Shown piece after piece: positions 1 through 64,000 of a stretch of 64,000 nucleotides of DNA. The stretch covers positions 620,001 through 684,000 of the forward strand of contig NZ_CP007440.1 in the NCBI RefSeq assembly GCF_001579845.1, written 5' to 3'. The DNA comes from Rhodoplanes sp. Z2-YC6860. GTDB lineage: Bacteria; Pseudomonadota; Alphaproteobacteria; Rhizobiales; Xanthobacteraceae. The first letter of the stretch is position 1. Every line of letters starts with the position of its first letter. The notes under the pieces are model-generated. The model was not told the origin of the DNA. It saw only the letters and a list, made by a program, of their open reading frames with translations, and made no database searches. The position numbers and the translations under genes were made by a program.

Positions 1-810
1 CTCGCGGTTGATCTGCATCACGCCGAATTTCTTGCCGACGCGATCGGCCGAAGCCTGGGCCCAGGCCAGCGCATCCGCGGAGAGTTCGCCGTAGCGTCGG
101 GTCTTGCCGTTGTCGGGCGCAAAGCCCGCGAGCGTGTAGCCCATGGTGCCGTTGCGCAGCGCCACCACCTTGTTCGGCAGGCCGGCATTGATCAGCGACT
201 GCGCGCCGATGATGCTGCGCGTCCGCCCGGCGCAGTTCACCACCACCAGCGTCTCGGGCTTGGGCGCAATGTCGTGAATGCGCAGCACGAGCTCGGCGCC
301 TGGCACGTTGGTCGCGGACGGGATCGAAACGCGCTGGAACTCGTCGAACGGCCGGCTGTCGACCACCACCATGTCGGTGCCGCTCTTCAGGAGGTCGTTG
401 AGCTCTTCGGGCGAGACGCTCGGCGTGTGGTTGATGTGCTCGATGTGCTCGCCGAATGCCTTGCTCGGCACGTTGACGCCGGAGAACAGCTCGTAGCCGG
501 CCTTCTCCCATCCGGCGAGGCCGCCTTGAAGGAAGCCGACATCGGTGTAGCCCGCGGCACCGAGGACAAGCGCTGCGCGCTCGACGGCACCGTCGCCGTC
601 GTCACAAAGAACGACGCGGGTGCTCTTGTGCGGCACGAGCTGCGCGAAGCGCAGCTCCAGGCGGCTCAATGGGATCGACCGCGCCCACAGCAGATGGTTG
701 CGCGAGAAAATCAGCTCTTCGCGCACGTCGATCAGCGCGAGCTCACGTCCGTCATTGAGCATGGCCTTGACGGTGGCGGGATCGAGCGGGCGGGCGGTGG
801 CTTGGGGCAT
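1..810 (-). CDS. multi-domain rhodanese-like sulfurtransferase (3' end outside window)
   Basis: The 270 visible codons start at an ATG at 810 and run off the left edge. Two rhodanese folds can be followed. The first has its active-loop cysteine in VVLCDDGDG (C69). The second has VNCAGRTRS (C193), a good match to the six-residue rhodanese loop CxGxxR. Rhodaneses move sulfane sulfur from donors such as thiosulfate to acceptor thiols. Tandem-domain forms are common, and more domains may lie beyond the edge. A cysteine-dioxygenase-like gene lies 85 bp upstream on the same strand, which suggests a sulfur-amino-acid catabolism operon. The family call is secure; the substrate is not known. Confidence 0.88.
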   Translation of the reverse strand, partial: MPQATARPLDPATVKAMLNDGRELALIDVREELIFSRNHLLWARSIPLSRLELRFAQLVPHKSTRVVLCDDGDGAVERAALVLGAAGYTDVGFLQGGLAGWEKAGYELFSGVNVPSKAFGEHIEHINHTPSVSPEELNDLLKSGTDMVVVDSRPFDEFQRVSIPSATNVPGAELVLRIHDIAPKPETLVVVNCAGRTRSIIGAQSLINAGLPNKVVALRNGTMGYTLAGFAPDNGKTRRYGELSADALAWAQASADRVGKKFGVMQINRE

Positions 811-895
811 TGGTTCCTCAAAACAGATGGCCGGCCAAAAAACATGGCCGGCGTTAGGCGCCGGCCATGACGATACGATGTCGCGGGAGGATCGA

Positions 896-1438
896 CTACG
901 TCGCCTGCTGCGGGGTCATCTGCTTCACCTTGCCGGTCTTCAGGTCGATGCTGATGCGGTTGATCATGTCGAGATTGGTGCCCGTCACCCGCACGAAGCG
1001 CGACATGTCCGGATAGTCGATCGAGTGGATCGCGCCGTTCTGGTAGATGCCGGCCTGGCCGGGAGCGAGGCGGTATTTCTTCTCGGGCTCGAGTTTCGCG
1101 TAGGTCGGGTCTTTCCCGTCGTCGAGCCGCTTCCATTCGATCATGTCGGTCCAGAGCTTGGCCTGGCCGTAGATCGCCCAGGATGCGCCGTGATCGTGTG
1201 GCGGCGAGACGCGGGCCTTCTCGTTGATGTGCGCCAGCACCTGGAACTTGAGATCGGGATCCTCGTACAGCACGTTCAGGCCACGCTCGACCTTGTCGCC
1301 GCAGTACTTCTCGACGAAGTCCTGGTTCTGAAGAAGGCGCTCGAGATTCGCCCGGACCTCCTCACGGCCTGCGGGACCGGGATCGCGCTTCAGCGAAGTG
1401 CGTATGTCGGAAATGAATTGATCAAGCTCGTAGCCCAT
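896..1438 (-). CDS. cupin protein, cysteine dioxygenase-like
   Basis: A 180-aa single-domain cupin. The segment SPPHDHGASWAIYGQ carries H81 and H83, and a third histidine sits in GAIHSID (H138). This is the H-x-H...H arrangement that binds iron in cysteine dioxygenase and 3-mercaptopropionate dioxygenase. Enzymes of this family oxidise thiols to sulfinates with O2. It lies immediately upstream of the rhodanese gene in the same direction, so co-transcription is likely. The exact thiol substrate cannot be read from the sequence; a metal-dependent role in sulfur metabolism is the inference. Confidence 0.75.
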   Translation of the reverse strand: MGYELDQFISDIRTSLKRDPGPAGREEVRANLERLLQNQDFVEKYCGDKVERGLNVLYEDPDLKFQVLAHINEKARVSPPHDHGASWAIYGQAKLWTDMIEWKRLDDGKDPTYAKLEPEKKYRLAPGQAGIYQNGAIHSIDYPDMSRFVRVTGTNLDMINRISIDLKTGKVKQMTPQQAT

Positions 1439-1929
1439 GGTGCGCTCCTGGCGTGCTCCGCGGAAAATCGATTGCCACGCAGAGTGCCATTTTCACGCAA
1501 ATTGTCACGCTGCGCCAGTCGACCGGAGAATATCAATTCTGCTCGGAACGCAGATGAGAGAAGAAGATTTTCGGGGAAGACCCTGTGCAGAAAACGCAAC
1601 CGGGAGCGGCAAGGGGCCATGCCTCACTGATGGGGCCCGCTATAGCCTGCTCCCGGCGTGTCGTTTGTGGGTTTGCCGCTACGTAAGCGCCCAAACGGTT
1701 GCTGTTACGCTAAGCGGCGGAACTGACCCGGTGGCGTCATGGTGACCTCCGTTTTCAGTTTTGCGTTTATCGCGCTCGCCTCGGCGAGACGCTCAACACC
1801 CACGTATGCTCCTCCTGTCGAGGGCCGCTGTCAACAATTCTTCACATGTGATTCATGCGACGGAGATTCGCGTCTCCTTGGCGGAACAATCCGTCTCGCG
1901 CGAGCGCGGGATAAGTTGCCGGTTGCAAT
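1439..1929. other. intergenic region with a possible leader ORF
   Basis: A 490-bp gap between the cupin and PaiB genes. The one item of note is a 12-codon minus-strand ORF from an ATG at 1740 to a TAA at 1705, encoding MTPPGQFRRLA. An excellent Shine-Dalgarno (ACGGAGGTCACC) precedes it, and it lies 270 bp upstream of the cupin-rhodanese pair. It may be a translated leader, but no attenuator hairpins could be assigned. I see nothing else convincing in this gap. Confidence 0.3.
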
Positions 1930-2571
1930 CTAATTGGTGAGTTTGCCGCGCTCGGCGACCAGTACAGCCATCACGGCTTCCTGTTCGCCACCATCGCGCA
2001 ATCCCGCGGCAACACCGGCGCGGTCCACTTCGGGCCGGTTCTGGCTCACCTTCCATTTGCCTTCGATCGTCGTGATCGGAATCTCGACGCCGATGATGCC
2101 CTTGATCTGCGACGCGAGATATTGCTCCGGCGCATCGTCGACCTTCCACGGCTTCGGTAAGGCGTTTTCGTTTTGGTTCGTGAGGTCTTCGATCTGGCGT
2201 CTGAGCCACGCGGTGTCTTCAACGACGCGCGGCGCGCCCCAGGCGTGCACCGTCACGTAATTCCAGGTCGGCACGACTTTGCCGTGCTCCTGCTTGGTCG
2301 GATACAGAGAGGGCGAGATGTAGAGCTGCGGTCCCTGGAAAACGACCAGGCATTCCTTCACGGCCGCAAGCTCGCGCCATTGCGGATTGCCGCGCGCCAT
2401 ATGGGCGCGCAGCGTGCCGTGCTTCGACAGATCGCTGTAGACCAGAAACGGAATCGCGTTCGCCTGCAGCCCGCCCGGTCCTGCTGTGATCAGCAGGCCG
2501 AGCGGGTGCGAGCGAATGAGCCCGTGCTGGACCTCGATGCGATCCTCCCGGAAGTGCGGAGGCTGATACAT
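1930..2571 (-). CDS. PaiB-type FMN-binding negative transcriptional regulator
   Basis: 213 aa, full length for the PaiB/YhdG-like family. It starts MYQPPHFRE and has the characteristic segments GLLITAGPGGLQANAIPF and PTWNYVTVHAWG, which line the split-barrel FMN site in related proteins. B. subtilis PaiB was named as a repressor of sporulation and protease genes, but most bacterial homologues are simply flavin-binding split-barrel proteins of unknown target. It follows the GNAT gene by 13 bp on the same strand, so the two are probably co-transcribed. In B. subtilis a GNAT (PaiA) also pairs with PaiB. Confidence 0.8.
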   Translation of the reverse strand: MYQPPHFREDRIEVQHGLIRSHPLGLLITAGPGGLQANAIPFLVYSDLSKHGTLRAHMARGNPQWRELAAVKECLVVFQGPQLYISPSLYPTKQEHGKVVPTWNYVTVHAWGAPRVVEDTAWLRRQIEDLTNQNENALPKPWKVDDAPEQYLASQIKGIIGVEIPITTIEGKWKVSQNRPEVDRAGVAAGLRDGGEQEAVMAVLVAERGKLTN

Positions 2572-2584
2572 CGCGCAGCTCCGA

Positions 2585-3187
2585 TCAGGCTTGCACGCGC
2601 CGGGTCTGGCCCCAGGCTTTGATCGAGGCCCACAGCCCGCGGTCGAGCCGGAAGCGGTCGATCGGCGCCGAGCTCGAAATGGCGCGGATGCGGAGCAGGC
2701 CCGCGCCCGACCACTGGAAGCCGCATTTCTCCAGCACGCGCCGCGACGGCGGATTGGTCACGCGCGCCGCCGACTGGATCGCGTCGGCGTCGGTGTCGGT
2801 GAAGATATGATCGATCACCGCACGCACAGCTTCCGTGGCGTAGCCTTTGCCCCAGTGCTTGACGCCGAGCCAGTAGCCGATCTCCGGCGGATGCCGGTCG
2901 ATCTGCGTGAAGCCGCAGGCGCCAATCGGCGTGCCGTTGCGCAGCGTGATCAGGAATATGGTTTCGTTGCCGTGACTGTTGGCGACGGCGATGAAGTCTT
3001 CGGCGTCGGCGAGCCGGTACGGATGGGGAATGCGTGCCGTGTTCTCGGCGATGCGGCGATCGTTCGCCAGCATGGCTACCGCTTTAACGTCCCCAAGCTG
3101 CGGCGCACGCAGAACCAGCCGCTCCGTCTCGAGGACGGGAATACACCTCTCGCGGAAGGCTCCTGAAGGTATCTCTTGCAGTGTCAT
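2585..3187 (-). CDS. GNAT-family N-acetyltransferase (RimJ/RimL type)
   Basis: 200 aa. The N-terminal strand TERLVLRAPQLGDVKAVAML and the acetyl-CoA loop GYWLGVKHWGKGYATEAV identify the RimJ/RimL-like GNAT group. The motif A core is a Q/RxxGxG/A variant, GKGYAT. NPPSRRVLEKCGF is the usual motif B helix. Acetyl-CoA is the donor; the acceptor is unknown. In many Rhizobiales a GNAT gene sits just after rplU-rpmA, as here. A strong hairpin separates it from rpmA, so some transcription may start in the 3188-3245 interval. Confidence 0.85.
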   Translation of the reverse strand: MTLQEIPSGAFRERCIPVLETERLVLRAPQLGDVKAVAMLANDRRIAENTARIPHPYRLADAEDFIAVANSHGNETIFLITLRNGTPIGACGFTQIDRHPPEIGYWLGVKHWGKGYATEAVRAVIDHIFTDTDADAIQSAARVTNPPSRRVLEKCGFQWSGAGLLRIRAISSSAPIDRFRLDRGLWASIKAWGQTRRVQA

Positions 3188-3246
3188 GACACGGGCTCCT
3201 TTGGGCTCGGTTGAAGAACTCGGGTTGAAAACTCGACCCGGAAAAA

Positions 3247-3280
3247 CCGAAGGGGGAGGCGGTATCCGCCTCCCCCTTTA
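3247..3280 (-). terminator. intrinsic terminator after rpmA
   Basis: A 12-bp perfect stem (AGGGGGAGGCGG with CCGCCTCCCCCT) closes a 3-nt loop at 3263-3265. Read on the minus strand it is followed by TCGGTTTTTC, which supplies the U-tract. It ends the ribosomal-protein transcript 60-70 bp past the rpmA stop. Confidence 0.8.
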
Positions 3281-3342
3281 AGGGCCCTGTGAGCCCCGCC
3301 GGTTCGGACAGACACCGGCGGACCCACTATGGTTCCACCGTT

Positions 3343-3615
3343 TTATTCGGCCGCGGCCTCCGTCATCGGAAGGACGGAAATGAATACGCGGCCTTTGGCT
3401 TTGGTATTGAACGTGACGCGACCTTCAGTCAGGGCGAACAGCGTATGATCGCGGCCAATGCCGACGTTCTGGCCGGCATGCCATTTGGTCCCGCGCTGGC
3501 GCGCCAGAATGTTGCCCGGCACGGCCGTCTGACCGCCGAACAGCTTGACGCCAAGGCGTTGCCCGGCCGAGTCACGGCCGTTCCGGGAAGATCCGCCTGC
3601 TTTCTTGTGAGCCAT
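3343..3615 (-). CDS. rpmA: 50S ribosomal protein L27
   Basis: 90 aa, typical L27 length. It begins [16 protein letters not shown], the conserved N-terminus that reaches towards the peptidyl-transferase centre, and contains [15 protein letters not shown] and DHTLFAL. It assembles into the large ribosomal subunit. It is the second gene of an rplU-rpmA pair, 172 bp after rplU, and is closed by the hairpin at 3247-3280. No anomalies are visible. Confidence 0.97.
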
Positions 3616-3787
3616 AACTGAGGTCCTAAAACTCGTGTGTCTTTGTAGCCCGATTCCGTTCCGGAATCATCTCACAAATATTGATGAACGCCATTTTCTG
3701 AAGGACATCCGCGCAGTTTCCTGCGCTGGAGCCTGACGTTCACCGCGAATTTACTGCTGAGGTCGAGTTGGCGCGCCAGCTTGGCGA

Positions 3788-4183
3788 TTATGCCGCGTCG
3801 TCCTCGGCTTCTGTCTTGGCCGGCTTCGCCTTGGGCTCGGGCTTCGGCTTCGGGCCTTTCGAGGGCTTCGCGCCGCCCGTCAGGATTTCCGAAATCCGAA
3901 TCAGGACGAAGTCCTGCCGATGGCCGCGCTTGCGCCGCGAGTTCTTGCGACGACGCTTCTTGAAGGCGATGACCTTGCGGCCGCGGCCATGCTCGACGAT
4001 CTCGACCGCGACGCTCGCGCCCGAAATGGTCGGCTTGCCGATCTCCGGCTTGTCGCCGCCCAGCATGATGACTTCGCCGATCTGCACGATCGTGCCCGGC
4101 TCGCCTTCCACGCCCTCGACCTTGAGGACCTGGTCTTCGACCACGCGGTATTGCTTACCGCCGGCTTTGATGACTGCGAACAT
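3788..4183 (-). CDS. rplU: 50S ribosomal protein L21
   Basis: 131 aa. The first ~100 residues match L21 ([34 protein letters not shown]). The protein then continues with a Lys/Pro/Ala-rich tail of about 28 residues ([20 protein letters not shown]). Such extensions are common in alphaproteobacterial L21. It binds 23S rRNA in the large subunit. It is the first gene of the rplU-rpmA operon and is driven by the promoter at 4323-4351, leaving a leader of roughly 130 nt. Confidence 0.97.
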
Positions 4184-4322
4184 CGTTCTCTATCCCGTGC
4201 TCATACCCAGCTCTCGGGGTGACCCGCGGCCGGCTTCTTTCAGTCGGTTTGTGATGTGGTTACAGGCACTTATGTGCCGTAACAAATCGCGCGGACCTTG
4301 AGGCCCGCGCCATTGCGGCATG

Positions 4323-4351
4323 CTTATGGGGGGCAGGGCCGTTTCTGTCAA
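4323..4351 (-). promoter_or_regulatory. sigma-70-like promoter of rplU-rpmA
   Basis: On the minus strand a perfect -35 hexamer TTGACA (4351-4346) is followed after 17 nt by CATAAG (4328-4323), a fair -10. It points at rplU about 140 bp downstream. The long GC-rich leader between them may carry translational control, but no specific structure was assigned. Confidence 0.7.
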
Positions 4352-4542
4352 GGAAAACGGCCGAAACAGGGGCTTTTGGGCCTCGGCGAGGCCGTTCCGC
4401 AGCACCTGCCTGTTTTTTCGCCATTGCCGCCTCTGGTTCTGGCGCGGCGCTGTGGGCCCACCGCTAGGTCACTGAAAAATCGAAAGATTCCGATGGCATG
4501 GCGCTTGCTCGCCTGTCCGCCAGCCAGAGCAGGGAGCTTCTT

Positions 4543-5493
4543 ATGATCCGCCGTCGCGAATTCCTCGTTGGAGCAGGCGTTGCCGCCTTGGCCGCCCCGG
4601 CCGTGCTGCGCGCCGAAGATGTCACGATCATCAAGATGGGCGCGTTGAAGCTCATCCATTCGATCACACCTTACTTCTACGAGCGCTTCACGCCGGCCGG
4701 CACCAGGATCGAGGTCGTGCCGTTCGAAAGCCCGGCCGAGGGCAAGAACGCCGTGGTCACCAAGTCGGTCGACTTCGGCATGTTCGGCATCGCGGCCGCG
4801 ACGTTGGGCGCCGCAGCGGGCGAACCGGTCGTCGTGATCGCCGGCGCCTGCAACAAGGGCATGGCGATCATCGCCAAGAAGGACAGCCCGATCTCCTCGA
4901 TCAAGGACCTCAAAGGCACCAAGGTCGCGATCTGGCCGGGCTCGACGCAGGAGGTGTTCATCCTCGAGCGGCTGCGGATGGAAGGGATGTCGATCAAGGA
5001 CATCACGCCTGTACGCGTGTCCTTCAGCGAAATGCATCTGGCGCTCGCGCGCGGCGACGTCGATGCGTATGTCGGCGCCGAGCCGGGCCCTGGTGTCAGT
5101 CTCTCGACCGGCATCGGCAAGCTGGTCGAATATCCCTACGGCACCGCGATGGGCGGCTTGAACATGGTGTTCGGCGCGCATCGCGACACGCTGTCGGAGA
5201 AGCCGAAGCTCGTGAACGTGATCCTCGGCATTCATCGCAAGGCGGTCGAGTTCGCCATGGCCAATCCGGCCGAGATGAGCGCCATGGCGGTGGCGAAGCT
5301 CGGCCAGAAGAAAGAGGCGATCGACGTCTCGGTCCCCAATGTCGAACTCACCTGGAAGTTCGGCGCGCTGGAGATTGCGCAGTCCAAGACCTACGCCGAA
5401 TATATGCTGCAGTTGAAGCAGATCCGGCAGCTTCCGGACTTCGCGACGTTCTTCGACACGCGCTTCGTCGACGAACTGGCGAAGCAGGCCTGA
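4543..5493 (+). CDS. ABC transporter substrate-binding protein (nitrate/sulfonate/taurine class)
   Basis: 316 aa from the ATG at 4543, chosen because AGGGAGC lies just upstream and the protein then opens with MIRRREFLVGAGVAALAAPAVL. This is a Tat-like twin-arginine signal followed by a hydrophobic stretch. The mature part follows the NMT1/SsuA pattern: VDFGMFGIAAAT, GKNAVV, and SIKDLKGTKVAIWPGST in lobe hinges. It should capture a small organic anion or amine in the periplasm and hand it to the permease and ATPase encoded next. The ligand cannot be deduced; sulfonates, nitrate, taurine or thiamine precursors are all handled by this class. Confidence 0.87.
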   Translation: MIRRREFLVGAGVAALAAPAVLRAEDVTIIKMGALKLIHSITPYFYERFTPAGTRIEVVPFESPAEGKNAVVTKSVDFGMFGIAAATLGAAAGEPVVVIAGACNKGMAIIAKKDSPISSIKDLKGTKVAIWPGSTQEVFILERLRMEGMSIKDITPVRVSFSEMHLALARGDVDAYVGAEPGPGVSLSTGIGKLVEYPYGTAMGGLNMVFGAHRDTLSEKPKLVNVILGIHRKAVEFAMANPAEMSAMAVAKLGQKKEAIDVSVPNVELTWKFGALEIAQSKTYAEYMLQLKQIRQLPDFATFFDTRFVDELAKQA

Positions 5494-5501
5494 CCACGCT
5501 C

Positions 5502-6365
5502 ATGAGCGCGGGTGCCGAAACCGGGACGGCCCCAACATTGAACGCAGCGGAGGCGCAGCCTACGCCGCGCTCGTTGCCGCGGTTTATTCGGAAGCTGAAA
5601 CAGCCCGCGATCGCGGTGCTGTTTCCGGTCGCCGTCGTGATGGTCTGGCATTTCGCCACCTACGGACGAAAGTACAGCCTGATCCCGCCGCCGAGCGAAG
5701 TCGCGATCGAGCTTTACGATCTGGCGTTCGGCGGCATCTACGACGACGCGTACAGCCAGACCCTCCTGACGCATCTACTTGCCTCGGTGAGCCGGGTCTA
5801 TGGCGGCTTCGGTATGGCGTGTCTGGTCGCGCTGCCGCTCGGGCTGATGATCGGGCGGCTGCCGTTCGTGCGGCAACTGCTCGACCCGACGCTCCAGGTG
5901 CTGCGGCCGATTCCCGTTACCGCCTGGCTGCCGCTGGCCATGATCATCTTCGGACTCGGTCCGCGCTCGGCGGTGTTTCTGGTTTTTCTCGGTGCGTTCT
6001 ATCCGGTGCTGGTCAACACGATCTTCGGCGTGCGTTCGGTCGATCCGCGATTGTTCGAGGCGGCGAGCATGCTTGGCTGCGAGGGCGTCTCGCAGTTCTT
6101 CAAGGTGGTGCTGCCGGCAAGCCTGCCTGCGATCTTCACCGGGCTTCGTCTGGGGCTTGGTTTCGCCTGGGTGGTGATCGTGGTCGGCGAGATGACCGGT
6201 GTGCAGACCGGGCTTGGCGCGATCATCATGGAAGCCCGGCAATTGTCGCGAACCGAAATCGTCATCTCCGGCATGATCGTGATCGGCATCGCAGGCTTCA
6301 TCTCCGACCGCATCGTGATGTGGCTCGGCCAACGTTTGCTGCGCTGGAGCCCGAACCATGTCTGA
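5502..6365 (+). CDS. ABC transporter permease (SsuC/TauC-like)
   Basis: 287 aa with about six membrane segments and the inner-membrane-permease EAA loop (EAASMLGCEGVSQFFKVVLP) that docks the ATPase. The cytoplasmic N-terminus is unusually long and Ala/Thr/Pro-rich before the first helix (AVLFPVAVVMVWHFA). It starts 8 bp after the binding protein and overlaps the ATPase start by 8 bp, so the three genes form a tightly coupled importer operon. Confidence 0.9.
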   Translation: MSAGAETGTAPTLNAAEAQPTPRSLPRFIRKLKQPAIAVLFPVAVVMVWHFATYGRKYSLIPPPSEVAIELYDLAFGGIYDDAYSQTLLTHLLASVSRVYGGFGMACLVALPLGLMIGRLPFVRQLLDPTLQVLRPIPVTAWLPLAMIIFGLGPRSAVFLVFLGAFYPVLVNTIFGVRSVDPRLFEAASMLGCEGVSQFFKVVLPASLPAIFTGLRLGLGFAWVVIVVGEMTGVQTGLGAIIMEARQLSRTEIVISGMIVIGIAGFISDRIVMWLGQRLLRWSPNHV

Positions 6366-7137
6366 GCCGACGGTCCCGATCCTCGAACTCAAGGGCTTGA
6401 GCAAGCAGTTCGAATTCAACGGCGACCGCATCGAGGCGCTGCGCGATGCGAATCTGCGCGTGAGCAAAGGCGAGTTCGTTTGTCTGATCGGCGCCTCGGG
6501 CTGCGGCAAGTCGACCTTGCTCCGCATCGTCGCGGGCTTCGAGAAGGCGACGCGGGGCAGTGCACTGATGTGGGACCGGCCGATCGAAGGGCCGGCGCCC
6601 GATCGCGGCATGGTGTTCCAGGACTACGGCCTGTTTCCCTGGCTTAGCGTGCGCGGCAACATCGCGTTCGGGCCGGCCTCACGCGGACGGCCCAGGTCCG
6701 AGATCAAGGACACGGTCGATCGCTTCGTCGAGCTGGTCGGCCTGCAGCGTTTCGCCGACGCCTATCCGCATCAGCTCTCCGGCGGCATGAAGCAGCGCGT
6801 CGCCATCGCCCGTGTGCTCGCCAACGATGCCGAGATCGTGCTGATGGACGAACCGTTCGGCGCGCTCGACGCGATGACCCGCGAGCGGTTGCAGGACGAG
6901 CTTCTGGAGATCTGGCGGCGCACCGGCCTCACCGTGCTGTTCGTCACCCATTCGATCGAGGAGGCGATCTTCCTCGCCGACCGCGTGGTGGTGATGTCGC
7001 CGGGCCCGGGCCGCATCGACAGCCAGATGCAGATCACGCTGCCGCGCCCGCGCGACGTGGTCGGGAGCGATTTCAACGACATCCGCCGCGAGCTGTCGTT
7101 GCGGCTGCACAGCCATCACGCGCGGAAGGCTGCGTAG
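6358..7137 (+). CDS. ABC transporter ATP-binding protein (SsuB/TauB-like)
   Basis: 259 aa. All ATPase motifs are present in order: Walker A GASGCGKST (~45-53), Q-loop VFQDYGLFPW, signature LSGGMKQRVAIAR, Walker B VLMDEPFGALD and switch histidine VTHSIEEA. It powers import through the neighbouring permease at the inner face of the membrane. Its first codons overlap the permease end, which implies translational coupling. A long palindromic repeat starts 5 bp after its stop and may act as terminator or mRNA stabiliser. Confidence 0.92.
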   Translation: MSEPTVPILELKGLSKQFEFNGDRIEALRDANLRVSKGEFVCLIGASGCGKSTLLRIVAGFEKATRGSALMWDRPIEGPAPDRGMVFQDYGLFPWLSVRGNIAFGPASRGRPRSEIKDTVDRFVELVGLQRFADAYPHQLSGGMKQRVAIARVLANDAEIVLMDEPFGALDAMTRERLQDELLEIWRRTGLTVLFVTHSIEEAIFLADRVVVMSPGPGRIDSQMQITLPRPRDVVGSDFNDIRRELSLRLHSHHARKAA

Positions 7138-7141
7138 GGCT

Positions 7142-7237
7142 GGTCATTCCGGGGCGGCGCGAAGCGCCGAACCCGGAATCCAGTTCCGATGTTCTGGATT
7201 CCGGGTTCGCCCGCTTCGCGGGCGCCCCGGAATGACC
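7142..7237. repeat. long intergenic palindrome (REP-like)
   Basis: Two arms of about 42 nt, starting GGTCATTCCGGGG and ending CCCCGGAATGACC, enclose a short centre around TTCCGATGTT. Within each arm smaller stems occur (GGCGCGAAGCGCC; GCCCGCTTCGCGGGC). It lies in the 136-bp gap between the ATPase and hydrolase genes. Palindromes with a GTCATTCCGGGGC edge are scattered through Bradyrhizobium-like genomes, so this is probably one copy of a dispersed element that here also works as a bidirectional terminator. Confidence 0.75.
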
Positions 7238-7273
7238 GTGGAGAGATTTGAACAACTCCGTTAGATTGATCCC

Positions 7274-8125
7274 ATGAACGATGCATCCTCCACCATCATT
7301 TGGCGCGGCATGAACCGGGCGCAGCTCGATGCCGCTTACGACAACAACGCCGCGGTGCCCGACGTCGCGTCGCGCCGCGACGGCTGGATTTCGCGCAGCG
7401 CGGAGATGCGGAAGAAGAATCCGGAGCTGCTCGATCTCGCCTATGGCCCGCGCGAAAGAAACCGCATCGACGTGTTCCGCTGCGGCAAGGCCAACGCGCC
7501 GCTGTTCTGCTTCATCCATGGCGGCTACTGGCAGCGCAACAGCAAGGACATCTTCGCCTGCATGATGGCGGGTCCGCTGGCTCATGGCTTCGACACCGCG
7601 ATGATCGGCTACACGCTCTGCCCGGACGTGACGCTGACCGAGCTGGTCGCCGAGACTCATGCTGCGATCCGCTACCTCCGCCAGGAAGGTCCGCGCCGCG
7701 GCTTCGGCGCGGGCAAGCTCATCGTGTCAGGCTGGTCGGCCGGCGGGCATCTGACCGCGTCGGCGTTGCCGCTCGACGAGGTCGATGCGGGGCTTGCGAT
7801 CAGCGGCATTTATGACATCGAGCCCTGCCGGCTCAATTATCTCAACGAGAAGCTCAATCTCACTGTGGCAGAGGTCGGGGCCCTCAGTCCGATCCTGCAT
7901 CTTCCCAAGCGAAAGGTGCCGTTGACCGTCGCGTTCGGCACCGGCGAGTTGCCGGAACTGCAGCGTCAATCGCGGGACTATCACCAGGCTCGCGTGGCGG
8001 CAGGCCTGCCGAGCACGCTGCTGCCGCTCGAGCCGTGCAATCACTTCTCGATCATGGACGAGCTTGAAAAGGCTGACGGCCGCCTCACCGCCGCGCTGAA
8101 CAGTCTCATTGTCGCGCTCGGCTAA
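7274..8125 (+). CDS. alpha/beta hydrolase, arylformamidase-like
   Basis: 283 aa. The oxyanion-hole motif HGGYW (82-86) and nucleophile elbow GWSAGG (S155) match the kynurenine-formamidase/esterase branch of the alpha/beta-hydrolase fold. A C-terminal NHFSIMDEL supplies the expected catalytic histidine. Tryptophan catabolism (formylkynurenine hydrolysis) is one option, but no other kynurenine-pathway gene is nearby and similar proteins act as general carboxylesterases. It stands alone between the palindrome and the Bug-protein cluster. Confidence 0.78.
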   Translation: MNDASSTIIWRGMNRAQLDAAYDNNAAVPDVASRRDGWISRSAEMRKKNPELLDLAYGPRERNRIDVFRCGKANAPLFCFIHGGYWQRNSKDIFACMMAGPLAHGFDTAMIGYTLCPDVTLTELVAETHAAIRYLRQEGPRRGFGAGKLIVSGWSAGGHLTASALPLDEVDAGLAISGIYDIEPCRLNYLNEKLNLTVAEVGALSPILHLPKRKVPLTVAFGTGELPELQRQSRDYHQARVAAGLPSTLLPLEPCNHFSIMDELEKADGRLTAALNSLIVALG

Positions 8126-8190
8126 ATAGCGCAGACTTCCTGTCAACAGAGGCGAAAAGCCACAAGCCTGCGGCCAAGCAGGCGACGGGA

Positions 8191-8376
8191 GGAGTGCATG
8201 CGCGTCTCGCGCGGTCTGCTCGCTTTTCTGTCTGGCCTGTTCGCGCCCGTCGCCGCGGCGAAAGACTGTTCGTCTCGGCCTGTGTCGGCGCCATTCGCGC
8301 CGCTTGGCGTCGTCGCCGATGTTGCGAAATCCGGAGCACGTTCGTGAACGAGGCCGGTCTCGCCGGCTCGCAATGA
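8191..8376 (+). pseudogene. deletion remnant of a TctC/Bug substrate-binding protein
   Basis: From the ATG at 8198 the reading frame gives a signal peptide (MRVSRGLLAFLSGLFAPVAA) followed by KDCSSRPVSAPFAPLG. This is a decayed form of the mature start QDYPSRPVT..VPFA.GG of the four genes downstream. That frame stops at TGA near 8346. In another frame the next codons read EIRSTFVNEAGLAGSQ and a stop, which is the family C-terminus. The N- and C-terminal ends are thus joined by an internal deletion of roughly 800 bp. A Shine-Dalgarno (GGGAGGAG) survives. It is the relic of a fifth tandem family member. Confidence 0.7.
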
Positions 8377-8401
8377 AAATCAAAAGCAGCGGAGGACAGC
8401 G

Positions 8402-9376
8402 ATGAAGATGCGGTTCGTTGCAATGCTGATGGCGATTGGAGCGCTTGCGGCGACGCCGCGTGGCGCCGCGGCGCAGGATTACCCGACGCATACGGTGACG
8501 ATCCTCTGTCCGTTTGCGGCCGGCGGCGGCACCGATCTGATCGCGCGCTCGATCGCGGCAAAGCTGGAGCGCCGCCTGGGCCAGTCGTTCATTGTCGAGA
8601 ACCGTCCCGGCGCCGGCACCACCATCGCGGCTGCCGCCACCGCCAAGGCTTCGCCTGACGGCTACACATTGATGCAGGCGACCAGCGGCACGATGTCGAT
8701 GAATCCGACCATCTTCAAAAACCTGCCCTATCAACCGGACAAGGACGTTGTGCCGGTCGCGCTGTCCGCCGGCGTGCCGTTCCTTCTGGTGGTCAACCCC
8801 GCACTGCCGGTGCAAAGCGTGGCGGATCTCGTGAAGCTCGCCAAGCAGAAGCCTTTGACCTACGGCTCCGGTGGCGTGGGATCGTTCCACCATCTGAACG
8901 CCGAGCTGTTCTCCAGCATGACGGGAATCAAGATGACGCATGTGCCTTACAAGGGCAGCGTGCCGGCGATGACCGATCTGGTCGCGGGCCAGATCGATGT
9001 GCTGTTCGTCGACATCGGTCCGTCGATCCAGCTGATCCGAGCCGGCAAGGCCCGGGCGCTGGGCATCACCAGTGCACAACCGGCCGCGGCCACGCCGGAA
9101 ATTCCGCCGCTCGACAAAGTGGGCGTGCCGGGTTTCGACACCACGGCCTGGCAGATGCTGGTCGCGCCCGGCGGCACGCCGCGACCGATCCTGGAAAAAC
9201 TCAATTCCGAAACAAATGCGATCGTGCAGTCCGACGAGATCCGCAAGCAGTTCATCGATATGGGTCTGGAGCCAATCGGAAAAGGATCGCTGAAAGAACT
9301 GGAAGCCTTCGTCAAATCCGAGACAGCGCGCTGGGCGCCGGTTATACGAAATGCGGGGCTGGCCGGGTCCCAATAG
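8402..9376 (+). CDS. tripartite tricarboxylate transporter substrate-binding protein (TctC/Bug), copy 1
   Basis: 324 aa with a cleavable signal peptide ending around AAAQDYPTH. Family motifs follow in order: LCPFAAGGGTDLIARSIA, VENRPGAGTTIAAAA, SPDGYTL, THVPYKGS and the terminal AGLAGSQ. Bug proteins bind carboxylates or similar small ligands in the periplasm, usually for TctAB-type permeases. No tctA or tctB lies here, so it would depend on a permease elsewhere or act as a sensor. It is the first of four tandem paralogues on one strand, 24 bp before the next. Confidence 0.9.
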   Translation: MKMRFVAMLMAIGALAATPRGAAAQDYPTHTVTILCPFAAGGGTDLIARSIAAKLERRLGQSFIVENRPGAGTTIAAAATAKASPDGYTLMQATSGTMSMNPTIFKNLPYQPDKDVVPVALSAGVPFLLVVNPALPVQSVADLVKLAKQKPLTYGSGGVGSFHHLNAELFSSMTGIKMTHVPYKGSVPAMTDLVAGQIDVLFVDIGPSIQLIRAGKARALGITSAQPAAATPEIPPLDKVGVPGFDTTAWQMLVAPGGTPRPILEKLNSETNAIVQSDEIRKQFIDMGLEPIGKGSLKELEAFVKSETARWAPVIRNAGLAGSQ

Positions 9377-9400
9377 AAAAGCAAGGAAGGAAACTCGAGG

Positions 9401-10381
9401 ATGGCGTTTGGAATGGGCCGTGTTTTGATCGCGGCAATGTTGGCTGCGGGTTTGAGCGCCGCTGCGTGCGCGCAGGATTATCCGTCGCGCCCCGTTACGA
9501 TGGTGGTGCCGTTCACGAGCGGTGGCTCGACCGAGATCATGGCGCGGCTGATCGCGCAGGGGCTTGAAACCAAGCTCGGCAAGCCGGTGATCGTCGAGAA
9601 CAAGCCTGGCGCCGGCACGGTGATCGGCTCGAACTTCGTCGCGAAGTCCGAACCCGACGGCTACACGCTGCTGATGGGCACCTCGTCGCCGATCGCCATC
9701 AACGTCACGGTCTACAAGGCGCTGCCCTACAATCCCGCGACCGACTTCGTGCCGCTGGCGATGGTGGCCGAGAGCCCGTTCGTGCTCGTGGTCAACAACG
9801 ATCTGCCGGTGAAGACCGTCCCCGAGCTGATCGCCTATGCCAAGGCCAATCCCGGCAAGCTGTCGTTCGGCTCGGGCGGGCCTGGCGCGCCGCATCACCT
9901 GTTCGCCGAGTTGTTCGCGAGCATGGCCGGCATCAAGATGACGCACGTGCCCTATCGCGGCAGCCTGCCGGCGTTGAACGACGTGCTGGCCGGTCACATC
10001 CAGCTGATGTTCGTCGATCTGCCGCCGGCCGTCGGCATGATTTCGAGCGGAAAAATCCGCGCGCTCGGCGTCACGCCCGCGAAGCGGCTCGCCGCGCTGC
10101 CGGATGTGCCGACCATTGCCGAGGCCGGTGTCCCAGGCTACTCGGCCGCTGCATGGTTCATGGTCGTGGCGCCGGCCAAGACGCCAAAGCCGGTCGCCGA
10201 TCGCCTGCATGCCGATCTGAAGGAGGTGCTAAGCTCGGCTCAGACCCGCGAGCAGATCGACAAGCTCGGCCTGACGCCGCTCGATACGCCGCCGATCGCC
10301 ACGATGCAGGACTTCGTGAAGTCCGAGATCGCGCGCTGGGGCAAGGTGGTGGAAGCTGCCGGGATTGCGGGCTCGCAATAG
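9401..10381 (+). CDS. TctC/Bug substrate-binding protein, copy 2
   Basis: 326 aa. The signal peptide (MLAAGLSAAACA) is followed by QDYPSRPVTMVVPFTSGGST. The usual GGGTD or GGATD ligand loop is here SGGSTEIMAR. Further on are VENKPGAGTVIGSN, EPDGYTLLMG, THVPYRGSLPALNDVLAG and a C-terminal GIAGSQ. The close resemblance to copy 1 and the same strand and spacing indicate tandem duplication. Divergence in the loop residues suggests different ligands. A cysteine in the signal peptide (AACAQ) is not in a convincing lipobox. Confidence 0.9.
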   Translation: MAFGMGRVLIAAMLAAGLSAAACAQDYPSRPVTMVVPFTSGGSTEIMARLIAQGLETKLGKPVIVENKPGAGTVIGSNFVAKSEPDGYTLLMGTSSPIAINVTVYKALPYNPATDFVPLAMVAESPFVLVVNNDLPVKTVPELIAYAKANPGKLSFGSGGPGAPHHLFAELFASMAGIKMTHVPYRGSLPALNDVLAGHIQLMFVDLPPAVGMISSGKIRALGVTPAKRLAALPDVPTIAEAGVPGYSAAAWFMVVAPAKTPKPVADRLHADLKEVLSSAQTREQIDKLGLTPLDTPPIATMQDFVKSEIARWGKVVEAAGIAGSQ

Positions 10382-10450
10382 CGGGCCCGGCGTTGAACTG
10401 AAACGGACATTGGCGCGCACGCGTCAACGGAATTTCGACCGGAGTATAGA

Positions 10451-11434
10451 ATGCTGACTGCACGCTGGGCCGCGGCCGTTGTCGCATGTCTTTTTCTGAC
10501 GGCTGCTTCATCGGTGCAGGCCGACGACTATCCGTCGCGGCCGATCACTTTGGTCCTGCCGCTCGCCGCCGGCGGCGCGATGGACGTCTTCGCCCGCGGC
10601 CAGTTCGAGCCCAAGCTGAGAGAGCGGTTCGGCAAGCCTGTGATCGTCGAGAACCGCACCGGCGGCGGCACGGTGATCGCCGCGAACGCAGTGGCGAAAT
10701 CCCCGCCTGACGGCTACACGCTGTTCTTTACGCCGGCCGGCACGCTCACCACCAATGCGACGCTCTACAAGAAGCTGCCGTATGATCCGGTCAAAGACTT
10801 CACGCCGGTCGCGTTGACCTCGTCGGTGACCTTCGTGCTGGTGGTGAACCCGTCGCTGCCGGTGCATTCGGTCAAGGAACTCGTTCAATACGCCAAGCAG
10901 CGGCCCGGTGAGCTTTCGTTCGGCTCGACCGGTATCGGCGCCACGCCGCACCTCGCGGTCGAGATGATCATGCGCGAGGCCGGACTGAAGATGACGCATG
11001 TGCCCTATCGTGGCATGCCGCCTGCGGTGAACGACGTGATCGGCAATCACGTGCAGATGGTGTTTGCCGATCCGACGGTCGCTGCGCCGCTGATCAAGGA
11101 GGGCCGGCTCCGCGCGCTCGCGGTGTCGTCCAAGGTGCGCATCGTCGCGCTGCCCGATGTGCCGACCATGGAGGAGGCGGGCTTTCCCGGTTTCGAAGCG
11201 ACGTCGTGGCACATGATCGTCGGCCCGGCGGGCCTGCCGAACGACATCGTCGGAAAGCTCAACGCCGAGTTCAAGCAGATGGCCGCGTCGGACGACTACA
11301 AGGCGCAGGCCGACCGGATGGGATTGCTGGCGATCCAGACGCCGCCGCCGGACGAACTGAGAAAGTACCTCAATGCCGAGATCGCGCGTTGGGGCCAGCT
11401 TGTGAAGGACGTCGGCATCGCCGGGACGGAGTGA
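10451..11434 (+). CDS. TctC/Bug substrate-binding protein, copy 3
   Basis: 327 aa with a signal peptide ending ...SSVQADDYPSRP. The ligand loop reads LPLAAGGAMDVFAR. VENRTGGGTVIAAN, PPDGYTLFFT and THVPYRGMPPAVNDVIGN follow. The family C-terminus is altered to GIAGTE. The stop codon overlaps the ATG of copy 4 (TGATG), so these two at least are translated as a pair. The ligand is unknown. Confidence 0.9.
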   Translation: MLTARWAAAVVACLFLTAASSVQADDYPSRPITLVLPLAAGGAMDVFARGQFEPKLRERFGKPVIVENRTGGGTVIAANAVAKSPPDGYTLFFTPAGTLTTNATLYKKLPYDPVKDFTPVALTSSVTFVLVVNPSLPVHSVKELVQYAKQRPGELSFGSTGIGATPHLAVEMIMREAGLKMTHVPYRGMPPAVNDVIGNHVQMVFADPTVAAPLIKEGRLRALAVSSKVRIVALPDVPTMEEAGFPGFEATSWHMIVGPAGLPNDIVGKLNAEFKQMAASDDYKAQADRMGLLAIQTPPPDELRKYLNAEIARWGQLVKDVGIAGTE

Positions 11435-12420
11435 TGATCGCAGGAGCCATGCGAGCCTGGGCCGTCGCAACCGTGCTGGTTTGCACGGCGCCGTCTGCCT
11501 GGTCGCAGGTTTCAGGCTATCCAAACCGCACCGTGACCATCGTCGCGCCGGCTGCACCGGGCGGGCTCTATAGTCTCTTTGCACGTTTGATCGGCTCGAA
11601 GCTCGAGCAGCGTTTCGGCAAATCTTTCGTGGTCGAGAACAAGCCGGGCGCAAGCTCGATCGTCGGCTCGCTTGCGGTGATCCGCTCACCGCACGACGGC
11701 TATACGCTGATGGTCGCCAACACCAGCGGGCTCGCCGCCAACGTCACCCTCCACAAGAGTTTGCCCTACGAACCGCTGAAAGACTTCGCGCCGGTGTCGC
11801 TGATCTCCCGGGTTCCCGAGGTTCTGGTGGTGAATGCCGCGCTGCCGGTCGTCTCGCTCGCCGACCTCGCGCAGCTCGCCAAGGCGACACCTGGAGGCTT
11901 GAGCTTCGCCTCGGCGGGCGCCGGCACCGCGCAGCACCTGAGCGGCATCGAGCTTGGCGCGGCGCTCGGCGTGCCGGTGACGCATGTGCCTTACAAGGGC
12001 ATGCAGCCGGCCATCGCCGATGTGGCCGGCGGCCACATCCCGTTCATGTTCAGCCCGATCTCGTTCGCGCTGCCGCTCGCTCAAGCCGGCAAGCTCCGCA
12101 TGCTCGGCGTCACCACGGCCGAGCGGATCGAGGCGGTGCCCGATGTGCCGCCGCTGATCGAGGTAGGGCTCAAGCAGTTCGACGCCGTGTCCTGGTTCAT
12201 GCTGGTGGCGCCGGCCGGCACGCCCGCCGACATCGTCGGCAAGCTGCACCAGGAGGTGAGGGCGGTGATGGCCGATCCCGAGGTCCACCGGGAGTTCGTC
12301 AAGCTGGGCCTCGCTCCGGTGCAGTCGCCGCCGCCCGAGGATCTCCCGGGCTTCGTGCGATCCGAAATCGTGGTCTGGGGCGAGATCATCCGGCGGGCGG
12401 GGCTCGCCGGCTCGCAGTAG
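11434..12420 (+). CDS. TctC/Bug substrate-binding protein, copy 4
   Basis: 328 aa from the ATG at 11434, which overlaps the preceding stop and directly precedes a signal peptide (MRAWAVATVLVCTAPSAWS). An in-frame extension back to 11206 lies inside copy 3 and is ignored. The ligand loop is more divergent (AAPGGLYSLFARLIG), and VENKPGASSIVGS, SPHDGYTLMV, THVPYKGMQPAIADVAG and AGLAGSQ follow. It is the last gene before the tRNA. Confidence 0.9.
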   Translation: MIAGAMRAWAVATVLVCTAPSAWSQVSGYPNRTVTIVAPAAPGGLYSLFARLIGSKLEQRFGKSFVVENKPGASSIVGSLAVIRSPHDGYTLMVANTSGLAANVTLHKSLPYEPLKDFAPVSLISRVPEVLVVNAALPVVSLADLAQLAKATPGGLSFASAGAGTAQHLSGIELGAALGVPVTHVPYKGMQPAIADVAGGHIPFMFSPISFALPLAQAGKLRMLGVTTAERIEAVPDVPPLIEVGLKQFDAVSWFMLVAPAGTPADIVGKLHQEVRAVMADPEVHREFVKLGLAPVQSPPPEDLPGFVRSEIVVWGEIIRRAGLAGSQ

Positions 12421-12548
12421 GTGCCCGATTCGCCTCCAATTGGGAGGAGATTCTGAAAAATTGCCGCTGAAGCGGGCGAAATCACTGCGCTCTTGTTTGC
12501 CCGCGCCGCATTGGATAGATACACCCGCTCAACGCCCAATCTGGCTCC

Positions 12549-12638
12549 GGAGAGGTGGCAGAGTGGTTGAATGCACCGCACTCGAAATGCGGCATACGGG
12601 CAACCGTATCGGGGGTTCGAATCCCTCCCTCTCCGCCA
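12549..12638 (+). tRNA. tRNA-Ser (anticodon CGA)
   Basis: A 90-nt class II tRNA with encoded CCA. The acceptor GGAGAGG (12549-12555) pairs with CCTCTCC (12628-12634), followed by G and CCA. The anticodon stem CCGCA/TGCGG carries loop CTCGAAA, so the anticodon is CGA (reads UCG). A long variable arm (CATACGGGCAACCGTAT) confirms serine, and the T-arm is GGGGGTTCGAATCCC. Accessory DNA begins immediately downstream, so its 3' end is the probable attachment site of the island. Confidence 0.97.
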
Positions 12639-13402
12639 CGGCCCTTGTCAAAATCGTTCTCCGCAGATTAGGTCGCGGCAAAATACGCGGCGAATGAGGA
12701 CGATTTTTTGTCGATGGCTCTGCACTGCTTTGGACTGAAGCGCTATAAATTGGTTCTCCAGGCCTCGAATTCTCTCAACCTCTGTACTGCCGGTTAGAAG
12801 TACGGTTTGCGAAACCCAATAAAATCCTCGCGTTTCGACGCGTCGATTCCGGCCGGGTTCGAATTGCTGTCCCTTCCCAAATTGGCCGAAAAATTCTACT
12901 TCTTTCGCAATGAGGAGGTCGGCGGTTCGATCACGCCCGGCTCCGCCAACCCCAAAGTCCCGACGCCGTCGGCACTTTCCGTGATTTGGTAGACCTAGTG
13001 CCGTGCGAGTTTTGGGCCAGGTCGTCCGGCAACTCGTCCGTAACCGCGCAGGGACGTTCCGCGAGTTTTCTACACCGCGACTAGAAACGCTTTGCAGCCT
13101 ATGTTGTTGATGTCTTCTCGACCGCGTTGCGACCTGGAGCAACCAGGACGTGATGCTTGCAGGTCTTCTCACCATCGTAGCCTGCTTGGTAGCCGGTACA
13201 GCGGTGGCCCAACTGGATCCGAATTTGGCCAGGATGGCGCGCTGGCGGGCTTTCGTTGTAGTGCAATGCGTCCCAGCGAGTGCCGACCATTCCTAAATTC
13301 TTCCAAAGGCTTACATGTTTGCCTGCCGAGCGGTGCCGTCCGCTGCCAAATTTCCATGGCACAAAACTGGCACAAATCGGCTCAACGCTTTCTTGCTTCG
13401 CG
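12639..13402. other. island edge without intact genes
   Basis: About 760 bp between the tRNA and the first island gene. It contains a tRNA-Ala-like 3' fragment at 12900-12948. I see no integrase remnant. The apparent minus-strand reading frame with GAGRDRTADLLIA is a well-known spurious translation of tRNA sequence. Confidence 0.6.
12900..12948 (+). pseudogene. 3' half of a tRNA-Ala(CGC)-like gene, probable attachment-site relic
   Basis: The stretch reads as an anticodon loop TTTCGCAA, then GGAGGTCGGCGG, TTCGATC, ACGCC and CGGCTCC, ending GCCA. The T-stem GGCGG/ACGCC has one mismatch against the expected CCGCC. No 5' half is present. Integrases that target tRNA genes carry exactly such 3' halves in their att sites, so this is read as a displaced att copy from an earlier insertion. 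Confidence 0.6.
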
Positions 13403-14119
13403 TCAGCGCATCTCGATCCAGAGATGGCGCAGCTCGATGTCGCCCAAGGTTCCGATGCGGCTATGAACGGATGCAAGGGTGGCACTGCCTCCAGACGCAT
13501 CCAGCGACCCTATGGCGAGCCGGTCTGCCGCCGTCCAGCCGGCCTCTACGTCGGCCAGCTCGTCGATCCAACTGTTTATCCGTGTGTTCCAGTCGGTCGA
13601 CCCATCCGCCTGCAGGTAGCCAATCATCGCGCCGAGGCGATGGTTGGAACCATGATTCCCGGCCTTGAAGCGTTGAATGCCGCCCCTGCTCGAATGCTTG
13701 CAGAACACATATTCCCGCTCATCCCGCGCTTTGTCCTTAGGCGTCGGAAGCCGCTTACATTCGACAGGTAGCAGCGTGTCGAAATCGACATAGCGACGGC
13801 CTCCAACGATGATTGCCGTGCCAGTTGGAGCCGCGACCATATCCATGCGCCGCCCTGGCTGGTTCTCATCGGGCTCTTCTACGCGAAACTGAAGGCTGTC
13901 CCAACCGCCCGCGTGGCGTGAAGCGCTGTTAAGGTGCGCGCACAGCTGCGAAGTCAGGACGGTCTCTGCCGTTGCGGCCTTCCTCTCTACGCGCCCTCGC
14001 CATTTCGGAAGCTCTCCGGAAATAAAGCCCACAAGCTCATGGAGAAATGTTTGCGGCTTGTGAATGTCGCCCTTCAGGGTTCCCACAATCGCCGAACTAT
14101 TCGCTGAGTTTGCGAGCAT
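13403..14119 (-). CDS. putative PD-(D/E)XK endonuclease partner of the adjacent methyltransferase
   Basis: 238 aa. The segment RRMDMVAAPTG (D93) followed by the strand TLLPVECKRLP (E120-x-K122) resembles the D...ExK metal site of PD-(D/E)XK nucleases. The second half is Trp/Ala-rich without a recognisable domain. It lies 6 bp after the methyltransferase gene on the same strand, the usual layout of a restriction subunit behind its modification subunit. Cleavage of unmodified DNA is inferred from motif and context; the name of the family is not known to me. Confidence 0.6.
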   Translation of the reverse strand: MLANSANSSAIVGTLKGDIHKPQTFLHELVGFISGELPKWRGRVERKAATAETVLTSQLCAHLNSASRHAGGWDSLQFRVEEPDENQPGRRMDMVAAPTGTAIIVGGRRYVDFDTLLPVECKRLPTPKDKARDEREYVFCKHSSRGGIQRFKAGNHGSNHRLGAMIGYLQADGSTDWNTRINSWIDELADVEAGWTAADRLAIGSLDASGGSATLASVHSRIGTLGDIELRHLWIEMR

Positions 14120-14125
14120 CGGAAG

Positions 14126-16969
14126 TTAAAATCCCTGCGCTCGAAGGTCGGAAAGCGTTTCGTCTGCGTCGCGCAGAGCAATCGAAGGCAGCCAATAGCG
14201 TAGCCGGTCGGGCTTCAACAAAAAAATAAAGTTGCCGTCGTAAATCCGCGCGATGCGCGTCACGTGCAAATCTGTGCCGTGCTTGTTCTGCAGCAGGGCG
14301 TCAAGGCGTCCCCTTAGTTGTTCATCATCAGTCCAGTCCACTTCGCCATTTCCAAATACAAATGGAGCGCACAGGACGCCTGGCCACGAGCGTGGCGGGA
14401 GAGGTTTAAGAGCCGGTGACTTGTAGATCGCATTGATCTGGGCCGCGAATGTCTCCGCGAACGAAGGCACGCTCTTCAGGCCGTTTAGGAGCATCGCGGC
14501 CGAGTCTTCACCTAAGCGAACGAGATCGCGCTGGTAGTCCACAATGTCTCTAATGACGATGTTTTCGTTCTCGCTTAAATCGAGCGTACCTTCCTCTGGA
14601 TACGGCAAAGCGAGGATATCCGCGCCGGAAAGCGTCGTAGCTTTCTGAGTGAACAAGCGGACGCTCACAGCGGCGGCAAACGCGCGCAGCGCCGCGGCTT
14701 CACGCGACAGCCACTGGTCCACTTTCTTAAGCTTGTCCAGTTGCTCTTTCGGGGCGGCGAATCCGACGATCTTATTCTTGTAAGTGAGATAACTCTTTTC
14801 CCAGACGATGTGCGGAAGATCCATCTGTTCCCGAACCAGCAACATCGGGGGCGTAAAGCGCGCCTCAGACCTCGGACCTTCAATCGGCTTCTTCGCTGCG
14901 ACGGTAATTTCGGAAGTATCTATGCCGTCGACGGTCAGCGCTTCAGAAGGCAACAGCGGCTTTCCAACGATATGGGCCGCCGGGCGTGAGACTTTCTTTT
15001 GTCCTTCGATAAAACCTTCGCCGTAGTCCCATCCCAAGCTCTCTGCGTAAGCAGCGAGAGACCGCATCCCCTTGAAGCGGTCAACGAGGGTCAAAACTCT
15101 GCCGCCGCCGAGCAAATTGGCCCGCCATATACTGTCATTGGAGAGTGCCAGCTCTCGCGGCAACCAATGCAGGTCGTAGTAATCAATATCGAAGCCTTGC
15201 TCTGCATCGGCACGGCCGCTCCTGCGAAAGGTCGCATGGAGAATCTTGCGGTCCTTTGGCGGAGCTTCCGCGCCTGCCAATACAACGATGACTTTCGTAT
15301 CGGCGCCGCCCTTTTGGAAGAGCCCGCGCACAGAAATGAAGTCCAGAACTTCGCGGACATCCCACGTCTTGAGGAAATTCTGGCGGAAGCCGAGAGAGTT
15401 CTGATTGTAGAGGAAATTATATTGCTGGAGCATGCTGAGCACGCCGCCCGGTGCGACCATCTGCATTGCTTCATGCAAGAAGAGATAAGCCAGTTGTTTG
15501 TCAGGCAGCGAACCGAACTTTTTCTCATACGCTGCGTAGCTGCTCTCGGCTCCGGGCGTGGTGAGGCTCGACTTAAAAGGGGGATTACCGACGACGACCC
15601 CCACCGGGGAGTCGATAAGCTGCTTCTCCTTCGCTTCAAAGAAACAGGAGTGATGGAGCGTTTTGCCGGCGAGCGCTGGAAACAGCTTGATGCTCGCGCG
15701 GATAGCCTCGGGCTCAAGAGCATCGCAAAGCGCAAGGCACAAGCTGAAGGCTGCGAGCTCTACCGCGCCTTCTTCAAGATCAACGCCATGCACGCGCTTA
15801 AGAAGCCCCTTAAGCACAGTGACATTGGGCCGCTTCCAGTTGTTGCGGCTGCGCCAGTGAAGGACAAGGCGTTTGTAGGCCTCGACCAGAAAAATCCCCG
15901 AGCCGCAACTCGGATCGAGAATGACCTCTTCCGTTTCCGCAAGGCGATCGAGACGATTCCAACTCAGGGCCTCGTCCAACATCAGGCGCACCACGAACGG
16001 CGGTGTGTAAACGGATGAATCCTTGTCGGTGACGAACAGCTGATAAATATGGCTGATGAGTTCGACTGGCAGGTCCTTGAAGGAGTACAACTGCCAAAGG
16101 GTCAGTTGTCCGTACTTATCTTCGCGGCCTTCAACAAGGCGCGCAAAACGCGCCAGCTGAGCATTTCCCTTAAGCGTATCGGCGTCTTCGTCTCTTAGCG
16201 TGAATACGTTTCCGTTGAAGCGCTCTTCAAGGTTCGACAACAACTTCACGAGCGCCTTGCCGTTGGCAAGTACCTCGAAGAATTTCTTTGCCTTCGGAAC
16301 GTAGTGAGCGAAGTAGCCGTCAGGAAATACGTCTCGCTCTTCAAGGTACGCGATGAGCAAACAAAGGATCAGGAGTTTGCGACGAAGGTGTCGTTTCAGA
16401 ATCTGCTCTTCGTTCAAGTCGTCATGAAGCTCTTTGACTTGCTCGATAAGGCGCTTGTGTGCGGCCTTGCTCGCGGAGAGCATCTCCTTGCAGACCGCGG
16501 GGTCATCCCACAAGGTGCCATTGCGAAGCCTCGCCGCGTCCCACCAAGGGTCTGAACTTACAGCCGCGGCGACCTGCAGTGTCTTGTAGGGTTTGCAAAC
16601 GGTCGCGCCGCTCTTCGAAACGAAATCGGGGTTATGCGCGCACCGAAAGAGTTGCACCAAGCCCGGCGTCTTTCTGTACGCCAGCGGAACACCGCCCCAA
16701 CTCCACAGACGCCGGTGAAGCTCGCCAAACGTCTCGTCATCGGCGGGGCCGTTGGAGACGAATACGAAGGCCTGCGCGGTCGATGGCCGGTGATTCCGGC
16801 TTGCTTCGAAGAATACCGCTGTCGCGCCGAAGGCCTTTGCCTTCTCCATCACCGCGACCTCTTCCGGCGGTCGGCCGTCCGGGCTGAACGTCGCCACGGG
16901 GATAAGCCCATCGGGGAGATCGGCTTGCGCCGTCCCCACATCGATCAGCCATTGAGCGGTCACGGTCAT
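14126..16969 (-). CDS. N6-adenine DNA methyltransferase, restriction-modification type
   Basis: 947 aa from the ATG at 16969 (MTVTAQWLID, with GGGGGCAGCTGAG upstream; an in-frame TTG lies 33 nt further out). SAM-binding motif I is LDPSCGSGIF (~352-358) and catalytic motif IV is VVGNPPFK (~462-465), the NPPF class that methylates adenine N6. A helical region precedes motif I and a large C-terminal part (~600-947) probably recognises target DNA. No D..ExK motif is evident inside the protein, so cleavage probably depends on the small nuclease-like gene that follows. Confidence 0.85.
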   Translation of the reverse strand: MTVTAQWLIDVGTAQADLPDGLIPVATFSPDGRPPEEVAVMEKAKAFGATAVFFEASRNHRPSTAQAFVFVSNGPADDETFGELHRRLWSWGGVPLAYRKTPGLVQLFRCAHNPDFVSKSGATVCKPYKTLQVAAAVSSDPWWDAARLRNGTLWDDPAVCKEMLSASKAAHKRLIEQVKELHDDLNEEQILKRHLRRKLLILCLLIAYLEERDVFPDGYFAHYVPKAKKFFEVLANGKALVKLLSNLEERFNGNVFTLRDEDADTLKGNAQLARFARLVEGREDKYGQLTLWQLYSFKDLPVELISHIYQLFVTDKDSSVYTPPFVVRLMLDEALSWNRLDRLAETEEVILDPSCGSGIFLVEAYKRLVLHWRSRNNWKRPNVTVLKGLLKRVHGVDLEEGAVELAAFSLCLALCDALEPEAIRASIKLFPALAGKTLHHSCFFEAKEKQLIDSPVGVVVGNPPFKSSLTTPGAESSYAAYEKKFGSLPDKQLAYLFLHEAMQMVAPGGVLSMLQQYNFLYNQNSLGFRQNFLKTWDVREVLDFISVRGLFQKGGADTKVIVVLAGAEAPPKDRKILHATFRRSGRADAEQGFDIDYYDLHWLPRELALSNDSIWRANLLGGGRVLTLVDRFKGMRSLAAYAESLGWDYGEGFIEGQKKVSRPAAHIVGKPLLPSEALTVDGIDTSEITVAAKKPIEGPRSEARFTPPMLLVREQMDLPHIVWEKSYLTYKNKIVGFAAPKEQLDKLKKVDQWLSREAAALRAFAAAVSVRLFTQKATTLSGADILALPYPEEGTLDLSENENIVIRDIVDYQRDLVRLGEDSAAMLLNGLKSVPSFAETFAAQINAIYKSPALKPLPPRSWPGVLCAPFVFGNGEVDWTDDEQLRGRLDALLQNKHGTDLHVTRIARIYDGNFIFLLKPDRLRYWLPSIALRDADETLSDLRAQGF

Positions 16970-17002
16970 CTCAGCTGCCCCCGAAGGCTGTCTCGCGAGC
17001 AA

Positions 17003-17466
17003 AATGCTGCAGATGTCCTGGCGATGCCCCCGTGGATGCCATCGGACAAATGGAATTTTGGGGCATTTGCTGCCATGCCCTCAAGCGCTTAGTAGCCCGT
17101 CGGCGCAGGATTTTGTATCGGAAAGATTGATTCTTTCCTTCTGTATCGCGCGCAACACGCGCCGCGTACTTACTCGCAAGCCCTCGCTCCATCGTGTTGT
17201 GCAAATACCCGAGTGCCAAGCCTGCGTTCGGCAACCGTCTGTCAACTGGGACAATACCGAATGGCTTGGGACCCAGTTCCGCACGCGCGTGCGATTCATG
17301 CGAGCCAGCGTGCGTCGCAGTTCGGAAATAGCGGTGCGCAGGCTGGCCGTGGCCATCCACAGGGTCTCCCTTGGAGCTGGAATGTTCTATATTTGTTCTC
17401 TTTGAGTGAATGTCAATTGCTCTCCTCAAAACCCGAGAAATGCGGGCTTTTGGGAAGCGATGAGCC
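17003..17466. other. gap between the two methyltransferase genes
   Basis: About 460 bp. A 91-codon minus-strand frame (17356-17081, MATASLRTAISEL...) has a modest GGAGA upstream, but its product is not recognisable and its composition resembles neither neighbour. No gene is called. No convincing terminator or promoter was found. Confidence 0.4.
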
Positions 17467-20400
17467 CTAGGAGGCGAAGCGTCCGTCTGCTAGCCGCCGG
17501 GCTTGCCCAACCGCCGCGAGAGCGTTCAACACCGGTTCGATCGAAGTGGCGCGCTTGCCATCGAACAAGCGCGCGACTTCCCGGGCGGTAAGAGGCTTGG
17601 GAGAGCTCATGAGCACGCGGGAAATTGCCGTGACCTGCTCAGGCAGCGTTTTCGGCCAAGGCGCCGTAGCTCCGCTCGGCGGTTCAACAGCAATCTCTCC
17701 GAGATCAAATGTCTGCGAAACCGGAGCGACCTTAACCGGCGCCTGAATATCCGGGCGAAGCCACCGCACCGCGCCCCTTGCTTCCTCGGCAGCGCGGGCC
17801 TGATTGAGTTCCAGTAATCGGGCGAGCGCGTCCTCGTTCGTTATGGTCGCAGGCCAGCCATACGAGTTCGCGACAAGTTCATCGAGTTCGGATTGAAGGG
17901 AAGCAATCGAGCTTACGAGTCCGCGATCATGGATATCCCGTTCTTGCTTCGTGAGTGTTCGGCCCTCCTGCAGCGCCGCGATGACGTTGTAAACATCAGT
18001 AAGCGTCAAATCGGAATGGCGGGATATGGCATCTTTCCGTGCTCGATCGAGAGCAGTCATCACCGAGCGGATTTTTTCAACGAGCACGGCAGGCGGATCG
18101 CCGGGGAACGGGAATGGATCGAAACATTCGGTGTGATTGTATGTTGGATCGTTTCCGACGCCCAAGTGGGCGCCCGCCGCTTCAGAAAAATGAACATGGA
18201 AGCGACTATTAAGAACGCCCAAATGGAATGCGTCGTTGAGCGCAATGATAAGAACCTTGGTCTCGGGAATCGTCTCGTTGTCACAAAAAACGAAAAAGCG
18301 ATGCTTTGACGTGCGTGAGGTCGCGCAATAACGCGGAATGGACTGAAACGCCCTCCTGAATTTCGCGCGCGGCTCCGAATGCAGCCACCAGTTTTTGGCG
18401 TAGGCCGGTCTTGGATTTTGAGACCGCTCCGGGAACACGTGCGTAAGGAGATGTTGGTACGCGTCCGGGTACTGTGTTCGCAGCTCATCTTCCCCGAGCC
18501 CAAACGCGTCGATGACGAGCCTGCCTTTCGGCCGATTGTTGATTTCCCATCCGGTCAGGTATCGCTTCACAAGCTTCTGCCGCGTTTCGGCCGAAAACGC
18601 TTCCGCAATTCCGGGAGAGATGACGAACCCTTGACCTGAAAGCTGGACGCCGGGGCAGGCCAAGCCCCTGTTTGATTTGAGCGGAACGGCGGCGTGGATG
18701 TCCGGCCCCAGCCGCAAGCTCGACGTGAGGTGGCCGGTCGTGCGATGAAATGTAACAGCAACTTCGCCCGACCCGTCGGGAATTTCTGTCTCGCTCGTTA
18801 CGGTGTCGAGCATCGCTACGTCGGGGCTACGAGCGCCAACCGTCATAGCGATGCGGACTGCAGCGCCATCTTGACTGTCGATCCACGGATGGTCCGGGAT
18901 TGCGTAAACAATTCGCACAGGCGCAGATGCTTCGACGATTCCTCGGTTGAAAGCCTGCGTAATCGAATTGGTGGTGATGAAGCCGAAGCGGCGGACCAGC
19001 GCCTTGTCAGCCGTCATTGATGACGCGGCTTTCCACCACCAGTACATAACAAAATCTATCGTCTCGGGCAGTCCTTTGAATGCCGCCCGTACAGCTTCAG
19101 TGTAACCATCGCCCAGCCTCTCTCGCATCCGCTTGTTACCAATGAACGGCGGATTGCCAATGATAAAATCTGCCGTCGGCCATTTAGTGACCTTTGGCTT
19201 CACATAGCGCAGAACATTCACGCGCGCGGTCTCATCCGGCACGAAGTTGCCGGTCACCGGATGAAGCTTCGTCGTTTCTCCGTCCCAGCGCGTGACCGGA
19301 TTTCCGCCGGCGTCCACTTCTTGTTCAGTGCGCTCCCATTCAACCAGCGCATCTCGGATTTCGACCGTGCGAATGTCGCGAAGAATGGGTTCGGCCGGCA
19401 TCGTGTCCCGGCCAGCGACACGGAAGTGCCACTGCAAGTAACCGATCCAGAGAACCAGCTGTGCGATTGCAGCTGCTCGCGGATTGACTTCAATTCCCAA
19501 GAAATTCTCAGGTGTGATCGTATGGCCGCTAATCTCTGCCACGTATTGATAGTCGCCAAGATCACTCAGCAGATCGACGACCTCGGCTTCCAGCTCTTTC
19601 ATACGAGACATGGCCACGTACAAGAAGTTGCCTGTGCCGCACGCAGGATCGAGAACCTTGATTTGGGCAAGCTTTGCGTGAAATGCCTCGACTTCGGCCC
19701 GCGCCTTATCGCGGTCGCCCATCTCAAGCAGCTTCACGGCTGCCGCTCGGACACCGAGCCAATCGGCTCGCAATGGCTCGATGATGGTTGGCATCACCAG
19801 CCGTTCTACATAGGCTCGCGGAGTGTAATGCGCTCCGAGCTTCGCCCGCTCCTTAGGATGTAATGCGCGCTCAAGTAGCGTGCCGAAGATCGCGGGCTCC
19901 ACAAGCGTCCAGTCGGCCTTTGCCGCCTTTATCAGAACCTCGAGCTCTTCCTCATCGATGGGGATGGCGTGCTGGTCCTTGAAGAGGTAGCCATTGAACC
20001 GCCGCATCATCGTTCCGAGGGCAGGGGAAAAAGTGCCTTTATCCATCGCCTCCCAGAGAGCCGATAGTTGGTGATGAAGGGTTTCCGGGTGCCCGCGTTG
20101 CGACACGAGCAGTCCCGAGAAACTTCCTTTCGGTATCAGCGACGTGTCCTCAGCGAAAATCGTAAAAAGCAGCCTCATTAAAAACCCGGACACATTTTCC
20201 GGCGAATGATCACGTGCTTCCAAACGTCTTGCCACGGTTGCAAGGAGCGTAGCGATCTCCCGGGTGGCCCGTGCAGATTGGGTCGATGGGTCGAGCTGCT
20301 TCGGGTTTTCCCAGATCGCTCGAAGCCGTTCCTGAATCGGACCAAGCCGGATGTCCTCCAGCATAATGCGGAAGCTGGCGCGGTCTGGAAACTGTGCGTA

Positions 20401-20925
20401 CGCCTTCCCCGTCCCGGTGAAGTCGGCATACACCTCGATGCAGTAGCCGACATCTACGACAAGGAGGAATGGCGGCCAGCCGTGGTCGACCGGAAGAGCC
20501 TTTGCGTATCTTTCGGCTTGTCCCTTTGCTTGCAGCATCGCCTTCGTCCAACCTGGCGTGCCGCGCCGGGCGGTGCCACGCTTCACCCGCTGGCTGGCCG
20601 TTTGGCCGAATAGATCGAGATCTGCTTCATTTTTTTCGGCAGCAATGCGGTCGGAATCGCTGCCTTGCTTAGCTTCGAGAACGAAGTGTCCTCTCTTGTA
20701 ACAGTCGATCCGGCCAAAACTTTCCGTACCGTCACCGTTATCCTGAAACACGCGGCGTTCGAACACGTAGTCGTTGAGGGTGTCGTCGCTGCGCGAACCG
20801 GCGGGAGCAGCCACCCCTAACAGGGCAGTCAGGCCGTTAATAAAACTTTGCGTGTTGGCAAGTTCAGATCCCCCCGTGTCACGCCAGGTCTTTATGAAAG
20901 AATTGACGGGATCCAAGTCGGTCAT
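17467..20925 (-). CDS. MmeI-like single-chain restriction-modification enzyme (type IIG/IIL)
   Basis: 1152 aa. Near the N-terminus GRIDCYKRGHFVLEAKQG gives D74-X9-E84-x-K86, the same spacing as the PD-(D/E)XK site of MmeI-type enzymes. A helical linker follows, then motif I VLDPACGTGNFLY (~424-430) and motif IV FIIGNPPFIG (~589-592). The C-terminal ~500 residues hold the target-recognition part (WWLHSEPRAKFRR, FDPFPFPGD) and a winged-helix-like tail with LTAREVARLFDGK. One polypeptide would both methylate adenine and cut unmodified sites. It looks intact and stands alone, as these enzymes do. Confidence 0.87.
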   Translation of the reverse strand: MTDLDPVNSFIKTWRDTGGSELANTQSFINGLTALLGVAAPAGSRSDDTLNDYVFERRVFQDNGDGTESFGRIDCYKRGHFVLEAKQGSDSDRIAAEKNEADLDLFGQTASQRVKRGTARRGTPGWTKAMLQAKGQAERYAKALPVDHGWPPFLLVVDVGYCIEVYADFTGTGKAYAQFPDRASFRIMLEDIRLGPIQERLRAIWENPKQLDPSTQSARATREIATLLATVARRLEARDHSPENVSGFLMRLLFTIFAEDTSLIPKGSFSGLLVSQRGHPETLHHQLSALWEAMDKGTFSPALGTMMRRFNGYLFKDQHAIPIDEEELEVLIKAAKADWTLVEPAIFGTLLERALHPKERAKLGAHYTPRAYVERLVMPTIIEPLRADWLGVRAAAVKLLEMGDRDKARAEVEAFHAKLAQIKVLDPACGTGNFLYVAMSRMKELEAEVVDLLSDLGDYQYVAEISGHTITPENFLGIEVNPRAAAIAQLVLWIGYLQWHFRVAGRDTMPAEPILRDIRTVEIRDALVEWERTEQEVDAGGNPVTRWDGETTKLHPVTGNFVPDETARVNVLRYVKPKVTKWPTADFIIGNPPFIGNKRMRERLGDGYTEAVRAAFKGLPETIDFVMYWWWKAASSMTADKALVRRFGFITTNSITQAFNRGIVEASAPVRIVYAIPDHPWIDSQDGAAVRIAMTVGARSPDVAMLDTVTSETEIPDGSGEVAVTFHRTTGHLTSSLRLGPDIHAAVPLKSNRGLACPGVQLSGQGFVISPGIAEAFSAETRQKLVKRYLTGWEINNRPKGRLVIDAFGLGEDELRTQYPDAYQHLLTHVFPERSQNPRPAYAKNWWLHSEPRAKFRRAFQSIPRYCATSRTSKHRFFVFCDNETIPETKVLIIALNDAFHLGVLNSRFHVHFSEAAGAHLGVGNDPTYNHTECFDPFPFPGDPPAVLVEKIRSVMTALDRARKDAISRHSDLTLTDVYNVIAALQEGRTLTKQERDIHDRGLVSSIASLQSELDELVANSYGWPATITNEDALARLLELNQARAAEEARGAVRWLRPDIQAPVKVAPVSQTFDLGEIAVEPPSGATAPWPKTLPEQVTAISRVLMSSPKPLTAREVARLFDGKRATSIEPVLNALAAVGQARRLADGRFAS

Positions 20926-21401
20926 CGGACAATCAATTCAGGCCCATTTCATCTCGAACCGCCGGAGGTCCGCCGTTTCATCATAACCTGTTCAGATTTC
21001 AAGACGATAGCCGGATTAGGCGCGAATGGTGCATTCCGGAGCCCCCACGCTCAACGCCACGATGTCGACGTGAGGCGCCAGCGAGCGCATCGCCACACTT
21101 TACGAATCCCGCGTGCCCGTTGGACAAAAAGGAAGTGGTGCAATCTCCACAGCATCACTAAGAGCCAAGACGCAATCCGCGAGTTCACTCGTGCCATTCG
21201 CGATTGTCCCAGGCAATCTCCTGGCACTTCCCGGCGTCTAATGTACCAATCTGTATCCCAAGGAGTGACCTGAGGCCCGAAAGTCGGGCCCTTCTGATCT
21301 CGATCCAGAGTCGAGCGACAATCGCCCATGTTTAATCGCGATTAGCGTGCGAGTTGCCGTACGAAGCCCCGGAATCTTATTTGAATTCAACCGAGAGCTC
21401 C
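20926..21401. other. gap between the RM gene and the recombinase cassette
   Basis: About 475 bp with no supported gene. A hairpin GGCCCGA-AAG-TCGGGCC at 21274-21290 is followed by CTTCT and could be a weak plus-strand terminator. The rest shows no homology I recognise. Confidence 0.4.
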
Positions 21402-21815
21402 TCACCCCTGAAGGGGAGATTGAGCATCGATGACCCAGCGCAGTCGTTGTTCAATCCAACTTGACGGAAATGGCTGCATAAGATCAACCAACGTGAGATT
21501 TAGCCCCCGCTGATCCAAGATCATCGCGACGATATCTGGCGCCAAGTTGGTCAGGCGCAATATTCGGCAGGCGTAGGATTGATTGACTCCTTCAGCCTTC
21601 GCCAATTCGGTAATAGATGAGTACTCGCCATATTCAATCAACGACCTCCATCGATAAGCGCGCGCGATGGCTTTAGTGATCGAGTCGTCGAACCGGGTGC
21701 GAGTTGCCGGCTTCCTGAAATCTCCAATAATCGTTTTCCGGCCACCACGAACGGCAAGTTTCAGAGGCACTCGAACAGTGACGGTCGCCGATGTCTTGGT
21801 CTTTGTAATTGTCAT
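21402..21815 (-). CDS. KorB/ParB-like helix-turn-helix protein of the recombinase cassette
   Basis: 137 aa. An N-terminal basic strand region (VPLKLAVRGGRKTIIGD) is followed by a helix-turn-helix, SSITELAKAEGVNQSYACRILRLTNLAPDIV, resembling the HTH of ParB/KorB proteins. Its start overlaps the recombinase stop by 4 nt (ATGA), so the two are translationally coupled. A paralogue lies at 56347-56736 in the same position of a decayed cassette copy. Conserved linkage suggests it helps or regulates the recombinase; the mechanism is unknown. Confidence 0.75.
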   Translation of the reverse strand: MTITKTKTSATVTVRVPLKLAVRGGRKTIIGDFRKPATRTRFDDSITKAIARAYRWRSLIEYGEYSSITELAKAEGVNQSYACRILRLTNLAPDIVAMILDQRGLNLTLVDLMQPFPSSWIEQRLRWVIDAQSPLQG

Positions 21816-23140
21816 GCGGCTTGGTCCGTGGGAGCTGATGGCGGACCGATGTCCCGCACCAAACTTGCCAAGCCCTCCGTTCGCAGCGTGATATCGGCGC
21901 CGGTCGTAGAGACCTCCACGCGGTCTACCAGTAGCTGGACGATGCGGGCTTGTTCGATCGGAAAAAGCTCATTCCAGACCTCGAGAAAGCGGTTTAGGTG
22001 ATCGCGTACCTGCCGCTCCGTCAGACCGTCGGCTTGTTTTCTAACCGCGCGCCATGTGGCGGCGATGATTTCAGGGGAGCGAACCATCAGCTTGATTTGC
22101 TCGACCACAGCATTTTCGATGTCGATGGCGGGAATGCGCCGTACTGGATTGTTGTCGGCGATGCCGGATCGCAACGCGCTGGTTGCAATGTAGTATCGAT
22201 AAAGGCGTCCGCGCTTTCGGGTGTGTGTCGGCGTCATTGGCGCGCCGTTGGAGCCAAAAATCAGTCCCTTCAATAGAGCAGGCGATTGAATTCTCGTGGC
22301 CGAAGCGCGTTTACGTGGGCTTTCCTTCAGGACGCTATGGACTTTATCCCACAGGGCGCGATCGATGATCGGTTGATGCTCGCCGGGGTACGCTGTGCCT
22401 TTGTGTACGGCTTCGCCGACGTAGGTCCGATTATTGAGTAATTTATACAGCGCACCCTTGTCGATAAGCTTGCCGTAGCGATTGCGGGCGTTCTCAAGGG
22501 CCAACGCTCTCACCAGCTTGGTGCCAGATCCCATCTTGGCGAAGCGTTCGAAGATCGACAGCACCAGAGCGGCTTCAGGCTTATTTATGACGAGCTTCCG
22601 ATCCTTCACGGTGTAGCCCATCGGAACGTACCCGCCCATCCACATGCCCTTCTTACGAGAGGCGGCAAACTTGTCGCGGATGCGCTCGCCAATCACTTCA
22701 CGCTCGAACTGAGCAAACGACAGTAGGATGTTGAGCGTCAGCCGCCCCATGCTGGTGGTCGTGTTGAAAGCCTGCGTAACGCTGACGAAGGTGACGCTGT
22801 TCCCGTCGAACACCTCAACCAGTTTGGCGAAGTCCATCAGCGAGCGGCTGAGGCGATCGATTTTGTAAACCACAACGATGTCGACGCGGCGTGCCTCGAT
22901 GTCGGCAATGAGCCGCTTGAGCGCAGGCCGCTCCAAGGTGCCGCCAGAAAATCCACCGTCGTCATAATGGTCGTCCAGGAGCAGCCAGCCGTCGGCGCGT
23001 TGGCTGGCGACATACGCCTCGCAGGACTCGCGCTGAGCATGCAGGCTGTTGAATTCCTGGTCCAAACCCTCTTCGGAAGATTTGCGAGTGTAGACCGCGC
23101 ACCGGAGTTTCCGTTTGATCGCCAGCGTGTCCTTCGCCAT
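21812..23140 (-). CDS. large serine recombinase
   Basis: 442 aa from the ATG at 23140, which overlaps the DUF2924 stop (TAATG). The catalytic resolvase domain shows AVYTRKSSEEG (nucleophile S21), VYKIDRLSRSLMDF and SFAQFEREVIGERIRDKF. A recombinase domain (KGALYKLLNNRTYVGEAVHKG) and a C-terminal zinc-ribbon/coiled-coil region with RIVQLLVDRVEV follow. Such enzymes cut and join att sites through 5'-phosphoserine intermediates to integrate or excise elements. Fragments of close relatives occur at 47888-48020 and 56733-56952, so this family has moved repeatedly within the region. Confidence 0.92.
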   Translation of the reverse strand: MAKDTLAIKRKLRCAVYTRKSSEEGLDQEFNSLHAQRESCEAYVASQRADGWLLLDDHYDDGGFSGGTLERPALKRLIADIEARRVDIVVVYKIDRLSRSLMDFAKLVEVFDGNSVTFVSVTQAFNTTTSMGRLTLNILLSFAQFEREVIGERIRDKFAASRKKGMWMGGYVPMGYTVKDRKLVINKPEAALVLSIFERFAKMGSGTKLVRALALENARNRYGKLIDKGALYKLLNNRTYVGEAVHKGTAYPGEHQPIIDRALWDKVHSVLKESPRKRASATRIQSPALLKGLIFGSNGAPMTPTHTRKRGRLYRYYIATSALRSGIADNNPVRRIPAIDIENAVVEQIKLMVRSPEIIAATWRAVRKQADGLTERQVRDHLNRFLEVWNELFPIEQARIVQLLVDRVEVSTTGADITLRTEGLASLVRDIGPPSAPTDQAA

Positions 23141-23577
23141 TAGGTACTCCGCTGATTTTTCAGGCCGAAAAATACCAAGCCGTTCCAACGCGTGCCGGTG
23201 ATGGCGCGGGCAATCGCCGACAGAGACCGATACGGACGGCCCTGATATTCGAAGTCGTCGTCTCGCACCGTGACGCAGTGCTCGACACCCTTCCATTCGC
23301 GGATCAGGCGGGTGCCCGCGATAGGCCGTTCGGATACCTGCCGTCCGCGAACCGCTTTGCCGTCGAATTCGGCGGCTAGCGCTTCCAGCCGTTCAACGGT
23401 CTCCGCTGAAAGCCCGCCATAGGCCAGCTCCTGGATGCGGTAGGCCAGCCGATTTTCCAGAAACCGCCTGTTATAAGGTGGGGCTTCCCGACCGAAGAGG
23501 TCGCGCCACTTTTGCTTCAGGGCGCCGATTGGGGCGGATTTTATTGCCGCCAACTGGGCCAAAACGCCTTCAGCCAT
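23140..23577 (-). CDS. DUF2924 family protein
   Basis: 145 aa from the ATG at 23577 (MAEGVLAQLAAIKSAPIG). Typical DUF2924 segments are LKQKWRDLFGREAPPYNRR, RLAYRIQELAYGGL and GTRLIREWKGVEHCV. Genes of this family sit directly before large serine recombinases in many Rhizobiales and related genomes, and here the stop overlaps the recombinase start. A role as recombinase accessory or DNA-binding factor is likely but, to my knowledge, not established. Confidence 0.88.
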   Translation of the reverse strand: MAEGVLAQLAAIKSAPIGALKQKWRDLFGREAPPYNRRFLENRLAYRIQELAYGGLSAETVERLEALAAEFDGKAVRGRQVSERPIAGTRLIREWKGVEHCVTVRDDDFEYQGRPYRSLSAIARAITGTRWNGLVFFGLKNQRST

Positions 23578-23839
23578 CAATTGTTCTCCGATCCACAGGG
23601 GTCGGATGTCCGCTCTGTTGTTCGAAACTGTCGAGCGGAAATTCTCCGGTCCGGAGTGATTTTTCTCTGGACTGCCGGGCCAACATGCGGCTCAGGCCGA
23701 CGGCCAAGAGCTCCGCAGTTTCAGCGATCCAAAGAGATGACACGTCGCGCGGGTTCATGGCCGGAACATCGGCTAAAACAACGGAAAATCCAGCCCTATC
23801 AGGCGCATATAGAAATACGGAGTAGAGCCGCGAAGACAA
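23570..23839 (-). CDS. small conserved protein of the recombinase cassette
   Basis: 89 aa, overlapping the start of the DUF2924 gene. Not recognised by family. Comparison with the decayed cassette at 57305-57520 shows shared blocks: LAVGLSRMLARQSREKS against FAVGLQRALARKSSEVS, and QSGHPTPVDRRTIDG against QSVHPTPMDRRTSNG. Protein-level conservation between the two copies supports a real gene. The start codon is uncertain. Confidence 0.6.
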   Translation of the reverse strand: MSSRLYSVFLYAPDRAGFSVVLADVPAMNPRDVSSLWIAETAELLAVGLSRMLARQSREKSLRTGEFPLDSFEQQSGHPTPVDRRTIDG

Positions 23840-23953
23840 AGGAAACAGGCAGTATCGTTGACTGTGGGTATGTTGAGGTTGGCGAGGTATCCAGGATGGG
23901 CCTCTGCAACTACTGACGATGCAAGTGTTGCTGATTCGCGGTCGGATTCGGAG

Positions 23954-24721
23954 ATGCCTCGGAAGTCGGCTTCACTCCCCGGTTGGACATTGCGCCGTGC
24001 AGCGCGGGAAACCGCACGGTCGGAGTGGGATTCTTGGATCGCGGCGCAGCACGCGATTCAAAAGGCAGGCGGGGGTAACAAGCGAGCGACCGTTTATTCA
24101 GGCATTTCGCTCGAAGACGCGTTTGATGCTCGAGCTGCTAGCCCAAAACGAAAGCTAATTGAAGCGGAACGGACTGCCTTTCGAAACCTGAAACGTGCTC
24201 TGGCTCAAAAGCTTTCAGGCGGTGAGCTAGTCGCCGTCGGGCGGTCAGGCAGTATACTCGCCCAACTAAAAATGATTCCGGCGCCTGCTTGGCGTGAACT
24301 TGTGTTCCATCGGCTCGCAGAATCGGTAATCAAGGAAGCGCGCTCAGAGAACTTCGTTCACGACGTGCGAGTATTTCGGCGGAACGAAATCCCTGGCGAT
24401 CTCGAAACTATCACCCATCGCTTGCCTATCGACGTTGAACCGGACGCCTTCGACGATCAGGCGAACTCCGAGATAGGGCAGGACGTTAGCGATCCACTTC
24501 CCGGTAAAGCGTGCGAGCGCTGGCTGTGTGCCGCCATGAGAGCTTCGCCTACGGACAGATCCAAACCTAAAAACCAATGGTTTTTCGAAGCGAAACAGAA
24601 ATGGCCGTCTCTCGCGAGACGGGCGTTCGATGACGCCTGGAGCAGGGCTTTGGACGCCACGGGGGCCTTTTGGGGAAAGTCGGGGCGGCCTCGAGGTCGT
24701 GGTCGTAAATCACCGCAGTGA
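23954..24721 (+). CDS. hypothetical protein of the mobile region
   Basis: 255 aa from the ATG at 23954 (MPRKSASLPGW), preceded by TTCGGAG; the frame stays open back to 23858. No known domain was recognised. The C-terminal third is basic and Trp-rich (NQWFFEAKQKWPSLARRAFDDAWSRA) and ends GRPRGRGRKSPQ, suggesting nucleic-acid binding. It starts the plus-strand series leading to the AlpA-like and winged-helix genes and the repeat modules, so it may belong to the replication or mobility part of an integrated element. Confidence 0.55.
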   Translation: MPRKSASLPGWTLRRAARETARSEWDSWIAAQHAIQKAGGGNKRATVYSGISLEDAFDARAASPKRKLIEAERTAFRNLKRALAQKLSGGELVAVGRSGSILAQLKMIPAPAWRELVFHRLAESVIKEARSENFVHDVRVFRRNEIPGDLETITHRLPIDVEPDAFDDQANSEIGQDVSDPLPGKACERWLCAAMRASPTDRSKPKNQWFFEAKQKWPSLARRAFDDAWSRALDATGAFWGKSGRPRGRGRKSPQ

Positions 24722-24813
24722 TTTCGCTTCAAAAGTAAAAGAATCATGGAGTCTATTACGCAAGTGCCGAATCGGAGACTTCGCCTCATATCGCAACCGA
24801 TTCGGGGACGAAC

Positions 24814-25053
24814 ATGAAGTTTGTGGCTGATAGAAACGAAGCGTGTGAGCTTCTGAATGAAGTCAGAGCTGCCGCAATCCTAGGTCTGTCGATTCGAACG
24901 CTGCAGGCGTGGCGCGCGCACCGCACAGGGCCACGTTTTGTGCGCGCCGGGCGCGCCATTCGCTACCGACGCAGCGACCTCAGCTCCTGGATCGATTCCA
25001 ACACCATTGGATCAGTTCCGCCTAAGCCAGAGAGATCGCCTTCACAAACGTGA
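24814..25053 (+). CDS. AlpA/excisionase-like helix-turn-helix protein
   Basis: 79 aa. The segment LNEVRAAAILGLSIRTLQAW, then GPRFVRAGRAIRYRRSDL and SWID, is the winged HTH of AlpA/excisionase (MerR-like HTH_17) proteins, which bend att DNA or activate element genes. The position just before an orphan primase-type domain and the repeat modules fits control of excision or replication of a satellite-like element. The domain call is reliable; the role is inferred. Confidence 0.75.
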   Translation: MKFVADRNEACELLNEVRAAAILGLSIRTLQAWRAHRTGPRFVRAGRAIRYRRSDLSSWIDSNTIGSVPPKPERSPSQT

Positions 25054-25237
25054 ATCGCTCACGGCTGGGCCGCCGCCGGTAACTCTTCCCGCAGCGACGC
25101 CGGCGAAGAGCGAAAATTTTTCACGTGAAACCTACCCATCACGGCACCGCGCGATTGCACCCTCGCGGTTACGACGATGCAAGCCCTTCGAGACAATTTC
25201 CGACAATCCACCTCATCACCCTGCTGAAGGACAACCA

Positions 25238-25573
25238 ATGCCAAACAACCAACTTGCGGATCTGATGGAGTCCATCGGAACGACGCTCATGAAACTCGCC
25301 GCCGAGCAGCGGAGAACGCCCGTTCCAAAGTCTGTCATGTTTGACGAACAATTCGGGTGCGTGCTTGACCAGTTTATAGACGAAAAGCTGGAAAGGGGTC
25401 CGTACACCTCCGGAATCGGAGCGCGTGCAATGTACGGTGCTTATGCGGATTGGGCTCGAAGCAAGGGACTTGAAGTCAGAACTCAAACGAAGTTCGGACG
25501 CGAGATGCCCTCGAGAATTCCAAGAGACGATACCGGGTCCACCCGTGTCTATCAGTTGGTAAGATTTAAATAG
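25238..25573 (+). CDS. orphan winged-helix domain resembling the D5/P4-type primase-helicase C-terminus
   Basis: 111 aa from the ATG at 25238, preceded by GAAGGACAACCA; an upstream in-frame extension is discounted. The second half, VLDQFIDEKLERGPYTSGIG, RAMYGAYADWARSKGL and TKFGREM, follows the pattern of the C-terminal wHTH of D5-like phage/plasmid helicases (F..F..E, LY..Y..WC...G, F...L). No primase or helicase domain precedes it. It is either a stand-alone DNA-binding protein or the surviving end of a replication gene. The repeat modules begin 190 bp downstream. Confidence 0.55.
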   Translation: MPNNQLADLMESIGTTLMKLAAEQRRTPVPKSVMFDEQFGCVLDQFIDEKLERGPYTSGIGARAMYGAYADWARSKGLEVRTQTKFGREMPSRIPRDDTGSTRVYQLVRFK

Positions 25574-25760
25574 GTGCAACGTCAGGTTCGCGTCGCTCGG
25601 AGCTTCGGTTGCTCGAGGCGCTATGATCAGTGAAGTCCGACAGCACTTCAGCTCCGCAGAACCATGACGTGTCGCGATTGCCTTATCGCGTACACGCAGT
25701 TTTCCCGCACCGAGACCGATTGCCTACCAAGTAAGTTGCGTTCAGCCGTAGAAAGAGACC

Positions 25761-26038
25761 GCGATAGTTTGCGATGGTTTGCGATAGTTCATAATCAACT
25801 ATCGCAAGGTATTTATCGTTCATGATCATAGTGTTACGTGGACCATGCGAGGGTTGCGATAGTTTTTCCCTATACACGTGTGAACTTGTTCAGCCCATCT
25901 GCGCCAGTAAAACTAATGCCTATAGGGAGGAAAAACTATCGCAACTATCGCAGGTCGCGAACAAGCCCTTGTTCGGGCAAATGATTTTCGTGCGCGAGGG
26001 TTTGAAGCGACTATCGCAAACTATCGCAAACTATCGCT
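25761..26038. repeat. iteron module 1 (unit GCGATAGTTT)
   Basis: Three direct 10-bp units GCGATAGTTT (second with one change) at 25761-25790 run into loop CATAATC and the inverted unit AACTATCGC, forming a 9-bp hairpin. A longer inverted pair follows: GCGATAGTTTTTCCCTATA at 25856-25874 against TATAGGGAGGAAAAACTATC at 25921-25940. Two inverted units sit at 25935-25952, then three direct CTATCGCAAA units at 26009-26038. Orientation thus flips across the module. This resembles replication iterons or a multi-operator; no open frame uses it. Confidence 0.8.
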
Positions 26039-26133
26039 GATTTTCCGCAGACGCCGATCGGTTGAGTTTTTCCGATGTCATGGCTGCAGCACGCGATCGG
26101 ATCGTTGTTTAGCATTTACGTTTGTCTGCACCA

Positions 26134-26418
26134 AGAGAGGATTGAGAGGATCGATTGAGGATTCATAATCAATCCTCGAAGAACAATATCGACTGAGCAT
26201 CAACTACTTAGAGATCTTCTGCGAGGATAGAGACGATTTTCGGCGGTGTATACATGAGAGAAAATTTCAGAAGGAGCGAAAAAAATTCTCTATATGTGAC
26301 GCGTGGAAAATCCTCGCAATCCTCGCACGCCAGATTCAACCCACTGAGGTTGCACAAAAATATCAGATCGAGGATTGATCGTGAATGCTCGCTAGATCCC
26401 CGCAATCCTCGCTCAATC
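26134..26418. repeat. iteron module 2 (unit GAGGATTGA)
   Basis: It has the same layout as module 1 with a different unit. Units GAGGATTGA, GAGGATCGA and TTGAGGATT occur at 26136-26163, then the identical loop CATAATC and inverted AATCCTC. A flanking pair follows, with GCGAGGATAG near 26221 and an AT-rich inverted segment around TATACATGAGAG and TCTCTATATGTG. The tandem inverted units AATCCTCGCAATCCTCGC lie at 26309-26326, and a final CGCAATCCTCGC lies at 26401-26412. Only the hairpin loop and architecture are shared with module 1. Confidence 0.78.
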
Positions 26419-26514
26419 AAACCGGACATAGTCGGAGAAAATCAATTGCAAAGAGATTTAGCAGTTTCGTTCGCCGGCGCCAATGCGACAAACTCAAATG
26501 CGCTTCTGGCGCTG

Positions 26515-26550
26515 ACTTAACCGATTTAACCGGTTTAACCGATTTAACCT
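26515..26550. repeat. short repeat array 3 (unit TTTAACCGA)
   Basis: Four consecutive 9-bp units, TTAACCGAT, TTAACCGGT, TTAACCGAT and TTAACC, end in TTAAAAAA. It lacks the upstream half seen in modules 1 and 2. It is followed 15 bp later by the 36-bp element at 26565. It looks like the right end of a third module of which only the terminal array survives. Confidence 0.75.
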
Positions 26551-26564
26551 TAAAAAATCTGCGC

Positions 26565-26600
26565 CTAACTAGCGCGAGCTCGGGGTCCGAATTACCCGCG
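26565..26600. repeat. 36-bp element, copy A
   Basis: It begins CTAACTAGC and ends CGAATTACCCGCG. It matches copy B at 28505-28540 at 30 of 36 positions. The differing bases cluster in the centre, where each copy has its own self-complementary core (GCGAGCTCG here). It lies just right of array 3. Read on the minus strand, both copies could encode GNS(D/N)P(E/K)LxLVR, so a coding origin remains possible. Confidence 0.65.
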
Positions 26601-26838
26601 TGGGAACGAACGCCAGAAGGACCCAAGCCGGGGCACCGTGAGTCCGTAGCAGCGTCATTAGGCGATATCGCGTTTCGCTTTGGCAATGTCCGACCTACAC
26701 CTCAAAGCTGACATGCAGCGGAGCGGCGAAGAGGTCCGCTTCGCACCACCAATGGACATCAGCCTACACGCTTGGTCTTGGCAATGACATTGCAGCGGGC
26801 GCACACGGAAGCCCTTGATATGCAGAACCGCAGGCACG

Positions 26839-28359
26839 ATGGTGAGCGTTGGTGCAATCCTTGAGACGCCGACCGGACCTATGGCCGTCCACCTTCCGTT
26901 TGAAAATACATATGCGCGGCTGCCCGACCGGTTTTATGCCCGGGTTGCGCCGACACCGGTACGATCCCCCCGGCTCATCCGTCTAAACACAGAACTCGCG
27001 GTGGACCTGGGGCTTGATCCCGAGTGGCTTGCCGGTTCTCAAGGACTCGAGGCGCTGTCGGGGCAGCGGGTCCCTGATGCGGCGGAGCCGATTGCCCTGG
27101 CCTACGCCGGACATCAGTTTGGACATTTTGTGCCGCAACTCGGCGACGGTCGTGCCGTCCTGCTCGGCGAGATTGTCGATCGGCACGGCGTCCGGCGTGA
27201 TGTCCAGCTCAAGGGGTCGGGGCCCACTCCGTTCTCGCGACGCGGCGACGGTCGAGCGGCGCTGGGACCAGTGCTGCGCGAATACGTTGTGAGTGAGGCA
27301 ATGAACGTGTTGGGCATCCCAACCACACGCTCTCTCGCCGCCGTCCTGACCGGAGAAACGGTGACCCGGGAAACCGAACTGCCGGGAGCAGTCCTCACCC
27401 GCATAGCCACCAGCCATATCCGGGTCGGGACGTTTCAATTTTTTGCGGCACGGCGAGACCTGGAGGGCCTTCGCCTTCTCGCTGACCATGTCATCGCCCG
27501 GCACTACCCCGAAGCAGCGCGCTCCGACCGTCGCTATCTCTCGCTCCTTGAACTCGTGACGTCGCGTCAGGCGGATCTCATCGCGCGCTGGCTGCTCGTT
27601 GGCTTTATTCATGGCGTCATGAACACGGACAACATGTCGATCGCGGGAGAAACGATCGACTATGGGCCTTGCGCGTTCATGGATGAGTACGATCCAGGCA
27701 AAGTGTTCAGTTCGATTGATCGGCAGGGGCGCTATGCCTATGAAAACCAGCCGCAGATCGCAACTTGGAATCTAGCCCGTCTTGCGGAAGCCTTGTTGCC
27801 GCTCATCGATGAGGACCAGCAAAAGGCCGTGCAACAAGTCGAGAATGTGCTTGAAGGCTTTTCGACCCGCTTTGAGGCCACCTATTCGGACGGCATGCGA
27901 CAAAAACTCGGGCTTTCAACTGTCGAAGATGGCGACATTGGACTAGCGGGCGAATTCCTGGATCTGCTCGCGACAAATCAGGTGGACTTCACGATCGCAT
28001 TTCGTCGGTTGAGTGATGCTGCGGACGATGCCGTAGCGAACGACGAACTTCGAGGCCTGTGTCAGAATAGCCCGGGCTTTGACGCATGGTGGGTTCGACT
28101 GCGTGCACGGTTGGCGCGGGAGCCAGAAACTGTCAAAAGTCGCCGGATGAGGATGCGCGCGGTCAATCCTGCATTCATTCCGCGAAACCATCGCATCGAA
28201 GAGATCATCGAGGCCGCAACAGTCGCGAACGACTTCGCTCCATTCCATGAGATGCTATCGATTCTCGCCAGGCCGTTTGACGATCAACCTGACTTTGCCC
28301 GCTACCAAGAGTCCCCGCAGCCGCACGAACGCGTATGCCAGACATTCTGCGGGACCTGA
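26839..28359 (+). CDS. selO: SelO (YdiU) protein adenylyltransferase
   Basis: 506 aa from the ATG at 26839; an in-frame TTG lies at 26815 and another ATG at 26881 (MAVHLPFENTYARLP). SelO proteins are pseudokinases that bind ATP inverted and transfer AMP to protein Ser/Thr/Tyr. Family hallmarks are seen in order: AYAGHQFGHFVPQLGDGRA (nucleotide loop), QLKGSGPTPFSRRGDGRA, GVMNTDNMSIAGETIDYGPC (metal-binding NTDN and DYGP) and C-terminal QTFCGT (redox cysteine). Full length and apparently functional. It sits between the iteron arrays and defence operons, flanked by the two 36-bp elements, so it looks like cargo. Confidence 0.92.
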   Translation: MVSVGAILETPTGPMAVHLPFENTYARLPDRFYARVAPTPVRSPRLIRLNTELAVDLGLDPEWLAGSQGLEALSGQRVPDAAEPIALAYAGHQFGHFVPQLGDGRAVLLGEIVDRHGVRRDVQLKGSGPTPFSRRGDGRAALGPVLREYVVSEAMNVLGIPTTRSLAAVLTGETVTRETELPGAVLTRIATSHIRVGTFQFFAARRDLEGLRLLADHVIARHYPEAARSDRRYLSLLELVTSRQADLIARWLLVGFIHGVMNTDNMSIAGETIDYGPCAFMDEYDPGKVFSSIDRQGRYAYENQPQIATWNLARLAEALLPLIDEDQQKAVQQVENVLEGFSTRFEATYSDGMRQKLGLSTVEDGDIGLAGEFLDLLATNQVDFTIAFRRLSDAADDAVANDELRGLCQNSPGFDAWWVRLRARLAREPETVKSRRMRMRAVNPAFIPRNHRIEEIIEAATVANDFAPFHEMLSILARPFDDQPDFARYQESPQPHERVCQTFCGT

Positions 28360-28460
28360 TTTCAGGGTGAATTTGGTGACAGCGAGAGACTCGCGGCCAG
28401 ATAGCAGCCATTCAAGCGATTTCAATTCGACCATTGCGGCAGGCGCGCCAGCATTGTCAT

Positions 28461-28490
28461 GTGAGTTGCCTTCGAGTTGCCTCAATTGCC
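28461..28490. repeat. short repeat array 4 (unit GAGTTGCC)
   Basis: Three imperfect units, GAGTTGCCTTC, GAGTTGCCTC and AATTGCCC, are followed by AAAAAGG. Element copy B starts 14 bp later. The order (short array, A-rich stretch, 36-bp element) repeats that of array 3 with copy A, on the other side of selO. Confidence 0.6.
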
Positions 28491-28504
28491 CAAAAAGGCT
28501 CACT

Positions 28505-28540
28505 CTAACTAGCTTAAGCTTGGGGTTCGAATTACCCGCG
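28505..28540. repeat. 36-bp element, copy B
   Basis: It shares CTAACTAGC at the left and GGGGTTCGAATTACCCGCG at the right with copy A. The central core is AAGCTTAAGCTT in place of the GC-rich core of copy A. It lies between selO and the 3' end of the helicase gene. Confidence 0.65.
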
Positions 28541-28666
28541 GTCTTAGCTTCAACGGAAGACTCAAGGCGGTATGAGTTGCGAGATGGGAACCCACCCATG
28601 GTTAGGGCTAAGGCCGTTGAGAGAGCGCTATGCACTCGTGACCTAGAGTTCTCTATCGTCGCCCTG

Positions 28667-31600
28667 TCATCGAGGTCTGAGGTCAATATTTCGCCCCGAT
28701 GGGTCAGGGTCGCCAGCGTCCTTCGGGGAGTGTCGTTTCAGAAATTCCAACAGTTCTTCTTGGCGCGGTTGCCCGAAGGTCATCCGATACAGCGCCAAGG
28801 ACTGCTTGAGGTCATCTATGCGAGTGGTCTCGCGGGACAACGGTAACATTGGTAATCGCCGCTCGATTTTAGATGGACCATCGAATATCCAGAATGGAAC
28901 CATATCGTTTTGAGCATCCGGACGCCGGTCCAAAGCCGTACGAAAGATCGATGCCCAGGGATCGCGGCTGCCCTTCGTACCTTCAATGCCGTAGGCTCGC
29001 GCCAGATTCTTGCGGATGAAATGCCCCTTGAAGCGGTGGATCCGCCCCTCGCGCTGCTCCAGATCGACGGGATTGGTCGGCAAATTCCAATGCACAAGGG
29101 CATGGCAATAAGGATGGAAATCGAGTCCCTCTTGCCCGATCGATGTCGAAGCAAGAATGAAAGGACGGAACGGAGAATTGAAGGCGTCGCGAAGCGCGCC
29201 CTCGCGCGTCTTTTCGGAGCCGTCTTCCGAATCGGAGTCGCCGAAGCGCTGCGCAAATCGGCAGCGGACGCGTTGCGACTTAACTGAGACCCCTCCGTCG
29301 GACGCTGGCCGGTAGTGGTCATAGGCAAGCGAGGTTGTATGCAAGCTCACGGCGTTGCCGATAGCCTTGCCGAGGTTGTGCAAGCCCTCGCCAGTGCCGT
29401 GCTTAACGCTCAGAAGATCGATGAGAATGTGAACATATTCGTCAATGACCGCCTGAAGATTGCCGTCGCAGCAGTAGCTCAGCACTTGGTCCCAGTAAGG
29501 TAGTTTGCGGCCGAAGAGTCCTCGAAGGAGCAGCATGCTCTCGGGCACATTAAATAATGTGCGGAATCCTAGAGCCGCTGACGCGGCGGACTGCCAGGCG
29601 GCACGCTCCTCTGCGGAATCAGCATGTCGCAACAGGGCGCGCAAAATGACGGTCCCCGGAGCCCCGATGGCGATTTTGGCAAGTACGTTCGCGAGATCTT
29701 CAGGTGGCCGACCAAGCCGGTTGGGCCTGGCTACGAGCTCGGAAGCCTCGGCTATGTGCTTCTGAAACAGACTTTGCTCTTCATCGTCGGGCGATGCCCA
29801 TGACCATTCGTCGCTTTCCTCCAGCATCCATTCGCGAACCGATGGGGCGTGTTGCTTGTCGAGCAGAAGCGGCGCCGCCCAGTACCAGCGCTGGTCTGGC
29901 CGCGCGCTTTTGTCCTCATAGCCGCCAACAAGCGGTGAAAGCAGGTCCGACACTTCCTTGGCGACGCGTTGGTCCAGCTCGGTCCTTGTCAGCCGCATGC
30001 TTTGCGCCTGCGCATGCACGAGCGGGTCGATGCGCCTGGCTAGCGTCATGCAGGGATAAAACAGCGCATGCAGCGGCATTCCGCCAAGGCGCCCGTCCTC
30101 TTCTGACCATCGCAGCAGTGGCCCATGCTTTTCCCGCAGTTCGCTATAGCTGGGCTCCGCATCGCCTTCGATCACCATGAGACGCTCCATCGCGTAGCTC
30201 ACAAGCATCGCGATGGATCTCGGCACGACCTTCCATGACGAGAAGATCAATTGTTTAGTATGCGGATGATCGTCCGTGCCTGCGAAAACGCCCTGCGCTT
30301 CGTAGTAGGGCAAATCGGCCGGGAGCCACAGCAGCTTCCAAAGCTGGCTCTGCGCGAGGTCCTCGATCAGGGTTCGAAGCCGCGGGTTTTTAGGATCGAT
30401 GGGCTGATACGCCTCCATGACCTTGGCGGGTAGCTGCCATGGCAGTAGGTCGCGCAGCGCGGTCAAGATCGGCTGCTCTTGGCTCTCGATCGCGTCGTGC
30501 AGCAAGCTCTTGAGCCGGTAGCTTTCCTCCATGATGTTGATGAGGTAAGGGCTCGACTTCCACAACTCGATCGGATCGTCGGCTCTCACCTGACTGGCGA
30601 GTTTCGATAGCAGACGGTATTCGAGAAAATCCCCCGACACCATCGGAACGAGCGCGGCCCGGACTTCCTTGAGCATGCCGTTGCGATCGGCCGTGGCGGC
30701 TAGGCGCTCAGTCCGGCACATGACATTGCGCAGGCACCGCTCAATGGCGTTCAAGGCGTCTTGCTCCGGGATGCCGATATCCTGGCCGCAGAGTGCCTTT
30801 CGGTAGGTGACAAGATTCTTTTCGAGCTGGTCCACGTCCTCCGGTTTTTTCGCCAGAAGGAAGCGCGACGTTTCCAGAAAATCGCGACAATGGTCGTCAC
30901 CATCCGTCTCGCCGGTGACCGTGTACATCTTGTAAGGCGTGGCGGACAGAAGAAGTATCTTTGAGCCCGCGGAGGCAAAAAGCTGTTGGGCAAGCTGCGC
31001 CGCCTCATCCCTCGTGTCTCCGGTCTGGAGCAGATTACGGAAGCGCTGGAACTCGTCGAGTATGATGAGGTCGGGTTCGAACACTGCCAGGCAACTGCGC
31101 GCCAGCGCGCGCCTCAAGCGTGCAATCAGCTGATTACGCGCATGCCGCTGCTCGTAAGGGACAAGACGCTTGCGAGCACGCCCAAACAGTTGGGATTGCT
31201 CCTCGAAATCGGAGGCAAGCGAGGGGTCGGCAATCAGCGCTTCATTGAAGCGCTGGACGACCGCCGGTTCAAAACCACCCTGCTCGACGATTTCAGACTT
31301 CACCTCATCGAGCAGCCTTCGCCAGCTCTCAATGCCGGCGTTGGCTTGCAGCAGATTCATAGCGGCGGTGCCACGCAGGCCCCAGATGTCGTCAAGGAGC
31401 CAGTAGAGCACGGCCCGTTCGCGTCGCGCGCCGCTGCTCGTGCCAAAATCCAATGACGTACCCGGCGTGAAGGAGATGAAGTTGACCTTGCGCTCGTTGA
31501 GGTCGCGCAAATGGAGAGGCAGAAGTGTGAGGCGCGACGCGAAGGCTTGATCCTTCGAATCTCCGAGGTTCAGCCGGTTGACATTTTGGCGAGCGATCTC

Positions 31601-31846
31601 AGCGTTGGAACAGATATAGAGTACGTCGATACGTTTTTTCTTGTCCCACAGATGCGTAACAGCCCGCGCGATGACGCCTTTCGCAACCCATGTCTTGCCG
31701 AGCCCCACCTCGTCGGCGACGAGGAAGCGATCGACGCGGTCGAGATCGAGATAAAGGCGGCGAAAGGCGTAGTCCACCGTCGCCCGCTGAAAATCGCGCA
31801 GCGACTGGCAGACCTCGTCCGCATCGGGCTTGGGCTGAGTGGTCAT
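28667..31846 (-). CDS. SNF2/DEAD-like helicase of a three-gene putative defence operon
   Basis: 1059 aa from the ATG at 31846, which overlaps the preceding stop (ATGA). An upstream in-frame start at 31885 is less likely. Motif I is VADEVGLGKTWVAKG, motif II ILDEFQRF and motif III LLLSATPYK. The C-terminal lobe has FILASTSIGQEGLDFHPYC and VDLEQREGRIHRFKG. The middle (~350-850) is a long family-specific insertion. This is the architecture of large superfamily-2 translocases found in defence islands. It follows a PLD-like and a DUF6361 gene with overlapping or near-touching ends, indicating one complex or pathway. The target is unknown. Confidence 0.85.
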   Translation of the reverse strand: MTTQPKPDADEVCQSLRDFQRATVDYAFRRLYLDLDRVDRFLVADEVGLGKTWVAKGVIARAVTHLWDKKKRIDVLYICSNAEIARQNVNRLNLGDSKDQAFASRLTLLPLHLRDLNERKVNFISFTPGTSLDFGTSSGARRERAVLYWLLDDIWGLRGTAAMNLLQANAGIESWRRLLDEVKSEIVEQGGFEPAVVQRFNEALIADPSLASDFEEQSQLFGRARKRLVPYEQRHARNQLIARLRRALARSCLAVFEPDLIILDEFQRFRNLLQTGDTRDEAAQLAQQLFASAGSKILLLSATPYKMYTVTGETDGDDHCRDFLETSRFLLAKKPEDVDQLEKNLVTYRKALCGQDIGIPEQDALNAIERCLRNVMCRTERLAATADRNGMLKEVRAALVPMVSGDFLEYRLLSKLASQVRADDPIELWKSSPYLINIMEESYRLKSLLHDAIESQEQPILTALRDLLPWQLPAKVMEAYQPIDPKNPRLRTLIEDLAQSQLWKLLWLPADLPYYEAQGVFAGTDDHPHTKQLIFSSWKVVPRSIAMLVSYAMERLMVIEGDAEPSYSELREKHGPLLRWSEEDGRLGGMPLHALFYPCMTLARRIDPLVHAQAQSMRLTRTELDQRVAKEVSDLLSPLVGGYEDKSARPDQRWYWAAPLLLDKQHAPSVREWMLEESDEWSWASPDDEEQSLFQKHIAEASELVARPNRLGRPPEDLANVLAKIAIGAPGTVILRALLRHADSAEERAAWQSAASAALGFRTLFNVPESMLLLRGLFGRKLPYWDQVLSYCCDGNLQAVIDEYVHILIDLLSVKHGTGEGLHNLGKAIGNAVSLHTTSLAYDHYRPASDGGVSVKSQRVRCRFAQRFGDSDSEDGSEKTREGALRDAFNSPFRPFILASTSIGQEGLDFHPYCHALVHWNLPTNPVDLEQREGRIHRFKGHFIRKNLARAYGIEGTKGSRDPWASIFRTALDRRPDAQNDMVPFWIFDGPSKIERRLPMLPLSRETTRIDDLKQSLALYRMTFGQPRQEELLEFLKRHSPKDAGDPDPSGRNIDLRPR

Positions 31847-33711
31847 CCTCGCAAGGCCTCTCGCGCGCTCCAGATCGGCGTCCACACCGAGTCAAAATTC
31901 GTTGGTAGAAGGGCCGCGCCTTCCTCCGTCTTGCGCAGATCGTCGACCAGCGATTTCACGCCGTCCAAGAGCTCCGGCTGCGTCGCGAGGGCGCGACTTA
32001 ATTCCTCAAAGAGAGGGATCGATCCGGTACCGTTGGCGCCCTGGCGTTTGGCCGGATCGTGGGCCGGCGTGAAGAGGTCCTTGATCCGACCGGAGTGCAG
32101 GCCGTCGTGATGAATGAGAAACAGGAGATAGCGCAGCACGTTGGCCGGATCGCTCAAGACATGATGAAGAAGATTTTCGAACCGGTCTTCGGGCATGCCC
32201 GAGAGCGGAAGCTTGAGGACGAAACGAAGCTCGATGCTGTTTTCGCCTCGTCCGGCCGTGACCGTGACGGCGAGGAAGGCTGTGAGAGCTTGGGAGGACA
32301 GATGCTCGAAGATAAGATCATGCCCTGAAAACAGCGGCGCCATAGATTGCGCTGCACTTGGCGCGAGCGTGATCGGCCAAGCGACCGCCGTGGCGTTGGT
32401 CTTTGCCGTGACGGGCGCGAGCGTTCGCAGGGTCAATCGATAGAGCTTCTCCTCGCGGGCGATCTGGAAACGCAAAGGAAGAGCGGCGATTAAGGTCCGC
32501 AGCTGTTCGGCGATTTTGCCATTTTCCTCAGCCACGTCATTCACGACAGGTGGGCTTTTCGGAATTTGATAAGGCAACAGGAATTGGGAGAATCCTTTTG
32601 AGCCCGAAACGCCATTTAGAAATGCATCGATCCCGACCTTGCTCTTTTTACCGGTGAGACGGGTTAGAAATTCGACATTGTTGTGAAAGCCGGCCGATGT
32701 GGCGTTGGTCGAGCCCGTCCACAAGTCGGAATCCCAACCGGCATCGGCGAGATAAAGCTTTGCGTGCAGGCCGTGCGCGGCGACCTGGGTCGCCGCATCC
32801 TCGGACGCGTTGAGAATCGGCGCGGGGGTATCTGCAGTTTCGGTTGCTTCGTCATCGCCGGACGCGGCGTCGTCAATGGCGAAAATTTCATCGAACTTCT
32901 TCAAGGTGGCGGCATCGATGGCGTCGAGACTCTCGGCCCTCGAAATCAGGACCGCTGGAACCTCCTCGGCGATACCCTTCAGAAAGGATGCGCTGAGGAA
33001 CGGCGACAATATCAGAAGCCGCCGGGTGCCTTCGGGAAGCTTGGGCGGAGGGAAGCCCGAAAGGCCCATCGGATAGAATTCGTAGTCGGTGAAGGGCTCC
33101 GGGAGCTCAAAGCGGACACGGCGTAGTTCGTCGGCGAGAAGGCTTACGGCCTCTCCATGCCGCGCATGAATTGGATCAGCCGCAAGGCCGGGAAGGGCAA
33201 GGAGAAAATCGGCCAGACGACGGTTCTTCGCGATGGCGCGTTGGCGTTCGACGACCTCGCCATCGAGAGCGAGCAGCGTATCCCACGACGGATCGCCTGT
33301 GATGTTCCGCGAAAGGCATAGAAAACGGTAGCGAACGGACTCGCCGGGAGAAGTGAACCGTAACGCCCAGATTTTCGGGTGAAAAGCCGCGCCTTGCTTG
33401 CGGACCGGGACGATAGCTTCTTCGAGATGAGCGTAGAGTGGATGCCGCCGAGCCGGCACTGCAATTCCATCCGCTTGGCAAAAGATCGTCAAGCGATTCG
33501 AATAGGCACGAAGCGCGTGAAGCAAGGCGACCGGATCGCGTACCAGCTTGCCCTCGTCGTTCGTCATGTCGAGCAAGGCAAAGCTGAGTGGAAGTGACAG
33601 CAGGGTTATGAGGTCGAGCGAATAGGTCGTGCCGATCGCACGGTCGAGCTGAAAACCCGGCGGGGGCCGGAGCGCGCTCAAGTAAAGCTCGCGTTGGTTG
33701 GGAGGCAGCAT
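31843..33711 (-). CDS. phospholipase D-like (HKD) protein
   Basis: 622 aa. Two half-sites of the PLD/HKD superfamily are visible. The first is FHPKIWALRF followed by FLCLSRNITGDPSWD. The second is LHAKLYLADAGWDSD followed by LWTGSTNATSAGFHNN, each a HxK...(G/S)SxNxT pattern. Bacterial relatives are usually nucleases (as in DISARM drmC or type IIS BfiI) rather than lipases. The C-terminal third has no recognised domain. It lies between DUF6361 and the helicase, overlapping the latter by 4 nt. A DNA-cleaving role is inferred. Confidence 0.8.
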   Translation of the reverse strand: MLPPNQRELYLSALRPPPGFQLDRAIGTTYSLDLITLLSLPLSFALLDMTNDEGKLVRDPVALLHALRAYSNRLTIFCQADGIAVPARRHPLYAHLEEAIVPVRKQGAAFHPKIWALRFTSPGESVRYRFLCLSRNITGDPSWDTLLALDGEVVERQRAIAKNRRLADFLLALPGLAADPIHARHGEAVSLLADELRRVRFELPEPFTDYEFYPMGLSGFPPPKLPEGTRRLLILSPFLSASFLKGIAEEVPAVLISRAESLDAIDAATLKKFDEIFAIDDAASGDDEATETADTPAPILNASEDAATQVAAHGLHAKLYLADAGWDSDLWTGSTNATSAGFHNNVEFLTRLTGKKSKVGIDAFLNGVSGSKGFSQFLLPYQIPKSPPVVNDVAEENGKIAEQLRTLIAALPLRFQIAREEKLYRLTLRTLAPVTAKTNATAVAWPITLAPSAAQSMAPLFSGHDLIFEHLSSQALTAFLAVTVTAGRGENSIELRFVLKLPLSGMPEDRFENLLHHVLSDPANVLRYLLFLIHHDGLHSGRIKDLFTPAHDPAKRQGANGTGSIPLFEELSRALATQPELLDGVKSLVDDLRKTEEGAALLPTNFDSVWTPIWSAREALRG

Positions 33712-33714
33712 GGC

Positions 33715-34899
33715 TCAGCCGAGCCCTTGGCGGATATCGTTGGCGATGGTCTTGACCCTAAACCATCGATAATCGATCTGCCCGGCGCCCGACGCTTCGT
33801 TCCAGCGTTCGAGCGCGCGGACGTTGCCGAGCCGCTTGCGTGTGCGCTTAACCTGGGCTTCCCGCGCCGTGATGATGGATTGCGCCGTCGGGTCGTCGGC
33901 GATATCGGCGAGCTTCGCGCTTCGAAGCGTATGATCGATCCAGCGGTCCACAAACTTGCGTGTCGGCGGCGATACGGCGTGCATCGATTCCGAGACGATC
34001 GCCCAGAACCGCTTACGGTCCCAGGACACGTAGCGTGCTCGGGCATCCTCGACCAGTTCCGCCCAGGTGCGGAGCTCGTCGCGGTATTCGTCCTGCAAGC
34101 GTTTTCGGTTCGCGTCGCAGGCTAGCATGAAATTGTAAAGTAACGCCGCGCCGTGCATCAGCTCGGAAAAATTTTGTGCATGCGCAATTTGGCTCTTGAG
34201 CGACGGTCCAAGCTTGGCGGCAAAGGTCGTTTCCCAGACGAAGTCGCTGTCGAACTCCGCATCGGAGCTGCTGAGAAGCTCGCCGTACACTGTCGGGCCG
34301 AATTCCCAAATCCGCTCGGCGAGGTATTTGGCTTCGCGCTTGTCGAGAGTGAAGGTCGTTCGTTCGAGAACGCCGGATGGGGACGGCGGCAGGCTCGAGC
34401 TCCATGAAGCACTTTCGGCAGACTGCTCGTCTTCGGCGACTAAACGGCGGCCTGACGCCGGATAAAAAGCGGTAAACTCGCGATGATATTGCTCCTGCGA
34501 TCCCGCAAACCGACGGACGCCGAGCCTCCCTAGACCGGCCCAGTAGATGCTGCTTGGCAACCGTGCCAACTTATCCTGGGCCAGCGTACCGATGATGCCG
34601 TCGGTCTCGCCGCCGTCTTCGAGCGCATGGATAAGGCGAATCTCGTCGCGCCGCGCAAGCCGTTCGATATCGGCGGGCAGCGTGCGGCGGCGTTCTAACT
34701 CCTGGTAAATCCATGGGATGAACAGAAAATAACGCGCCCGGGTCTGGATGGTGCTGGTCGACGGGAACAACAAGTCGGCAAAGGTGTCGCGAATGCCGCC
34801 AAGTCCCAACTCATCGCGGGTGTCCTTTTCGCTAAAGAGAGCGATGACATCGGACATTTTGCGGCGGTCGTCCTCCGCAAAATCCACCCAGGTGAACAT
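33715..34899 (-). CDS. DUF6361 family protein
   Basis: 394 aa from the ATG at 34899 (MFTWVDFAEDDRRKM); a TTG three codons upstream is possible. Characteristic segments are GIGGIRDTFADLLFP-like (GLGGIRDTFADLLFPSTST), IQTRARYFLFIPWIYQELE and RHAEF/EFTAFYPASG. I know the family as a partner of PLD-like and helicase genes; its biochemical function is not established. It is the first gene of the operon and is divergent from the TM0106-type gene at 35020, so a two-way promoter should lie in 34900-35019. Confidence 0.8.
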   Translation of the reverse strand: MFTWVDFAEDDRRKMSDVIALFSEKDTRDELGLGGIRDTFADLLFPSTSTIQTRARYFLFIPWIYQELERRRTLPADIERLARRDEIRLIHALEDGGETDGIIGTLAQDKLARLPSSIYWAGLGRLGVRRFAGSQEQYHREFTAFYPASGRRLVAEDEQSAESASWSSSLPPSPSGVLERTTFTLDKREAKYLAERIWEFGPTVYGELLSSSDAEFDSDFVWETTFAAKLGPSLKSQIAHAQNFSELMHGAALLYNFMLACDANRKRLQDEYRDELRTWAELVEDARARYVSWDRKRFWAIVSESMHAVSPPTRKFVDRWIDHTLRSAKLADIADDPTAQSIITAREAQVKRTRKRLGNVRALERWNEASGAGQIDYRWFRVKTIANDIRQGLG

Positions 34900-35019
34900 T
34901 GACGACAAAGGCCGCCCCCGAATCGTACTAACGACAGCAGTTTAAAATGTCCGCTAAGATTTCTTAGCCCGCGACCAATGGTTGTGCAATCTCAGGTTTA
35001 GTCGTATGATACGTTTTCC

Positions 35020-38000
35020 ATGCAAAGCGTAGGCGGAACAATACATCTCTTCGCATCAGATCTCGTCGGCCACCTAAACTGCCGCCATCTGACTGAGCTT
35101 GATCTTGCTGTCGCCCACGGAGAGTTGGCAAAGCCCTCCGTCTGGGACCCGGTTCTCGAGCTTTTGACGGAACGCGGCTCCCAGCACGAGCAAAACTATG
35201 TCGACCACCTCCGCACCAACGGGATGACGTTAGCCGCTGTCGATGGCGTGGGTGTCGATGCGGCGTCAGTGGGCAAAACACTCCATGAGATGAGAGCCGG
35301 CACGGCGATTATCGTACAAGGTGCATTGCAAGCAGGCCGATGGGGAGGACGAGCGGACGTTCTACGGCGCGTTGAAATCCCGAGCGCCCTCGGAGGCTGG
35401 TCTTATGAGGTGGTCGACACCAAGCTGGCCAAGGAAACCAAGGGAAATACCGTACTGCAGCTCTGCCTCTACTCAGACCTGCTTGCTCTTTCTCAGGGCC
35501 GCATTCCTGAATCTTCTTTCGTTGTTGCGCCCGGCACGGGTTTTGAGCCGCAAGAATTCCGGATCGCGGACTTCAGCGCGTACTACCGTCGAGTGCGGGC
35601 TAGTCTTGAGCGAGCAGTAGATCAGGGTCCGCAAAGCGTATATCCGGAGCCGAAACCTCATTGCGAAATTTGCCGGTGGCGAACGCGATGCGATGCCAAG
35701 CGGCGCGAGGACGATCACCTTTCGCTTGTCGCCAACATTTCGAAAATCCAAATCGGTGAACTTGAGCGCCAGACGGTCGGCACGACTGCGGCGTTGGCCA
35801 AACTTTCGCTACCACTGCCATGGAAGCCGGACCGCGGCTCAGCGCAAAGCTACACCCGAATTCGTGAGCAGGCGCGAATCCAGGTAGAGGGACGCGAGCA
35901 GGGAAAAGTCATCTACGAGCCCCTGAAGCCGGAGCATAGCTTTGGTCTCGCGCTCCTTCCAGAGCCGTCTCCAGGCGACATCTTTCTGGATTTTGAGGGG
36001 GATCCATTTGTCGATGGGGGCGGCCTCGAATTCCTATTTGGGTACGCGTTCCGCGATGATGCCGGTACCGTCCGATATCGTGCTGACTGGGCCCTCTCGC
36101 GGATTTCAGAAAAGGAGGCGTTCGAGTGTTTCGTAGATTTCGTAATTGAGCGCCTGGATATACATCCAGGTCTACACATTTATCACTTCGCGCCTTACGA
36201 GCCTGCTGCGCTCAAGCGCCTCATGGGAAGATATGCGACTCGGGAAGACGAACTAGATCGCCTGCTGCGGTCTATTAAGTTTGTCGACCTCTATGCAGTC
36301 GTGCGGCACGGAATTCGCGCGAGCGTTGAAAGTTATTCGATCAAGAAGCTTGAGCCGCTCTATCAGTTCAAACGGCAACTGCCGCTGTCGGACGCTGGCA
36401 AGACGCTGGCGAAGGTGCAAGCTTGCCTCGAACTAGGCGACTTCGATGCTATCACTGAACAGGACCAACAAACCGTCGAGGGCTATAACCGGGACGACTG
36501 TCTGTCGGCCTGGAAGCTGCGCGATTGGCTCGAGGGGGTACGAACAGCCGTCATTCAATCCGGCGCGGCTATTGATCGACCGGCGCCGGAGCCCGGCGAG
36601 GCCAGTGAGGAGCTTACTGAATGGCAGGAGAAGGTTGCCGCGCTGGTTAGCCGCCTCACGCACGGCGTGCCGATCGATCCGACGGAGAGAACAGCGGAAC
36701 AGCAGGCCCGATGGCTACTTGCGAACGTGATTGACTTCCACAGACGCGAGGCAAAGTCAGCTTGGTGGGAGCATTTTCGGCTCGCGGCGCTGTCAGCAGA
36801 GGATCTGTTGGAAGAGCGGGCGGCTCTGTCGGAATTGGTCTTCGTGGAGGCGGCGGGTGGTACGACGAAGGCACCCATTCATCGATATCAGTTCCCGCCG
36901 CAGGACACTGATATCCGGGGCGATGAAGACCTCAGGATGCTCGGCGGTGAACCATTTGGTTCGGTCCAGGCGATCTCGCTTGAAGAGCGCACCGTGGACG
37001 TCAAGAAGCGCCAAGATACAGCCAGCGTACATCCGGTGGCGGTTTACGCACATAAAGTCATTTCTAGCCAAGTTTTGGCCGACAGCCTTTTCCGAATCGG
37101 TGGACATGTAGCGGAGAATGGAATCTCCGGCAACGGTCCGTACCAAGCCGCTCGAGATCTCCTCTTGATGTCCGCGCCTCGCACCGGCGGAGAGCCACTT
37201 AGAATAGGCAGCGAAACGCCGCTGGCGGCGGCTGTGCGCGTCGCGCGAGCTCTTGATGGTGGGACACTTCCGTTACAAGGGCCACCAGGGTCCGGGAAGA
37301 CTTACACCGGCGCCCACATGATCTGCGCGCTCGCCAGATCCGGACAGCGCATGGGGATCACAGCCAATAGCCACAAGGTCATCCGCAACCTTCTCGATGA
37401 GACAATCAAGATTGGGGAGGAACTTGGCGTTTCAATCGAATGCGTCCAGTTGATTCGAGATCATGAAGAGAAGTCTGTTCCGCACCTCCAGTTCGCGAAG
37501 AACAATGCCAAACTACTGGCTGCCCTTGGGACCTCTTGCCAGGTTGGCGGCGGTACTGCGTGGCTTTGGGCGCACCCAAATGCGTCGGAGGCGGTGGACG
37601 TTCTGTTCATCGATGAGGCAGCCCAGATGTCTCTCGCGAGCGTCCTTGCGGCCTCGCAGGCGGCACGAACACTGGTGCTTTTGGGCGATCCCCGCCAGCT
37701 CGAACAACCTCTTCAAGGAACACATCCGGAGGGCACTGATGTTTCGGCCCTTGATCACATGCTCGGCGATCATGCAACGATCCCTGCTGAGCGCGGCCTA
37801 TTCCTAGAAGAGACATGGCGGCTGCATCCTAACATCTGCGCTTATACTTCCGAATTGTTTTACGAGGGTCGTCTCCGATCTAGGGCTGGCCTAGAACATC
37901 AGCGAATAGACTCGGCTGGCGACCTGGACGGGTCTGGCCTGCGTTACTTGCCTGTTTTGCACGAGGGTAACCAGAACTCGTCGCCGGAGGAGGCGGACAA

Positions 38001-38418
38001 AATTCGCGAACTTGTCGAGGGATTGTTGAAGTCCGGAGCCAAATTCACTGATAAAGATGGCAAACAGAGTCCTATTGGACTGGACGATGTTCTTATCATC
38101 GCGCCCTACAACGCTCAGGTCTTCAAACTCCAGGACCGCATCCCGGGCGGGCGGATTGGCACAGTCGACAAATTCCAGGGCCAACAAGCCCCTATCGTCA
38201 TCTACTCTATGACGACTTCCACGCCGGCTGACGCGCCGCGCGGAATGGAGTTCCTCTACAGCCCGAACCGACTCAATGTGGCCACGTCACGTGCCAAAGC
38301 TCTGTGCATTCTGGTTGGCTCTCCGCTGCTGTTCGAAGCAGAATGTCGAACGCCGAGGCAGATGCAGTTGGCGAACGCCTTTTGCAGATATCTGGAGATG
38401 GCGACACCGCTCTCGTAA
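35020..38418 (+). CDS. TM0106-family RecB-like nuclease fused to a superfamily-1 helicase
   Basis: 1132 aa. The N-terminal nuclease has the RecB-type strand YEVVDTKLAK (~130) and a C-x2-C...C cluster (HCEICRWRTRC) that may hold an Fe-S centre. Next is an RNase H-like exonuclease region (DIFLDFEGDPF, ~330; YNRDDCLSAWKL). The C-terminal Dna2-like helicase has LQGPPGSGKTYTG (~760), VLFIDEAAQMSLAS, LGDPRQLEQP and GTVDKFQGQQAPIV. Such proteins can unwind and digest DNA ends. It stands alone on the plus strand, divergent from the DUF6361 operon. Intact. Confidence 0.88.
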   Translation: MQSVGGTIHLFASDLVGHLNCRHLTELDLAVAHGELAKPSVWDPVLELLTERGSQHEQNYVDHLRTNGMTLAAVDGVGVDAASVGKTLHEMRAGTAIIVQGALQAGRWGGRADVLRRVEIPSALGGWSYEVVDTKLAKETKGNTVLQLCLYSDLLALSQGRIPESSFVVAPGTGFEPQEFRIADFSAYYRRVRASLERAVDQGPQSVYPEPKPHCEICRWRTRCDAKRREDDHLSLVANISKIQIGELERQTVGTTAALAKLSLPLPWKPDRGSAQSYTRIREQARIQVEGREQGKVIYEPLKPEHSFGLALLPEPSPGDIFLDFEGDPFVDGGGLEFLFGYAFRDDAGTVRYRADWALSRISEKEAFECFVDFVIERLDIHPGLHIYHFAPYEPAALKRLMGRYATREDELDRLLRSIKFVDLYAVVRHGIRASVESYSIKKLEPLYQFKRQLPLSDAGKTLAKVQACLELGDFDAITEQDQQTVEGYNRDDCLSAWKLRDWLEGVRTAVIQSGAAIDRPAPEPGEASEELTEWQEKVAALVSRLTHGVPIDPTERTAEQQARWLLANVIDFHRREAKSAWWEHFRLAALSAEDLLEERAALSELVFVEAAGGTTKAPIHRYQFPPQDTDIRGDEDLRMLGGEPFGSVQAISLEERTVDVKKRQDTASVHPVAVYAHKVISSQVLADSLFRIGGHVAENGISGNGPYQAARDLLLMSAPRTGGEPLRIGSETPLAAAVRVARALDGGTLPLQGPPGSGKTYTGAHMICALARSGQRMGITANSHKVIRNLLDETIKIGEELGVSIECVQLIRDHEEKSVPHLQFAKNNAKLLAALGTSCQVGGGTAWLWAHPNASEAVDVLFIDEAAQMSLASVLAASQAARTLVLLGDPRQLEQPLQGTHPEGTDVSALDHMLGDHATIPAERGLFLEETWRLHPNICAYTSELFYEGRLRSRAGLEHQRIDSAGDLDGSGLRYLPVLHEGNQNSSPEEADKIRELVEGLLKSGAKFTDKDGKQSPIGLDDVLIIAPYNAQVFKLQDRIPGGRIGTVDKFQGQQAPIVIYSMTTSTPADAPRGMEFLYSPNRLNVATSRAKALCILVGSPLLFEAECRTPRQMQLANAFCRYLEMATPLS

Positions 38419-38465
38419 TGTGCTTGAAATCCGACGCGGTCGAGCAGCTTGTACCGTCCTCGATG

Positions 38466-38804
38466 TCAAGAGCGAAAGATCTGTGCCAGTCGCGTGGTGC
38501 GTTCGAACTCGTTCTCGATAAATTCGGTCAGACCGGGCGACAATTCTTCGCCGGTTCGGTCGGCGCGGTCACGAATCTCTTGAGCAATTTCGCGGGTTAC
38601 GTCCCGCGCCCACCCTTCTGCAGTGTTGAAGCACACGATGCGGACGGGGTTGCTGTATTGTCCCTCCTTAAGGCCGCGAATTATCGTCTCTCGATCGGCC
38701 TGCTCTTCATCAACTTCGCGGTAAGCTCGGCCAAGTGATCCGAAGTCGTCGAGCACGACATACACATCGCTATTAAAGCCGGGAACTATAGACGGGCTGG
38801 GCAT
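38466..38804 (-). CDS. conserved small protein of unknown function
   Basis: 112 aa from the ATG at 38804, chosen because GGAG lies 6 nt upstream. Contains DVYVVLDDFGSLGRAYREVD and NPVRIVCFNTAEGWARDVT, a pattern I associate with short conserved hypotheticals in Rhizobiales. No catalytic motif is visible and the sequence is acidic. Its stop lies about 50 bp from the end of the convergent nuclease-helicase gene. Confidence 0.65.
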   Translation of the reverse strand: MPSPSIVPGFNSDVYVVLDDFGSLGRAYREVDEEQADRETIIRGLKEGQYSNPVRIVCFNTAEGWARDVTREIAQEIRDRADRTGEELSPGLTEFIENEFERTTRLAQIFRS

Positions 38805-39287
38805 AGGAAGCTCCATCCAACGCAGCACTCTTAACTTCCCAATATAGATGATCTAGCCATATTGAGGAGTTCAGATTGCGTCCGCCGGCTGCTGCGAGGT
38901 TGCAGCCCTCGCGGCTTTGATTCTTGCTTTGTGCTTTGATATTTGAAGGGTCGTTTGCCAAGCACGGCGGTCGGCACCGAACTTGGCCTACGAGGTCAGT
39001 CACTCACGTGTGCGTTCGTTCTCTATTACAATAGACGTTTACTACGGACACGACAGCAAGCTGGCGTCAGGGAACGTGCTGTGCAGCATCGTTGCATAAC
39101 TCTGGATGATCTGACTTCTGCGTTTATAAAGGGGTGCGAGCAGTCCAAGCGACCAAGTGGCGCGTGACTGATCCAACGCATATCGGGGCGGACCGAGAAC
39201 CGAATGTTGTTGGGACACCAATAGAAGATTCCACCATGAGCCTGAGAGGGAAGTGGTGCGCTGGCTCTCAATCGTCAAATAATTACA
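38805..39287. other. gap without a supported gene
   Basis: About 480 bp. Short frames on both strands lack ribosome-binding sites and recognisable products. A hairpin-like stretch, GCTGCGAGG-TTGCAG-CCCTCGCGGC at 38892-38916, might terminate transcription. Otherwise nothing is seen. Confidence 0.4.
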
Positions 39288-40343
39288 TTATTGCCGAGAC
39301 AACCAAGCGAGGTCTCTGGTCTGCTCACCCTTATGTGAGATCAGTACATCCCACTTTCGCTCAGAAATAACCCGTCGGGCGTAAGCTCTGCCTGCGTCGT
39401 CTTGACCATTGCTGACGTGACGTTCCCACCAACTTTCCAAACCCTGAAGTTTCTTCCAACTCGGCGGCAGCCTATCGTACTGATCTTGCAGCTCTGCCAG
39501 AGTCCTATAAAGTGCCCGCCGACTGGAAAATTCTGCAGCGACGACCGTTAAACTGTCTCGCAGCAGATTGGTACGAGGCAATAAAACTCCGATAACGATT
39601 TGGATTTCATCGATTAGCTTGGGCGATGGAGTTGCCCGCGGCGCAGGCGGCGGAATTCGGACGGAAGCCGCTTCAGCGGCTGCAAGTTCTGCGGCCTCAC
39701 GCAACCCGCGTTCCTCTTCGATCGCTTGTCGCAGAAGCTCGGCCTCGATTTTTACATCTTCGCCGATTGCCGCATTGCCCTTCAACCGCGCGATGTCGGC
39801 TCGGAGTCCCGCTTCTCGAGCCTTTGCGGCAAGCAACTCTGCAGCAATCAGTCTGGAGCGGGTTTCCGCTGATGTGCTCTCGGCTTCGTTTAGATCAACC
39901 TTAGTCAGGCCTAGTATGCTTGCGAGTTCCGATCGGAGAGATTCAAGATCCGTGAGATCGGAGCGTTTCGCGAATCGAACAAACCAATCCCCGCCGATGC
40001 CGGGAATTGGTTCGCCAAGATATCTGCCCGTTCGCAGGACGTGAAATCCTGCCTCTCGTAAAGCGATGGCGCTACGTTCGCACGCCGTAGCAGACCCAGG
40101 GAGGACCAAATATGCCTCCGCTACACCATCGATCACACCAAACGAAATCGTTGGGGTGGCAGCCTCGTAAGTACAACGGTCGGGAGGAATGGCCACACCG
40201 TTGACTTCGATTTGGTCGCCAGGCGGCAATAAAGGATATGCCAAGCTCCGCCAGATCGCGCCCTTCCGGCCGTCGGGCAGCACCACGATGCGGCACTCTT
40301 GCAATTCTAAAAGTTGCAACCCGTCAAAAACCGAGATCATCAT
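39288..40343 (-). CDS. uncharacterised coiled-coil protein divergent from Zorya
   Basis: 351 aa. The N-terminal ~160 residues are beta-rich (CRIVVLPDGRKGAIWRSLAY, PPGDQIEVNG, GIGGDWFVRFAKR). Residues ~165-240 are an Ala/Glu/Arg-rich coiled coil (AAELLAAKAREAGLRADIAR, ELLRQAIEEERGLREAAEL). A globular C-terminus ends in DVLISHKGEQTRDLAWLSRQ. No family is recognised. It is transcribed away from zorA across an 81-bp gap, so the two directions probably share a control region. It may be an accessory or regulatory partner of Zorya; this is inference from position only. Confidence 0.6.
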   Translation of the reverse strand: MMISVFDGLQLLELQECRIVVLPDGRKGAIWRSLAYPLLPPGDQIEVNGVAIPPDRCTYEAATPTISFGVIDGVAEAYLVLPGSATACERSAIALREAGFHVLRTGRYLGEPIPGIGGDWFVRFAKRSDLTDLESLRSELASILGLTKVDLNEAESTSAETRSRLIAAELLAAKAREAGLRADIARLKGNAAIGEDVKIEAELLRQAIEEERGLREAAELAAAEAASVRIPPPAPRATPSPKLIDEIQIVIGVLLPRTNLLRDSLTVVAAEFSSRRALYRTLAELQDQYDRLPPSWKKLQGLESWWERHVSNGQDDAGRAYARRVISERKWDVLISHKGEQTRDLAWLSRQ

Positions 40344-40424
40344 AGAGGCGCTTTGGGGTTATCCCTCATCGTCAGTTGGCGTCCGGTCGGCTTAGAATGA
40401 TGTGGGGGTGGGGGAAAACGAGCA

Positions 40425-42491
40425 ATGCATTCGGTAGCCAGTGTAATTTCGCAACCGGCCGCAATCTACGGGGTCGTCTCCGTTCTTGGCCTTTGGGCAT
40501 TTATATCTGGTTGGTCCCTGTTCGTTGGGACCTCAAAGCTTGCCGCGGCCCTCGCTCGTGCGGCCGATCTCATCCAGCGAACAAAAGATCCACTCGAATT
40601 TGCCGTCAATTACGAAGCCATTTCCATGCAATTGGGGAGCGATGCGATCTTAGGATCGCGGTGGCGAGAGTATCGCGACTCGCTACTAACCCCTAGCCAG
40701 CCAAACCGTCCGGTACGAGCAACAAGCCGTGCCGGTGCTTGGTTTGACTTCGGGCTATTTCGAGTTCCGGGCATACAAGTCGATTTGCGCTACCACGCAG
40801 CGCTGCCAAATCTGTTGGTGGGCGCTGGCCTGCTATTTACGTTTATCGGTCTTGCGGCTGCTCTAGGAACCGCGGGCGGTATCGTAAGTGGCGTGGATCA
40901 GAGCGGACGCAACACAGCTCTGCAGACCTTGCTTGATGCCGCATCATTTAAATTCATTACGTCACTCGTTGGCTTATTTTTGTCGATTGCCTACGCTCTT
41001 TTTCGAAAGCGGCGCTTGCGAACCGTTGAACGGGCGCTCGACGGATTTGTTTCGACCCTGGAAAATCGAATTCCGCTGCTCACACCAACAAGTTTGCAAT
41101 TTGAGGCAAATGAACATCTCAAGCGGCAGTCTACTCAGCTTGAAACATTCTCGACTGATCTCGCGGTCAATCTCGCTTCCGTATTTGACAAAGCCTTCGA
41201 CGATAGGTTGGGCCAACATATTGGGCCCTTGACTGAAGCCATGCAGCGGCTCGCTGGTGCTCAAGGCAGTCGAAATGAAGAAGCCATGCAATCGATGACC
41301 GATTCATTTCTGGAACGATTGCACGGTGGTGCCGGCGATCACATGCAAGGTGTTGTGACCAGCCTTCGCGAGTTGGGTGTTCGCCTCGAAAGTTTACAGA
41401 CCGGCCTCGGCGACTCTGCCGTTCGAATGGCGCAGTCTGCGGATGCTATGGCGACACGTATGGGTGAGGGGGCAGAGACGGCTTTGTCTCGGGTTACGGA
41501 TCAGATGGGGGGTCTCGTCGAGACATTACACATGATGGCGGAGCGATCTCAAAGCGCCGCATCCGAAGCAGGGAGTCAAATGGCCTTGCGTATTGAAGCC
41601 GCAGCTGCGGGATTCGAGGAGGCAGCTCGATCGGTAGCATCCGTTCTCTCTGGCGCTGCGTCGAATCTTGAGACGCGCATGGGCCAACATGCCCAGGTCA
41701 GTTCCGCAAGGCTCTCTGAACAATTCCAAGCGATGATCGATGAGCTGCGTGGATTGGCGGAGATGAGTCGCGCTACCGGCGCTCAGGCATTCGCTGCTTT
41801 AGCTGAGAAGGTTGGTTCTGCCGCGGCGGGATTTGAAACGACGGCGAACCGGGTCAGTGAGACACTGCAAGGCGCGGCAAATAAAACGGGCAGTACGTTA
41901 GAACAGGGAGCAGAAGACGTGGTCCAACGTCTGGCTGCTGCCGCGGACGGTTTGGGTAGTCGGGTTTCTTCTCTCACGGCGGCTGCAGATTCGATAGCGG
42001 TACGTATTGCAGAATTAAACCGATCAGCAGGAGACGCAGCTAAGCCGCTTGTCACCACAGCCGAGCATCTTCGTTTCGCGGGGCAAGCCGCGCAAAATGC
42101 TGCGGAGCCCCTCAATCAGGCGGCAGGTACCATCAGTCGTTCGCTGGACCAGGTGGCCGGCGTTGCTCAGCGCCTCAATAGCGCGCAGGCGGCGTCCGAA
42201 CGTTTGATCGAAAGTTTGAACGCCGCTGTGCAACGGTTCGAGGGCGTCGATCAAGAATTGGCGCGCACACTTCAAGGACTGCAAACTGGCCTGCAAGGTT
42301 TTGCTCGAGAAGTGGCAACGGTCGTCAGCCAAACCGATCAGAACTTGGCTAAGGCAGCGACTCAGCTTGGCAGCCTAGTCAATAGTTTGCAGACAAGTCT
42401 GGAAGATTTCGCGATGACGACCACGAGCTCCACAGCCTTAGGCAAGGCTGACGGAGATCCAGCAGTTCTTCTGACAAATCAACGCCCTTGA
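40425..42491 (+). CDS. zorA: Zorya anti-phage system protein ZorA (MotA-like channel with long tail)
   Basis: 688 aa with GGGGGAAAACGAG before the start. Membrane segments lie at about 8-36, 126-150 and 178-200 (LLVGAGLLFTFIGLAAALGT; FKFITSLVGLFLSIAYALF). A long Ala/Glu/Gln-rich helical tail (~220-670) follows with repeated GAExx..A.RV motifs. ZorA forms the pentameric motor ring around a ZorB dimer in the inner membrane, and its cytoplasmic tail is thought to relay phage-entry signals. Gene order zorA-B-C-D and protein sizes match type I Zorya. Confidence 0.92.
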   Translation: MHSVASVISQPAAIYGVVSVLGLWAFISGWSLFVGTSKLAAALARAADLIQRTKDPLEFAVNYEAISMQLGSDAILGSRWREYRDSLLTPSQPNRPVRATSRAGAWFDFGLFRVPGIQVDLRYHAALPNLLVGAGLLFTFIGLAAALGTAGGIVSGVDQSGRNTALQTLLDAASFKFITSLVGLFLSIAYALFRKRRLRTVERALDGFVSTLENRIPLLTPTSLQFEANEHLKRQSTQLETFSTDLAVNLASVFDKAFDDRLGQHIGPLTEAMQRLAGAQGSRNEEAMQSMTDSFLERLHGGAGDHMQGVVTSLRELGVRLESLQTGLGDSAVRMAQSADAMATRMGEGAETALSRVTDQMGGLVETLHMMAERSQSAASEAGSQMALRIEAAAAGFEEAARSVASVLSGAASNLETRMGQHAQVSSARLSEQFQAMIDELRGLAEMSRATGAQAFAALAEKVGSAAAGFETTANRVSETLQGAANKTGSTLEQGAEDVVQRLAAAADGLGSRVSSLTAAADSIAVRIAELNRSAGDAAKPLVTTAEHLRFAGQAAQNAAEPLNQAAGTISRSLDQVAGVAQRLNSAQAASERLIESLNAAVQRFEGVDQELARTLQGLQTGLQGFAREVATVVSQTDQNLAKAATQLGSLVNSLQTSLEDFAMTTTSSTALGKADGDPAVLLTNQRP

Positions 42492-42519
42492 TATGTTCGC
42501 GTAGGGGACGCGTAAAAAA

Positions 42520-43551
42520 ATGTCTGTAACGGACACCGCCGATGAGAGTGCCGGAGAAGGTTATTTCGCATCGGCAAGCGACCTGATGGTCGGCATTCTG
42601 TTCGTGTTCCTGCTTATGCTAACCGTATTTGCCCTCAATTACAAAGACGCAGAAAACGACCAAAAAGTTGAGAAGGCCCGCTACCAATTGGCGCTCGAAC
42701 GTGCCGCGGCAGCTGAAAAGCGCGCTGAACAGGCCGAAGCTCAGGCAAAATTAGATGCAGCCAAAGCCGCAGCTCAATTGGCTGAAAACCAACGGCTGCG
42801 CGATCTCCTCAACTCTGCGGTCGCGAGGCTGCAACAGGATGTTCGAGAACGAACGGAGGCTCGCGAGCGTATTTTGAATTCATTGGAACAGCAACTCGCT
42901 GCCAGGGGCGTCAAGGTCTTTATCGATCCGGTATCCGGAGTCTTGCGCCTTCCCGAGGACCTCCTATTCGATGTAGGCGAATCCTCGATACGTAAGGATC
43001 GCAAAGATCGCTTTGCTGCGCTCAATACACTTGCGGATGTACTCGCCCAAGTCCTGGCCTGTTTCGGCTCAAACGGGGAGCGATCGGGGTGCCATGGCTT
43101 TGCTTCGTCGATCCTCGAAACCGTCCTGGTGGAAGGTCATACCGACAGGCAAGGGTACCGAAAGCGAGTGGTGCCGGTGCCGGCTGGAGTGTCAATTCTA
43201 CCTAGCATTTCGACGACAGTTCAGCTTGAAGCGCCCAATCAACGCGCCAGCTCGGAAGAATCGCAAAATCGAAATGATCGGCTGTCTACTGAACGAGCAC
43301 TGACCGTATTTAAAGAGCTTCAGCGAGCTCAACCCGCTTTGGTTGGCTTACGTAACGGCGAGAAGCTGCCGCTACTTGGCTTCTCGGGCTACGGTGATCG
43401 TCGACCGTTACCGGAGGCCCAAGGTTCAACGGCGGACGATTATCGCAAGAATCGACGTATCGACTTGCGCTTTGTGTTGTCTGCCCGCAGCTCGACCGAG
43501 CTGGAGAAACTGCTAAAGCAGATCGAAGACGTTCTAGGTGGGCGGCCATAA
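42520..43551 (+). CDS. zorB: Zorya protein ZorB (MotB/OmpA-like)
   Basis: 343 aa. A single N-terminal membrane helix, ASDLMVGILFVFLLMLTVFA, carries the conserved proton-path aspartate (D21). A helical linker (~45-130) leads to an OmpA-like peptidoglycan-binding domain with FDVGESSIR, VEGHTD, NDRLSTERALTVF, LLGFSGYGDRRP and KNRRIDLRF. It anchors the ZorAB motor to the cell wall and conducts ions. It begins 28 bp after zorA, and its stop overlaps the zorC start (TAATG). Confidence 0.93.
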   Translation: MSVTDTADESAGEGYFASASDLMVGILFVFLLMLTVFALNYKDAENDQKVEKARYQLALERAAAAEKRAEQAEAQAKLDAAKAAAQLAENQRLRDLLNSAVARLQQDVRERTEARERILNSLEQQLAARGVKVFIDPVSGVLRLPEDLLFDVGESSIRKDRKDRFAALNTLADVLAQVLACFGSNGERSGCHGFASSILETVLVEGHTDRQGYRKRVVPVPAGVSILPSISTTVQLEAPNQRASSEESQNRNDRLSTERALTVFKELQRAQPALVGLRNGEKLPLLGFSGYGDRRPLPEAQGSTADDYRKNRRIDLRFVLSARSSTELEKLLKQIEDVLGGRP

Positions 43552-44996
43552 TGTATACGCGCCAAGCCTTAGCTGCTCTTCAAGCGACGTCTCGTTCGCT
43601 TTCGCCGGCGAAACATCTCCCCGCGCGTCTTGCGAGCGCTGAAGCAGTGCAATTGCTTGGCGCAACCCAATCGGCACCCGCCGAGCCTGCTGAGGCGGTT
43701 CTAGAGCTGTTGCGGCGGAAGCTTGTGGCCCGATTTTCTAACGCTGCCTATGATGTTCAAATCTCACGGAGAGACCTAAGCAACGCCCCCTGGTTGCTTT
43801 GGCATCACCAGCAGCCTTTGGCAAACATTTCCGGCTTACTTGAGGCGGTATACGCCCAATCGATCCGATCAAATTCCACTCGTCGCAATTTCATCGAAGC
43901 TTGGGTTCATGATTTCTCAACCGAGGGGCCCGCAATTGGAAAAGCGGGTGCCGCTATCCGTCTGTTATTGACGTCGACGCGAGATCCAAGACTTGAGCAT
44001 TGGCGAATTGGAGATCGCGTCGCGAGCGTTTTCGACCCGAAAGCTGGGCCATGTCAGTTTGCTAATTGGCTGCTGAATGGTCCTCAAACTGTCGATGAAA
44101 TATTTGAAATGACCGGCTTTGCCGATCCGTTTCGATCGGTCGGGGGCTTCATGCGCGTCGTTCAGCAAGAACTATTGAAACTGGCTGAGCCAAAGTTAGG
44201 AGGCGAAGCGGGCGAGCAAGCTTTGGCGCGATTGGTCGCTTGCTTTGCTCCAGGAAACCAACTGCGCTTTCAAGAATCTCAATCGAGAGGTGAAATTGCC
44301 CGCGGATTGCTTGCGCCATGGATCGAAAGCGAGCAAGAACCAACGGAATCGGTTCGACGCGGTGTCCAGGCATTTTTATTGAAGTATGTTGGCGATCCCC
44401 GCATTCATCCGGCGCGTTGGAGTGACGCCGGCGATCAGGCCACGAGCCTTATGAGACGCTGGCTGACACGTGCATCGTTGAGCGCATTCTTTGAACTTAT
44501 TCGCGACCATGCTCTCGATTCCCACTGGCGGTATCGCGAAGCGTTTTGGACTGCCTGTCTAGACAAGGACGAAACGGCAGATGCCTGGTTAGTCTTTGGT
44601 CGAAATATCCATGCATCGGCGCGTGCCATTCGAGAACTCAACGGAAGTTACGGACGACTCGAAGGTTCTGGCGTGTCTGGCGATCACGCTGTGATGTTAC
44701 TCAAGATCAAAAACTTGATCTTTTGTGAGTGGAGCCACAATGGGAAGCTACGCGTGTGGTCGGGCGATTGGAAAGATGCTCCACGCCTCAATCTTCCGAG
44801 CTATACCCGAGCCGACCTTACCGCCAATGGGCTGCCATTCCCGCCAAATTCAAGATTTGGATCCAAAGGTGCAGGTGATGGGGGCGGGCTGAGTCATATT
44901 GGATCGGACCGAAGCTATTGGCAGGGAAGTGCAGCGGAATTGCTGGCGCGTCGCGCTCGCATTTCGCTGGGTCCGGCCGATTGGTTGCCCCGATGA
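43551..44996 (+). CDS. zorC: Zorya protein ZorC (EH-signature domain)
   Basis: 481 aa. The C-terminal part carries the EH signature: ADAWLVFGRNIHASARAI, a Gly-rich GSYGRLEGSGVSGDH and IFCEWSHNGKLRVW, with the name-giving Glu and His in ...EWSHNG. In type I Zorya, ZorC binds DNA and is needed with ZorD to stop phage after the motor senses infection. Both ends overlap neighbouring genes by a few nucleotides (TAATG with zorB, ATGA with zorD), so the operon is tightly coupled. Confidence 0.88.
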   Translation: MYTRQALAALQATSRSLSPAKHLPARLASAEAVQLLGATQSAPAEPAEAVLELLRRKLVARFSNAAYDVQISRRDLSNAPWLLWHHQQPLANISGLLEAVYAQSIRSNSTRRNFIEAWVHDFSTEGPAIGKAGAAIRLLLTSTRDPRLEHWRIGDRVASVFDPKAGPCQFANWLLNGPQTVDEIFEMTGFADPFRSVGGFMRVVQQELLKLAEPKLGGEAGEQALARLVACFAPGNQLRFQESQSRGEIARGLLAPWIESEQEPTESVRRGVQAFLLKYVGDPRIHPARWSDAGDQATSLMRRWLTRASLSAFFELIRDHALDSHWRYREAFWTACLDKDETADAWLVFGRNIHASARAIRELNGSYGRLEGSGVSGDHAVMLLKIKNLIFCEWSHNGKLRVWSGDWKDAPRLNLPSYTRADLTANGLPFPPNSRFGSKGAGDGGGLSHIGSDRSYWQGSAAELLARRARISLGPADWLPR

Positions 44997-47875
44997 CACA
45001 TCAGTTTTCATTCGCGGTGACACCTGCCGCTACTGAGGTTAAGTTGATTGGGCCCGAGGGGCCTGTCCCAACCGATCTTTGGCCGATAGAGACACCCGAC
45101 CCGCTTTTGCGAGGCGTTGATTTGGTTCAGCGTTTGATCGCCGCTGGTAGCGCAATTGCGGAAGGGGATACGCTTCTCATCGAACACCGCGCGATTTCGG
45201 GACTTTCTGTGAATGAGGCTGCGTCTCTCCAATTGCCGGCGCTTACCAATGCAGTCGCGCATGTTCGCACCAGCGGGTTAATCACTCGTCCGGAATTTAA
45301 CGCAGAACTAAATTGGCGCCGGCCGACGGGACAAGAGATCGTCGGCGCAACCAGGACAGGGGCATGGCTAAAGATTGGGGATGAGTGGCAAAGAATTCCC
45401 GATACGCTATTTGACATAACCGAATCTGTAGACCGCCTAAACAACACGTCGGGGGATGATTTCGCCGCGAGATTGACATCGATCGCGGCCTTGCGAGAGG
45501 CTCTCCCGCCCGCTGCTGCATCAAACAATGTGGACACCGCTGGTCTGCTGGGCGAAATGACAATTGCTATTGCCGATGCATTCTCTCTTGATTTGAAAGG
45601 AGAAGGTGCAAACGCAAAGCTTGTCCCAGTATTGCATCGAGCCGGTGGTGATCCGGAGGAGCCACTGTTGCCCGCTGATAAACAGTTCGCATTCGCTGAG
45701 GATCAGTTCAACCGTTTCAACACCGCACGACCTGTCTACACGTTGGGTAGTGGATGGTATGTCGTTTTGGCGCCGCCGCTACGCCGTGCCCTTGCGGAGG
45801 TTCGCCGCGTACAAGACGCGCCATGGGCGACAAAACGTGCATTGATCGCGTCCCCGAGATCGTTCCTTCGCCAAGTGTCGGATGCGGTTGTTGAGGACAT
45901 CCTATTGGAAACGGTGTTTCGAGAAACAACCGCTTATGCGGATCGAGTAGTCGGCCTCGGACTTTGGTCAGCCCGGGTTCTTCCGTGGATCAAACTCGGA
46001 GGGTCCGATTGGTTTGGCCCAGAGGCTGAATCCGAGTCAGAACAGCAGAGGCGGGGTTCAGGTCGAGAGAGCTCGGGCGGAATTATTGTTGGTGACCAAA
46101 CGATCCCTTTGACGATTGAAGAAGCGGAATTGCTACGGGAGCGAGTTGAAAGTGCCATGGGTGCCGGCCGCACAACCGTCCCGCTCAATCACCACGAGAC
46201 TATGGTGCAAGTCCCAGCGACCTACGACACCTTGGCAGCTCTGCAGGCACTCGAGATATCTCGAACATCCACGCGCAACAAGTCACCGAAAGATGCGTCC
46301 GCCCTTCCAGAAGTGCTGGTAATTCGGCCGAACGAAGAATTAGTCGAAGTTGAGGGCGCCTTTAATGCGCGCGCTTCAATTCCATTCGCAAAGCCTGACG
46401 GGCTCGCTACGGCGCTCAAGCAACATCAAGTCGATGGCCTTCTGTGGCTACAGAAAGCGTGGGCAATCGGGAGGCCTGGCATTTTGCTCGCCGACGACAT
46501 GGGGCTTGGAAAAACGATCCAAAGTCTCGCATTTCTCTCTTGGTTGAGGGCGGGAATGATTGCAGGTCGCATTCCACATGCACCAATCCTTATCGTTGCA
46601 CCTACGGGGCTCCTACAGAATTGGCGGGCAGAGCATGACCGTCATCTGGTTGCGCCAGGTCTTGGCCGCTGCATAGAGGCCTATGGACGTTCTCTTAGCG
46701 CGATGAAAAGTACCGGGAGTGATGAGCGTCCTGGACTCAGTACCGATTCATTAAAAAGTGCCGACTGGGTTCTCACAACTTACGAAACGCTCCGGGATTA
46801 CGATCGGGATTTTGGCCGCATTCGCTTTGCAGTCATTTTGTTTGATGAAGCACAGAAAATAAAGACGCCGAGCGTCAGGATTACGGATGCTGCGAAAGCT
46901 ATGAATGCAGATTTCCGCATCGCTCTAACTGGCACGCCCATCGAAAATCGACTGGCTGATCTTTGGTGCATTACCGACACCATTCACCCTGCATACCTGG
47001 GCGATCTCAAACGATTTAGCGCCCAGTATGAGAAGACGCCGGATCTTGATCGGCTGGCGGCTCTCAAAGCCAGCCTCGATCGGTGGCAAGGAGGACGTCC
47101 ACCAATTTTGTTGCGCCGGCTAAAGGAGGATCAGTTACCAGACCTGCCCACTCGAAATGAACAGGTGCGAGAGCTGGTCATGCCGGCCACGCAATTTTCG
47201 GCCTATGAGGCGACCATTGCGGAGGCGCGAAGGGATCGAAGACCAGGTGCCGTCCTCGAAGCCCTTCTTCGCTTGCGTTCGTTGTCTTTGCATCCAGATG
47301 GCCAGATGAAATGCAGCGATGAAGAGTTCATCTCAGGATCTGCCCGAATGATCCTAGGGTTTGAAACGCTCGACATGATTGCTGGGCGAGCAGAGCGCGC
47401 TCTCATTTTTCTTGACGATCTAGATATGCAAGCGCGACTTGTCGGCATCATTCAACGGCGATACGGGCTCTCTACAACCCCAATGGTGATCAACGGCCGA
47501 GTGGACGGCATATCGCGCCAGGCCCGGGTGGATAAGTTTCAATCCAACACCGAAAAATTCGATGTGATGGTCCTTTCACCGCGAGCCGGAGGAGTTGGAC
47601 TGACGCTAACGAGCGCAAATCACGTCATCCACCTATCGCGATGGTGGAATCCGGCAGTCGAAGATCAATGCACGAGTAGGGTGCACCGCATAGGTCAAGG
47701 CCGCTCTGTCTATGTACATGTGCCGATAGCGAAACTGCCAGATGCGCGTGCCTCTTTTGATCAAAATCTTCATGCACTCCTGCAGCGTAAGCGAAAGCTT
47801 ATGAAAGAAGCCCTCATGCCACCGGCCGCTACAGAAACCGACCGGAATGATTTGTGGCAAGCGACGGTAGCTTGA
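44993..47875 (+). CDS. zorD: Zorya protein ZorD (SNF2-like helicase)
   Basis: 960 aa from the ATG at 44993, which overlaps the zorC stop; the longer frame back to 44918 lies inside zorC. The N-terminal ~430 residues are Zorya-specific. The SNF2 motor follows: LLADDMGLGKTIQSLAF, LIVAPTGLLQNW, VILFDEAQKIK, ALTGTPIENRLADLW, and in the second lobe SPRAGGVGLTLTSANHVIHL and DQCTSRVHRIGQG. ZorD is the effector helicase (in characterised systems a nuclease-linked translocase) degrading invading DNA. Recombinase-derived sequence begins within ~15 bp of its stop. Confidence 0.9.
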   Translation: MTHQFSFAVTPAATEVKLIGPEGPVPTDLWPIETPDPLLRGVDLVQRLIAAGSAIAEGDTLLIEHRAISGLSVNEAASLQLPALTNAVAHVRTSGLITRPEFNAELNWRRPTGQEIVGATRTGAWLKIGDEWQRIPDTLFDITESVDRLNNTSGDDFAARLTSIAALREALPPAAASNNVDTAGLLGEMTIAIADAFSLDLKGEGANAKLVPVLHRAGGDPEEPLLPADKQFAFAEDQFNRFNTARPVYTLGSGWYVVLAPPLRRALAEVRRVQDAPWATKRALIASPRSFLRQVSDAVVEDILLETVFRETTAYADRVVGLGLWSARVLPWIKLGGSDWFGPEAESESEQQRRGSGRESSGGIIVGDQTIPLTIEEAELLRERVESAMGAGRTTVPLNHHETMVQVPATYDTLAALQALEISRTSTRNKSPKDASALPEVLVIRPNEELVEVEGAFNARASIPFAKPDGLATALKQHQVDGLLWLQKAWAIGRPGILLADDMGLGKTIQSLAFLSWLRAGMIAGRIPHAPILIVAPTGLLQNWRAEHDRHLVAPGLGRCIEAYGRSLSAMKSTGSDERPGLSTDSLKSADWVLTTYETLRDYDRDFGRIRFAVILFDEAQKIKTPSVRITDAAKAMNADFRIALTGTPIENRLADLWCITDTIHPAYLGDLKRFSAQYEKTPDLDRLAALKASLDRWQGGRPPILLRRLKEDQLPDLPTRNEQVRELVMPATQFSAYEATIAEARRDRRPGAVLEALLRLRSLSLHPDGQMKCSDEEFISGSARMILGFETLDMIAGRAERALIFLDDLDMQARLVGIIQRRYGLSTTPMVINGRVDGISRQARVDKFQSNTEKFDVMVLSPRAGGVGLTLTSANHVIHLSRWWNPAVEDQCTSRVHRIGQGRSVYVHVPIAKLPDARASFDQNLHALLQRKRKLMKEALMPPAATETDRNDLWQATVA

Positions 47876-47887
47876 TTGTCTCGGCGT

Positions 47888-48020
47888 TGCTCTTTGTACG
47901 GCCTCACCAATGTATGGCCGGCTATTGACGAGTTTGTAGAGCGCGCCCTTGTCGATCACCTAACCGCAACGGTTGCGGGCGTTCTCGGCGGCCTGTTGCA
48001 GCGCCGGTGTCGTGCCCGAC
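47888..48020 (-). pseudogene. internal fragment of a large serine recombinase
   Basis: On the minus strand GSGTTPALQQAAENARNRCG, a stop, then VIDKGALYKLVNSRPYIGEAVQ aligns with GSGTKLVRALALENARNRYG and KLIDKGALYKLLNNRTYVGEAV of the intact recombinase at 21812-23140. There is an in-frame TAG where the intact protein has Lys, and homology ends abruptly on both sides. It is a relic of a third cassette between zorD and the next defence gene, probably marking a deletion junction. Confidence 0.75.
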
Positions 48021-48071
48021 CCGGGTCTGGTGAGACGCCTTGTCGTCATTATCTCTGGGAGATTCAACATA

Positions 48072-49034
48072 ATGTCAGACGCATCGACTGGCCCATTTTG
48101 TGAAATTCGCGGGTTCGTAGAACGAGACATCGACCTGTGGCTGGCGGAAGAACTACGCGTCAACGATCTCTTTGCGCTGTGGTTCTGCGATCATGCCAGG
48201 CCGTCTTCACAACTTCCTTGCTCCGCTGTGCTGCGAACGCGGGTCTCTGTGATGACTGAGAATGGTGAAACAGATGTTGAAGCCATTTTCCTGACTTCGG
48301 ACGGACGAAAGCTAGCACTGCTCGTAGAGAACAAAGTTGAACACTCACTAACTGAAGATCAATTGGAGCGCTATTATGCGCGTGGGCGATATGGTGTGAA
48401 TCATGGTCTTTGGAATGATTTTCGGGTCATCGTATTTGCGCCGGCATCAAAATTATCGAGCTACGAAAACCTAATCAGAAATACTCCTACGGTATCATTT
48501 GAGGATGCGGCAGCGTTTATCTCGAAGAGCTCTCTCGACCGGCGGGCGACTTATAGGGCGCAATTTTTAGATCGCGCCTCTGTTCGGCATGAGCTTGAAT
48601 CGGAAGGATCGGATGCATTCAGGCTGGCGTTTTGGAAAGGGCTATTCGAAGATGTCGAACGTCGGTATCCCAATTATTTTTCGTTCCCAATCCGGTACCC
48701 TAAAACGACATATATCGCGGCCAATCCGATAGGAGCGCCCAAATATTTTCGGATTGATCTCAAAGGAAATCTTGGTGAAGTCGATCTGTCATTCAATAAC
48801 GAAAACCCGCTTCCGCTTATGACCTTCCTCGAGTCTAAAATGCCCGACTCTGTCGCGGTCGTTTTCAAAAGGCGCTCGATTGCGTTGCAGATTACAGGTC
48901 TGCCAAAATTTCACGTAGCAGATGGCGTTGAGGCGATCGATAAGGCGCTGCAGGCCTTCGCGGCAGCCTACGAGCTGTCGGAGTTCTGGAAAGTCCATCG
49001 AACTTTCTTCGACAATCACTACGAAACTTCATAA
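48072..49034 (+). CDS. PD-(D/E)XK nuclease-superfamily protein
   Basis: 320 aa from the ATG at 48072, with GGGAGATTCAACATA upstream. ETDVEAIFLTSDGRKLALL (D68) and LLVENKVEHS (E86-x-K88), followed by DQLERYYARGRYG, form the core of a PD-(D/E)XK nuclease of the type often annotated as a DUF4263/PDDEXK-like defence protein. The C-terminal ~150 residues look like a separate binding domain (PNYFSFPIRYPKTTYIA). No methylase lies next to it. Base composition is lower in GC than the flanks, as in the Zorya operon. Confidence 0.7.
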   Translation: MSDASTGPFCEIRGFVERDIDLWLAEELRVNDLFALWFCDHARPSSQLPCSAVLRTRVSVMTENGETDVEAIFLTSDGRKLALLVENKVEHSLTEDQLERYYARGRYGVNHGLWNDFRVIVFAPASKLSSYENLIRNTPTVSFEDAAAFISKSSLDRRATYRAQFLDRASVRHELESEGSDAFRLAFWKGLFEDVERRYPNYFSFPIRYPKTTYIAANPIGAPKYFRIDLKGNLGEVDLSFNNENPLPLMTFLESKMPDSVAVVFKRRSIALQITGLPKFHVADGVEAIDKALQAFAAAYELSEFWKVHRTFFDNHYETS

Positions 49035-49105
49035 GAAGGCACGGTCGAATACGTCTGGACGAGGTTATCGTCTGGCCGCCCACAGTCATGACAGGGGAAT
49101 CCCGA

Positions 49106-49933
49106 ATGAAGAATACCTGGGCCGCTTCCAATCTTGCGGGCTCAGAAGAAATTTTTGAAGCTCTGCACACGGGCTTAAAAGTGAGCCTTATTGCTACACC
49201 GCGCGATAGACTTAAGACCTGTCGTTCCGATGAACGGGTATCGGATGTGCTACAGAGAAATACTGAATCTTACGATTACATCCCGGTTGTTGACGTAAAA
49301 ACTGGAGACAACCAGCCCATAATTGGGCTCTTTCATGCCGCAAATTATAAGAGCAATCATGTGGCTGACGGTCGAATTCGGGGCATCTTCAAACCCATGT
49401 CCGAAGAATTCATAATAGGTCCCGATTCTAGAATTCTGGATTTTATTAAGGACGCAGATGCGAGGCCATGCCGTCTGCTTGTGTCCGGATCCAATATCAC
49501 GGGGCTGGTCAGCCTATCCGATCTGCAACGCCTGCCGGTTCGGGCGGCGTTGTTTGCTCTTATCACGGGGTTCGAAATCACGATGATGGATGCCATAAGG
49601 CGAATATATAAAAGCGAAATGGATTGGATGAGCGTCCTTAGTCCAGACAGAAGAAGCCATGTTAAATCGGAGAAGAAGAAATCGGAAGAGACCGATGCAT
49701 TTGTTGATACTTTGCTGTTCACACAGTTCGCAGACAAAAAATCATTGATAAAGAAGCGATTTACCAAAGTTAGAACCAAGTCGTCGCTCGAAAAAACGTT
49801 GAAAGCAATTGAAGCGCTGCGAAACAAAGTGGCGCATGCGAATGAATACGCAGATAGTCCTTCGCAGGCGCGCACTGTTTGCAAAACGGTGAGAGAGTTA
49901 CTGCAATTAAGGTTAGAAATTGCGGAGCTATGA
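49106..49933 (+). CDS. CBS-domain protein with a C-terminal HEPN-like domain
   Basis: 275 aa from the ATG at 49106 (good GGGGAA upstream; another ATG lies at 49088). Residues ~15-155 read as a CBS pair: DRLKTCRSDERVSDVLQRN, YIPVVDVKTGDNQPIIGLF, ILDFIKDADARPCRLLVSG and NITGLVSLSDLQRLPVRAAL. The C-terminal ~110 residues are helical and end with KAIEALRNKVAHANEYA. This contains R-x4-H (R239, H244), the signature of HEPN RNases. A nucleotide-sensing module joined to a putative RNase would suit an abortive-infection role; that role is inferred. Confidence 0.65.
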   Translation: MKNTWAASNLAGSEEIFEALHTGLKVSLIATPRDRLKTCRSDERVSDVLQRNTESYDYIPVVDVKTGDNQPIIGLFHAANYKSNHVADGRIRGIFKPMSEEFIIGPDSRILDFIKDADARPCRLLVSGSNITGLVSLSDLQRLPVRAALFALITGFEITMMDAIRRIYKSEMDWMSVLSPDRRSHVKSEKKKSEETDAFVDTLLFTQFADKKSLIKKRFTKVRTKSSLEKTLKAIEALRNKVAHANEYADSPSQARTVCKTVRELLQLRLEIAEL

Positions 49934-49984
49934 TTTGACCCGCGTTGCAGAAAGACGGCGTTTTTCAATGTTCGGCCAAGGGTA

Positions 49985-50566
49985 CGACGTAATTATCACG
50001 ACGCTATTCGTTGGTTCCGAAGCCTGCCGGTGTGGTTAGAGTTTGCTGGCCTTCGCATTGTTCATGCTTGTTGGCATGAGCCGTCACGTGTTGCTCTACA
50101 GCCCTGCCTTGCTAGCCGGGCCCGTTTCACAGATGACGGATTACGAGAAGCCCTTCGGCGCGATTCAAAAGTGTATGGCGCCGCTGAGATATTGATGAAG
50201 GGGCCTGAGGAGCGTCAGCCATCCGAAATGTCATTTTCAGACAAGGATGGTCATGTGCGACGCGAAATGCGTCTCAATTGGTGGAAACTTGACGCCACGA
50301 CATTCCGGAGGGCGGCTATCGGAATGGATGACAGACGAGAGGAGCTACCGGATGTCGAGCTACCAACAGATTTCAGATACCGTGAAAGCAAGCCGGTGCT
50401 ATTTGGCCGCTATTGGATGAACGGGAAGGCGAAGCTCACGTCTTCGAAGGCCGCTTGCCTAGATTTCAGCGTCGCTAAAGAAGGCTACCTCACCGCATAT
50501 CGTTGGTCTGGAGAGGGAATACCGTCGTCCCGCAATCTCGATTATGTTTCTGCTTGGGCTCCATAG
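49985..50566 (+). pseudogene. 5'-truncated metallophosphoesterase
   Basis: The frame encodes only the C-terminal part of a calcineurin-like phosphoesterase: AIRWFRSLPVWLEFAGLRIV, HACWHEP, MKGPEERQP, FSDKDGHVRREMR, KPVLFGRYWM, KAACLDFSVAKEGYLTAYRW. The N-terminal metal-binding motifs (GDIHG, GDYID/GNHE) are missing, and no start codon with a ribosome-binding site exists apart from a GTG at 50030. It is judged a gene remnant cut at about 49985. Confidence 0.7.
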
Positions 50567-50619
50567 ACGCGACATCATTGATGGCGTTGGGAGAGGCACG
50601 TCAAGAAGGAAAACGGCTT

Positions 50620-51138
50620 ATGCCAAGCGGAAAAAGCGGCGATCCTGAAATACGGCGCCAGGCGGTCATCGACGCATGCGAAGCCCTGTTGTGTCGGGCC
50701 CCGGAGTTGAACCAATCGATTAACGAGCACAGATGGGTTCTTGAGTTGGCCCTGAGAGGGCTCGTTTGGGAATACAGCGAAGCGTTAGGTGTGGAGGGTG
50801 GCAAGCACGAAGGTTGCAGAAAGTGGTCTACCAGCGCCCTGGCGCTGTACCGCGTGGATCGAAAGGGTTACAAAAAGAAAGTTGTCTTTGAACATGTGTA
50901 TCCCCGAGCGATTGCCATCAAAGATCTCATGAGAGCGAAGAATCGCGAAGCGATCAAAGCGGTTCTGGATCAGCTAGAAACTTGTGTAATTCTGCATAGC
51001 GAGCATACTAGGACGTCAAGACCAAGATCCTGGCGGCCTGATCCCTTACAGTCCGGAGGGTGGTGGCAGCGATACAGCGAAATTGAATGCACAGATGGCC
51101 CTCGCGTTAAGGTCCTGAGCCCTTTCCCAGGCACGTGA
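50620..51138 (+). CDS. hypothetical protein
   Basis: 172 aa from the ATG at 50620 (GAAGGAAAACGG upstream). Not recognised. The segment VVFEHVYPRAIAIKDLM resembles the EHVxPR stretch of some HNH-like proteins, but a complete HNH motif is not evident. WSTSALALYRVDRKGYKKK is basic. It follows the phosphoesterase remnant and precedes a 300-bp gap. Confidence 0.5.
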   Translation: MPSGKSGDPEIRRQAVIDACEALLCRAPELNQSINEHRWVLELALRGLVWEYSEALGVEGGKHEGCRKWSTSALALYRVDRKGYKKKVVFEHVYPRAIAIKDLMRAKNREAIKAVLDQLETCVILHSEHTRTSRPRSWRPDPLQSGGWWQRYSEIECTDGPRVKVLSPFPGT

Positions 51139-51439
51139 CGTAAGCTGAAGATATTCAAGTGAGCTTGGTTCAAGGCCGAAGCATTGGTGTTAGAAAACGC
51201 TGGGGCGTGCCGGCGTAGCGTCCTCTTGATATGACTTCCGACACGCCCCTCGGCTCATGGCTCGAACCACATGATCGAGCCAATCCAGTCGGCCTATAGC
51301 AGCCGACTTAGTGGGCTCCGAACGGGTTCGCCGTCATTCCCACCGCCGCGCTTGATCCGCCCCATCGTGCGGCTTCTCCTGCGGTCCCCGCGCTTTCGGG
51401 TCCGGGTCCCCATCAACGGCCGTGTCCGGCTAATGGTCG
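51139..51439. other. gap between convergent genes
   Basis: About 300 bp with no gene seen. It holds the 3' ends of the hypothetical gene and of the RepB-like gene, and GC-rich sequence around 51330-51430 without a clear hairpin. Confidence 0.4.
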
Positions 51440-52339
51440 TTAGGCCGCAACAGTTTCCGTCTCGGCCAGCTTCTGAAACTCAGTCAGGATGTCGCGATGA
51501 TGCTGCGCCAAATAACGGACAACGCGCGCATTTCCGAGCAGCTTGCTGACGTAGCCATTGCTCAGCACGAGATCGAGATGGTCGGTGCCGTAAGCCTTCT
51601 CCGCTATCCTGAACTCGCGCTGCAGACTGACCGACTCCCGTTCCATCATGGCAATCTGCTCGTCGCTTAGTCCCTTCACATGCTTAGGCCTGTTGGATTC
51701 GACCAGTTGCGCCTGAGGGGTCGCCGCGACCAACGACCGCGCGTAACTGGTCGTAAATTTGTTCATAGCGACCATAAGCTCGGCGGCTTCGATTTGCCGC
51801 AACGGCACCATCTTTCTCAACTCGGCGAACGTGTGGAGAGCGAGGTGCTTGTCTTTGAGAATGTCTGCCACCTCTGCGCATATTCCATCCAGTAGGCGCC
51901 GTTTTCGAACGATGCTCTGAACATCAACGTTGAGCGCTTTGGCGATGCGGTCCTCGGGCACGCCGCGCTCGACTGCTTTCACGATCATCCGGTGCTCTTG
52001 GACTATCGCGAGCCGGTTGACGCGCTTGTTATATGTGAACGCCTCGTCGTCCGTAGAAATCAGACAAGTCACATCGGTGCGCCCCAATTCCTTGAGGACG
52101 TCGACCCGCAGATGCCCGTCGAGCAGGAGGTACTTGCCACGTTCGCTTTTGTCTCTTGCGACGACTGGCGGCTCAATGATGCCGACCTCGCGGATAGAAG
52201 CGGCGATTTGCGCGTACTTTGGTGTCTTCTTGATCGCCGCCGAGACCAGCTTGAGCGGCTGAATCTTAGCAATCTCAATACGCACCTGCGACTGCTCAAA
52301 GGCCATCACGACATTGGATGGGCTGGCTTTGCGTGGCAT
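51440..52339 (-). CDS. ParB/RepB-like partition protein 2 of a recombinase cassette
   Basis: 299 aa from the ATG at 52339, just behind the preceding stop. The N-terminal ParB nuclease fold shows KYAQIAASIREVGIIEPPVV and GKYLLLDGHLRVDVLKELG. An HTH follows (PEDRIAKALNVDVQSIVRKR), then a RepB-type C-terminus (FTTSYARSLVAATPQAQLVE, LQREFRIAEKAYG). Plasmid relatives bind parS-like sites or CTP. No parA gene accompanies it. Tight linkage with the recombinase suggests a role in recombination control rather than classical partition. Confidence 0.8.
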   Translation of the reverse strand: MPRKASPSNVVMAFEQSQVRIEIAKIQPLKLVSAAIKKTPKYAQIAASIREVGIIEPPVVARDKSERGKYLLLDGHLRVDVLKELGRTDVTCLISTDDEAFTYNKRVNRLAIVQEHRMIVKAVERGVPEDRIAKALNVDVQSIVRKRRLLDGICAEVADILKDKHLALHTFAELRKMVPLRQIEAAELMVAMNKFTTSYARSLVAATPQAQLVESNRPKHVKGLSDEQIAMMERESVSLQREFRIAEKAYGTDHLDLVLSNGYVSKLLGNARVVRYLAQHHRDILTEFQKLAETETVAA

Positions 52340-52340
52340 G

Positions 52341-53237
52341 TCAGGCTGATGCCGCCTCAATGCGCGTTGCCAGGTTCCTTGGGAGGGTTTCTAAGCCCTC
52401 GGCGCGCAGGAGGTTTCCGAAATTTTGATCGCCAAACAGCTTCCTCAAAGCTTCGGTAACAAACACGAGTCTGTTCCGGGTAGCTTCAGCCTTCCGGATT
52501 AGCAGGCGTTTACGATCAACGTCCTCTTGATAAGCTCGAATAAGAGCAGTTGACGAAAGTGGACGCTGGCGTTTGCCATTTTGGATACCTTTTGCTCTCA
52601 GTCCTTTGCCTCGTCGCTGTCGTTGTTCGACCAGGCGCCTAGCAGCGATGAGCTTGTGACCTCGTAGGAGCTTCTTTTCATAGGCCTGTTGGAGGATTGC
52701 CTGCGTCTCACTTTCTGTGGCCGATGCGATTTCGACGGCAATACTGACGGGGATCTGGCCCGCCTCGACTGCGCGGAGGAGGCGATGCTCGCCACGTTGC
52801 AATAACCGAAGAACGGCCCGTACGTATTCGATCGTCAGACCAGTCTTACAGGCGATTGTACTGTCATTGTATCCGCGCTCCTTTAGTCCTTGGATATCAT
52901 GGAGCAAATCGATGGCGCGGTGCTGCCGTCGAGCTAGATTTTCGACGAGGCTCATGACCATGCAGTCTTCGGTATCCGCGACGACAACGATGGCCGGTAT
53001 CTCGTGTTGGCCGAGCGCTTGATAAGCCTCTAGCCGGCCTTGACCGCATACCAGGTCATATCGCGGTCCGTCGGGATCATCACGGCGAGTGACCGTTATT
53101 GGACGCTTAAGGCCGACCTCCGCAATGTTCTCGATAATTTCGCTGAACACCCTTTTGTTTCGAATGCGAGGATTGATCACCGTGATGCGGTCCAGTGGGA
53201 TCAACTGGACATCGGCTTCGTTCGACAAATCGTTCAT
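52341..53237 (-). CDS. ParB/RepB/Spo0J-like protein 1 of a recombinase cassette
   Basis: 298 aa. ParB-fold motifs are RNKRVFSEIIENIAEVGLKR, YDLVCGQGRLEAYQALGQ and SLVENLARRQHRAIDL. The HTH is YNDSTIACKTGLTIEYVRAV. The C-terminal half is basic and coiled. It starts inside the recombinase stop (overlap 53234-53237) and is followed 1 bp later by the second ParB-like gene, so the three are one transcript. No ParA ATPase is present. Confidence 0.83.
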   Translation of the reverse strand: MNDLSNEADVQLIPLDRITVINPRIRNKRVFSEIIENIAEVGLKRPITVTRRDDPDGPRYDLVCGQGRLEAYQALGQHEIPAIVVVADTEDCMVMSLVENLARRQHRAIDLLHDIQGLKERGYNDSTIACKTGLTIEYVRAVLRLLQRGEHRLLRAVEAGQIPVSIAVEIASATESETQAILQQAYEKKLLRGHKLIAARRLVEQRQRRGKGLRAKGIQNGKRQRPLSSTALIRAYQEDVDRKRLLIRKAEATRNRLVFVTEALRKLFGDQNFGNLLRAEGLETLPRNLATRIEAASA

Positions 53238-54802
53238 GCGACCTCTCGCAGATTTGCTCGAGCAGCCATTCCGAACAGGGGGTCGAGCGTTTCGAACCGG
53301 TAGGAATCAATAGAAATCCCGTTGTCTTGCGAAAGCCGAATGCGCGGTGCAGTCATATCGATGCGGGGCAGAAGGTAATAATCGAGAGCCCGTTCGTTAG
53401 GCTGGTCCATTCGTATCGCTACGGTGATGTCCGGCCACAGCCCTGTATCGAAGCGAATGTTCCAACGGAGCGACCCTGCCGCGGTCATTTGGCATCGAAC
53501 CACGACGATCGAGGCTGTGAACTCGTCGTTGACTATCAGAAGATCCGTTTCCTGATCTTGTTCGATCGATCCGCCGGCGTCCTGAATTCCCTTAATCGCT
53601 TCGGCCACGATTTGTGGGTGCATGAGTCGAAGCGCGCGGTTGATTTGGATGTAGCTGTAGTCGCGATCCGGCGTGAACCCGACCAGCTCGTAAGCACGCA
53701 GCAAGCTTCCAAATCTATTCTGGTATGCGCTGCTAGAGGGAAGGCGATCGCTTTCGTCAATAATCAGTCCTGACAGATAGCCATTTTGCTCCAGCAGTTG
53801 CTGCAATCCAGAGAGCATGTCCTCGTCGGTGAAGTAGTACGACCGCTCTCGAATGAGTTGTTGAGCTGCATTGAATAGCGTCCGATCAACGATGGCATCG
53901 AAGGCGTTCTCAGCTCGAATCCACATATCGGGGCTGTTGTGAACCCGCTTGCGCTTCAATTTGAACGAAGCGCGATTCCAAACGTTGTTGCCGATATATT
54001 TCTCGTTGATCAGGATCTGATGAACGGTGCCACGGGTCCATTGCCGTCCCAGATCAGTATTCTTTCCCTGCGCGTTCAGCGCATCGGCGATATCCCGCTC
54101 AAGCTTTCCTTCTTTCACGAACGACCGATATATCCACCGGACAGTTTCAACTTCCTCCTGGGGCCCGGGCACCAACACCACGCGATCAGTTTGGATGCTC
54201 TTCTGCTCGCCGCGAGCCAGTTCGCCTTTCGCCGCACCGCTTTGGTCGATTAGGCTTCGCCGCAAGCCATACCCAGGCGGTCCGCCTTGGCGGTAGCCAA
54301 GCTCAATAAGCCGACATTGGCCCGTGAAGACCTTGACGGAGAGCTCGCGGCTGTACTCGCCGGCCATCGCCCGCTTCACGCCCTTCACAATGGTCGAGAC
54401 AGGGCTGCCGTCATTTTCAAATTGCTCGGCGCAGTACTGCACTGCAATGCCGGCGCGTTTGCAAATGTACTCGTAGTAGGCGCTCTCATCCGCGTCCTGA
54501 AAGCGGCCCCATCGGCTTACGTCGTAAACGAGGATGGTGCTGAAATCGGCTTTGTTGGCCTGCACATCGTCGATCAGCTGCTTGAGCGCGTCCCGACCAT
54601 CTAAGCTCAATCCGCTTTTGCCCTGGTCGGCGTACGTTTTGACGATTTCTATCCCACGCGCGGCGGCGTAGCGCTCTATGGCTTCACCTTGGTTTTCGGT
54701 TGAATATTTCTGATGTTCGGTCGACATCCGAACGTATTGTGCGGCACGAACCTGCTTGCCCTGAACGTGGCCACTGCGGCCGGGCGACAGCTCTTCTCGC
54801 AC
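53234..54802 (-). CDS. large serine recombinase of the ParB-linked cassette
   Basis: 522 aa from a GTG at 54802. The catalytic domain contains AQYVRMSTEHQKYS (S27), LVYDVSRWGRFQDADE and the recombinase-domain strands GGPPGYGLRRSLID and TRGTVHQILINEKYIGN. A long C-terminal region of unknown role follows (LIIDESDRLPSSSAYQNRFG). It belongs to a different subgroup from the DUF2924-linked enzyme at 21812. It probably mobilises the three-gene cassette; attachment sites could not be defined. Confidence 0.9.
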   Translation of the reverse strand: MREELSPGRSGHVQGKQVRAAQYVRMSTEHQKYSTENQGEAIERYAAARGIEIVKTYADQGKSGLSLDGRDALKQLIDDVQANKADFSTILVYDVSRWGRFQDADESAYYEYICKRAGIAVQYCAEQFENDGSPVSTIVKGVKRAMAGEYSRELSVKVFTGQCRLIELGYRQGGPPGYGLRRSLIDQSGAAKGELARGEQKSIQTDRVVLVPGPQEEVETVRWIYRSFVKEGKLERDIADALNAQGKNTDLGRQWTRGTVHQILINEKYIGNNVWNRASFKLKRKRVHNSPDMWIRAENAFDAIVDRTLFNAAQQLIRERSYYFTDEDMLSGLQQLLEQNGYLSGLIIDESDRLPSSSAYQNRFGSLLRAYELVGFTPDRDYSYIQINRALRLMHPQIVAEAIKGIQDAGGSIEQDQETDLLIVNDEFTASIVVVRCQMTAAGSLRWNIRFDTGLWPDITVAIRMDQPNERALDYYLLPRIDMTAPRIRLSQDNGISIDSYRFETLDPLFGMAARANLREVA

Positions 54803-54927
54803 GCGACTCTCCCCCGACCTTCATGCCTTAGCCGGATACCGAAGATCGGCGCCCAACCAGAGCGCCGTCGTCACCTTCGGAGCAAGTTCGTGATCAACCC
54901 TCTTTATGCCACGGAGGGTCCGGCAGA

Positions 54928-55290
54928 ATGTTGCCGAAAAAGGGCATAGTTTTTCCGACGGGCGAGAATCTTGGATCGTATCCCCACGCCATCGCTTATG
55001 CTTTGAAATGCGAACTGGGCTCGACCCATCAGGCGGTCAAAACCGTGATGGCTTGGACGGGCGCGGGTGAGCGAACGGTGAAGAACTGGCTGTCGGAGGT
55101 CAGTGGGCCTAGCGGGGAGCACCTGCTCGCGCTGGTCCGACATTCCGACCTGGTGCTGCAGACCGTGCTAGTCCTGGCCGGCCGCCACCATGTCGCCTAC
55201 GTTCAAAATTTGGTCGAAGTCAGGAACAGGCTGGCGGAGACGGTCCAGCAAATCGATGCGTCTCTACACAACGACCAACCCGTCGAATAG
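54928..55290 (+). CDS. small island-associated protein, possible HTH
   Basis: 120 aa, divergent from the recombinase, with GGAGGG upstream. The segment STHQAVKTVMAWTGAGERTVKNWLS has the look of a helix-turn-helix. It is followed by GPSGEHLLALVRHSDLVLQTVLVLAGR, a helical stretch. Similar short proteins often accompany recombinase cassettes in Rhizobiales. It may regulate the neighbouring cassette; function unknown. Confidence 0.65.
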   Translation: MLPKKGIVFPTGENLGSYPHAIAYALKCELGSTHQAVKTVMAWTGAGERTVKNWLSEVSGPSGEHLLALVRHSDLVLQTVLVLAGRHHVAYVQNLVEVRNRLAETVQQIDASLHNDQPVE

Positions 55291-55414
55291 GGCGGCCGGG
55301 GCTCCAATTCTCTGAATTTTCATCAGAAGTTCGAAGTTTCTCTCGCCTCGGTCCGCGTCGAAGTTCGCCGGACTACGACGGGCTACTGCTTGCTACACTG
55401 GAGAATGTTGGATC

Positions 55415-55435
55415 CCAGTTCCTCTCCCTCCGCCA
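55415..55435 (+). repeat. possible attachment-site copy matching the tRNA-Ser(CGA) 3' end
   Basis: The 21 nt ending CTCCGCCA match the last 21 nt of the tRNA-Ser at 12618-12638 at 16 positions, including an identical TCCGCCA end. If it is the partner att site, the island spans about 42.8 kb. The low identity makes this tentative. Confidence 0.35.
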
Positions 55436-55628
55436 GTCCCTTTTAGAACTGGATTCTCTAGAGCCCAGCGGGGGCGCTTTCAACCGCCGGAATTTGCAGG
55501 TTTTTCGTTTGGAACTCAGTACTGGTCGCCGGCGAGGCGGGTCCGAAATCGTTCTCTGATGCCTTTTTTTCTCCAGACCTCCGTACTTGTGCTCGGAAGT
55601 ACTGAGGTCGCAAAGCCAGCAAAAATGC

Positions 55629-55671
55629 GGGTGAGCAATATCGCGAGTTCGAATCCCTCTCGCTCACCCAC
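55629..55671 (+). pseudogene. tRNA-Ser-like remnant
   Basis: GGTGAGC at the left and GCTCACC followed by CA at the right would pair as an acceptor stem. Between them lies GAGTTCGAATCCCTCTC, very close to a serine tRNA T-arm. The anticodon and D arms are absent. It resembles a deleted tRNA-Ser with a different acceptor from the intact gene at 12549, perhaps left by integration and excision. Confidence 0.55.
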
Positions 55672-55689
55672 AGAACCGGACTCATCTTG

Positions 55690-55990
55690 GTAGTTCGCGA
55701 TTCTGCTCGTCGCCCTCCGCTGGCGTGGACTGACCATGGTAGGCATCTGGGCTCGCCGGAGGTTCGTATAGTCGAGCAGGCTCCTGACGGTATCCTCATG
55801 CTCGGGCCAGCCGGAGAGGCGCTGGTGCAATCGCGCGAGTTCTTCGCGGTGTTCGAGAGCGCGCAGGAGTGGCGTCTCGTCACCGGCGGACACGAGCTCG
55901 GCCGCCTGCCGATTTCGTTTCCCGTGCATAAGGACAGCTTAGTCGTGTTCGCAGGACGGCGTTGGATCGTCCAGGCCGTCGATGAGCGGG
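55690..55990 (+). pseudogene. C-terminal fragment of an Lhr-like ATP-dependent helicase
   Basis: The frame reads SPEVRIVEQAPDGILMLGPA, EFFAVFESAQEWRLVTGG, HELGRLPISFPV and LVVFAGRRWIVQAVDERA, the pattern of the extreme C-terminal domain of Lhr-type helicases. Everything upstream (about 90% of such a protein) is missing. Homology stops at about 55990, where sequence of a UBP zinc-finger gene in the opposite orientation begins. Confidence 0.65.
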
Positions 55991-56221
55991 CGTCCATCCC
56001 CAGCCTTCAGGCGGGTCGTAACCTTCAATGATGGGGTGACTGGTGGCCTGAAAATGCTTCGTCGCATGACGTCCGGGCGATTGGTCGCAACATCCGACGT
56101 GGCCGCAGGTTCGGCATACGCGCAAATGCAACCATGCGCTTCCTGTTTCCAGGCATTCCTGACAACCGAGCGTGCGCGGGGTCACCGTTTTGATCGTCGG
56201 CAGATGTGTGCATCGTGCCAT
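55987..56221 (-). pseudogene. 3'-truncated UBP-type zinc-finger protein
   Basis: From the ATG at 56221 the protein reads MARCTHLPTIKTV, LGCQECLETGSAWLHLRVC, RTCGHVGCCDQSPGRHATKH and FQATSHPIIEGYDPPEGWGW, a canonical UBP zinc finger with its Cys/His ligands. After GWGW, where relatives continue C-Y-V-D-E, the frame runs into antisense Lhr sequence. The zinc site itself is complete, so a fused product could still fold. Confidence 0.7.
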
Positions 56222-56346
56222 TGCTTGCACCATGTGTTTTGTTCTGCAATCCGTCTAGCTTAACACTTGCGCTATCGGCGAACGAGGGCCGCAGATCTGA
56301 TGCCGAAAAATAATCGGGCTGTCAGATGTAACAAGAATGCGAAGCC

Positions 56347-56736
56347 TTAGCGCTCTGCGAATGTGGCTCGTTGGGCTGCCCAGATCGGCGAAATCGACAC
56401 CGCCAGCGTCTGGACAGTAAACTGCGTTCGGCCGTCCGATGCGGCCTCAACGATATCGGGCGCAAGCAAATTGAGGCGAAGAATTCTCGTCACGTAGGAT
56501 TCGTCAATTCGCTCAGCTTTGGCTAGATCGCTGACCGTCGCGTATTTGCCGTCATCAAGCTTCTGTTTCCAACGATAGGCGCGGGCCAGGGCTTTGCCGA
56601 TCGAATCGTCGAAGCGAGTCTTTGGTGTCTGGTGAGCTGTTTCGCCGATGATCGTCTTGCGTCCGCCGCGAACGGTAAACCTGAGCGGCACATGGACAGT
56701 CACTGTCGAAGGCGGCAGACGTCTGTTGGTATTCAT
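56347..56736 (-). CDS. KorB/ParB-like HTH protein, second cassette copy
   Basis: 129 aa from the ATG at 56736. It aligns along its length with the protein at 21402-21815: TVTVHVPLRFTVRGGRKTII, TRFDDSIGKALARAYRW, TVSDLAKAERIDESYVTRIL and LNLLAPDIVEA. It overlaps the recombinase remnant by 4 nt in the same way. This is the only full-length gene of the cassette core still present here; with the recombinase deleted it is probably functionless or retained as a regulator. Confidence 0.7.
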   Translation of the reverse strand: MNTNRRLPPSTVTVHVPLRFTVRGGRKTIIGETAHQTPKTRFDDSIGKALARAYRWKQKLDDGKYATVSDLAKAERIDESYVTRILRLNLLAPDIVEAASDGRTQFTVQTLAVSISPIWAAQRATFAER

Positions 56737-56952
56737 GCCGCTTGATCCTGCTGCTCGGCGGCGCCCCGCAGATCCTGCACCAAAGCGCCGAGGCCGTCGG
56801 TTCGCAACGTGATGTCTGCGCCGCTTGCGCCAATTTCGACACGATCGACCAGCAACTGAACGATCCGCGACTGTTCGGCCGGAAAGAGTTCGTTCCAAAC
56901 GTCGTTGAATCGATGGAGGTGATCCGTGACCTGCCGCTCCGTCAACTGCCGA
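56733..56952 (-). pseudogene. C-terminal remnant of a large serine recombinase
   Basis: The frame LTERQVTDHLHRFNDVWNEL, FPAEQSRIVQLLVDRVEIGA and SGADITLRTDGLGALVQDL matches the last ~70 residues of the recombinase at 21812. Some 370 N-terminal residues, including the catalytic serine, are missing. The sequence joins directly to the DUF2924 remnant at about 56950. Confidence 0.85.
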
Positions 56953-57312
56953 GAGCGAGGTGTAGGGGCGGCCCTTGTACTCGAAGTCCTCGTCGCGAAC
57001 CGTGACGCAGTGCTCGACGCCCTGCCACTCGCGGATCAGTCGGGTGCCGGCGATCGGGCGCGTCTCAGTTGCCCGGCGACGTCGGCCGGCCTTGCCTTCC
57101 AACTCGTCCGCCAAGGCTTCCAGCCGTTCGATAGTCTCGGGTTTGAGCCCGCCATAGGCCAGCTCCTGGATGCGGTAGGCCAGCCGGCTTTCCAAGTAGC
57201 GCCGATTGTAGAGGGGAGGCTCCTTCTCAAATAACTCGCGCCACTTTTGCCGCAGGGCGCCAATGGGGGCGGTTTTCAGGGCGGCCAGCTGGGCCAATAC
57301 GGGGTCAGCCAT
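56950..57312 (-). pseudogene. 3'-truncated DUF2924 gene
   Basis: From the ATG at 57312: MADPVLAQLAALKTAPIGAL, RQKWRELFEKEPPLYNRR, RLAYRIQELAYGGLKPE and GTRLIREWQGVEHCV, equal to the intact gene at 23140-23577 up to GRPYTSLSA. There the frame enters recombinase sequence out of phase, producing an artificial 441-codon open frame through to 56347. About 20 C-terminal residues are lost. Confidence 0.8.
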
Positions 57313-57520
57313 TCGACGTTCTCCGATCCATGGGGGTCGGATGCACGCTCTGCCCGGGCAGGATGTGAAGTGAACTTTCTCCGGTGTGGGCGGAGACTTC
57401 GCTGGACTTCCGGGCCAAAGCACGCTGGAGGCCGACGGCGAAGATTCCGGCGGCTTCACGCAATCGTTCGCCGGAGCTAACCGGAATGGATTGCTGAGGA
57501 CGGTATTTTTCGCTCCACAT
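57305..57520 (-). CDS. small cassette protein, second copy
   Basis: 71 aa, overlapping the DUF2924 start as in the first cassette. Shared blocks with the 89-aa protein at 23570 are FAVGLQRALARKSSEVSAHT, GESSLHI and HPTPMDRRTSNG. Divergent N-termini suggest one of the two starts is misassigned. Function unknown. Confidence 0.5.
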   Translation of the reverse strand: MWSEKYRPQQSIPVSSGERLREAAGIFAVGLQRALARKSSEVSAHTGESSLHILPGQSVHPTPMDRRTSNG

Positions 57521-57529
57521 GGCGCTGCC

Positions 57530-57766
57530 TCAGCTTTGAGCTTCGGGCGCCGCCGGTCCTTTCCGTTCTCTTTGTCTTTCGCGCCGATCGCACTCCTCTT
57601 GCCAAGCGTCGATTTCGTCCTGGTAATAGTAAACGATGCGAGGCCCGCACCGATGATATGGAGGGCCACCACCGTTCATGCGCCACTTCGCAAGTGTCGA
57701 ACGGCTCACTTCAAGATATTCCGCAGCTTTTGCGGCACGCAGCTTTTTTCGACTGTTGGCGGTCAT
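57530..57766 (-). CDS. excisionase/AlpA-type helix-turn-helix protein
   Basis: 78 aa. LRAAKAAEYLEVSRSTLAKW, GPPYHRCGPRIVYYYQDEID and AWQEE match HTH_17 excisionase-like proteins that bind recombination sites. It is the first gene of the decayed second cassette. It has no counterpart directly before the first cassette, where the AlpA-like gene at 24814 lies on the other strand. Confidence 0.75.
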   Translation of the reverse strand: MTANSRKKLRAAKAAEYLEVSRSTLAKWRMNGGGPPYHRCGPRIVYYYQDEIDAWQEECDRRERQRERKGPAAPEAQS

Positions 57767-57929
57767 TGTCGATCATCCCGTCAAATGTGATTCCACATCT
57801 GGCATCGACGGGTACTGATCGGTGCTTGAGTCGTCAGGTTACGTAATTGGACCGATTTCGTAACTTGAGGTCCTCGATGAGCCCCTAAATCGAAAGGTTG
57901 TACAACGGCTCCAGCTTGCGACCGGGCCG

Positions 57930-58491
57930 CACCATATGGACCAGGCGATGACGAAGGCGATGCAGGTTGCCGACCCATACTATAAGCAGGGCGACAAGGT
58001 CCTGCGCGACAGGGTCGAGGGGTTATTGGCGAACTCGCCGTATGTGCGCAAGGCGCGATACGCTGGCCGAGTTGGCAAAGCGAATTGAGGTCGATGCGCC
58101 GACGTTTCTCGCCACGGTCGAACGCTATAACGGCGCCTTTGCCGAAGGCTTGAAAAACGAGCCTGAGTTCGGCAAGCCCCTTCGACAGTCCAAGCCGTTC
58201 GACACACCGCCGTACTACGCGATGCAGATATTCCCGATGGCGCGAAAAAACTTCGGCGGCGTGAAGACCGACCTGAAGTGCCGCGTGCTCGACAAGCATT
58301 TCGAGCCGATTGCCGGCCTCTACGCCGCCGGCGAGGTCGCGGGCATGGCGGGTGGGCACATCAATGGCCGCGCGGGGCTTGAAGGCACAATGCTCGGGCC
58401 TTCGATATTCAGCGGGCGTGTGGCGGGCGGCTGGGCTGCCAGGGAAGCCGGCTACGGTGCTGGGTTCGTCGGCAAACCCAACCGAACGTAG
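57930..58491 (+). pseudogene. frameshifted C-terminal part of an FAD-dependent dehydrogenase
   Basis: Two frames together give AMTKAMQVADPYYKQGDKVL, LANSPYVRKA, then after a shift near 58055 DTLAELAKRIEVDAPTFLAT, and LYAAGEVAGMAGGHINGRAG, GTMLGPSIFSGRVAGGWAA. The latter is the FAD-proximal C-terminus of fumarate-reductase/ketosteroid-dehydrogenase-like flavoproteins. The N-terminal FAD-binding domain is absent. Both truncation and frameshift mark it as inactive. Confidence 0.75.
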
Positions 58492-58878
58492 GTCGCCGGG
58501 ATCGCGACGGGCACGATTCGCGCCTGACAGCATTCGCTTGGTGGCTTAAGCAAGCGGAATTAGGCTCTATACTGACATCAACGAGCTGGGCGGCATGGAT
58601 GCTTCTTGCGTAACAGCTAACGTTGGTCATCCAACTGACAACTCCCAGTTATCGGACAATCTTCGATCGAGGAAGGCGGTCACGCCGGCGGTGTTCTTGA
58701 ATTGCACCTTGCCGGCACAAGCTTTTATATCTTGCACTGTCGTTGCGCATCCGATTTGCGTAGCAGTCGGTGCTAAGTTTCAAATGTTCGGCCTAGCCGC
58801 TTCGAACTACGATTTGATCGGCCTGGCCGATGACTTGGCCGAGAAGTGCCTTCTGCCTTCAATCCCAGCAGCAGCGAC
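58492..58878. other. gap without a supported gene
   Basis: About 390 bp. A plus-strand frame at 58595-58909 has no ribosome-binding site and an unremarkable translation, and it overlaps the zinc-ribbon gene on the other strand. Nothing else seen. Confidence 0.4.
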
Positions 58879-59061
58879 TTATTGTGCTGTTCCTCTATCC
58901 ACGCTGTAGACCTGACAATGACCGCATTCTGCACATGCATAAGTGCGAAGTTCCAAGCTATTGTCCTCGGGGTCCGGCGTCACGAGTGTGCTGACCATTG
59001 TTCCCGAACAGATAGCGCAAAGTGACGCTGCCATAGCCGCGAGCCGCTCTTTCGATGCCAT
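58879..59061 (-). CDS. small zinc-ribbon-like protein
   Basis: 60 aa with GAGGAAAGCAAACG before the ATG at 59061. Two Cys pairs, LCAICSGTM and YACAECGHCQVYSVDRG, form a probable zinc ribbon. Proteins of this size and pattern are common conserved hypotheticals in Bradyrhizobium-like genomes. The role is unknown. Confidence 0.6.
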   Translation of the reverse strand: MASKERLAAMAASLCAICSGTMVSTLVTPDPEDNSLELRTYACAECGHCQVYSVDRGTAQ

Positions 59062-59372
59062 CGTTTGCTTTCCTCGGAGCTATGTCTTGCTCATTGCCCG
59101 TGTTCGGCTTTCTGTAGCGGCCGCCGGAAGCTGTCAGTGGTTTTACCCGAAACGTGTCGGGACATTCGCGGGTGAATCTGCCGAATGTTCGAGGGAGTGC
59201 CTGCTGCGACAGTGGCTTCGTCTGCGCGGGTGCAAGAATCTCGCGGACCAGTTCGATCGGATAGAGCGTCATCAGTCACCTAAGAAGAATTTCTGCCCGA
59301 TGCAGCTTCATGTTCGATGTTTGCAATAAAGAGCGATCCGATTTCGCAGCGGCGCGATGTGCAAGGATCCCC
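59062..59372. other. gap with weak short frames
   Basis: About 310 bp. A minus-strand frame starting MTLYPIELVREILAPAQTKP (from 59272) could be a small gene, but it runs into the zinc-ribbon gene in another frame and is not called. Confidence 0.3.
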
Positions 59373-59690
59373 TCATTGTAGAGCCCGCTCTTCCTTCTCG
59401 GAGCGGACTTGCGAGAAATTGATAGTTCGACTGAATTCTCCAGCGTTTGAATGGAACAGGGCGAAGACACGTTCGGCCAGAATCTGGGCGGCCGGCGAAA
59501 CTTGAAATTGCCGAGATCCAGGTGTTCTCAACTGACGCAAATACAGCTCCAACATCTCAACAGTGCTGCCATGCCTCAATCGATTCAAAATCTCTGCTGC
59601 GTAATGTCCGACTTCGGTTGATGACAAATTGTCCGACAAGCCCTCATTGCGGCGAATTAAACCTTTTATGCTCTCCAATAAGGCAGTCAT
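59373..59690 (-). CDS. hypothetical small protein
   Basis: 105 aa from the ATG at 59690 (MTALLESIKGLIRRNEGL); a GTG 33 nt upstream is the alternative. Mostly helical by composition (YAAEILNRLRHGSTVEMLEL, AAQILAERVFALFHSNAGEF). No domain recognised. It follows the two-cysteine-pair gene at 59720 on the same strand. Confidence 0.5.
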   Translation of the reverse strand: MTALLESIKGLIRRNEGLSDNLSSTEVGHYAAEILNRLRHGSTVEMLELYLRQLRTPGSRQFQVSPAAQILAERVFALFHSNAGEFSRTINFSQVRSEKEERALQ

Positions 59691-59719
59691 TCGATACTCT
59701 TTTGTTGGGCGTGATGATG

Positions 59720-59911
59720 TCACAACTCACCGTCAAATCCGCTCCAAACAGTAAGTCTCATTTCGTGTTCGCATGCCGGGCATCTGAAGGTACGAATCTC
59801 TGTTTCGTGCGTCGCTGCCGGCCGATCTCCACCCACCAATTTCATCTCGGTGCTACACCGGCAAATTGGCAGCTCTGTTGAGCCGGGCTCCAACAACCGC
59901 TCGATTACCAA
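59720..59911 (-). CDS. small conserved cysteine-motif protein
   Basis: 63 aa from a TTG at 59911, chosen because GGAGGA lies 4 nt upstream; a longer in-frame extension to 60343 is not supported. Contains LPICRCSTEMKLVGG and IRTFRCPACEHEMRLTVW. The two Cys pairs would bind one zinc, like the rubredoxin/ribbon-type small proteins frequent in Rhizobiales. Function unknown. Confidence 0.55.
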   Translation of the reverse strand: MVIERLLEPGSTELPICRCSTEMKLVGGDRPAATHETEIRTFRCPACEHEMRLTVWSGFDGEL

Positions 59912-60092
59912 GCCATCCTCCAACTTTACGGTGTTGCATGTACCGTCACCGCCGCGGTGTTCATATCGACGATGATGGCGACTCCCATGATAGCTACAGC
60001 AAAGAACCCCAAAATCGCCTACACCCGTATTGAAGTTAGAGGCTCGTGCAGAGCGCGCGGCCTCCAACGCACCCTGTAAGAAGATTCGTTTT

Positions 60093-60293
60093 TCAATTTG
60101 AATCCTTTTTTCCTTGCAGCGGCTTGAGTCGAGCAATGAAGCGTGGTCCGTCCCACAGCTCGATTTCATCTTCGTCCACCAGTTGCTGTGCCTGTTGGAT
60201 GCCATCCTGCTCATTTGTGCAGACAATGACGACAGACGGAGTGGCTGCAACCTTGTGGTTTTTGCTGACCGGATAAGCCCGAAAGCTAGGCAC
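60093..60293 (-). CDS. small conserved hypothetical protein
   Basis: 66 aa from a GTG at 60293 (GGGAG upstream). SVVIVCTNEQDGIQQAQQLV then EIELWDGPRFIARLKP follows the pattern of short rhizobial proteins that end in (E/D)(I/L)E(V/L)W(D/Q)G.R.(V/I)A.L. No biochemical role is known. Confidence 0.55.
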   Translation of the reverse strand: MPSFRAYPVSKNHKVAATPSVVIVCTNEQDGIQQAQQLVDEDEIELWDGPRFIARLKPLQGKKDSN

Positions 60294-60657
60294 AGAGCAT
60301 CTCCCGCATGAACGAGAGCGCTGGAGCGTCTCTCAGTCCTCACAGGCCTAAGTCATCGGCGAGGATGATCGAACGTAGGGAGGCGCAGCATGATTAGATA
60401 GCCGACTGCGATAATTATTACGGGCCGCCTGGAAAGTGGTCCGTTTTGAACAGTCGTGCCACTCGATCGCGCGCATGGTGGCGGTATCGTCGAAACGATT
60501 TCGGGCTTCGGCGGTCGAGAGAATTTTTCTTGCTTCCGCCTGATATGAACATCAGGCCCTGATCCATTCCATATCCAGACTTGAGGTTGAAGTGGCTTCC
60601 TCGGGCGGATCCGCGCTTGCTTCGCCGCGACGAAGCACAAACAGGAGACGATCACAT
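60294..60657. other. gap without a supported gene
   Basis: About 360 bp upstream of the small secreted protein. A 100-codon minus-strand frame lacks a start signal. No repeats or hairpins of note. Confidence 0.35.
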
Positions 60658-60924
60658 ATGACGACCGACAAGTCAGGCGGCATCCGGAAAACTCTCACCG
60701 GCATTTTGGCGGCGAGCGCACTCCTCGGGGTTTATGCGCTAGGCGCTCTCGCTGTATCCGGCGTGATGCTGACCTCAGCGACAACAGACGCGAATGCTCA
60801 ACGTGGGCGTGGTGCGCGGGGCAGAGGTGGCGGCGGTCGCGGACGTGGCTTTTCGCGAGGCGGAATTTGGGCGCCGGCACTTTGCCACCGCCAATGGAGC
60901 AGCCGTCGCGTTTATTGCAACTAG
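60658..60924 (+). CDS. small Gly/Arg-rich exported or membrane protein
   Basis: 88 aa from the ATG at 60658 (AGGAGACGATCACAT upstream). A hydrophobic segment (ILAASALLGVYALGALAVSG) and a possible cleavage site near DANAQ precede a Gly/Arg-rich stretch (RGRGARGRGGGGRGRGFSRG). The tail ends GIWAPALCHRQWSSRRVYCN. It is probably exported and basic. Function unknown. Confidence 0.6.
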   Translation: MTTDKSGGIRKTLTGILAASALLGVYALGALAVSGVMLTSATTDANAQRGRGARGRGGGGRGRGFSRGGIWAPALCHRQWSSRRVYCN

Positions 60925-61002
60925 TCTCGACAGACATCTGGCCTGCGTCAAAATAGCGGCTTTTCATCGAAGATTGGGTTTTTCGTCGCGGAAGGGATTT
61001 CC

Positions 61003-61347
61003 ATGCGAATATCGTTCGCTTGCATTGCAGTTGTGGCTTCAGTCGCTCTTGCCGGATGCCTAGAGGGCGCCCCAGGAGCCAAAGGGGAAAAAGGCGATCG
61101 AGGTGAGCAGGGCGCCGCTGGCCCAGCAGGTCCGGTGGGCCCAGCTGGTCCTGCTGGGCCCATGGCGTCGCAATCGTTAAGGCCAGTCCGAATGAGCAAC
61201 TGCCCGGAAGATCGATGCGAAATGTCATGCACCGCACAAGAGGAGCTCGTATCTGCCACTTGCCTTGGTGGTCAAATCGGAATTGATGGAATACGTGTCG
61301 TTTGCAGCAACGCCCAAGGTGCAATTGGCCTCTGTGTGCGTCGCTGA
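61003..61347 (+). CDS. lipoprotein with collagen-like Gly-X-Y repeats
   Basis: 114 aa. The signal peptide ends in lipobox LAGC (C19). Residues 22-54 are eleven uninterrupted Gly-X-Y triplets (GAPGAKGEKGDRG..., GPAGPVGPAGPAGP), rich in Pro at X and charged triplets KGEKGDRGEQ. A Cys-rich C-terminal domain (NCPEDRCEMSC, ATCLGG, VVCSN, LCVRR) follows. It should be anchored to a membrane as a trimeric collagen-like stalk. It lies between two other small envelope proteins upstream of groES. Confidence 0.85.
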   Translation: MRISFACIAVVASVALAGCLEGAPGAKGEKGDRGEQGAAGPAGPVGPAGPAGPMASQSLRPVRMSNCPEDRCEMSCTAQEELVSATCLGGQIGIDGIRVVCSNAQGAIGLCVRR

Positions 61348-61547
61348 GGGTGCACCTTTCCCACAAATTCGCGGGAATCACAGCTATTTGTTCAAGCCAG
61401 GACTTGTACTGGCTTGTTTGGTATTTACTTCGAGTGGTGAAGCATCGGCTGCGTTGAGCGGACTGACGCCGTAGCCCCCGCCAAAAAAATTCTGTCGCTC
61501 ACGTTTGGCCGCGCACTTTCTGGCGCAAGGTCAGCGGAGGAAATTGC

Positions 61548-61670
61548 ATGGTTCATGACCACTATCTCGATCACCAACCGAAGCGCGGTGCAAACATCGT
61601 AAGCTGGTTCTTGTTAGCGATCTTTATCAGCTTCTTTGTGGGCTTCTTTGCCCGCAGTGCAATCTGGTGA
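61548..61670 (+). CDS. 40-residue single-span membrane protein
   Basis: A short gene with a strong ribosome-binding site (GCGGAGGAAATTGC). It encodes a polar N-terminus (MVHDHYLDHQPKRGAN) and one membrane helix (IVSWFLLAIFISFFVGFFAR). Small bitopic proteins of this kind are often missed. No function is assigned. Confidence 0.55.
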   Translation: MVHDHYLDHQPKRGANIVSWFLLAIFISFFVGFFARSAIW

Positions 61671-61917
61671 TCACCGAGGCTTCACTCATCGGGAGCCGCG
61701 ACTTCAACAGAATATGCGTTATCGATGGACGGCGCTCCAGCCTCGCTGCGGGTGGGAGGATCAGCTCAATCGTTGGGGTGATCAAGGCAGAAGCAATCTG
61801 TGTCGGCCGCCATCCTGCTGGCGACGTTGCCCGTGATTCTGCGCAGATCGACGCTTCGGGCGGTCATCGACCGTGCGAAGCCTGAACATAACGAATAGTC
61901 CTAACAAGGAGTGATCG

Positions 61918-62232
61918 ATGAAATTCCGTCCATTGCATGATCGGATCGTGATTAAACGCATCGAAGCTGACGCAAAAAGCGCCGGCGGCATCATCATTCC
62001 CGATACCGTGAAGGAAAAGCCGCAGCAAGGCGTGATCTTGGCGGTCGGACCCGGCGGGCGCGACGAGAGCGGCAAGCTCATCCCGATCGACATCAAAATC
62101 GGCGACCGCGTGCTGTTCGGAAAATGGTCCGGCACAGAGGTCAGGATCGATGATGACGACTACCTGATCATGAAGGAAAGCGACGTGATGGGCGTGTTGG
62201 TCGAGTTGGAGGCACGCCAGAAAGGTGCTTAA
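61918..62232 (+). CDS. groES: co-chaperonin GroES
   Basis: 104 aa, a little longer than the usual 95-98. [20 protein letters not shown], the mobile loop [28 protein letters not shown] and [15 protein letters not shown] are all typical. It caps GroEL during folding cycles. AAGGAGTGATCG directly precedes the start. No CIRCE operator could be found upstream, so HrcA control is not evident. groEL follows after 78 bp. Confidence 0.97.
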
Positions 62233-63942
<1,710 letters not shown>

Positions 63943-64000
63943 CTGGCAATAATTGATGCACTCACACCGTGAGATGTCTTGTCCTGACCCGGCTCTTTGC

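Follow-up and report, generated by a model that had tools for sequence, protein, structure and literature searches.

At positions 25761-26418 of the window, the 64,000-nucleotide stretch of the Rhodoplanes sp. Z2-YC6860 chromosome that was analysed, two blocks of short repeats follow a gene for a small winged-helix protein, which raises the question of what these repeats are, which protein reads them and whether they are still in use. A preliminary description had seen in them two tandem modules of identical architecture and completely changed unit sequence, possibly serving as replication iterons or operators for co-evolving DNA-binding proteins. Our analyses connect these repeats with a widespread family of phage origins, and we regard it as very probable that the modules, M1 and M2, represent a predicted origin of replication of phage or satellite type in two diverged copies. 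The computed support consists of a layout and units like those found next to D5 genes, the covariation between unit and winged helix, and the identity of the solitary domain. The assignment as an origin is made because of position, layout, covariation, the annotation of phage A2 and the published picture, as given in the accessible text of the sources, for PICI, SaPI, SCC and P4.

The modules and the element that carries them

Both modules are present, M1 at 25761-26037 and M2 at 26135-26412 (the repeat features carry no strand), and none of 300 dinucleotide shuffles came up to the repeat score of either. A scan finds 11 units in M1, where the unit is AACTATCGC with variants GCGATGGTT and GCGAGGGTT, and 8 in M2, where it is AATCCTCGC. 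The M1 units stand in the order <<< > << >> < >>>, a full dyad that is its own mirror image, and the same order recurs on phage contig L214 with one extra forward unit in front. The architecture formerly called identical holds as a common plan: in both modules the left units all point one way, and the CATAATC-loop hairpin, an inner pair, a second inner pair in inverted orientation with GGAAA ahead of it, and a terminal array complete the set; M2 is less regular, shows the dyad order only in part, and has some units that are recognised by eye only. In M1 the inner inverted pairs (25846-25869 and 25929-25952) are 92% complementary. The supposedly complete change of unit sequence proved to be a difference at 3 of 9 bases when AACTATCGC and AATCCTCGC are set in a common register. 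Aligned end to end, M1 and M2 score 33, against a mean of 9.7 (sd 3.3, maximum 22.5) in 200 plain shuffles, the alignment having been run with the units unmasked so that they supply part of the score; the spacer words TTCATAATCAA and TATACA are, by eye, common to both.

The hairpin of M1, GCGATAGTT-CATAATC-AACTATCGC, lies at 25781-25805 and that of M2 at 26155-26179, and the hairpin sequence RTTCATAATCAAY is found at these two places only in the 8.19-Mb genome. Across 296 family genomes, 56 of which had a match, the other CATAATC-hairpin matches listed lack, by eye, a long inverted flank, and the hairpins of other modules have different loops. The shared loop is thus real in M1 and M2 and local to them, and as a mark of the family it was ruled out. 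In the AT-richness of its best 35 bases M1 surpasses only 12% of 65 phage modules and M2 26%, a low richness that would be compatible with decay. No match to the modules was found by blastn in 72,556 plasmid records, and M1 as DNA was found in its own genome only among 61 related genomes. Two further candidates were rejected: an RNA element, the sole Rfam match over the region (E 0.28) being under the gathering score, and a coding repeat, the two open reading frames across the modules having no PHROG match.

M1 starts 187 bases past the stop codon of the gene at 25238-25573 (plus strand), whose product of 111 residues has a helix at 5-25 and a winged helix at about 37-110. The product matches phrog_1829 (DNA primase C-terminus) at E 4.7e-7, as well as phrog_1156, and covers only the C-terminal part of the primase families; the D5 ATPase and primase domains are absent from it, and Pfam gave no domain above cut-off. 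With an AF2 model of the protein (mean pLDDT 84.7, block means 91-97 from residue 41 on), Foldseek lists the RFX1 and RFX5 DNA-binding domains, followed by African swine fever virus PrimPol, the best match being 1dp7 (RFX1 DBD) at E 1.4e-3 and none standing at 0.001 or below; a sequence profile of the winged helix likewise places RFX first (E 0.03-0.05). The P4 alpha domain 1ka8 is a weak sequence match (E 0.45) and is not among the 50 Foldseek matches listed for the model. Searches with the winged helix in genome contigs and in viral contigs yielded one weak relative in each. The frame is open, with an AAGGA motif ahead of its ATG, and as judged from these matches the gene is the C-terminal, RFX-like winged helix of a D5 primase, alone, which we call an orphan.

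The orphan is the third of three genes on the plus side of the element. The first (23954-24721) encodes a hypothetical protein of about 255 residues that, scanned as 23948-24718, has no match in Pfam, PHROGs or NCBIfam, and no tblastn match among plasmids or phages. The second (24814-25053) encodes an AlpA-like helix-turn-helix protein of 79 residues (Pfam HTH_17 E 4.1e-9) that matches phrog_66, a family of excisionase and transcriptional regulator, at E 2.6e-7; its name is that of the preliminary description, no AlpA-specific model was matched, and the NCBIfam excisionase domain fell under cut-off. On the minus strand lie, in order, a small helix-turn-helix protein (21402-21815) that is weakly ParB-like (HTH_ParB E 0.017, under cut-off), a large serine recombinase (21812-23296; Pfam Resolvase E 1.7e-37, Recombinase E 8.2e-12), for which the nearest NCBIfam model is CcrB, far under its cut-off, and a DUF2924 protein (23140-23580; Pfam E 4e-53). 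The right end of the element, after M1 and M2, is formed by the repeat RX (26517-26630, or from 26523 in a narrower delimitation), which occurs five times in the genome, in full or in part, the partial copies lying at genome positions 1457566, 1462382, 7221228 (minus strand) and 648505. A third tandem array at 26517-26549, just downstream of M2, is part of RX and separate from both modules; by eye, RX has tandem TTTAACCG units, a tract of TTAAAAA and a stretch resembling a T-arm. RX may serve these elements as an attachment or terminal repeat, and no left partner for it as an attachment site was identified. The element is flanked by defence genes at 14126-20925 and 28667-38418, with type IIG restriction-modification, ZacA/ZacB/ZacC and MkoA-like matches.

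D5 loci and the covariation of unit and winged helix

When viral contigs were scanned with a pattern of two M1 units, five contigs with arrays of the M1 kind were recovered; the viral pattern GATTGCGAGGATTG is too short to be informative. On L021 the array is flanked by the end of a D5-type primase-helicase gene on one side and by a gene that matches phrog_9306 on the other, and at L011, L012 and L014, which are winged-helix matches from other genomes, arrays occupy the corresponding place, mostly with other units. D5 loci were collected by protein search (80 viral relatives, the best of 169, with a query alignment, itself labelled A2, of five primases, four of which were already known to have arrays), and an array was counted where at least six units, at least two on each strand, lay within 380 bases after the gene. 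Such arrays follow the D5 gene at 75 of the 95 loci scored, whereas dinucleotide shuffles and stretches inside the gene gave none in 95 each. The 95 leave out L007-L009, L015, L016, L143, L146, L265, L267 and L268, where the script did not find the motif, and L215, which has no downstream sequence; L143, the phage A2 locus, was scanned separately. Removal of L018, L019, L242 and L245, which had been found by unit pattern, left 91 loci, or 85 after dereplication, in which identical C-termini are dropped, and the layout recurs directly downstream of the gene at 65 of these 85, the other 20 being without an array. Among the 65 are L147, L151 and L197 (on the contigs of L021, L020 and L018), first found by unit and found again by the protein search.

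The units at D5 loci include AACTATCGC, AACTGTCGC, AACTGGTGC, AACTCGTCA, AACTGTCAG, AACCCTCGC, AACCCTCCA and AATGGTGCA. Single modules can also mix units: L012 combines AACTATCGC and AACCCTCGC in one, and L280 mixes three. The phage relative L147 fits the NCBIfam model 'phage/plasmid primase, P4 family'. In Lactobacillus phage A2 the rep_origin annotated by the depositors shares 28 bases with the 3' end of the primase gene and carries three forward and three reverse copies of ATCCTCCCG around an AT-rich centre. It resembles the window locus in these opposed iterons, its AT-rich centre and its place directly after the primase gene, and differs in its unit, its single module and its full primase; an experimental study of this origin reportedly exists. 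At L317, just past a full D5 gene with an array, a D5-type winged helix ends a longer protein (8010-8681), the first part of which may be GIY-YIG-like.

Over the 65 loci, unit distance is correlated more strongly with winged-helix distance (Mantel r 0.423) than with ATPase distance (0.276). Given the ATPase, the partial Mantel value for unit and winged helix is 0.407 (p 0.0005, 2000 permutations), against -0.247 for the reverse partial, this partial test, with labels shuffled without a tree, being the sole control for relatedness. The covariation foreseen in the preliminary description is therefore found, across the family rather than in the window pair, and together with the layout it argues for replication iterons with a co-evolving partner, predicted to be the D5-type winged helix. 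Close pairs drawn from 59 standard-register loci covary most at the wing residue that follows GR, which differs in 86% of changed-unit pairs (145) and 22% of same-unit pairs (55), a result reached by 0 of 300 label shuffles. A second column (column 21), outside the wing and before the second helix, was also reached by 0 of 300, so that the wing is not the sole candidate.

The wing residue also follows the core of the unit. With TC-core units it is I, V, L or M at 36 loci and small at 4, and with GT units it is small at 16 and never I, V, L or M (p 1.2e-10), in a test where classes were corrected by hand, no tree control was applied and 9 of the 65 rows were left out (gap, other residue or other unit). 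A looser pattern, with four AACTGTCAG loci placed in the GT class, gives 32 and 4 against 4 and 16 (p 3.7e-7). The winged helices of L172 (unit AACTATCGC) and L179 (unit AAGTGGTGC) differ at 8 domain positions. RFX1 reads DNA with its wing, and by analogy a covarying wing would fit such a mode of reading; wing residue against iteron core offers a readable and directly testable rule. In the window orphan the wing residue, read from the alignment, is T, which is commonest with AACTGGTGC units and occurs also at L209 with the unit AACCCTCGC.

Orphan winged helices and double modules in other elements

The Rhodoplanes genome holds two further elements of this kind. The only D5 gene found in it has an internal stop and sits in element C, whose left genes are by eye like those of the window element, including the small helix-turn-helix gene in matching order, and which has one module with the unit AACGCTCCC, a copy of RX and a recombinase in two pieces. 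Element B, at 7.219 Mb, has an orphan winged helix followed by a module with AACCTCCCA and a module with AAACCCTCG; its protein and that of the window share an N-terminal stretch (blastp E 1e-5 for the pair). This genome thus combines a single-origin D5 element with two reduced elements that have a pair of modules apiece.

When six orphans were made into a profile, 55 of 391 family genomes gave a match, most of the matches listed lying, as judged from frame length, in long, primase-sized frames. Arrays stand directly after 10 of 18 orphan-type genes hand-picked from the profile matches, a count that includes the window (scanned from 120 bases past the stop codon), element B and both genes of L277. 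L318 passes a looser scan only, and L318 and L314 barely exceed their own shuffles. At L278 a possible array lies 780 bases downstream (looser scan); this locus was left uncounted, as was L320, rejected as an array-bearing orphan since its high score is due solely to a palindromic word. Stand-alone D5-type winged helices with their own arrays thus occur in regions where no D5 gene is seen. The prophage-like L277 (7349-9220) has two tandem orphan genes, each with its own array, AACCCTCGC and ATCCTCCCG, and a small-terminase match downstream of these cassettes. At L279 a Phage_capsid gene (10112-11365) lies 2.5 kb downstream of the orphan cassette, and L279 may be a capsid-coding satellite. Capsid-like or tape-measure-like genes were seen, by eye only, at L314, L318, L315 and L319, and alternating purine-pyrimidine (CG/CA) tracts were seen by eye in mid-module at L252 (about 8798-8826), L277 (about 9059-9085) and L279 (about 7780).

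In a tree of 77 columns and 82 rows, eleven orphans group with GGGAG-type primases and the window orphan falls, on a long branch, among primases with AACCCTCGC units. Reduction of the primase to its winged helix probably happened at least twice, a reading that long branches and few columns make unsure. Double modules of different unit within 1.5 kb occur at 3 of 11 orphan loci, namely the window and element B, where the two are adjacent, and L277, where the second winged-helix gene lies between them. At D5 loci they number 0 of 93 in one scan and 2 of 93 in a looser one, the latter equal to the shuffle rate (2 of 93) and more than 400 bases apart, the 93 being without dereplication and including L242 and L245. 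In the literature covered, which was titles and abstracts with subscription papers largely outside, neither the origin family in Xanthobacteraceae-like genomes nor orphan D5 winged helices with arrays are described.

Mechanism, rival readings and known systems

The mechanism we propose is that in P4-family (D5) phages the C-terminal RFX-type winged helix would bind a 9-base iteron dyad just downstream of its own gene, and the ATPase ring would then be loaded on the melted DNA, by analogy with the origins of P4, SaPI and PICI. The window element, where the ATPase and primase parts are missing, would encode the winged helix alone (25238-25573), which would bind M2 and perhaps M1; modules elsewhere (L012, L280) mix units of both kinds, so that one winged helix may bind both. 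A D5 ring, if one acts at M1 and M2, would come from an infecting helper phage, because the genome's only D5 gene found has an internal stop. Present activity as a helper-dependent satellite origin is a reading that we hold tentatively, as a substantial possibility. That the element discarded the helicase, kept the DNA-reading domain and has two locks, its two iteron types letting the D5 proteins of two helper groups start replication, or be trapped, is unlikely, and slightly more so because the L277 modules are not adjacent. If double origins do serve different helpers, hedging between helpers would be seen directly in the origins that an element carries.

The modules could also be an inactive relic, an idea that is plausible if somewhat doubtful and almost as likely as the helper-dependent reading: a whole D5 gene with its origin or origins would once have been present, the ATPase part would have been deleted, and the remainder would be drifting. 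The uneven units of M2, the poverty of M1 in AT-rich sequence, and the stop-bearing D5 gene and divided recombinase of sister element C would all suit this history. It sits less easily with the orphan gene's own start and open frame, with the related protein and two modules of element B, and with similar orphans followed by arrays in other genomes, where L279 has its capsid gene and L277 its small-terminase match. Any present activity other than that of a helper-dependent origin, if the modules are not a relic, seems rather unlikely.

Lambda O recruits the host helicase, and the orphan might itself be an initiator of this sort, so that the element would replicate without D5. We consider this distinctly improbable. 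The arrays directly after 10 of 18 orphan-type genes speak for it, as does the result that the winged-helix profile finds no primase-length frame in stretches of 4-18 kb around L277, L279, L280, L314, L315, L318 and L319, and the modelled helix at residues 5-25 could serve as a partner surface. No helicase-loader motif was identified in the orphans, however, their N-terminal parts are poorly conserved, and in G667, the genome in which L314 lies, a complete D5 gene (L323) is present on a different contig.

An anti-phage decoy, in which the origin copies and the unattached DNA-binding domain would tie up or block the initiators that phages bring in, is very unlikely, since a single chromosomal copy would be expected to titrate weakly. 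The idea draws on the position of the locus, with type IIG restriction genes on one side and a set of ZacA/B/C-type genes on the other, on the two units, which would cover two phage groups, and on cloned lactococcal phage origins and replisome organisers, reported in the accessible text of PMC8965321 to give phage-encoded resistance. That M1 and M2 are instead regulatory sites for the winged-helix or AlpA-like protein is the least probable reading, for although two DNA-binding proteins are encoded just upstream, the next clear gene after M2 is SelO-like and lies beyond RX, and origins that are annotated or have been proposed share this layout.

Among known systems, PICI and SaPI have iterons immediately 3' of the initiator gene, the E. 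coli islands always have two iteron sets around an AT-rich region, AlpA occurs in Gram-negative islands, and the SaPI Rep reads the origin by its C-terminal domain (accessible text of PMC6092414 and PMC7581432). The window element is like them in its iterons 3' of the winged-helix gene and possibly in its AlpA-like gene, and differs in an initiator cut to the winged helix, in tandem modules and in a recombinase of the large serine type; a Pri-Rep gene, a PICI trait, is missing from the element, where the winged helix alone is present. In satellite phage P4 the alpha winged helix binds repeats at the origin, as stated in the part of PMC4234260 available. The window element would share the winged helix and the origin repeats, and differs in having no primase or helicase domain and in matching 1ka8 weakly. 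The Bartonella run-off replication origin, a phage-derived origin left in an alphaproteobacterial chromosome (PMC6899734, accessible text), may be likened to M1 and M2 by kind and setting rather than by sequence. The Vibrio satellite PLE, according to the accessible text of PMC7145576, has its own initiator RepA with iterons and a large serine recombinase, its replication being confined to infection by the helper. It provides a precedent for helper dependence, as a satellite with its own initiator that can need a helper for replication, but RepA has the RepA_N fold of an unrelated family, and the dependence that is experimental in PLE is inferred for the window element. Elsewhere in the window, at 51440-54802 on the minus strand, a second serine recombinase and two ParB-like genes were seen by eye.
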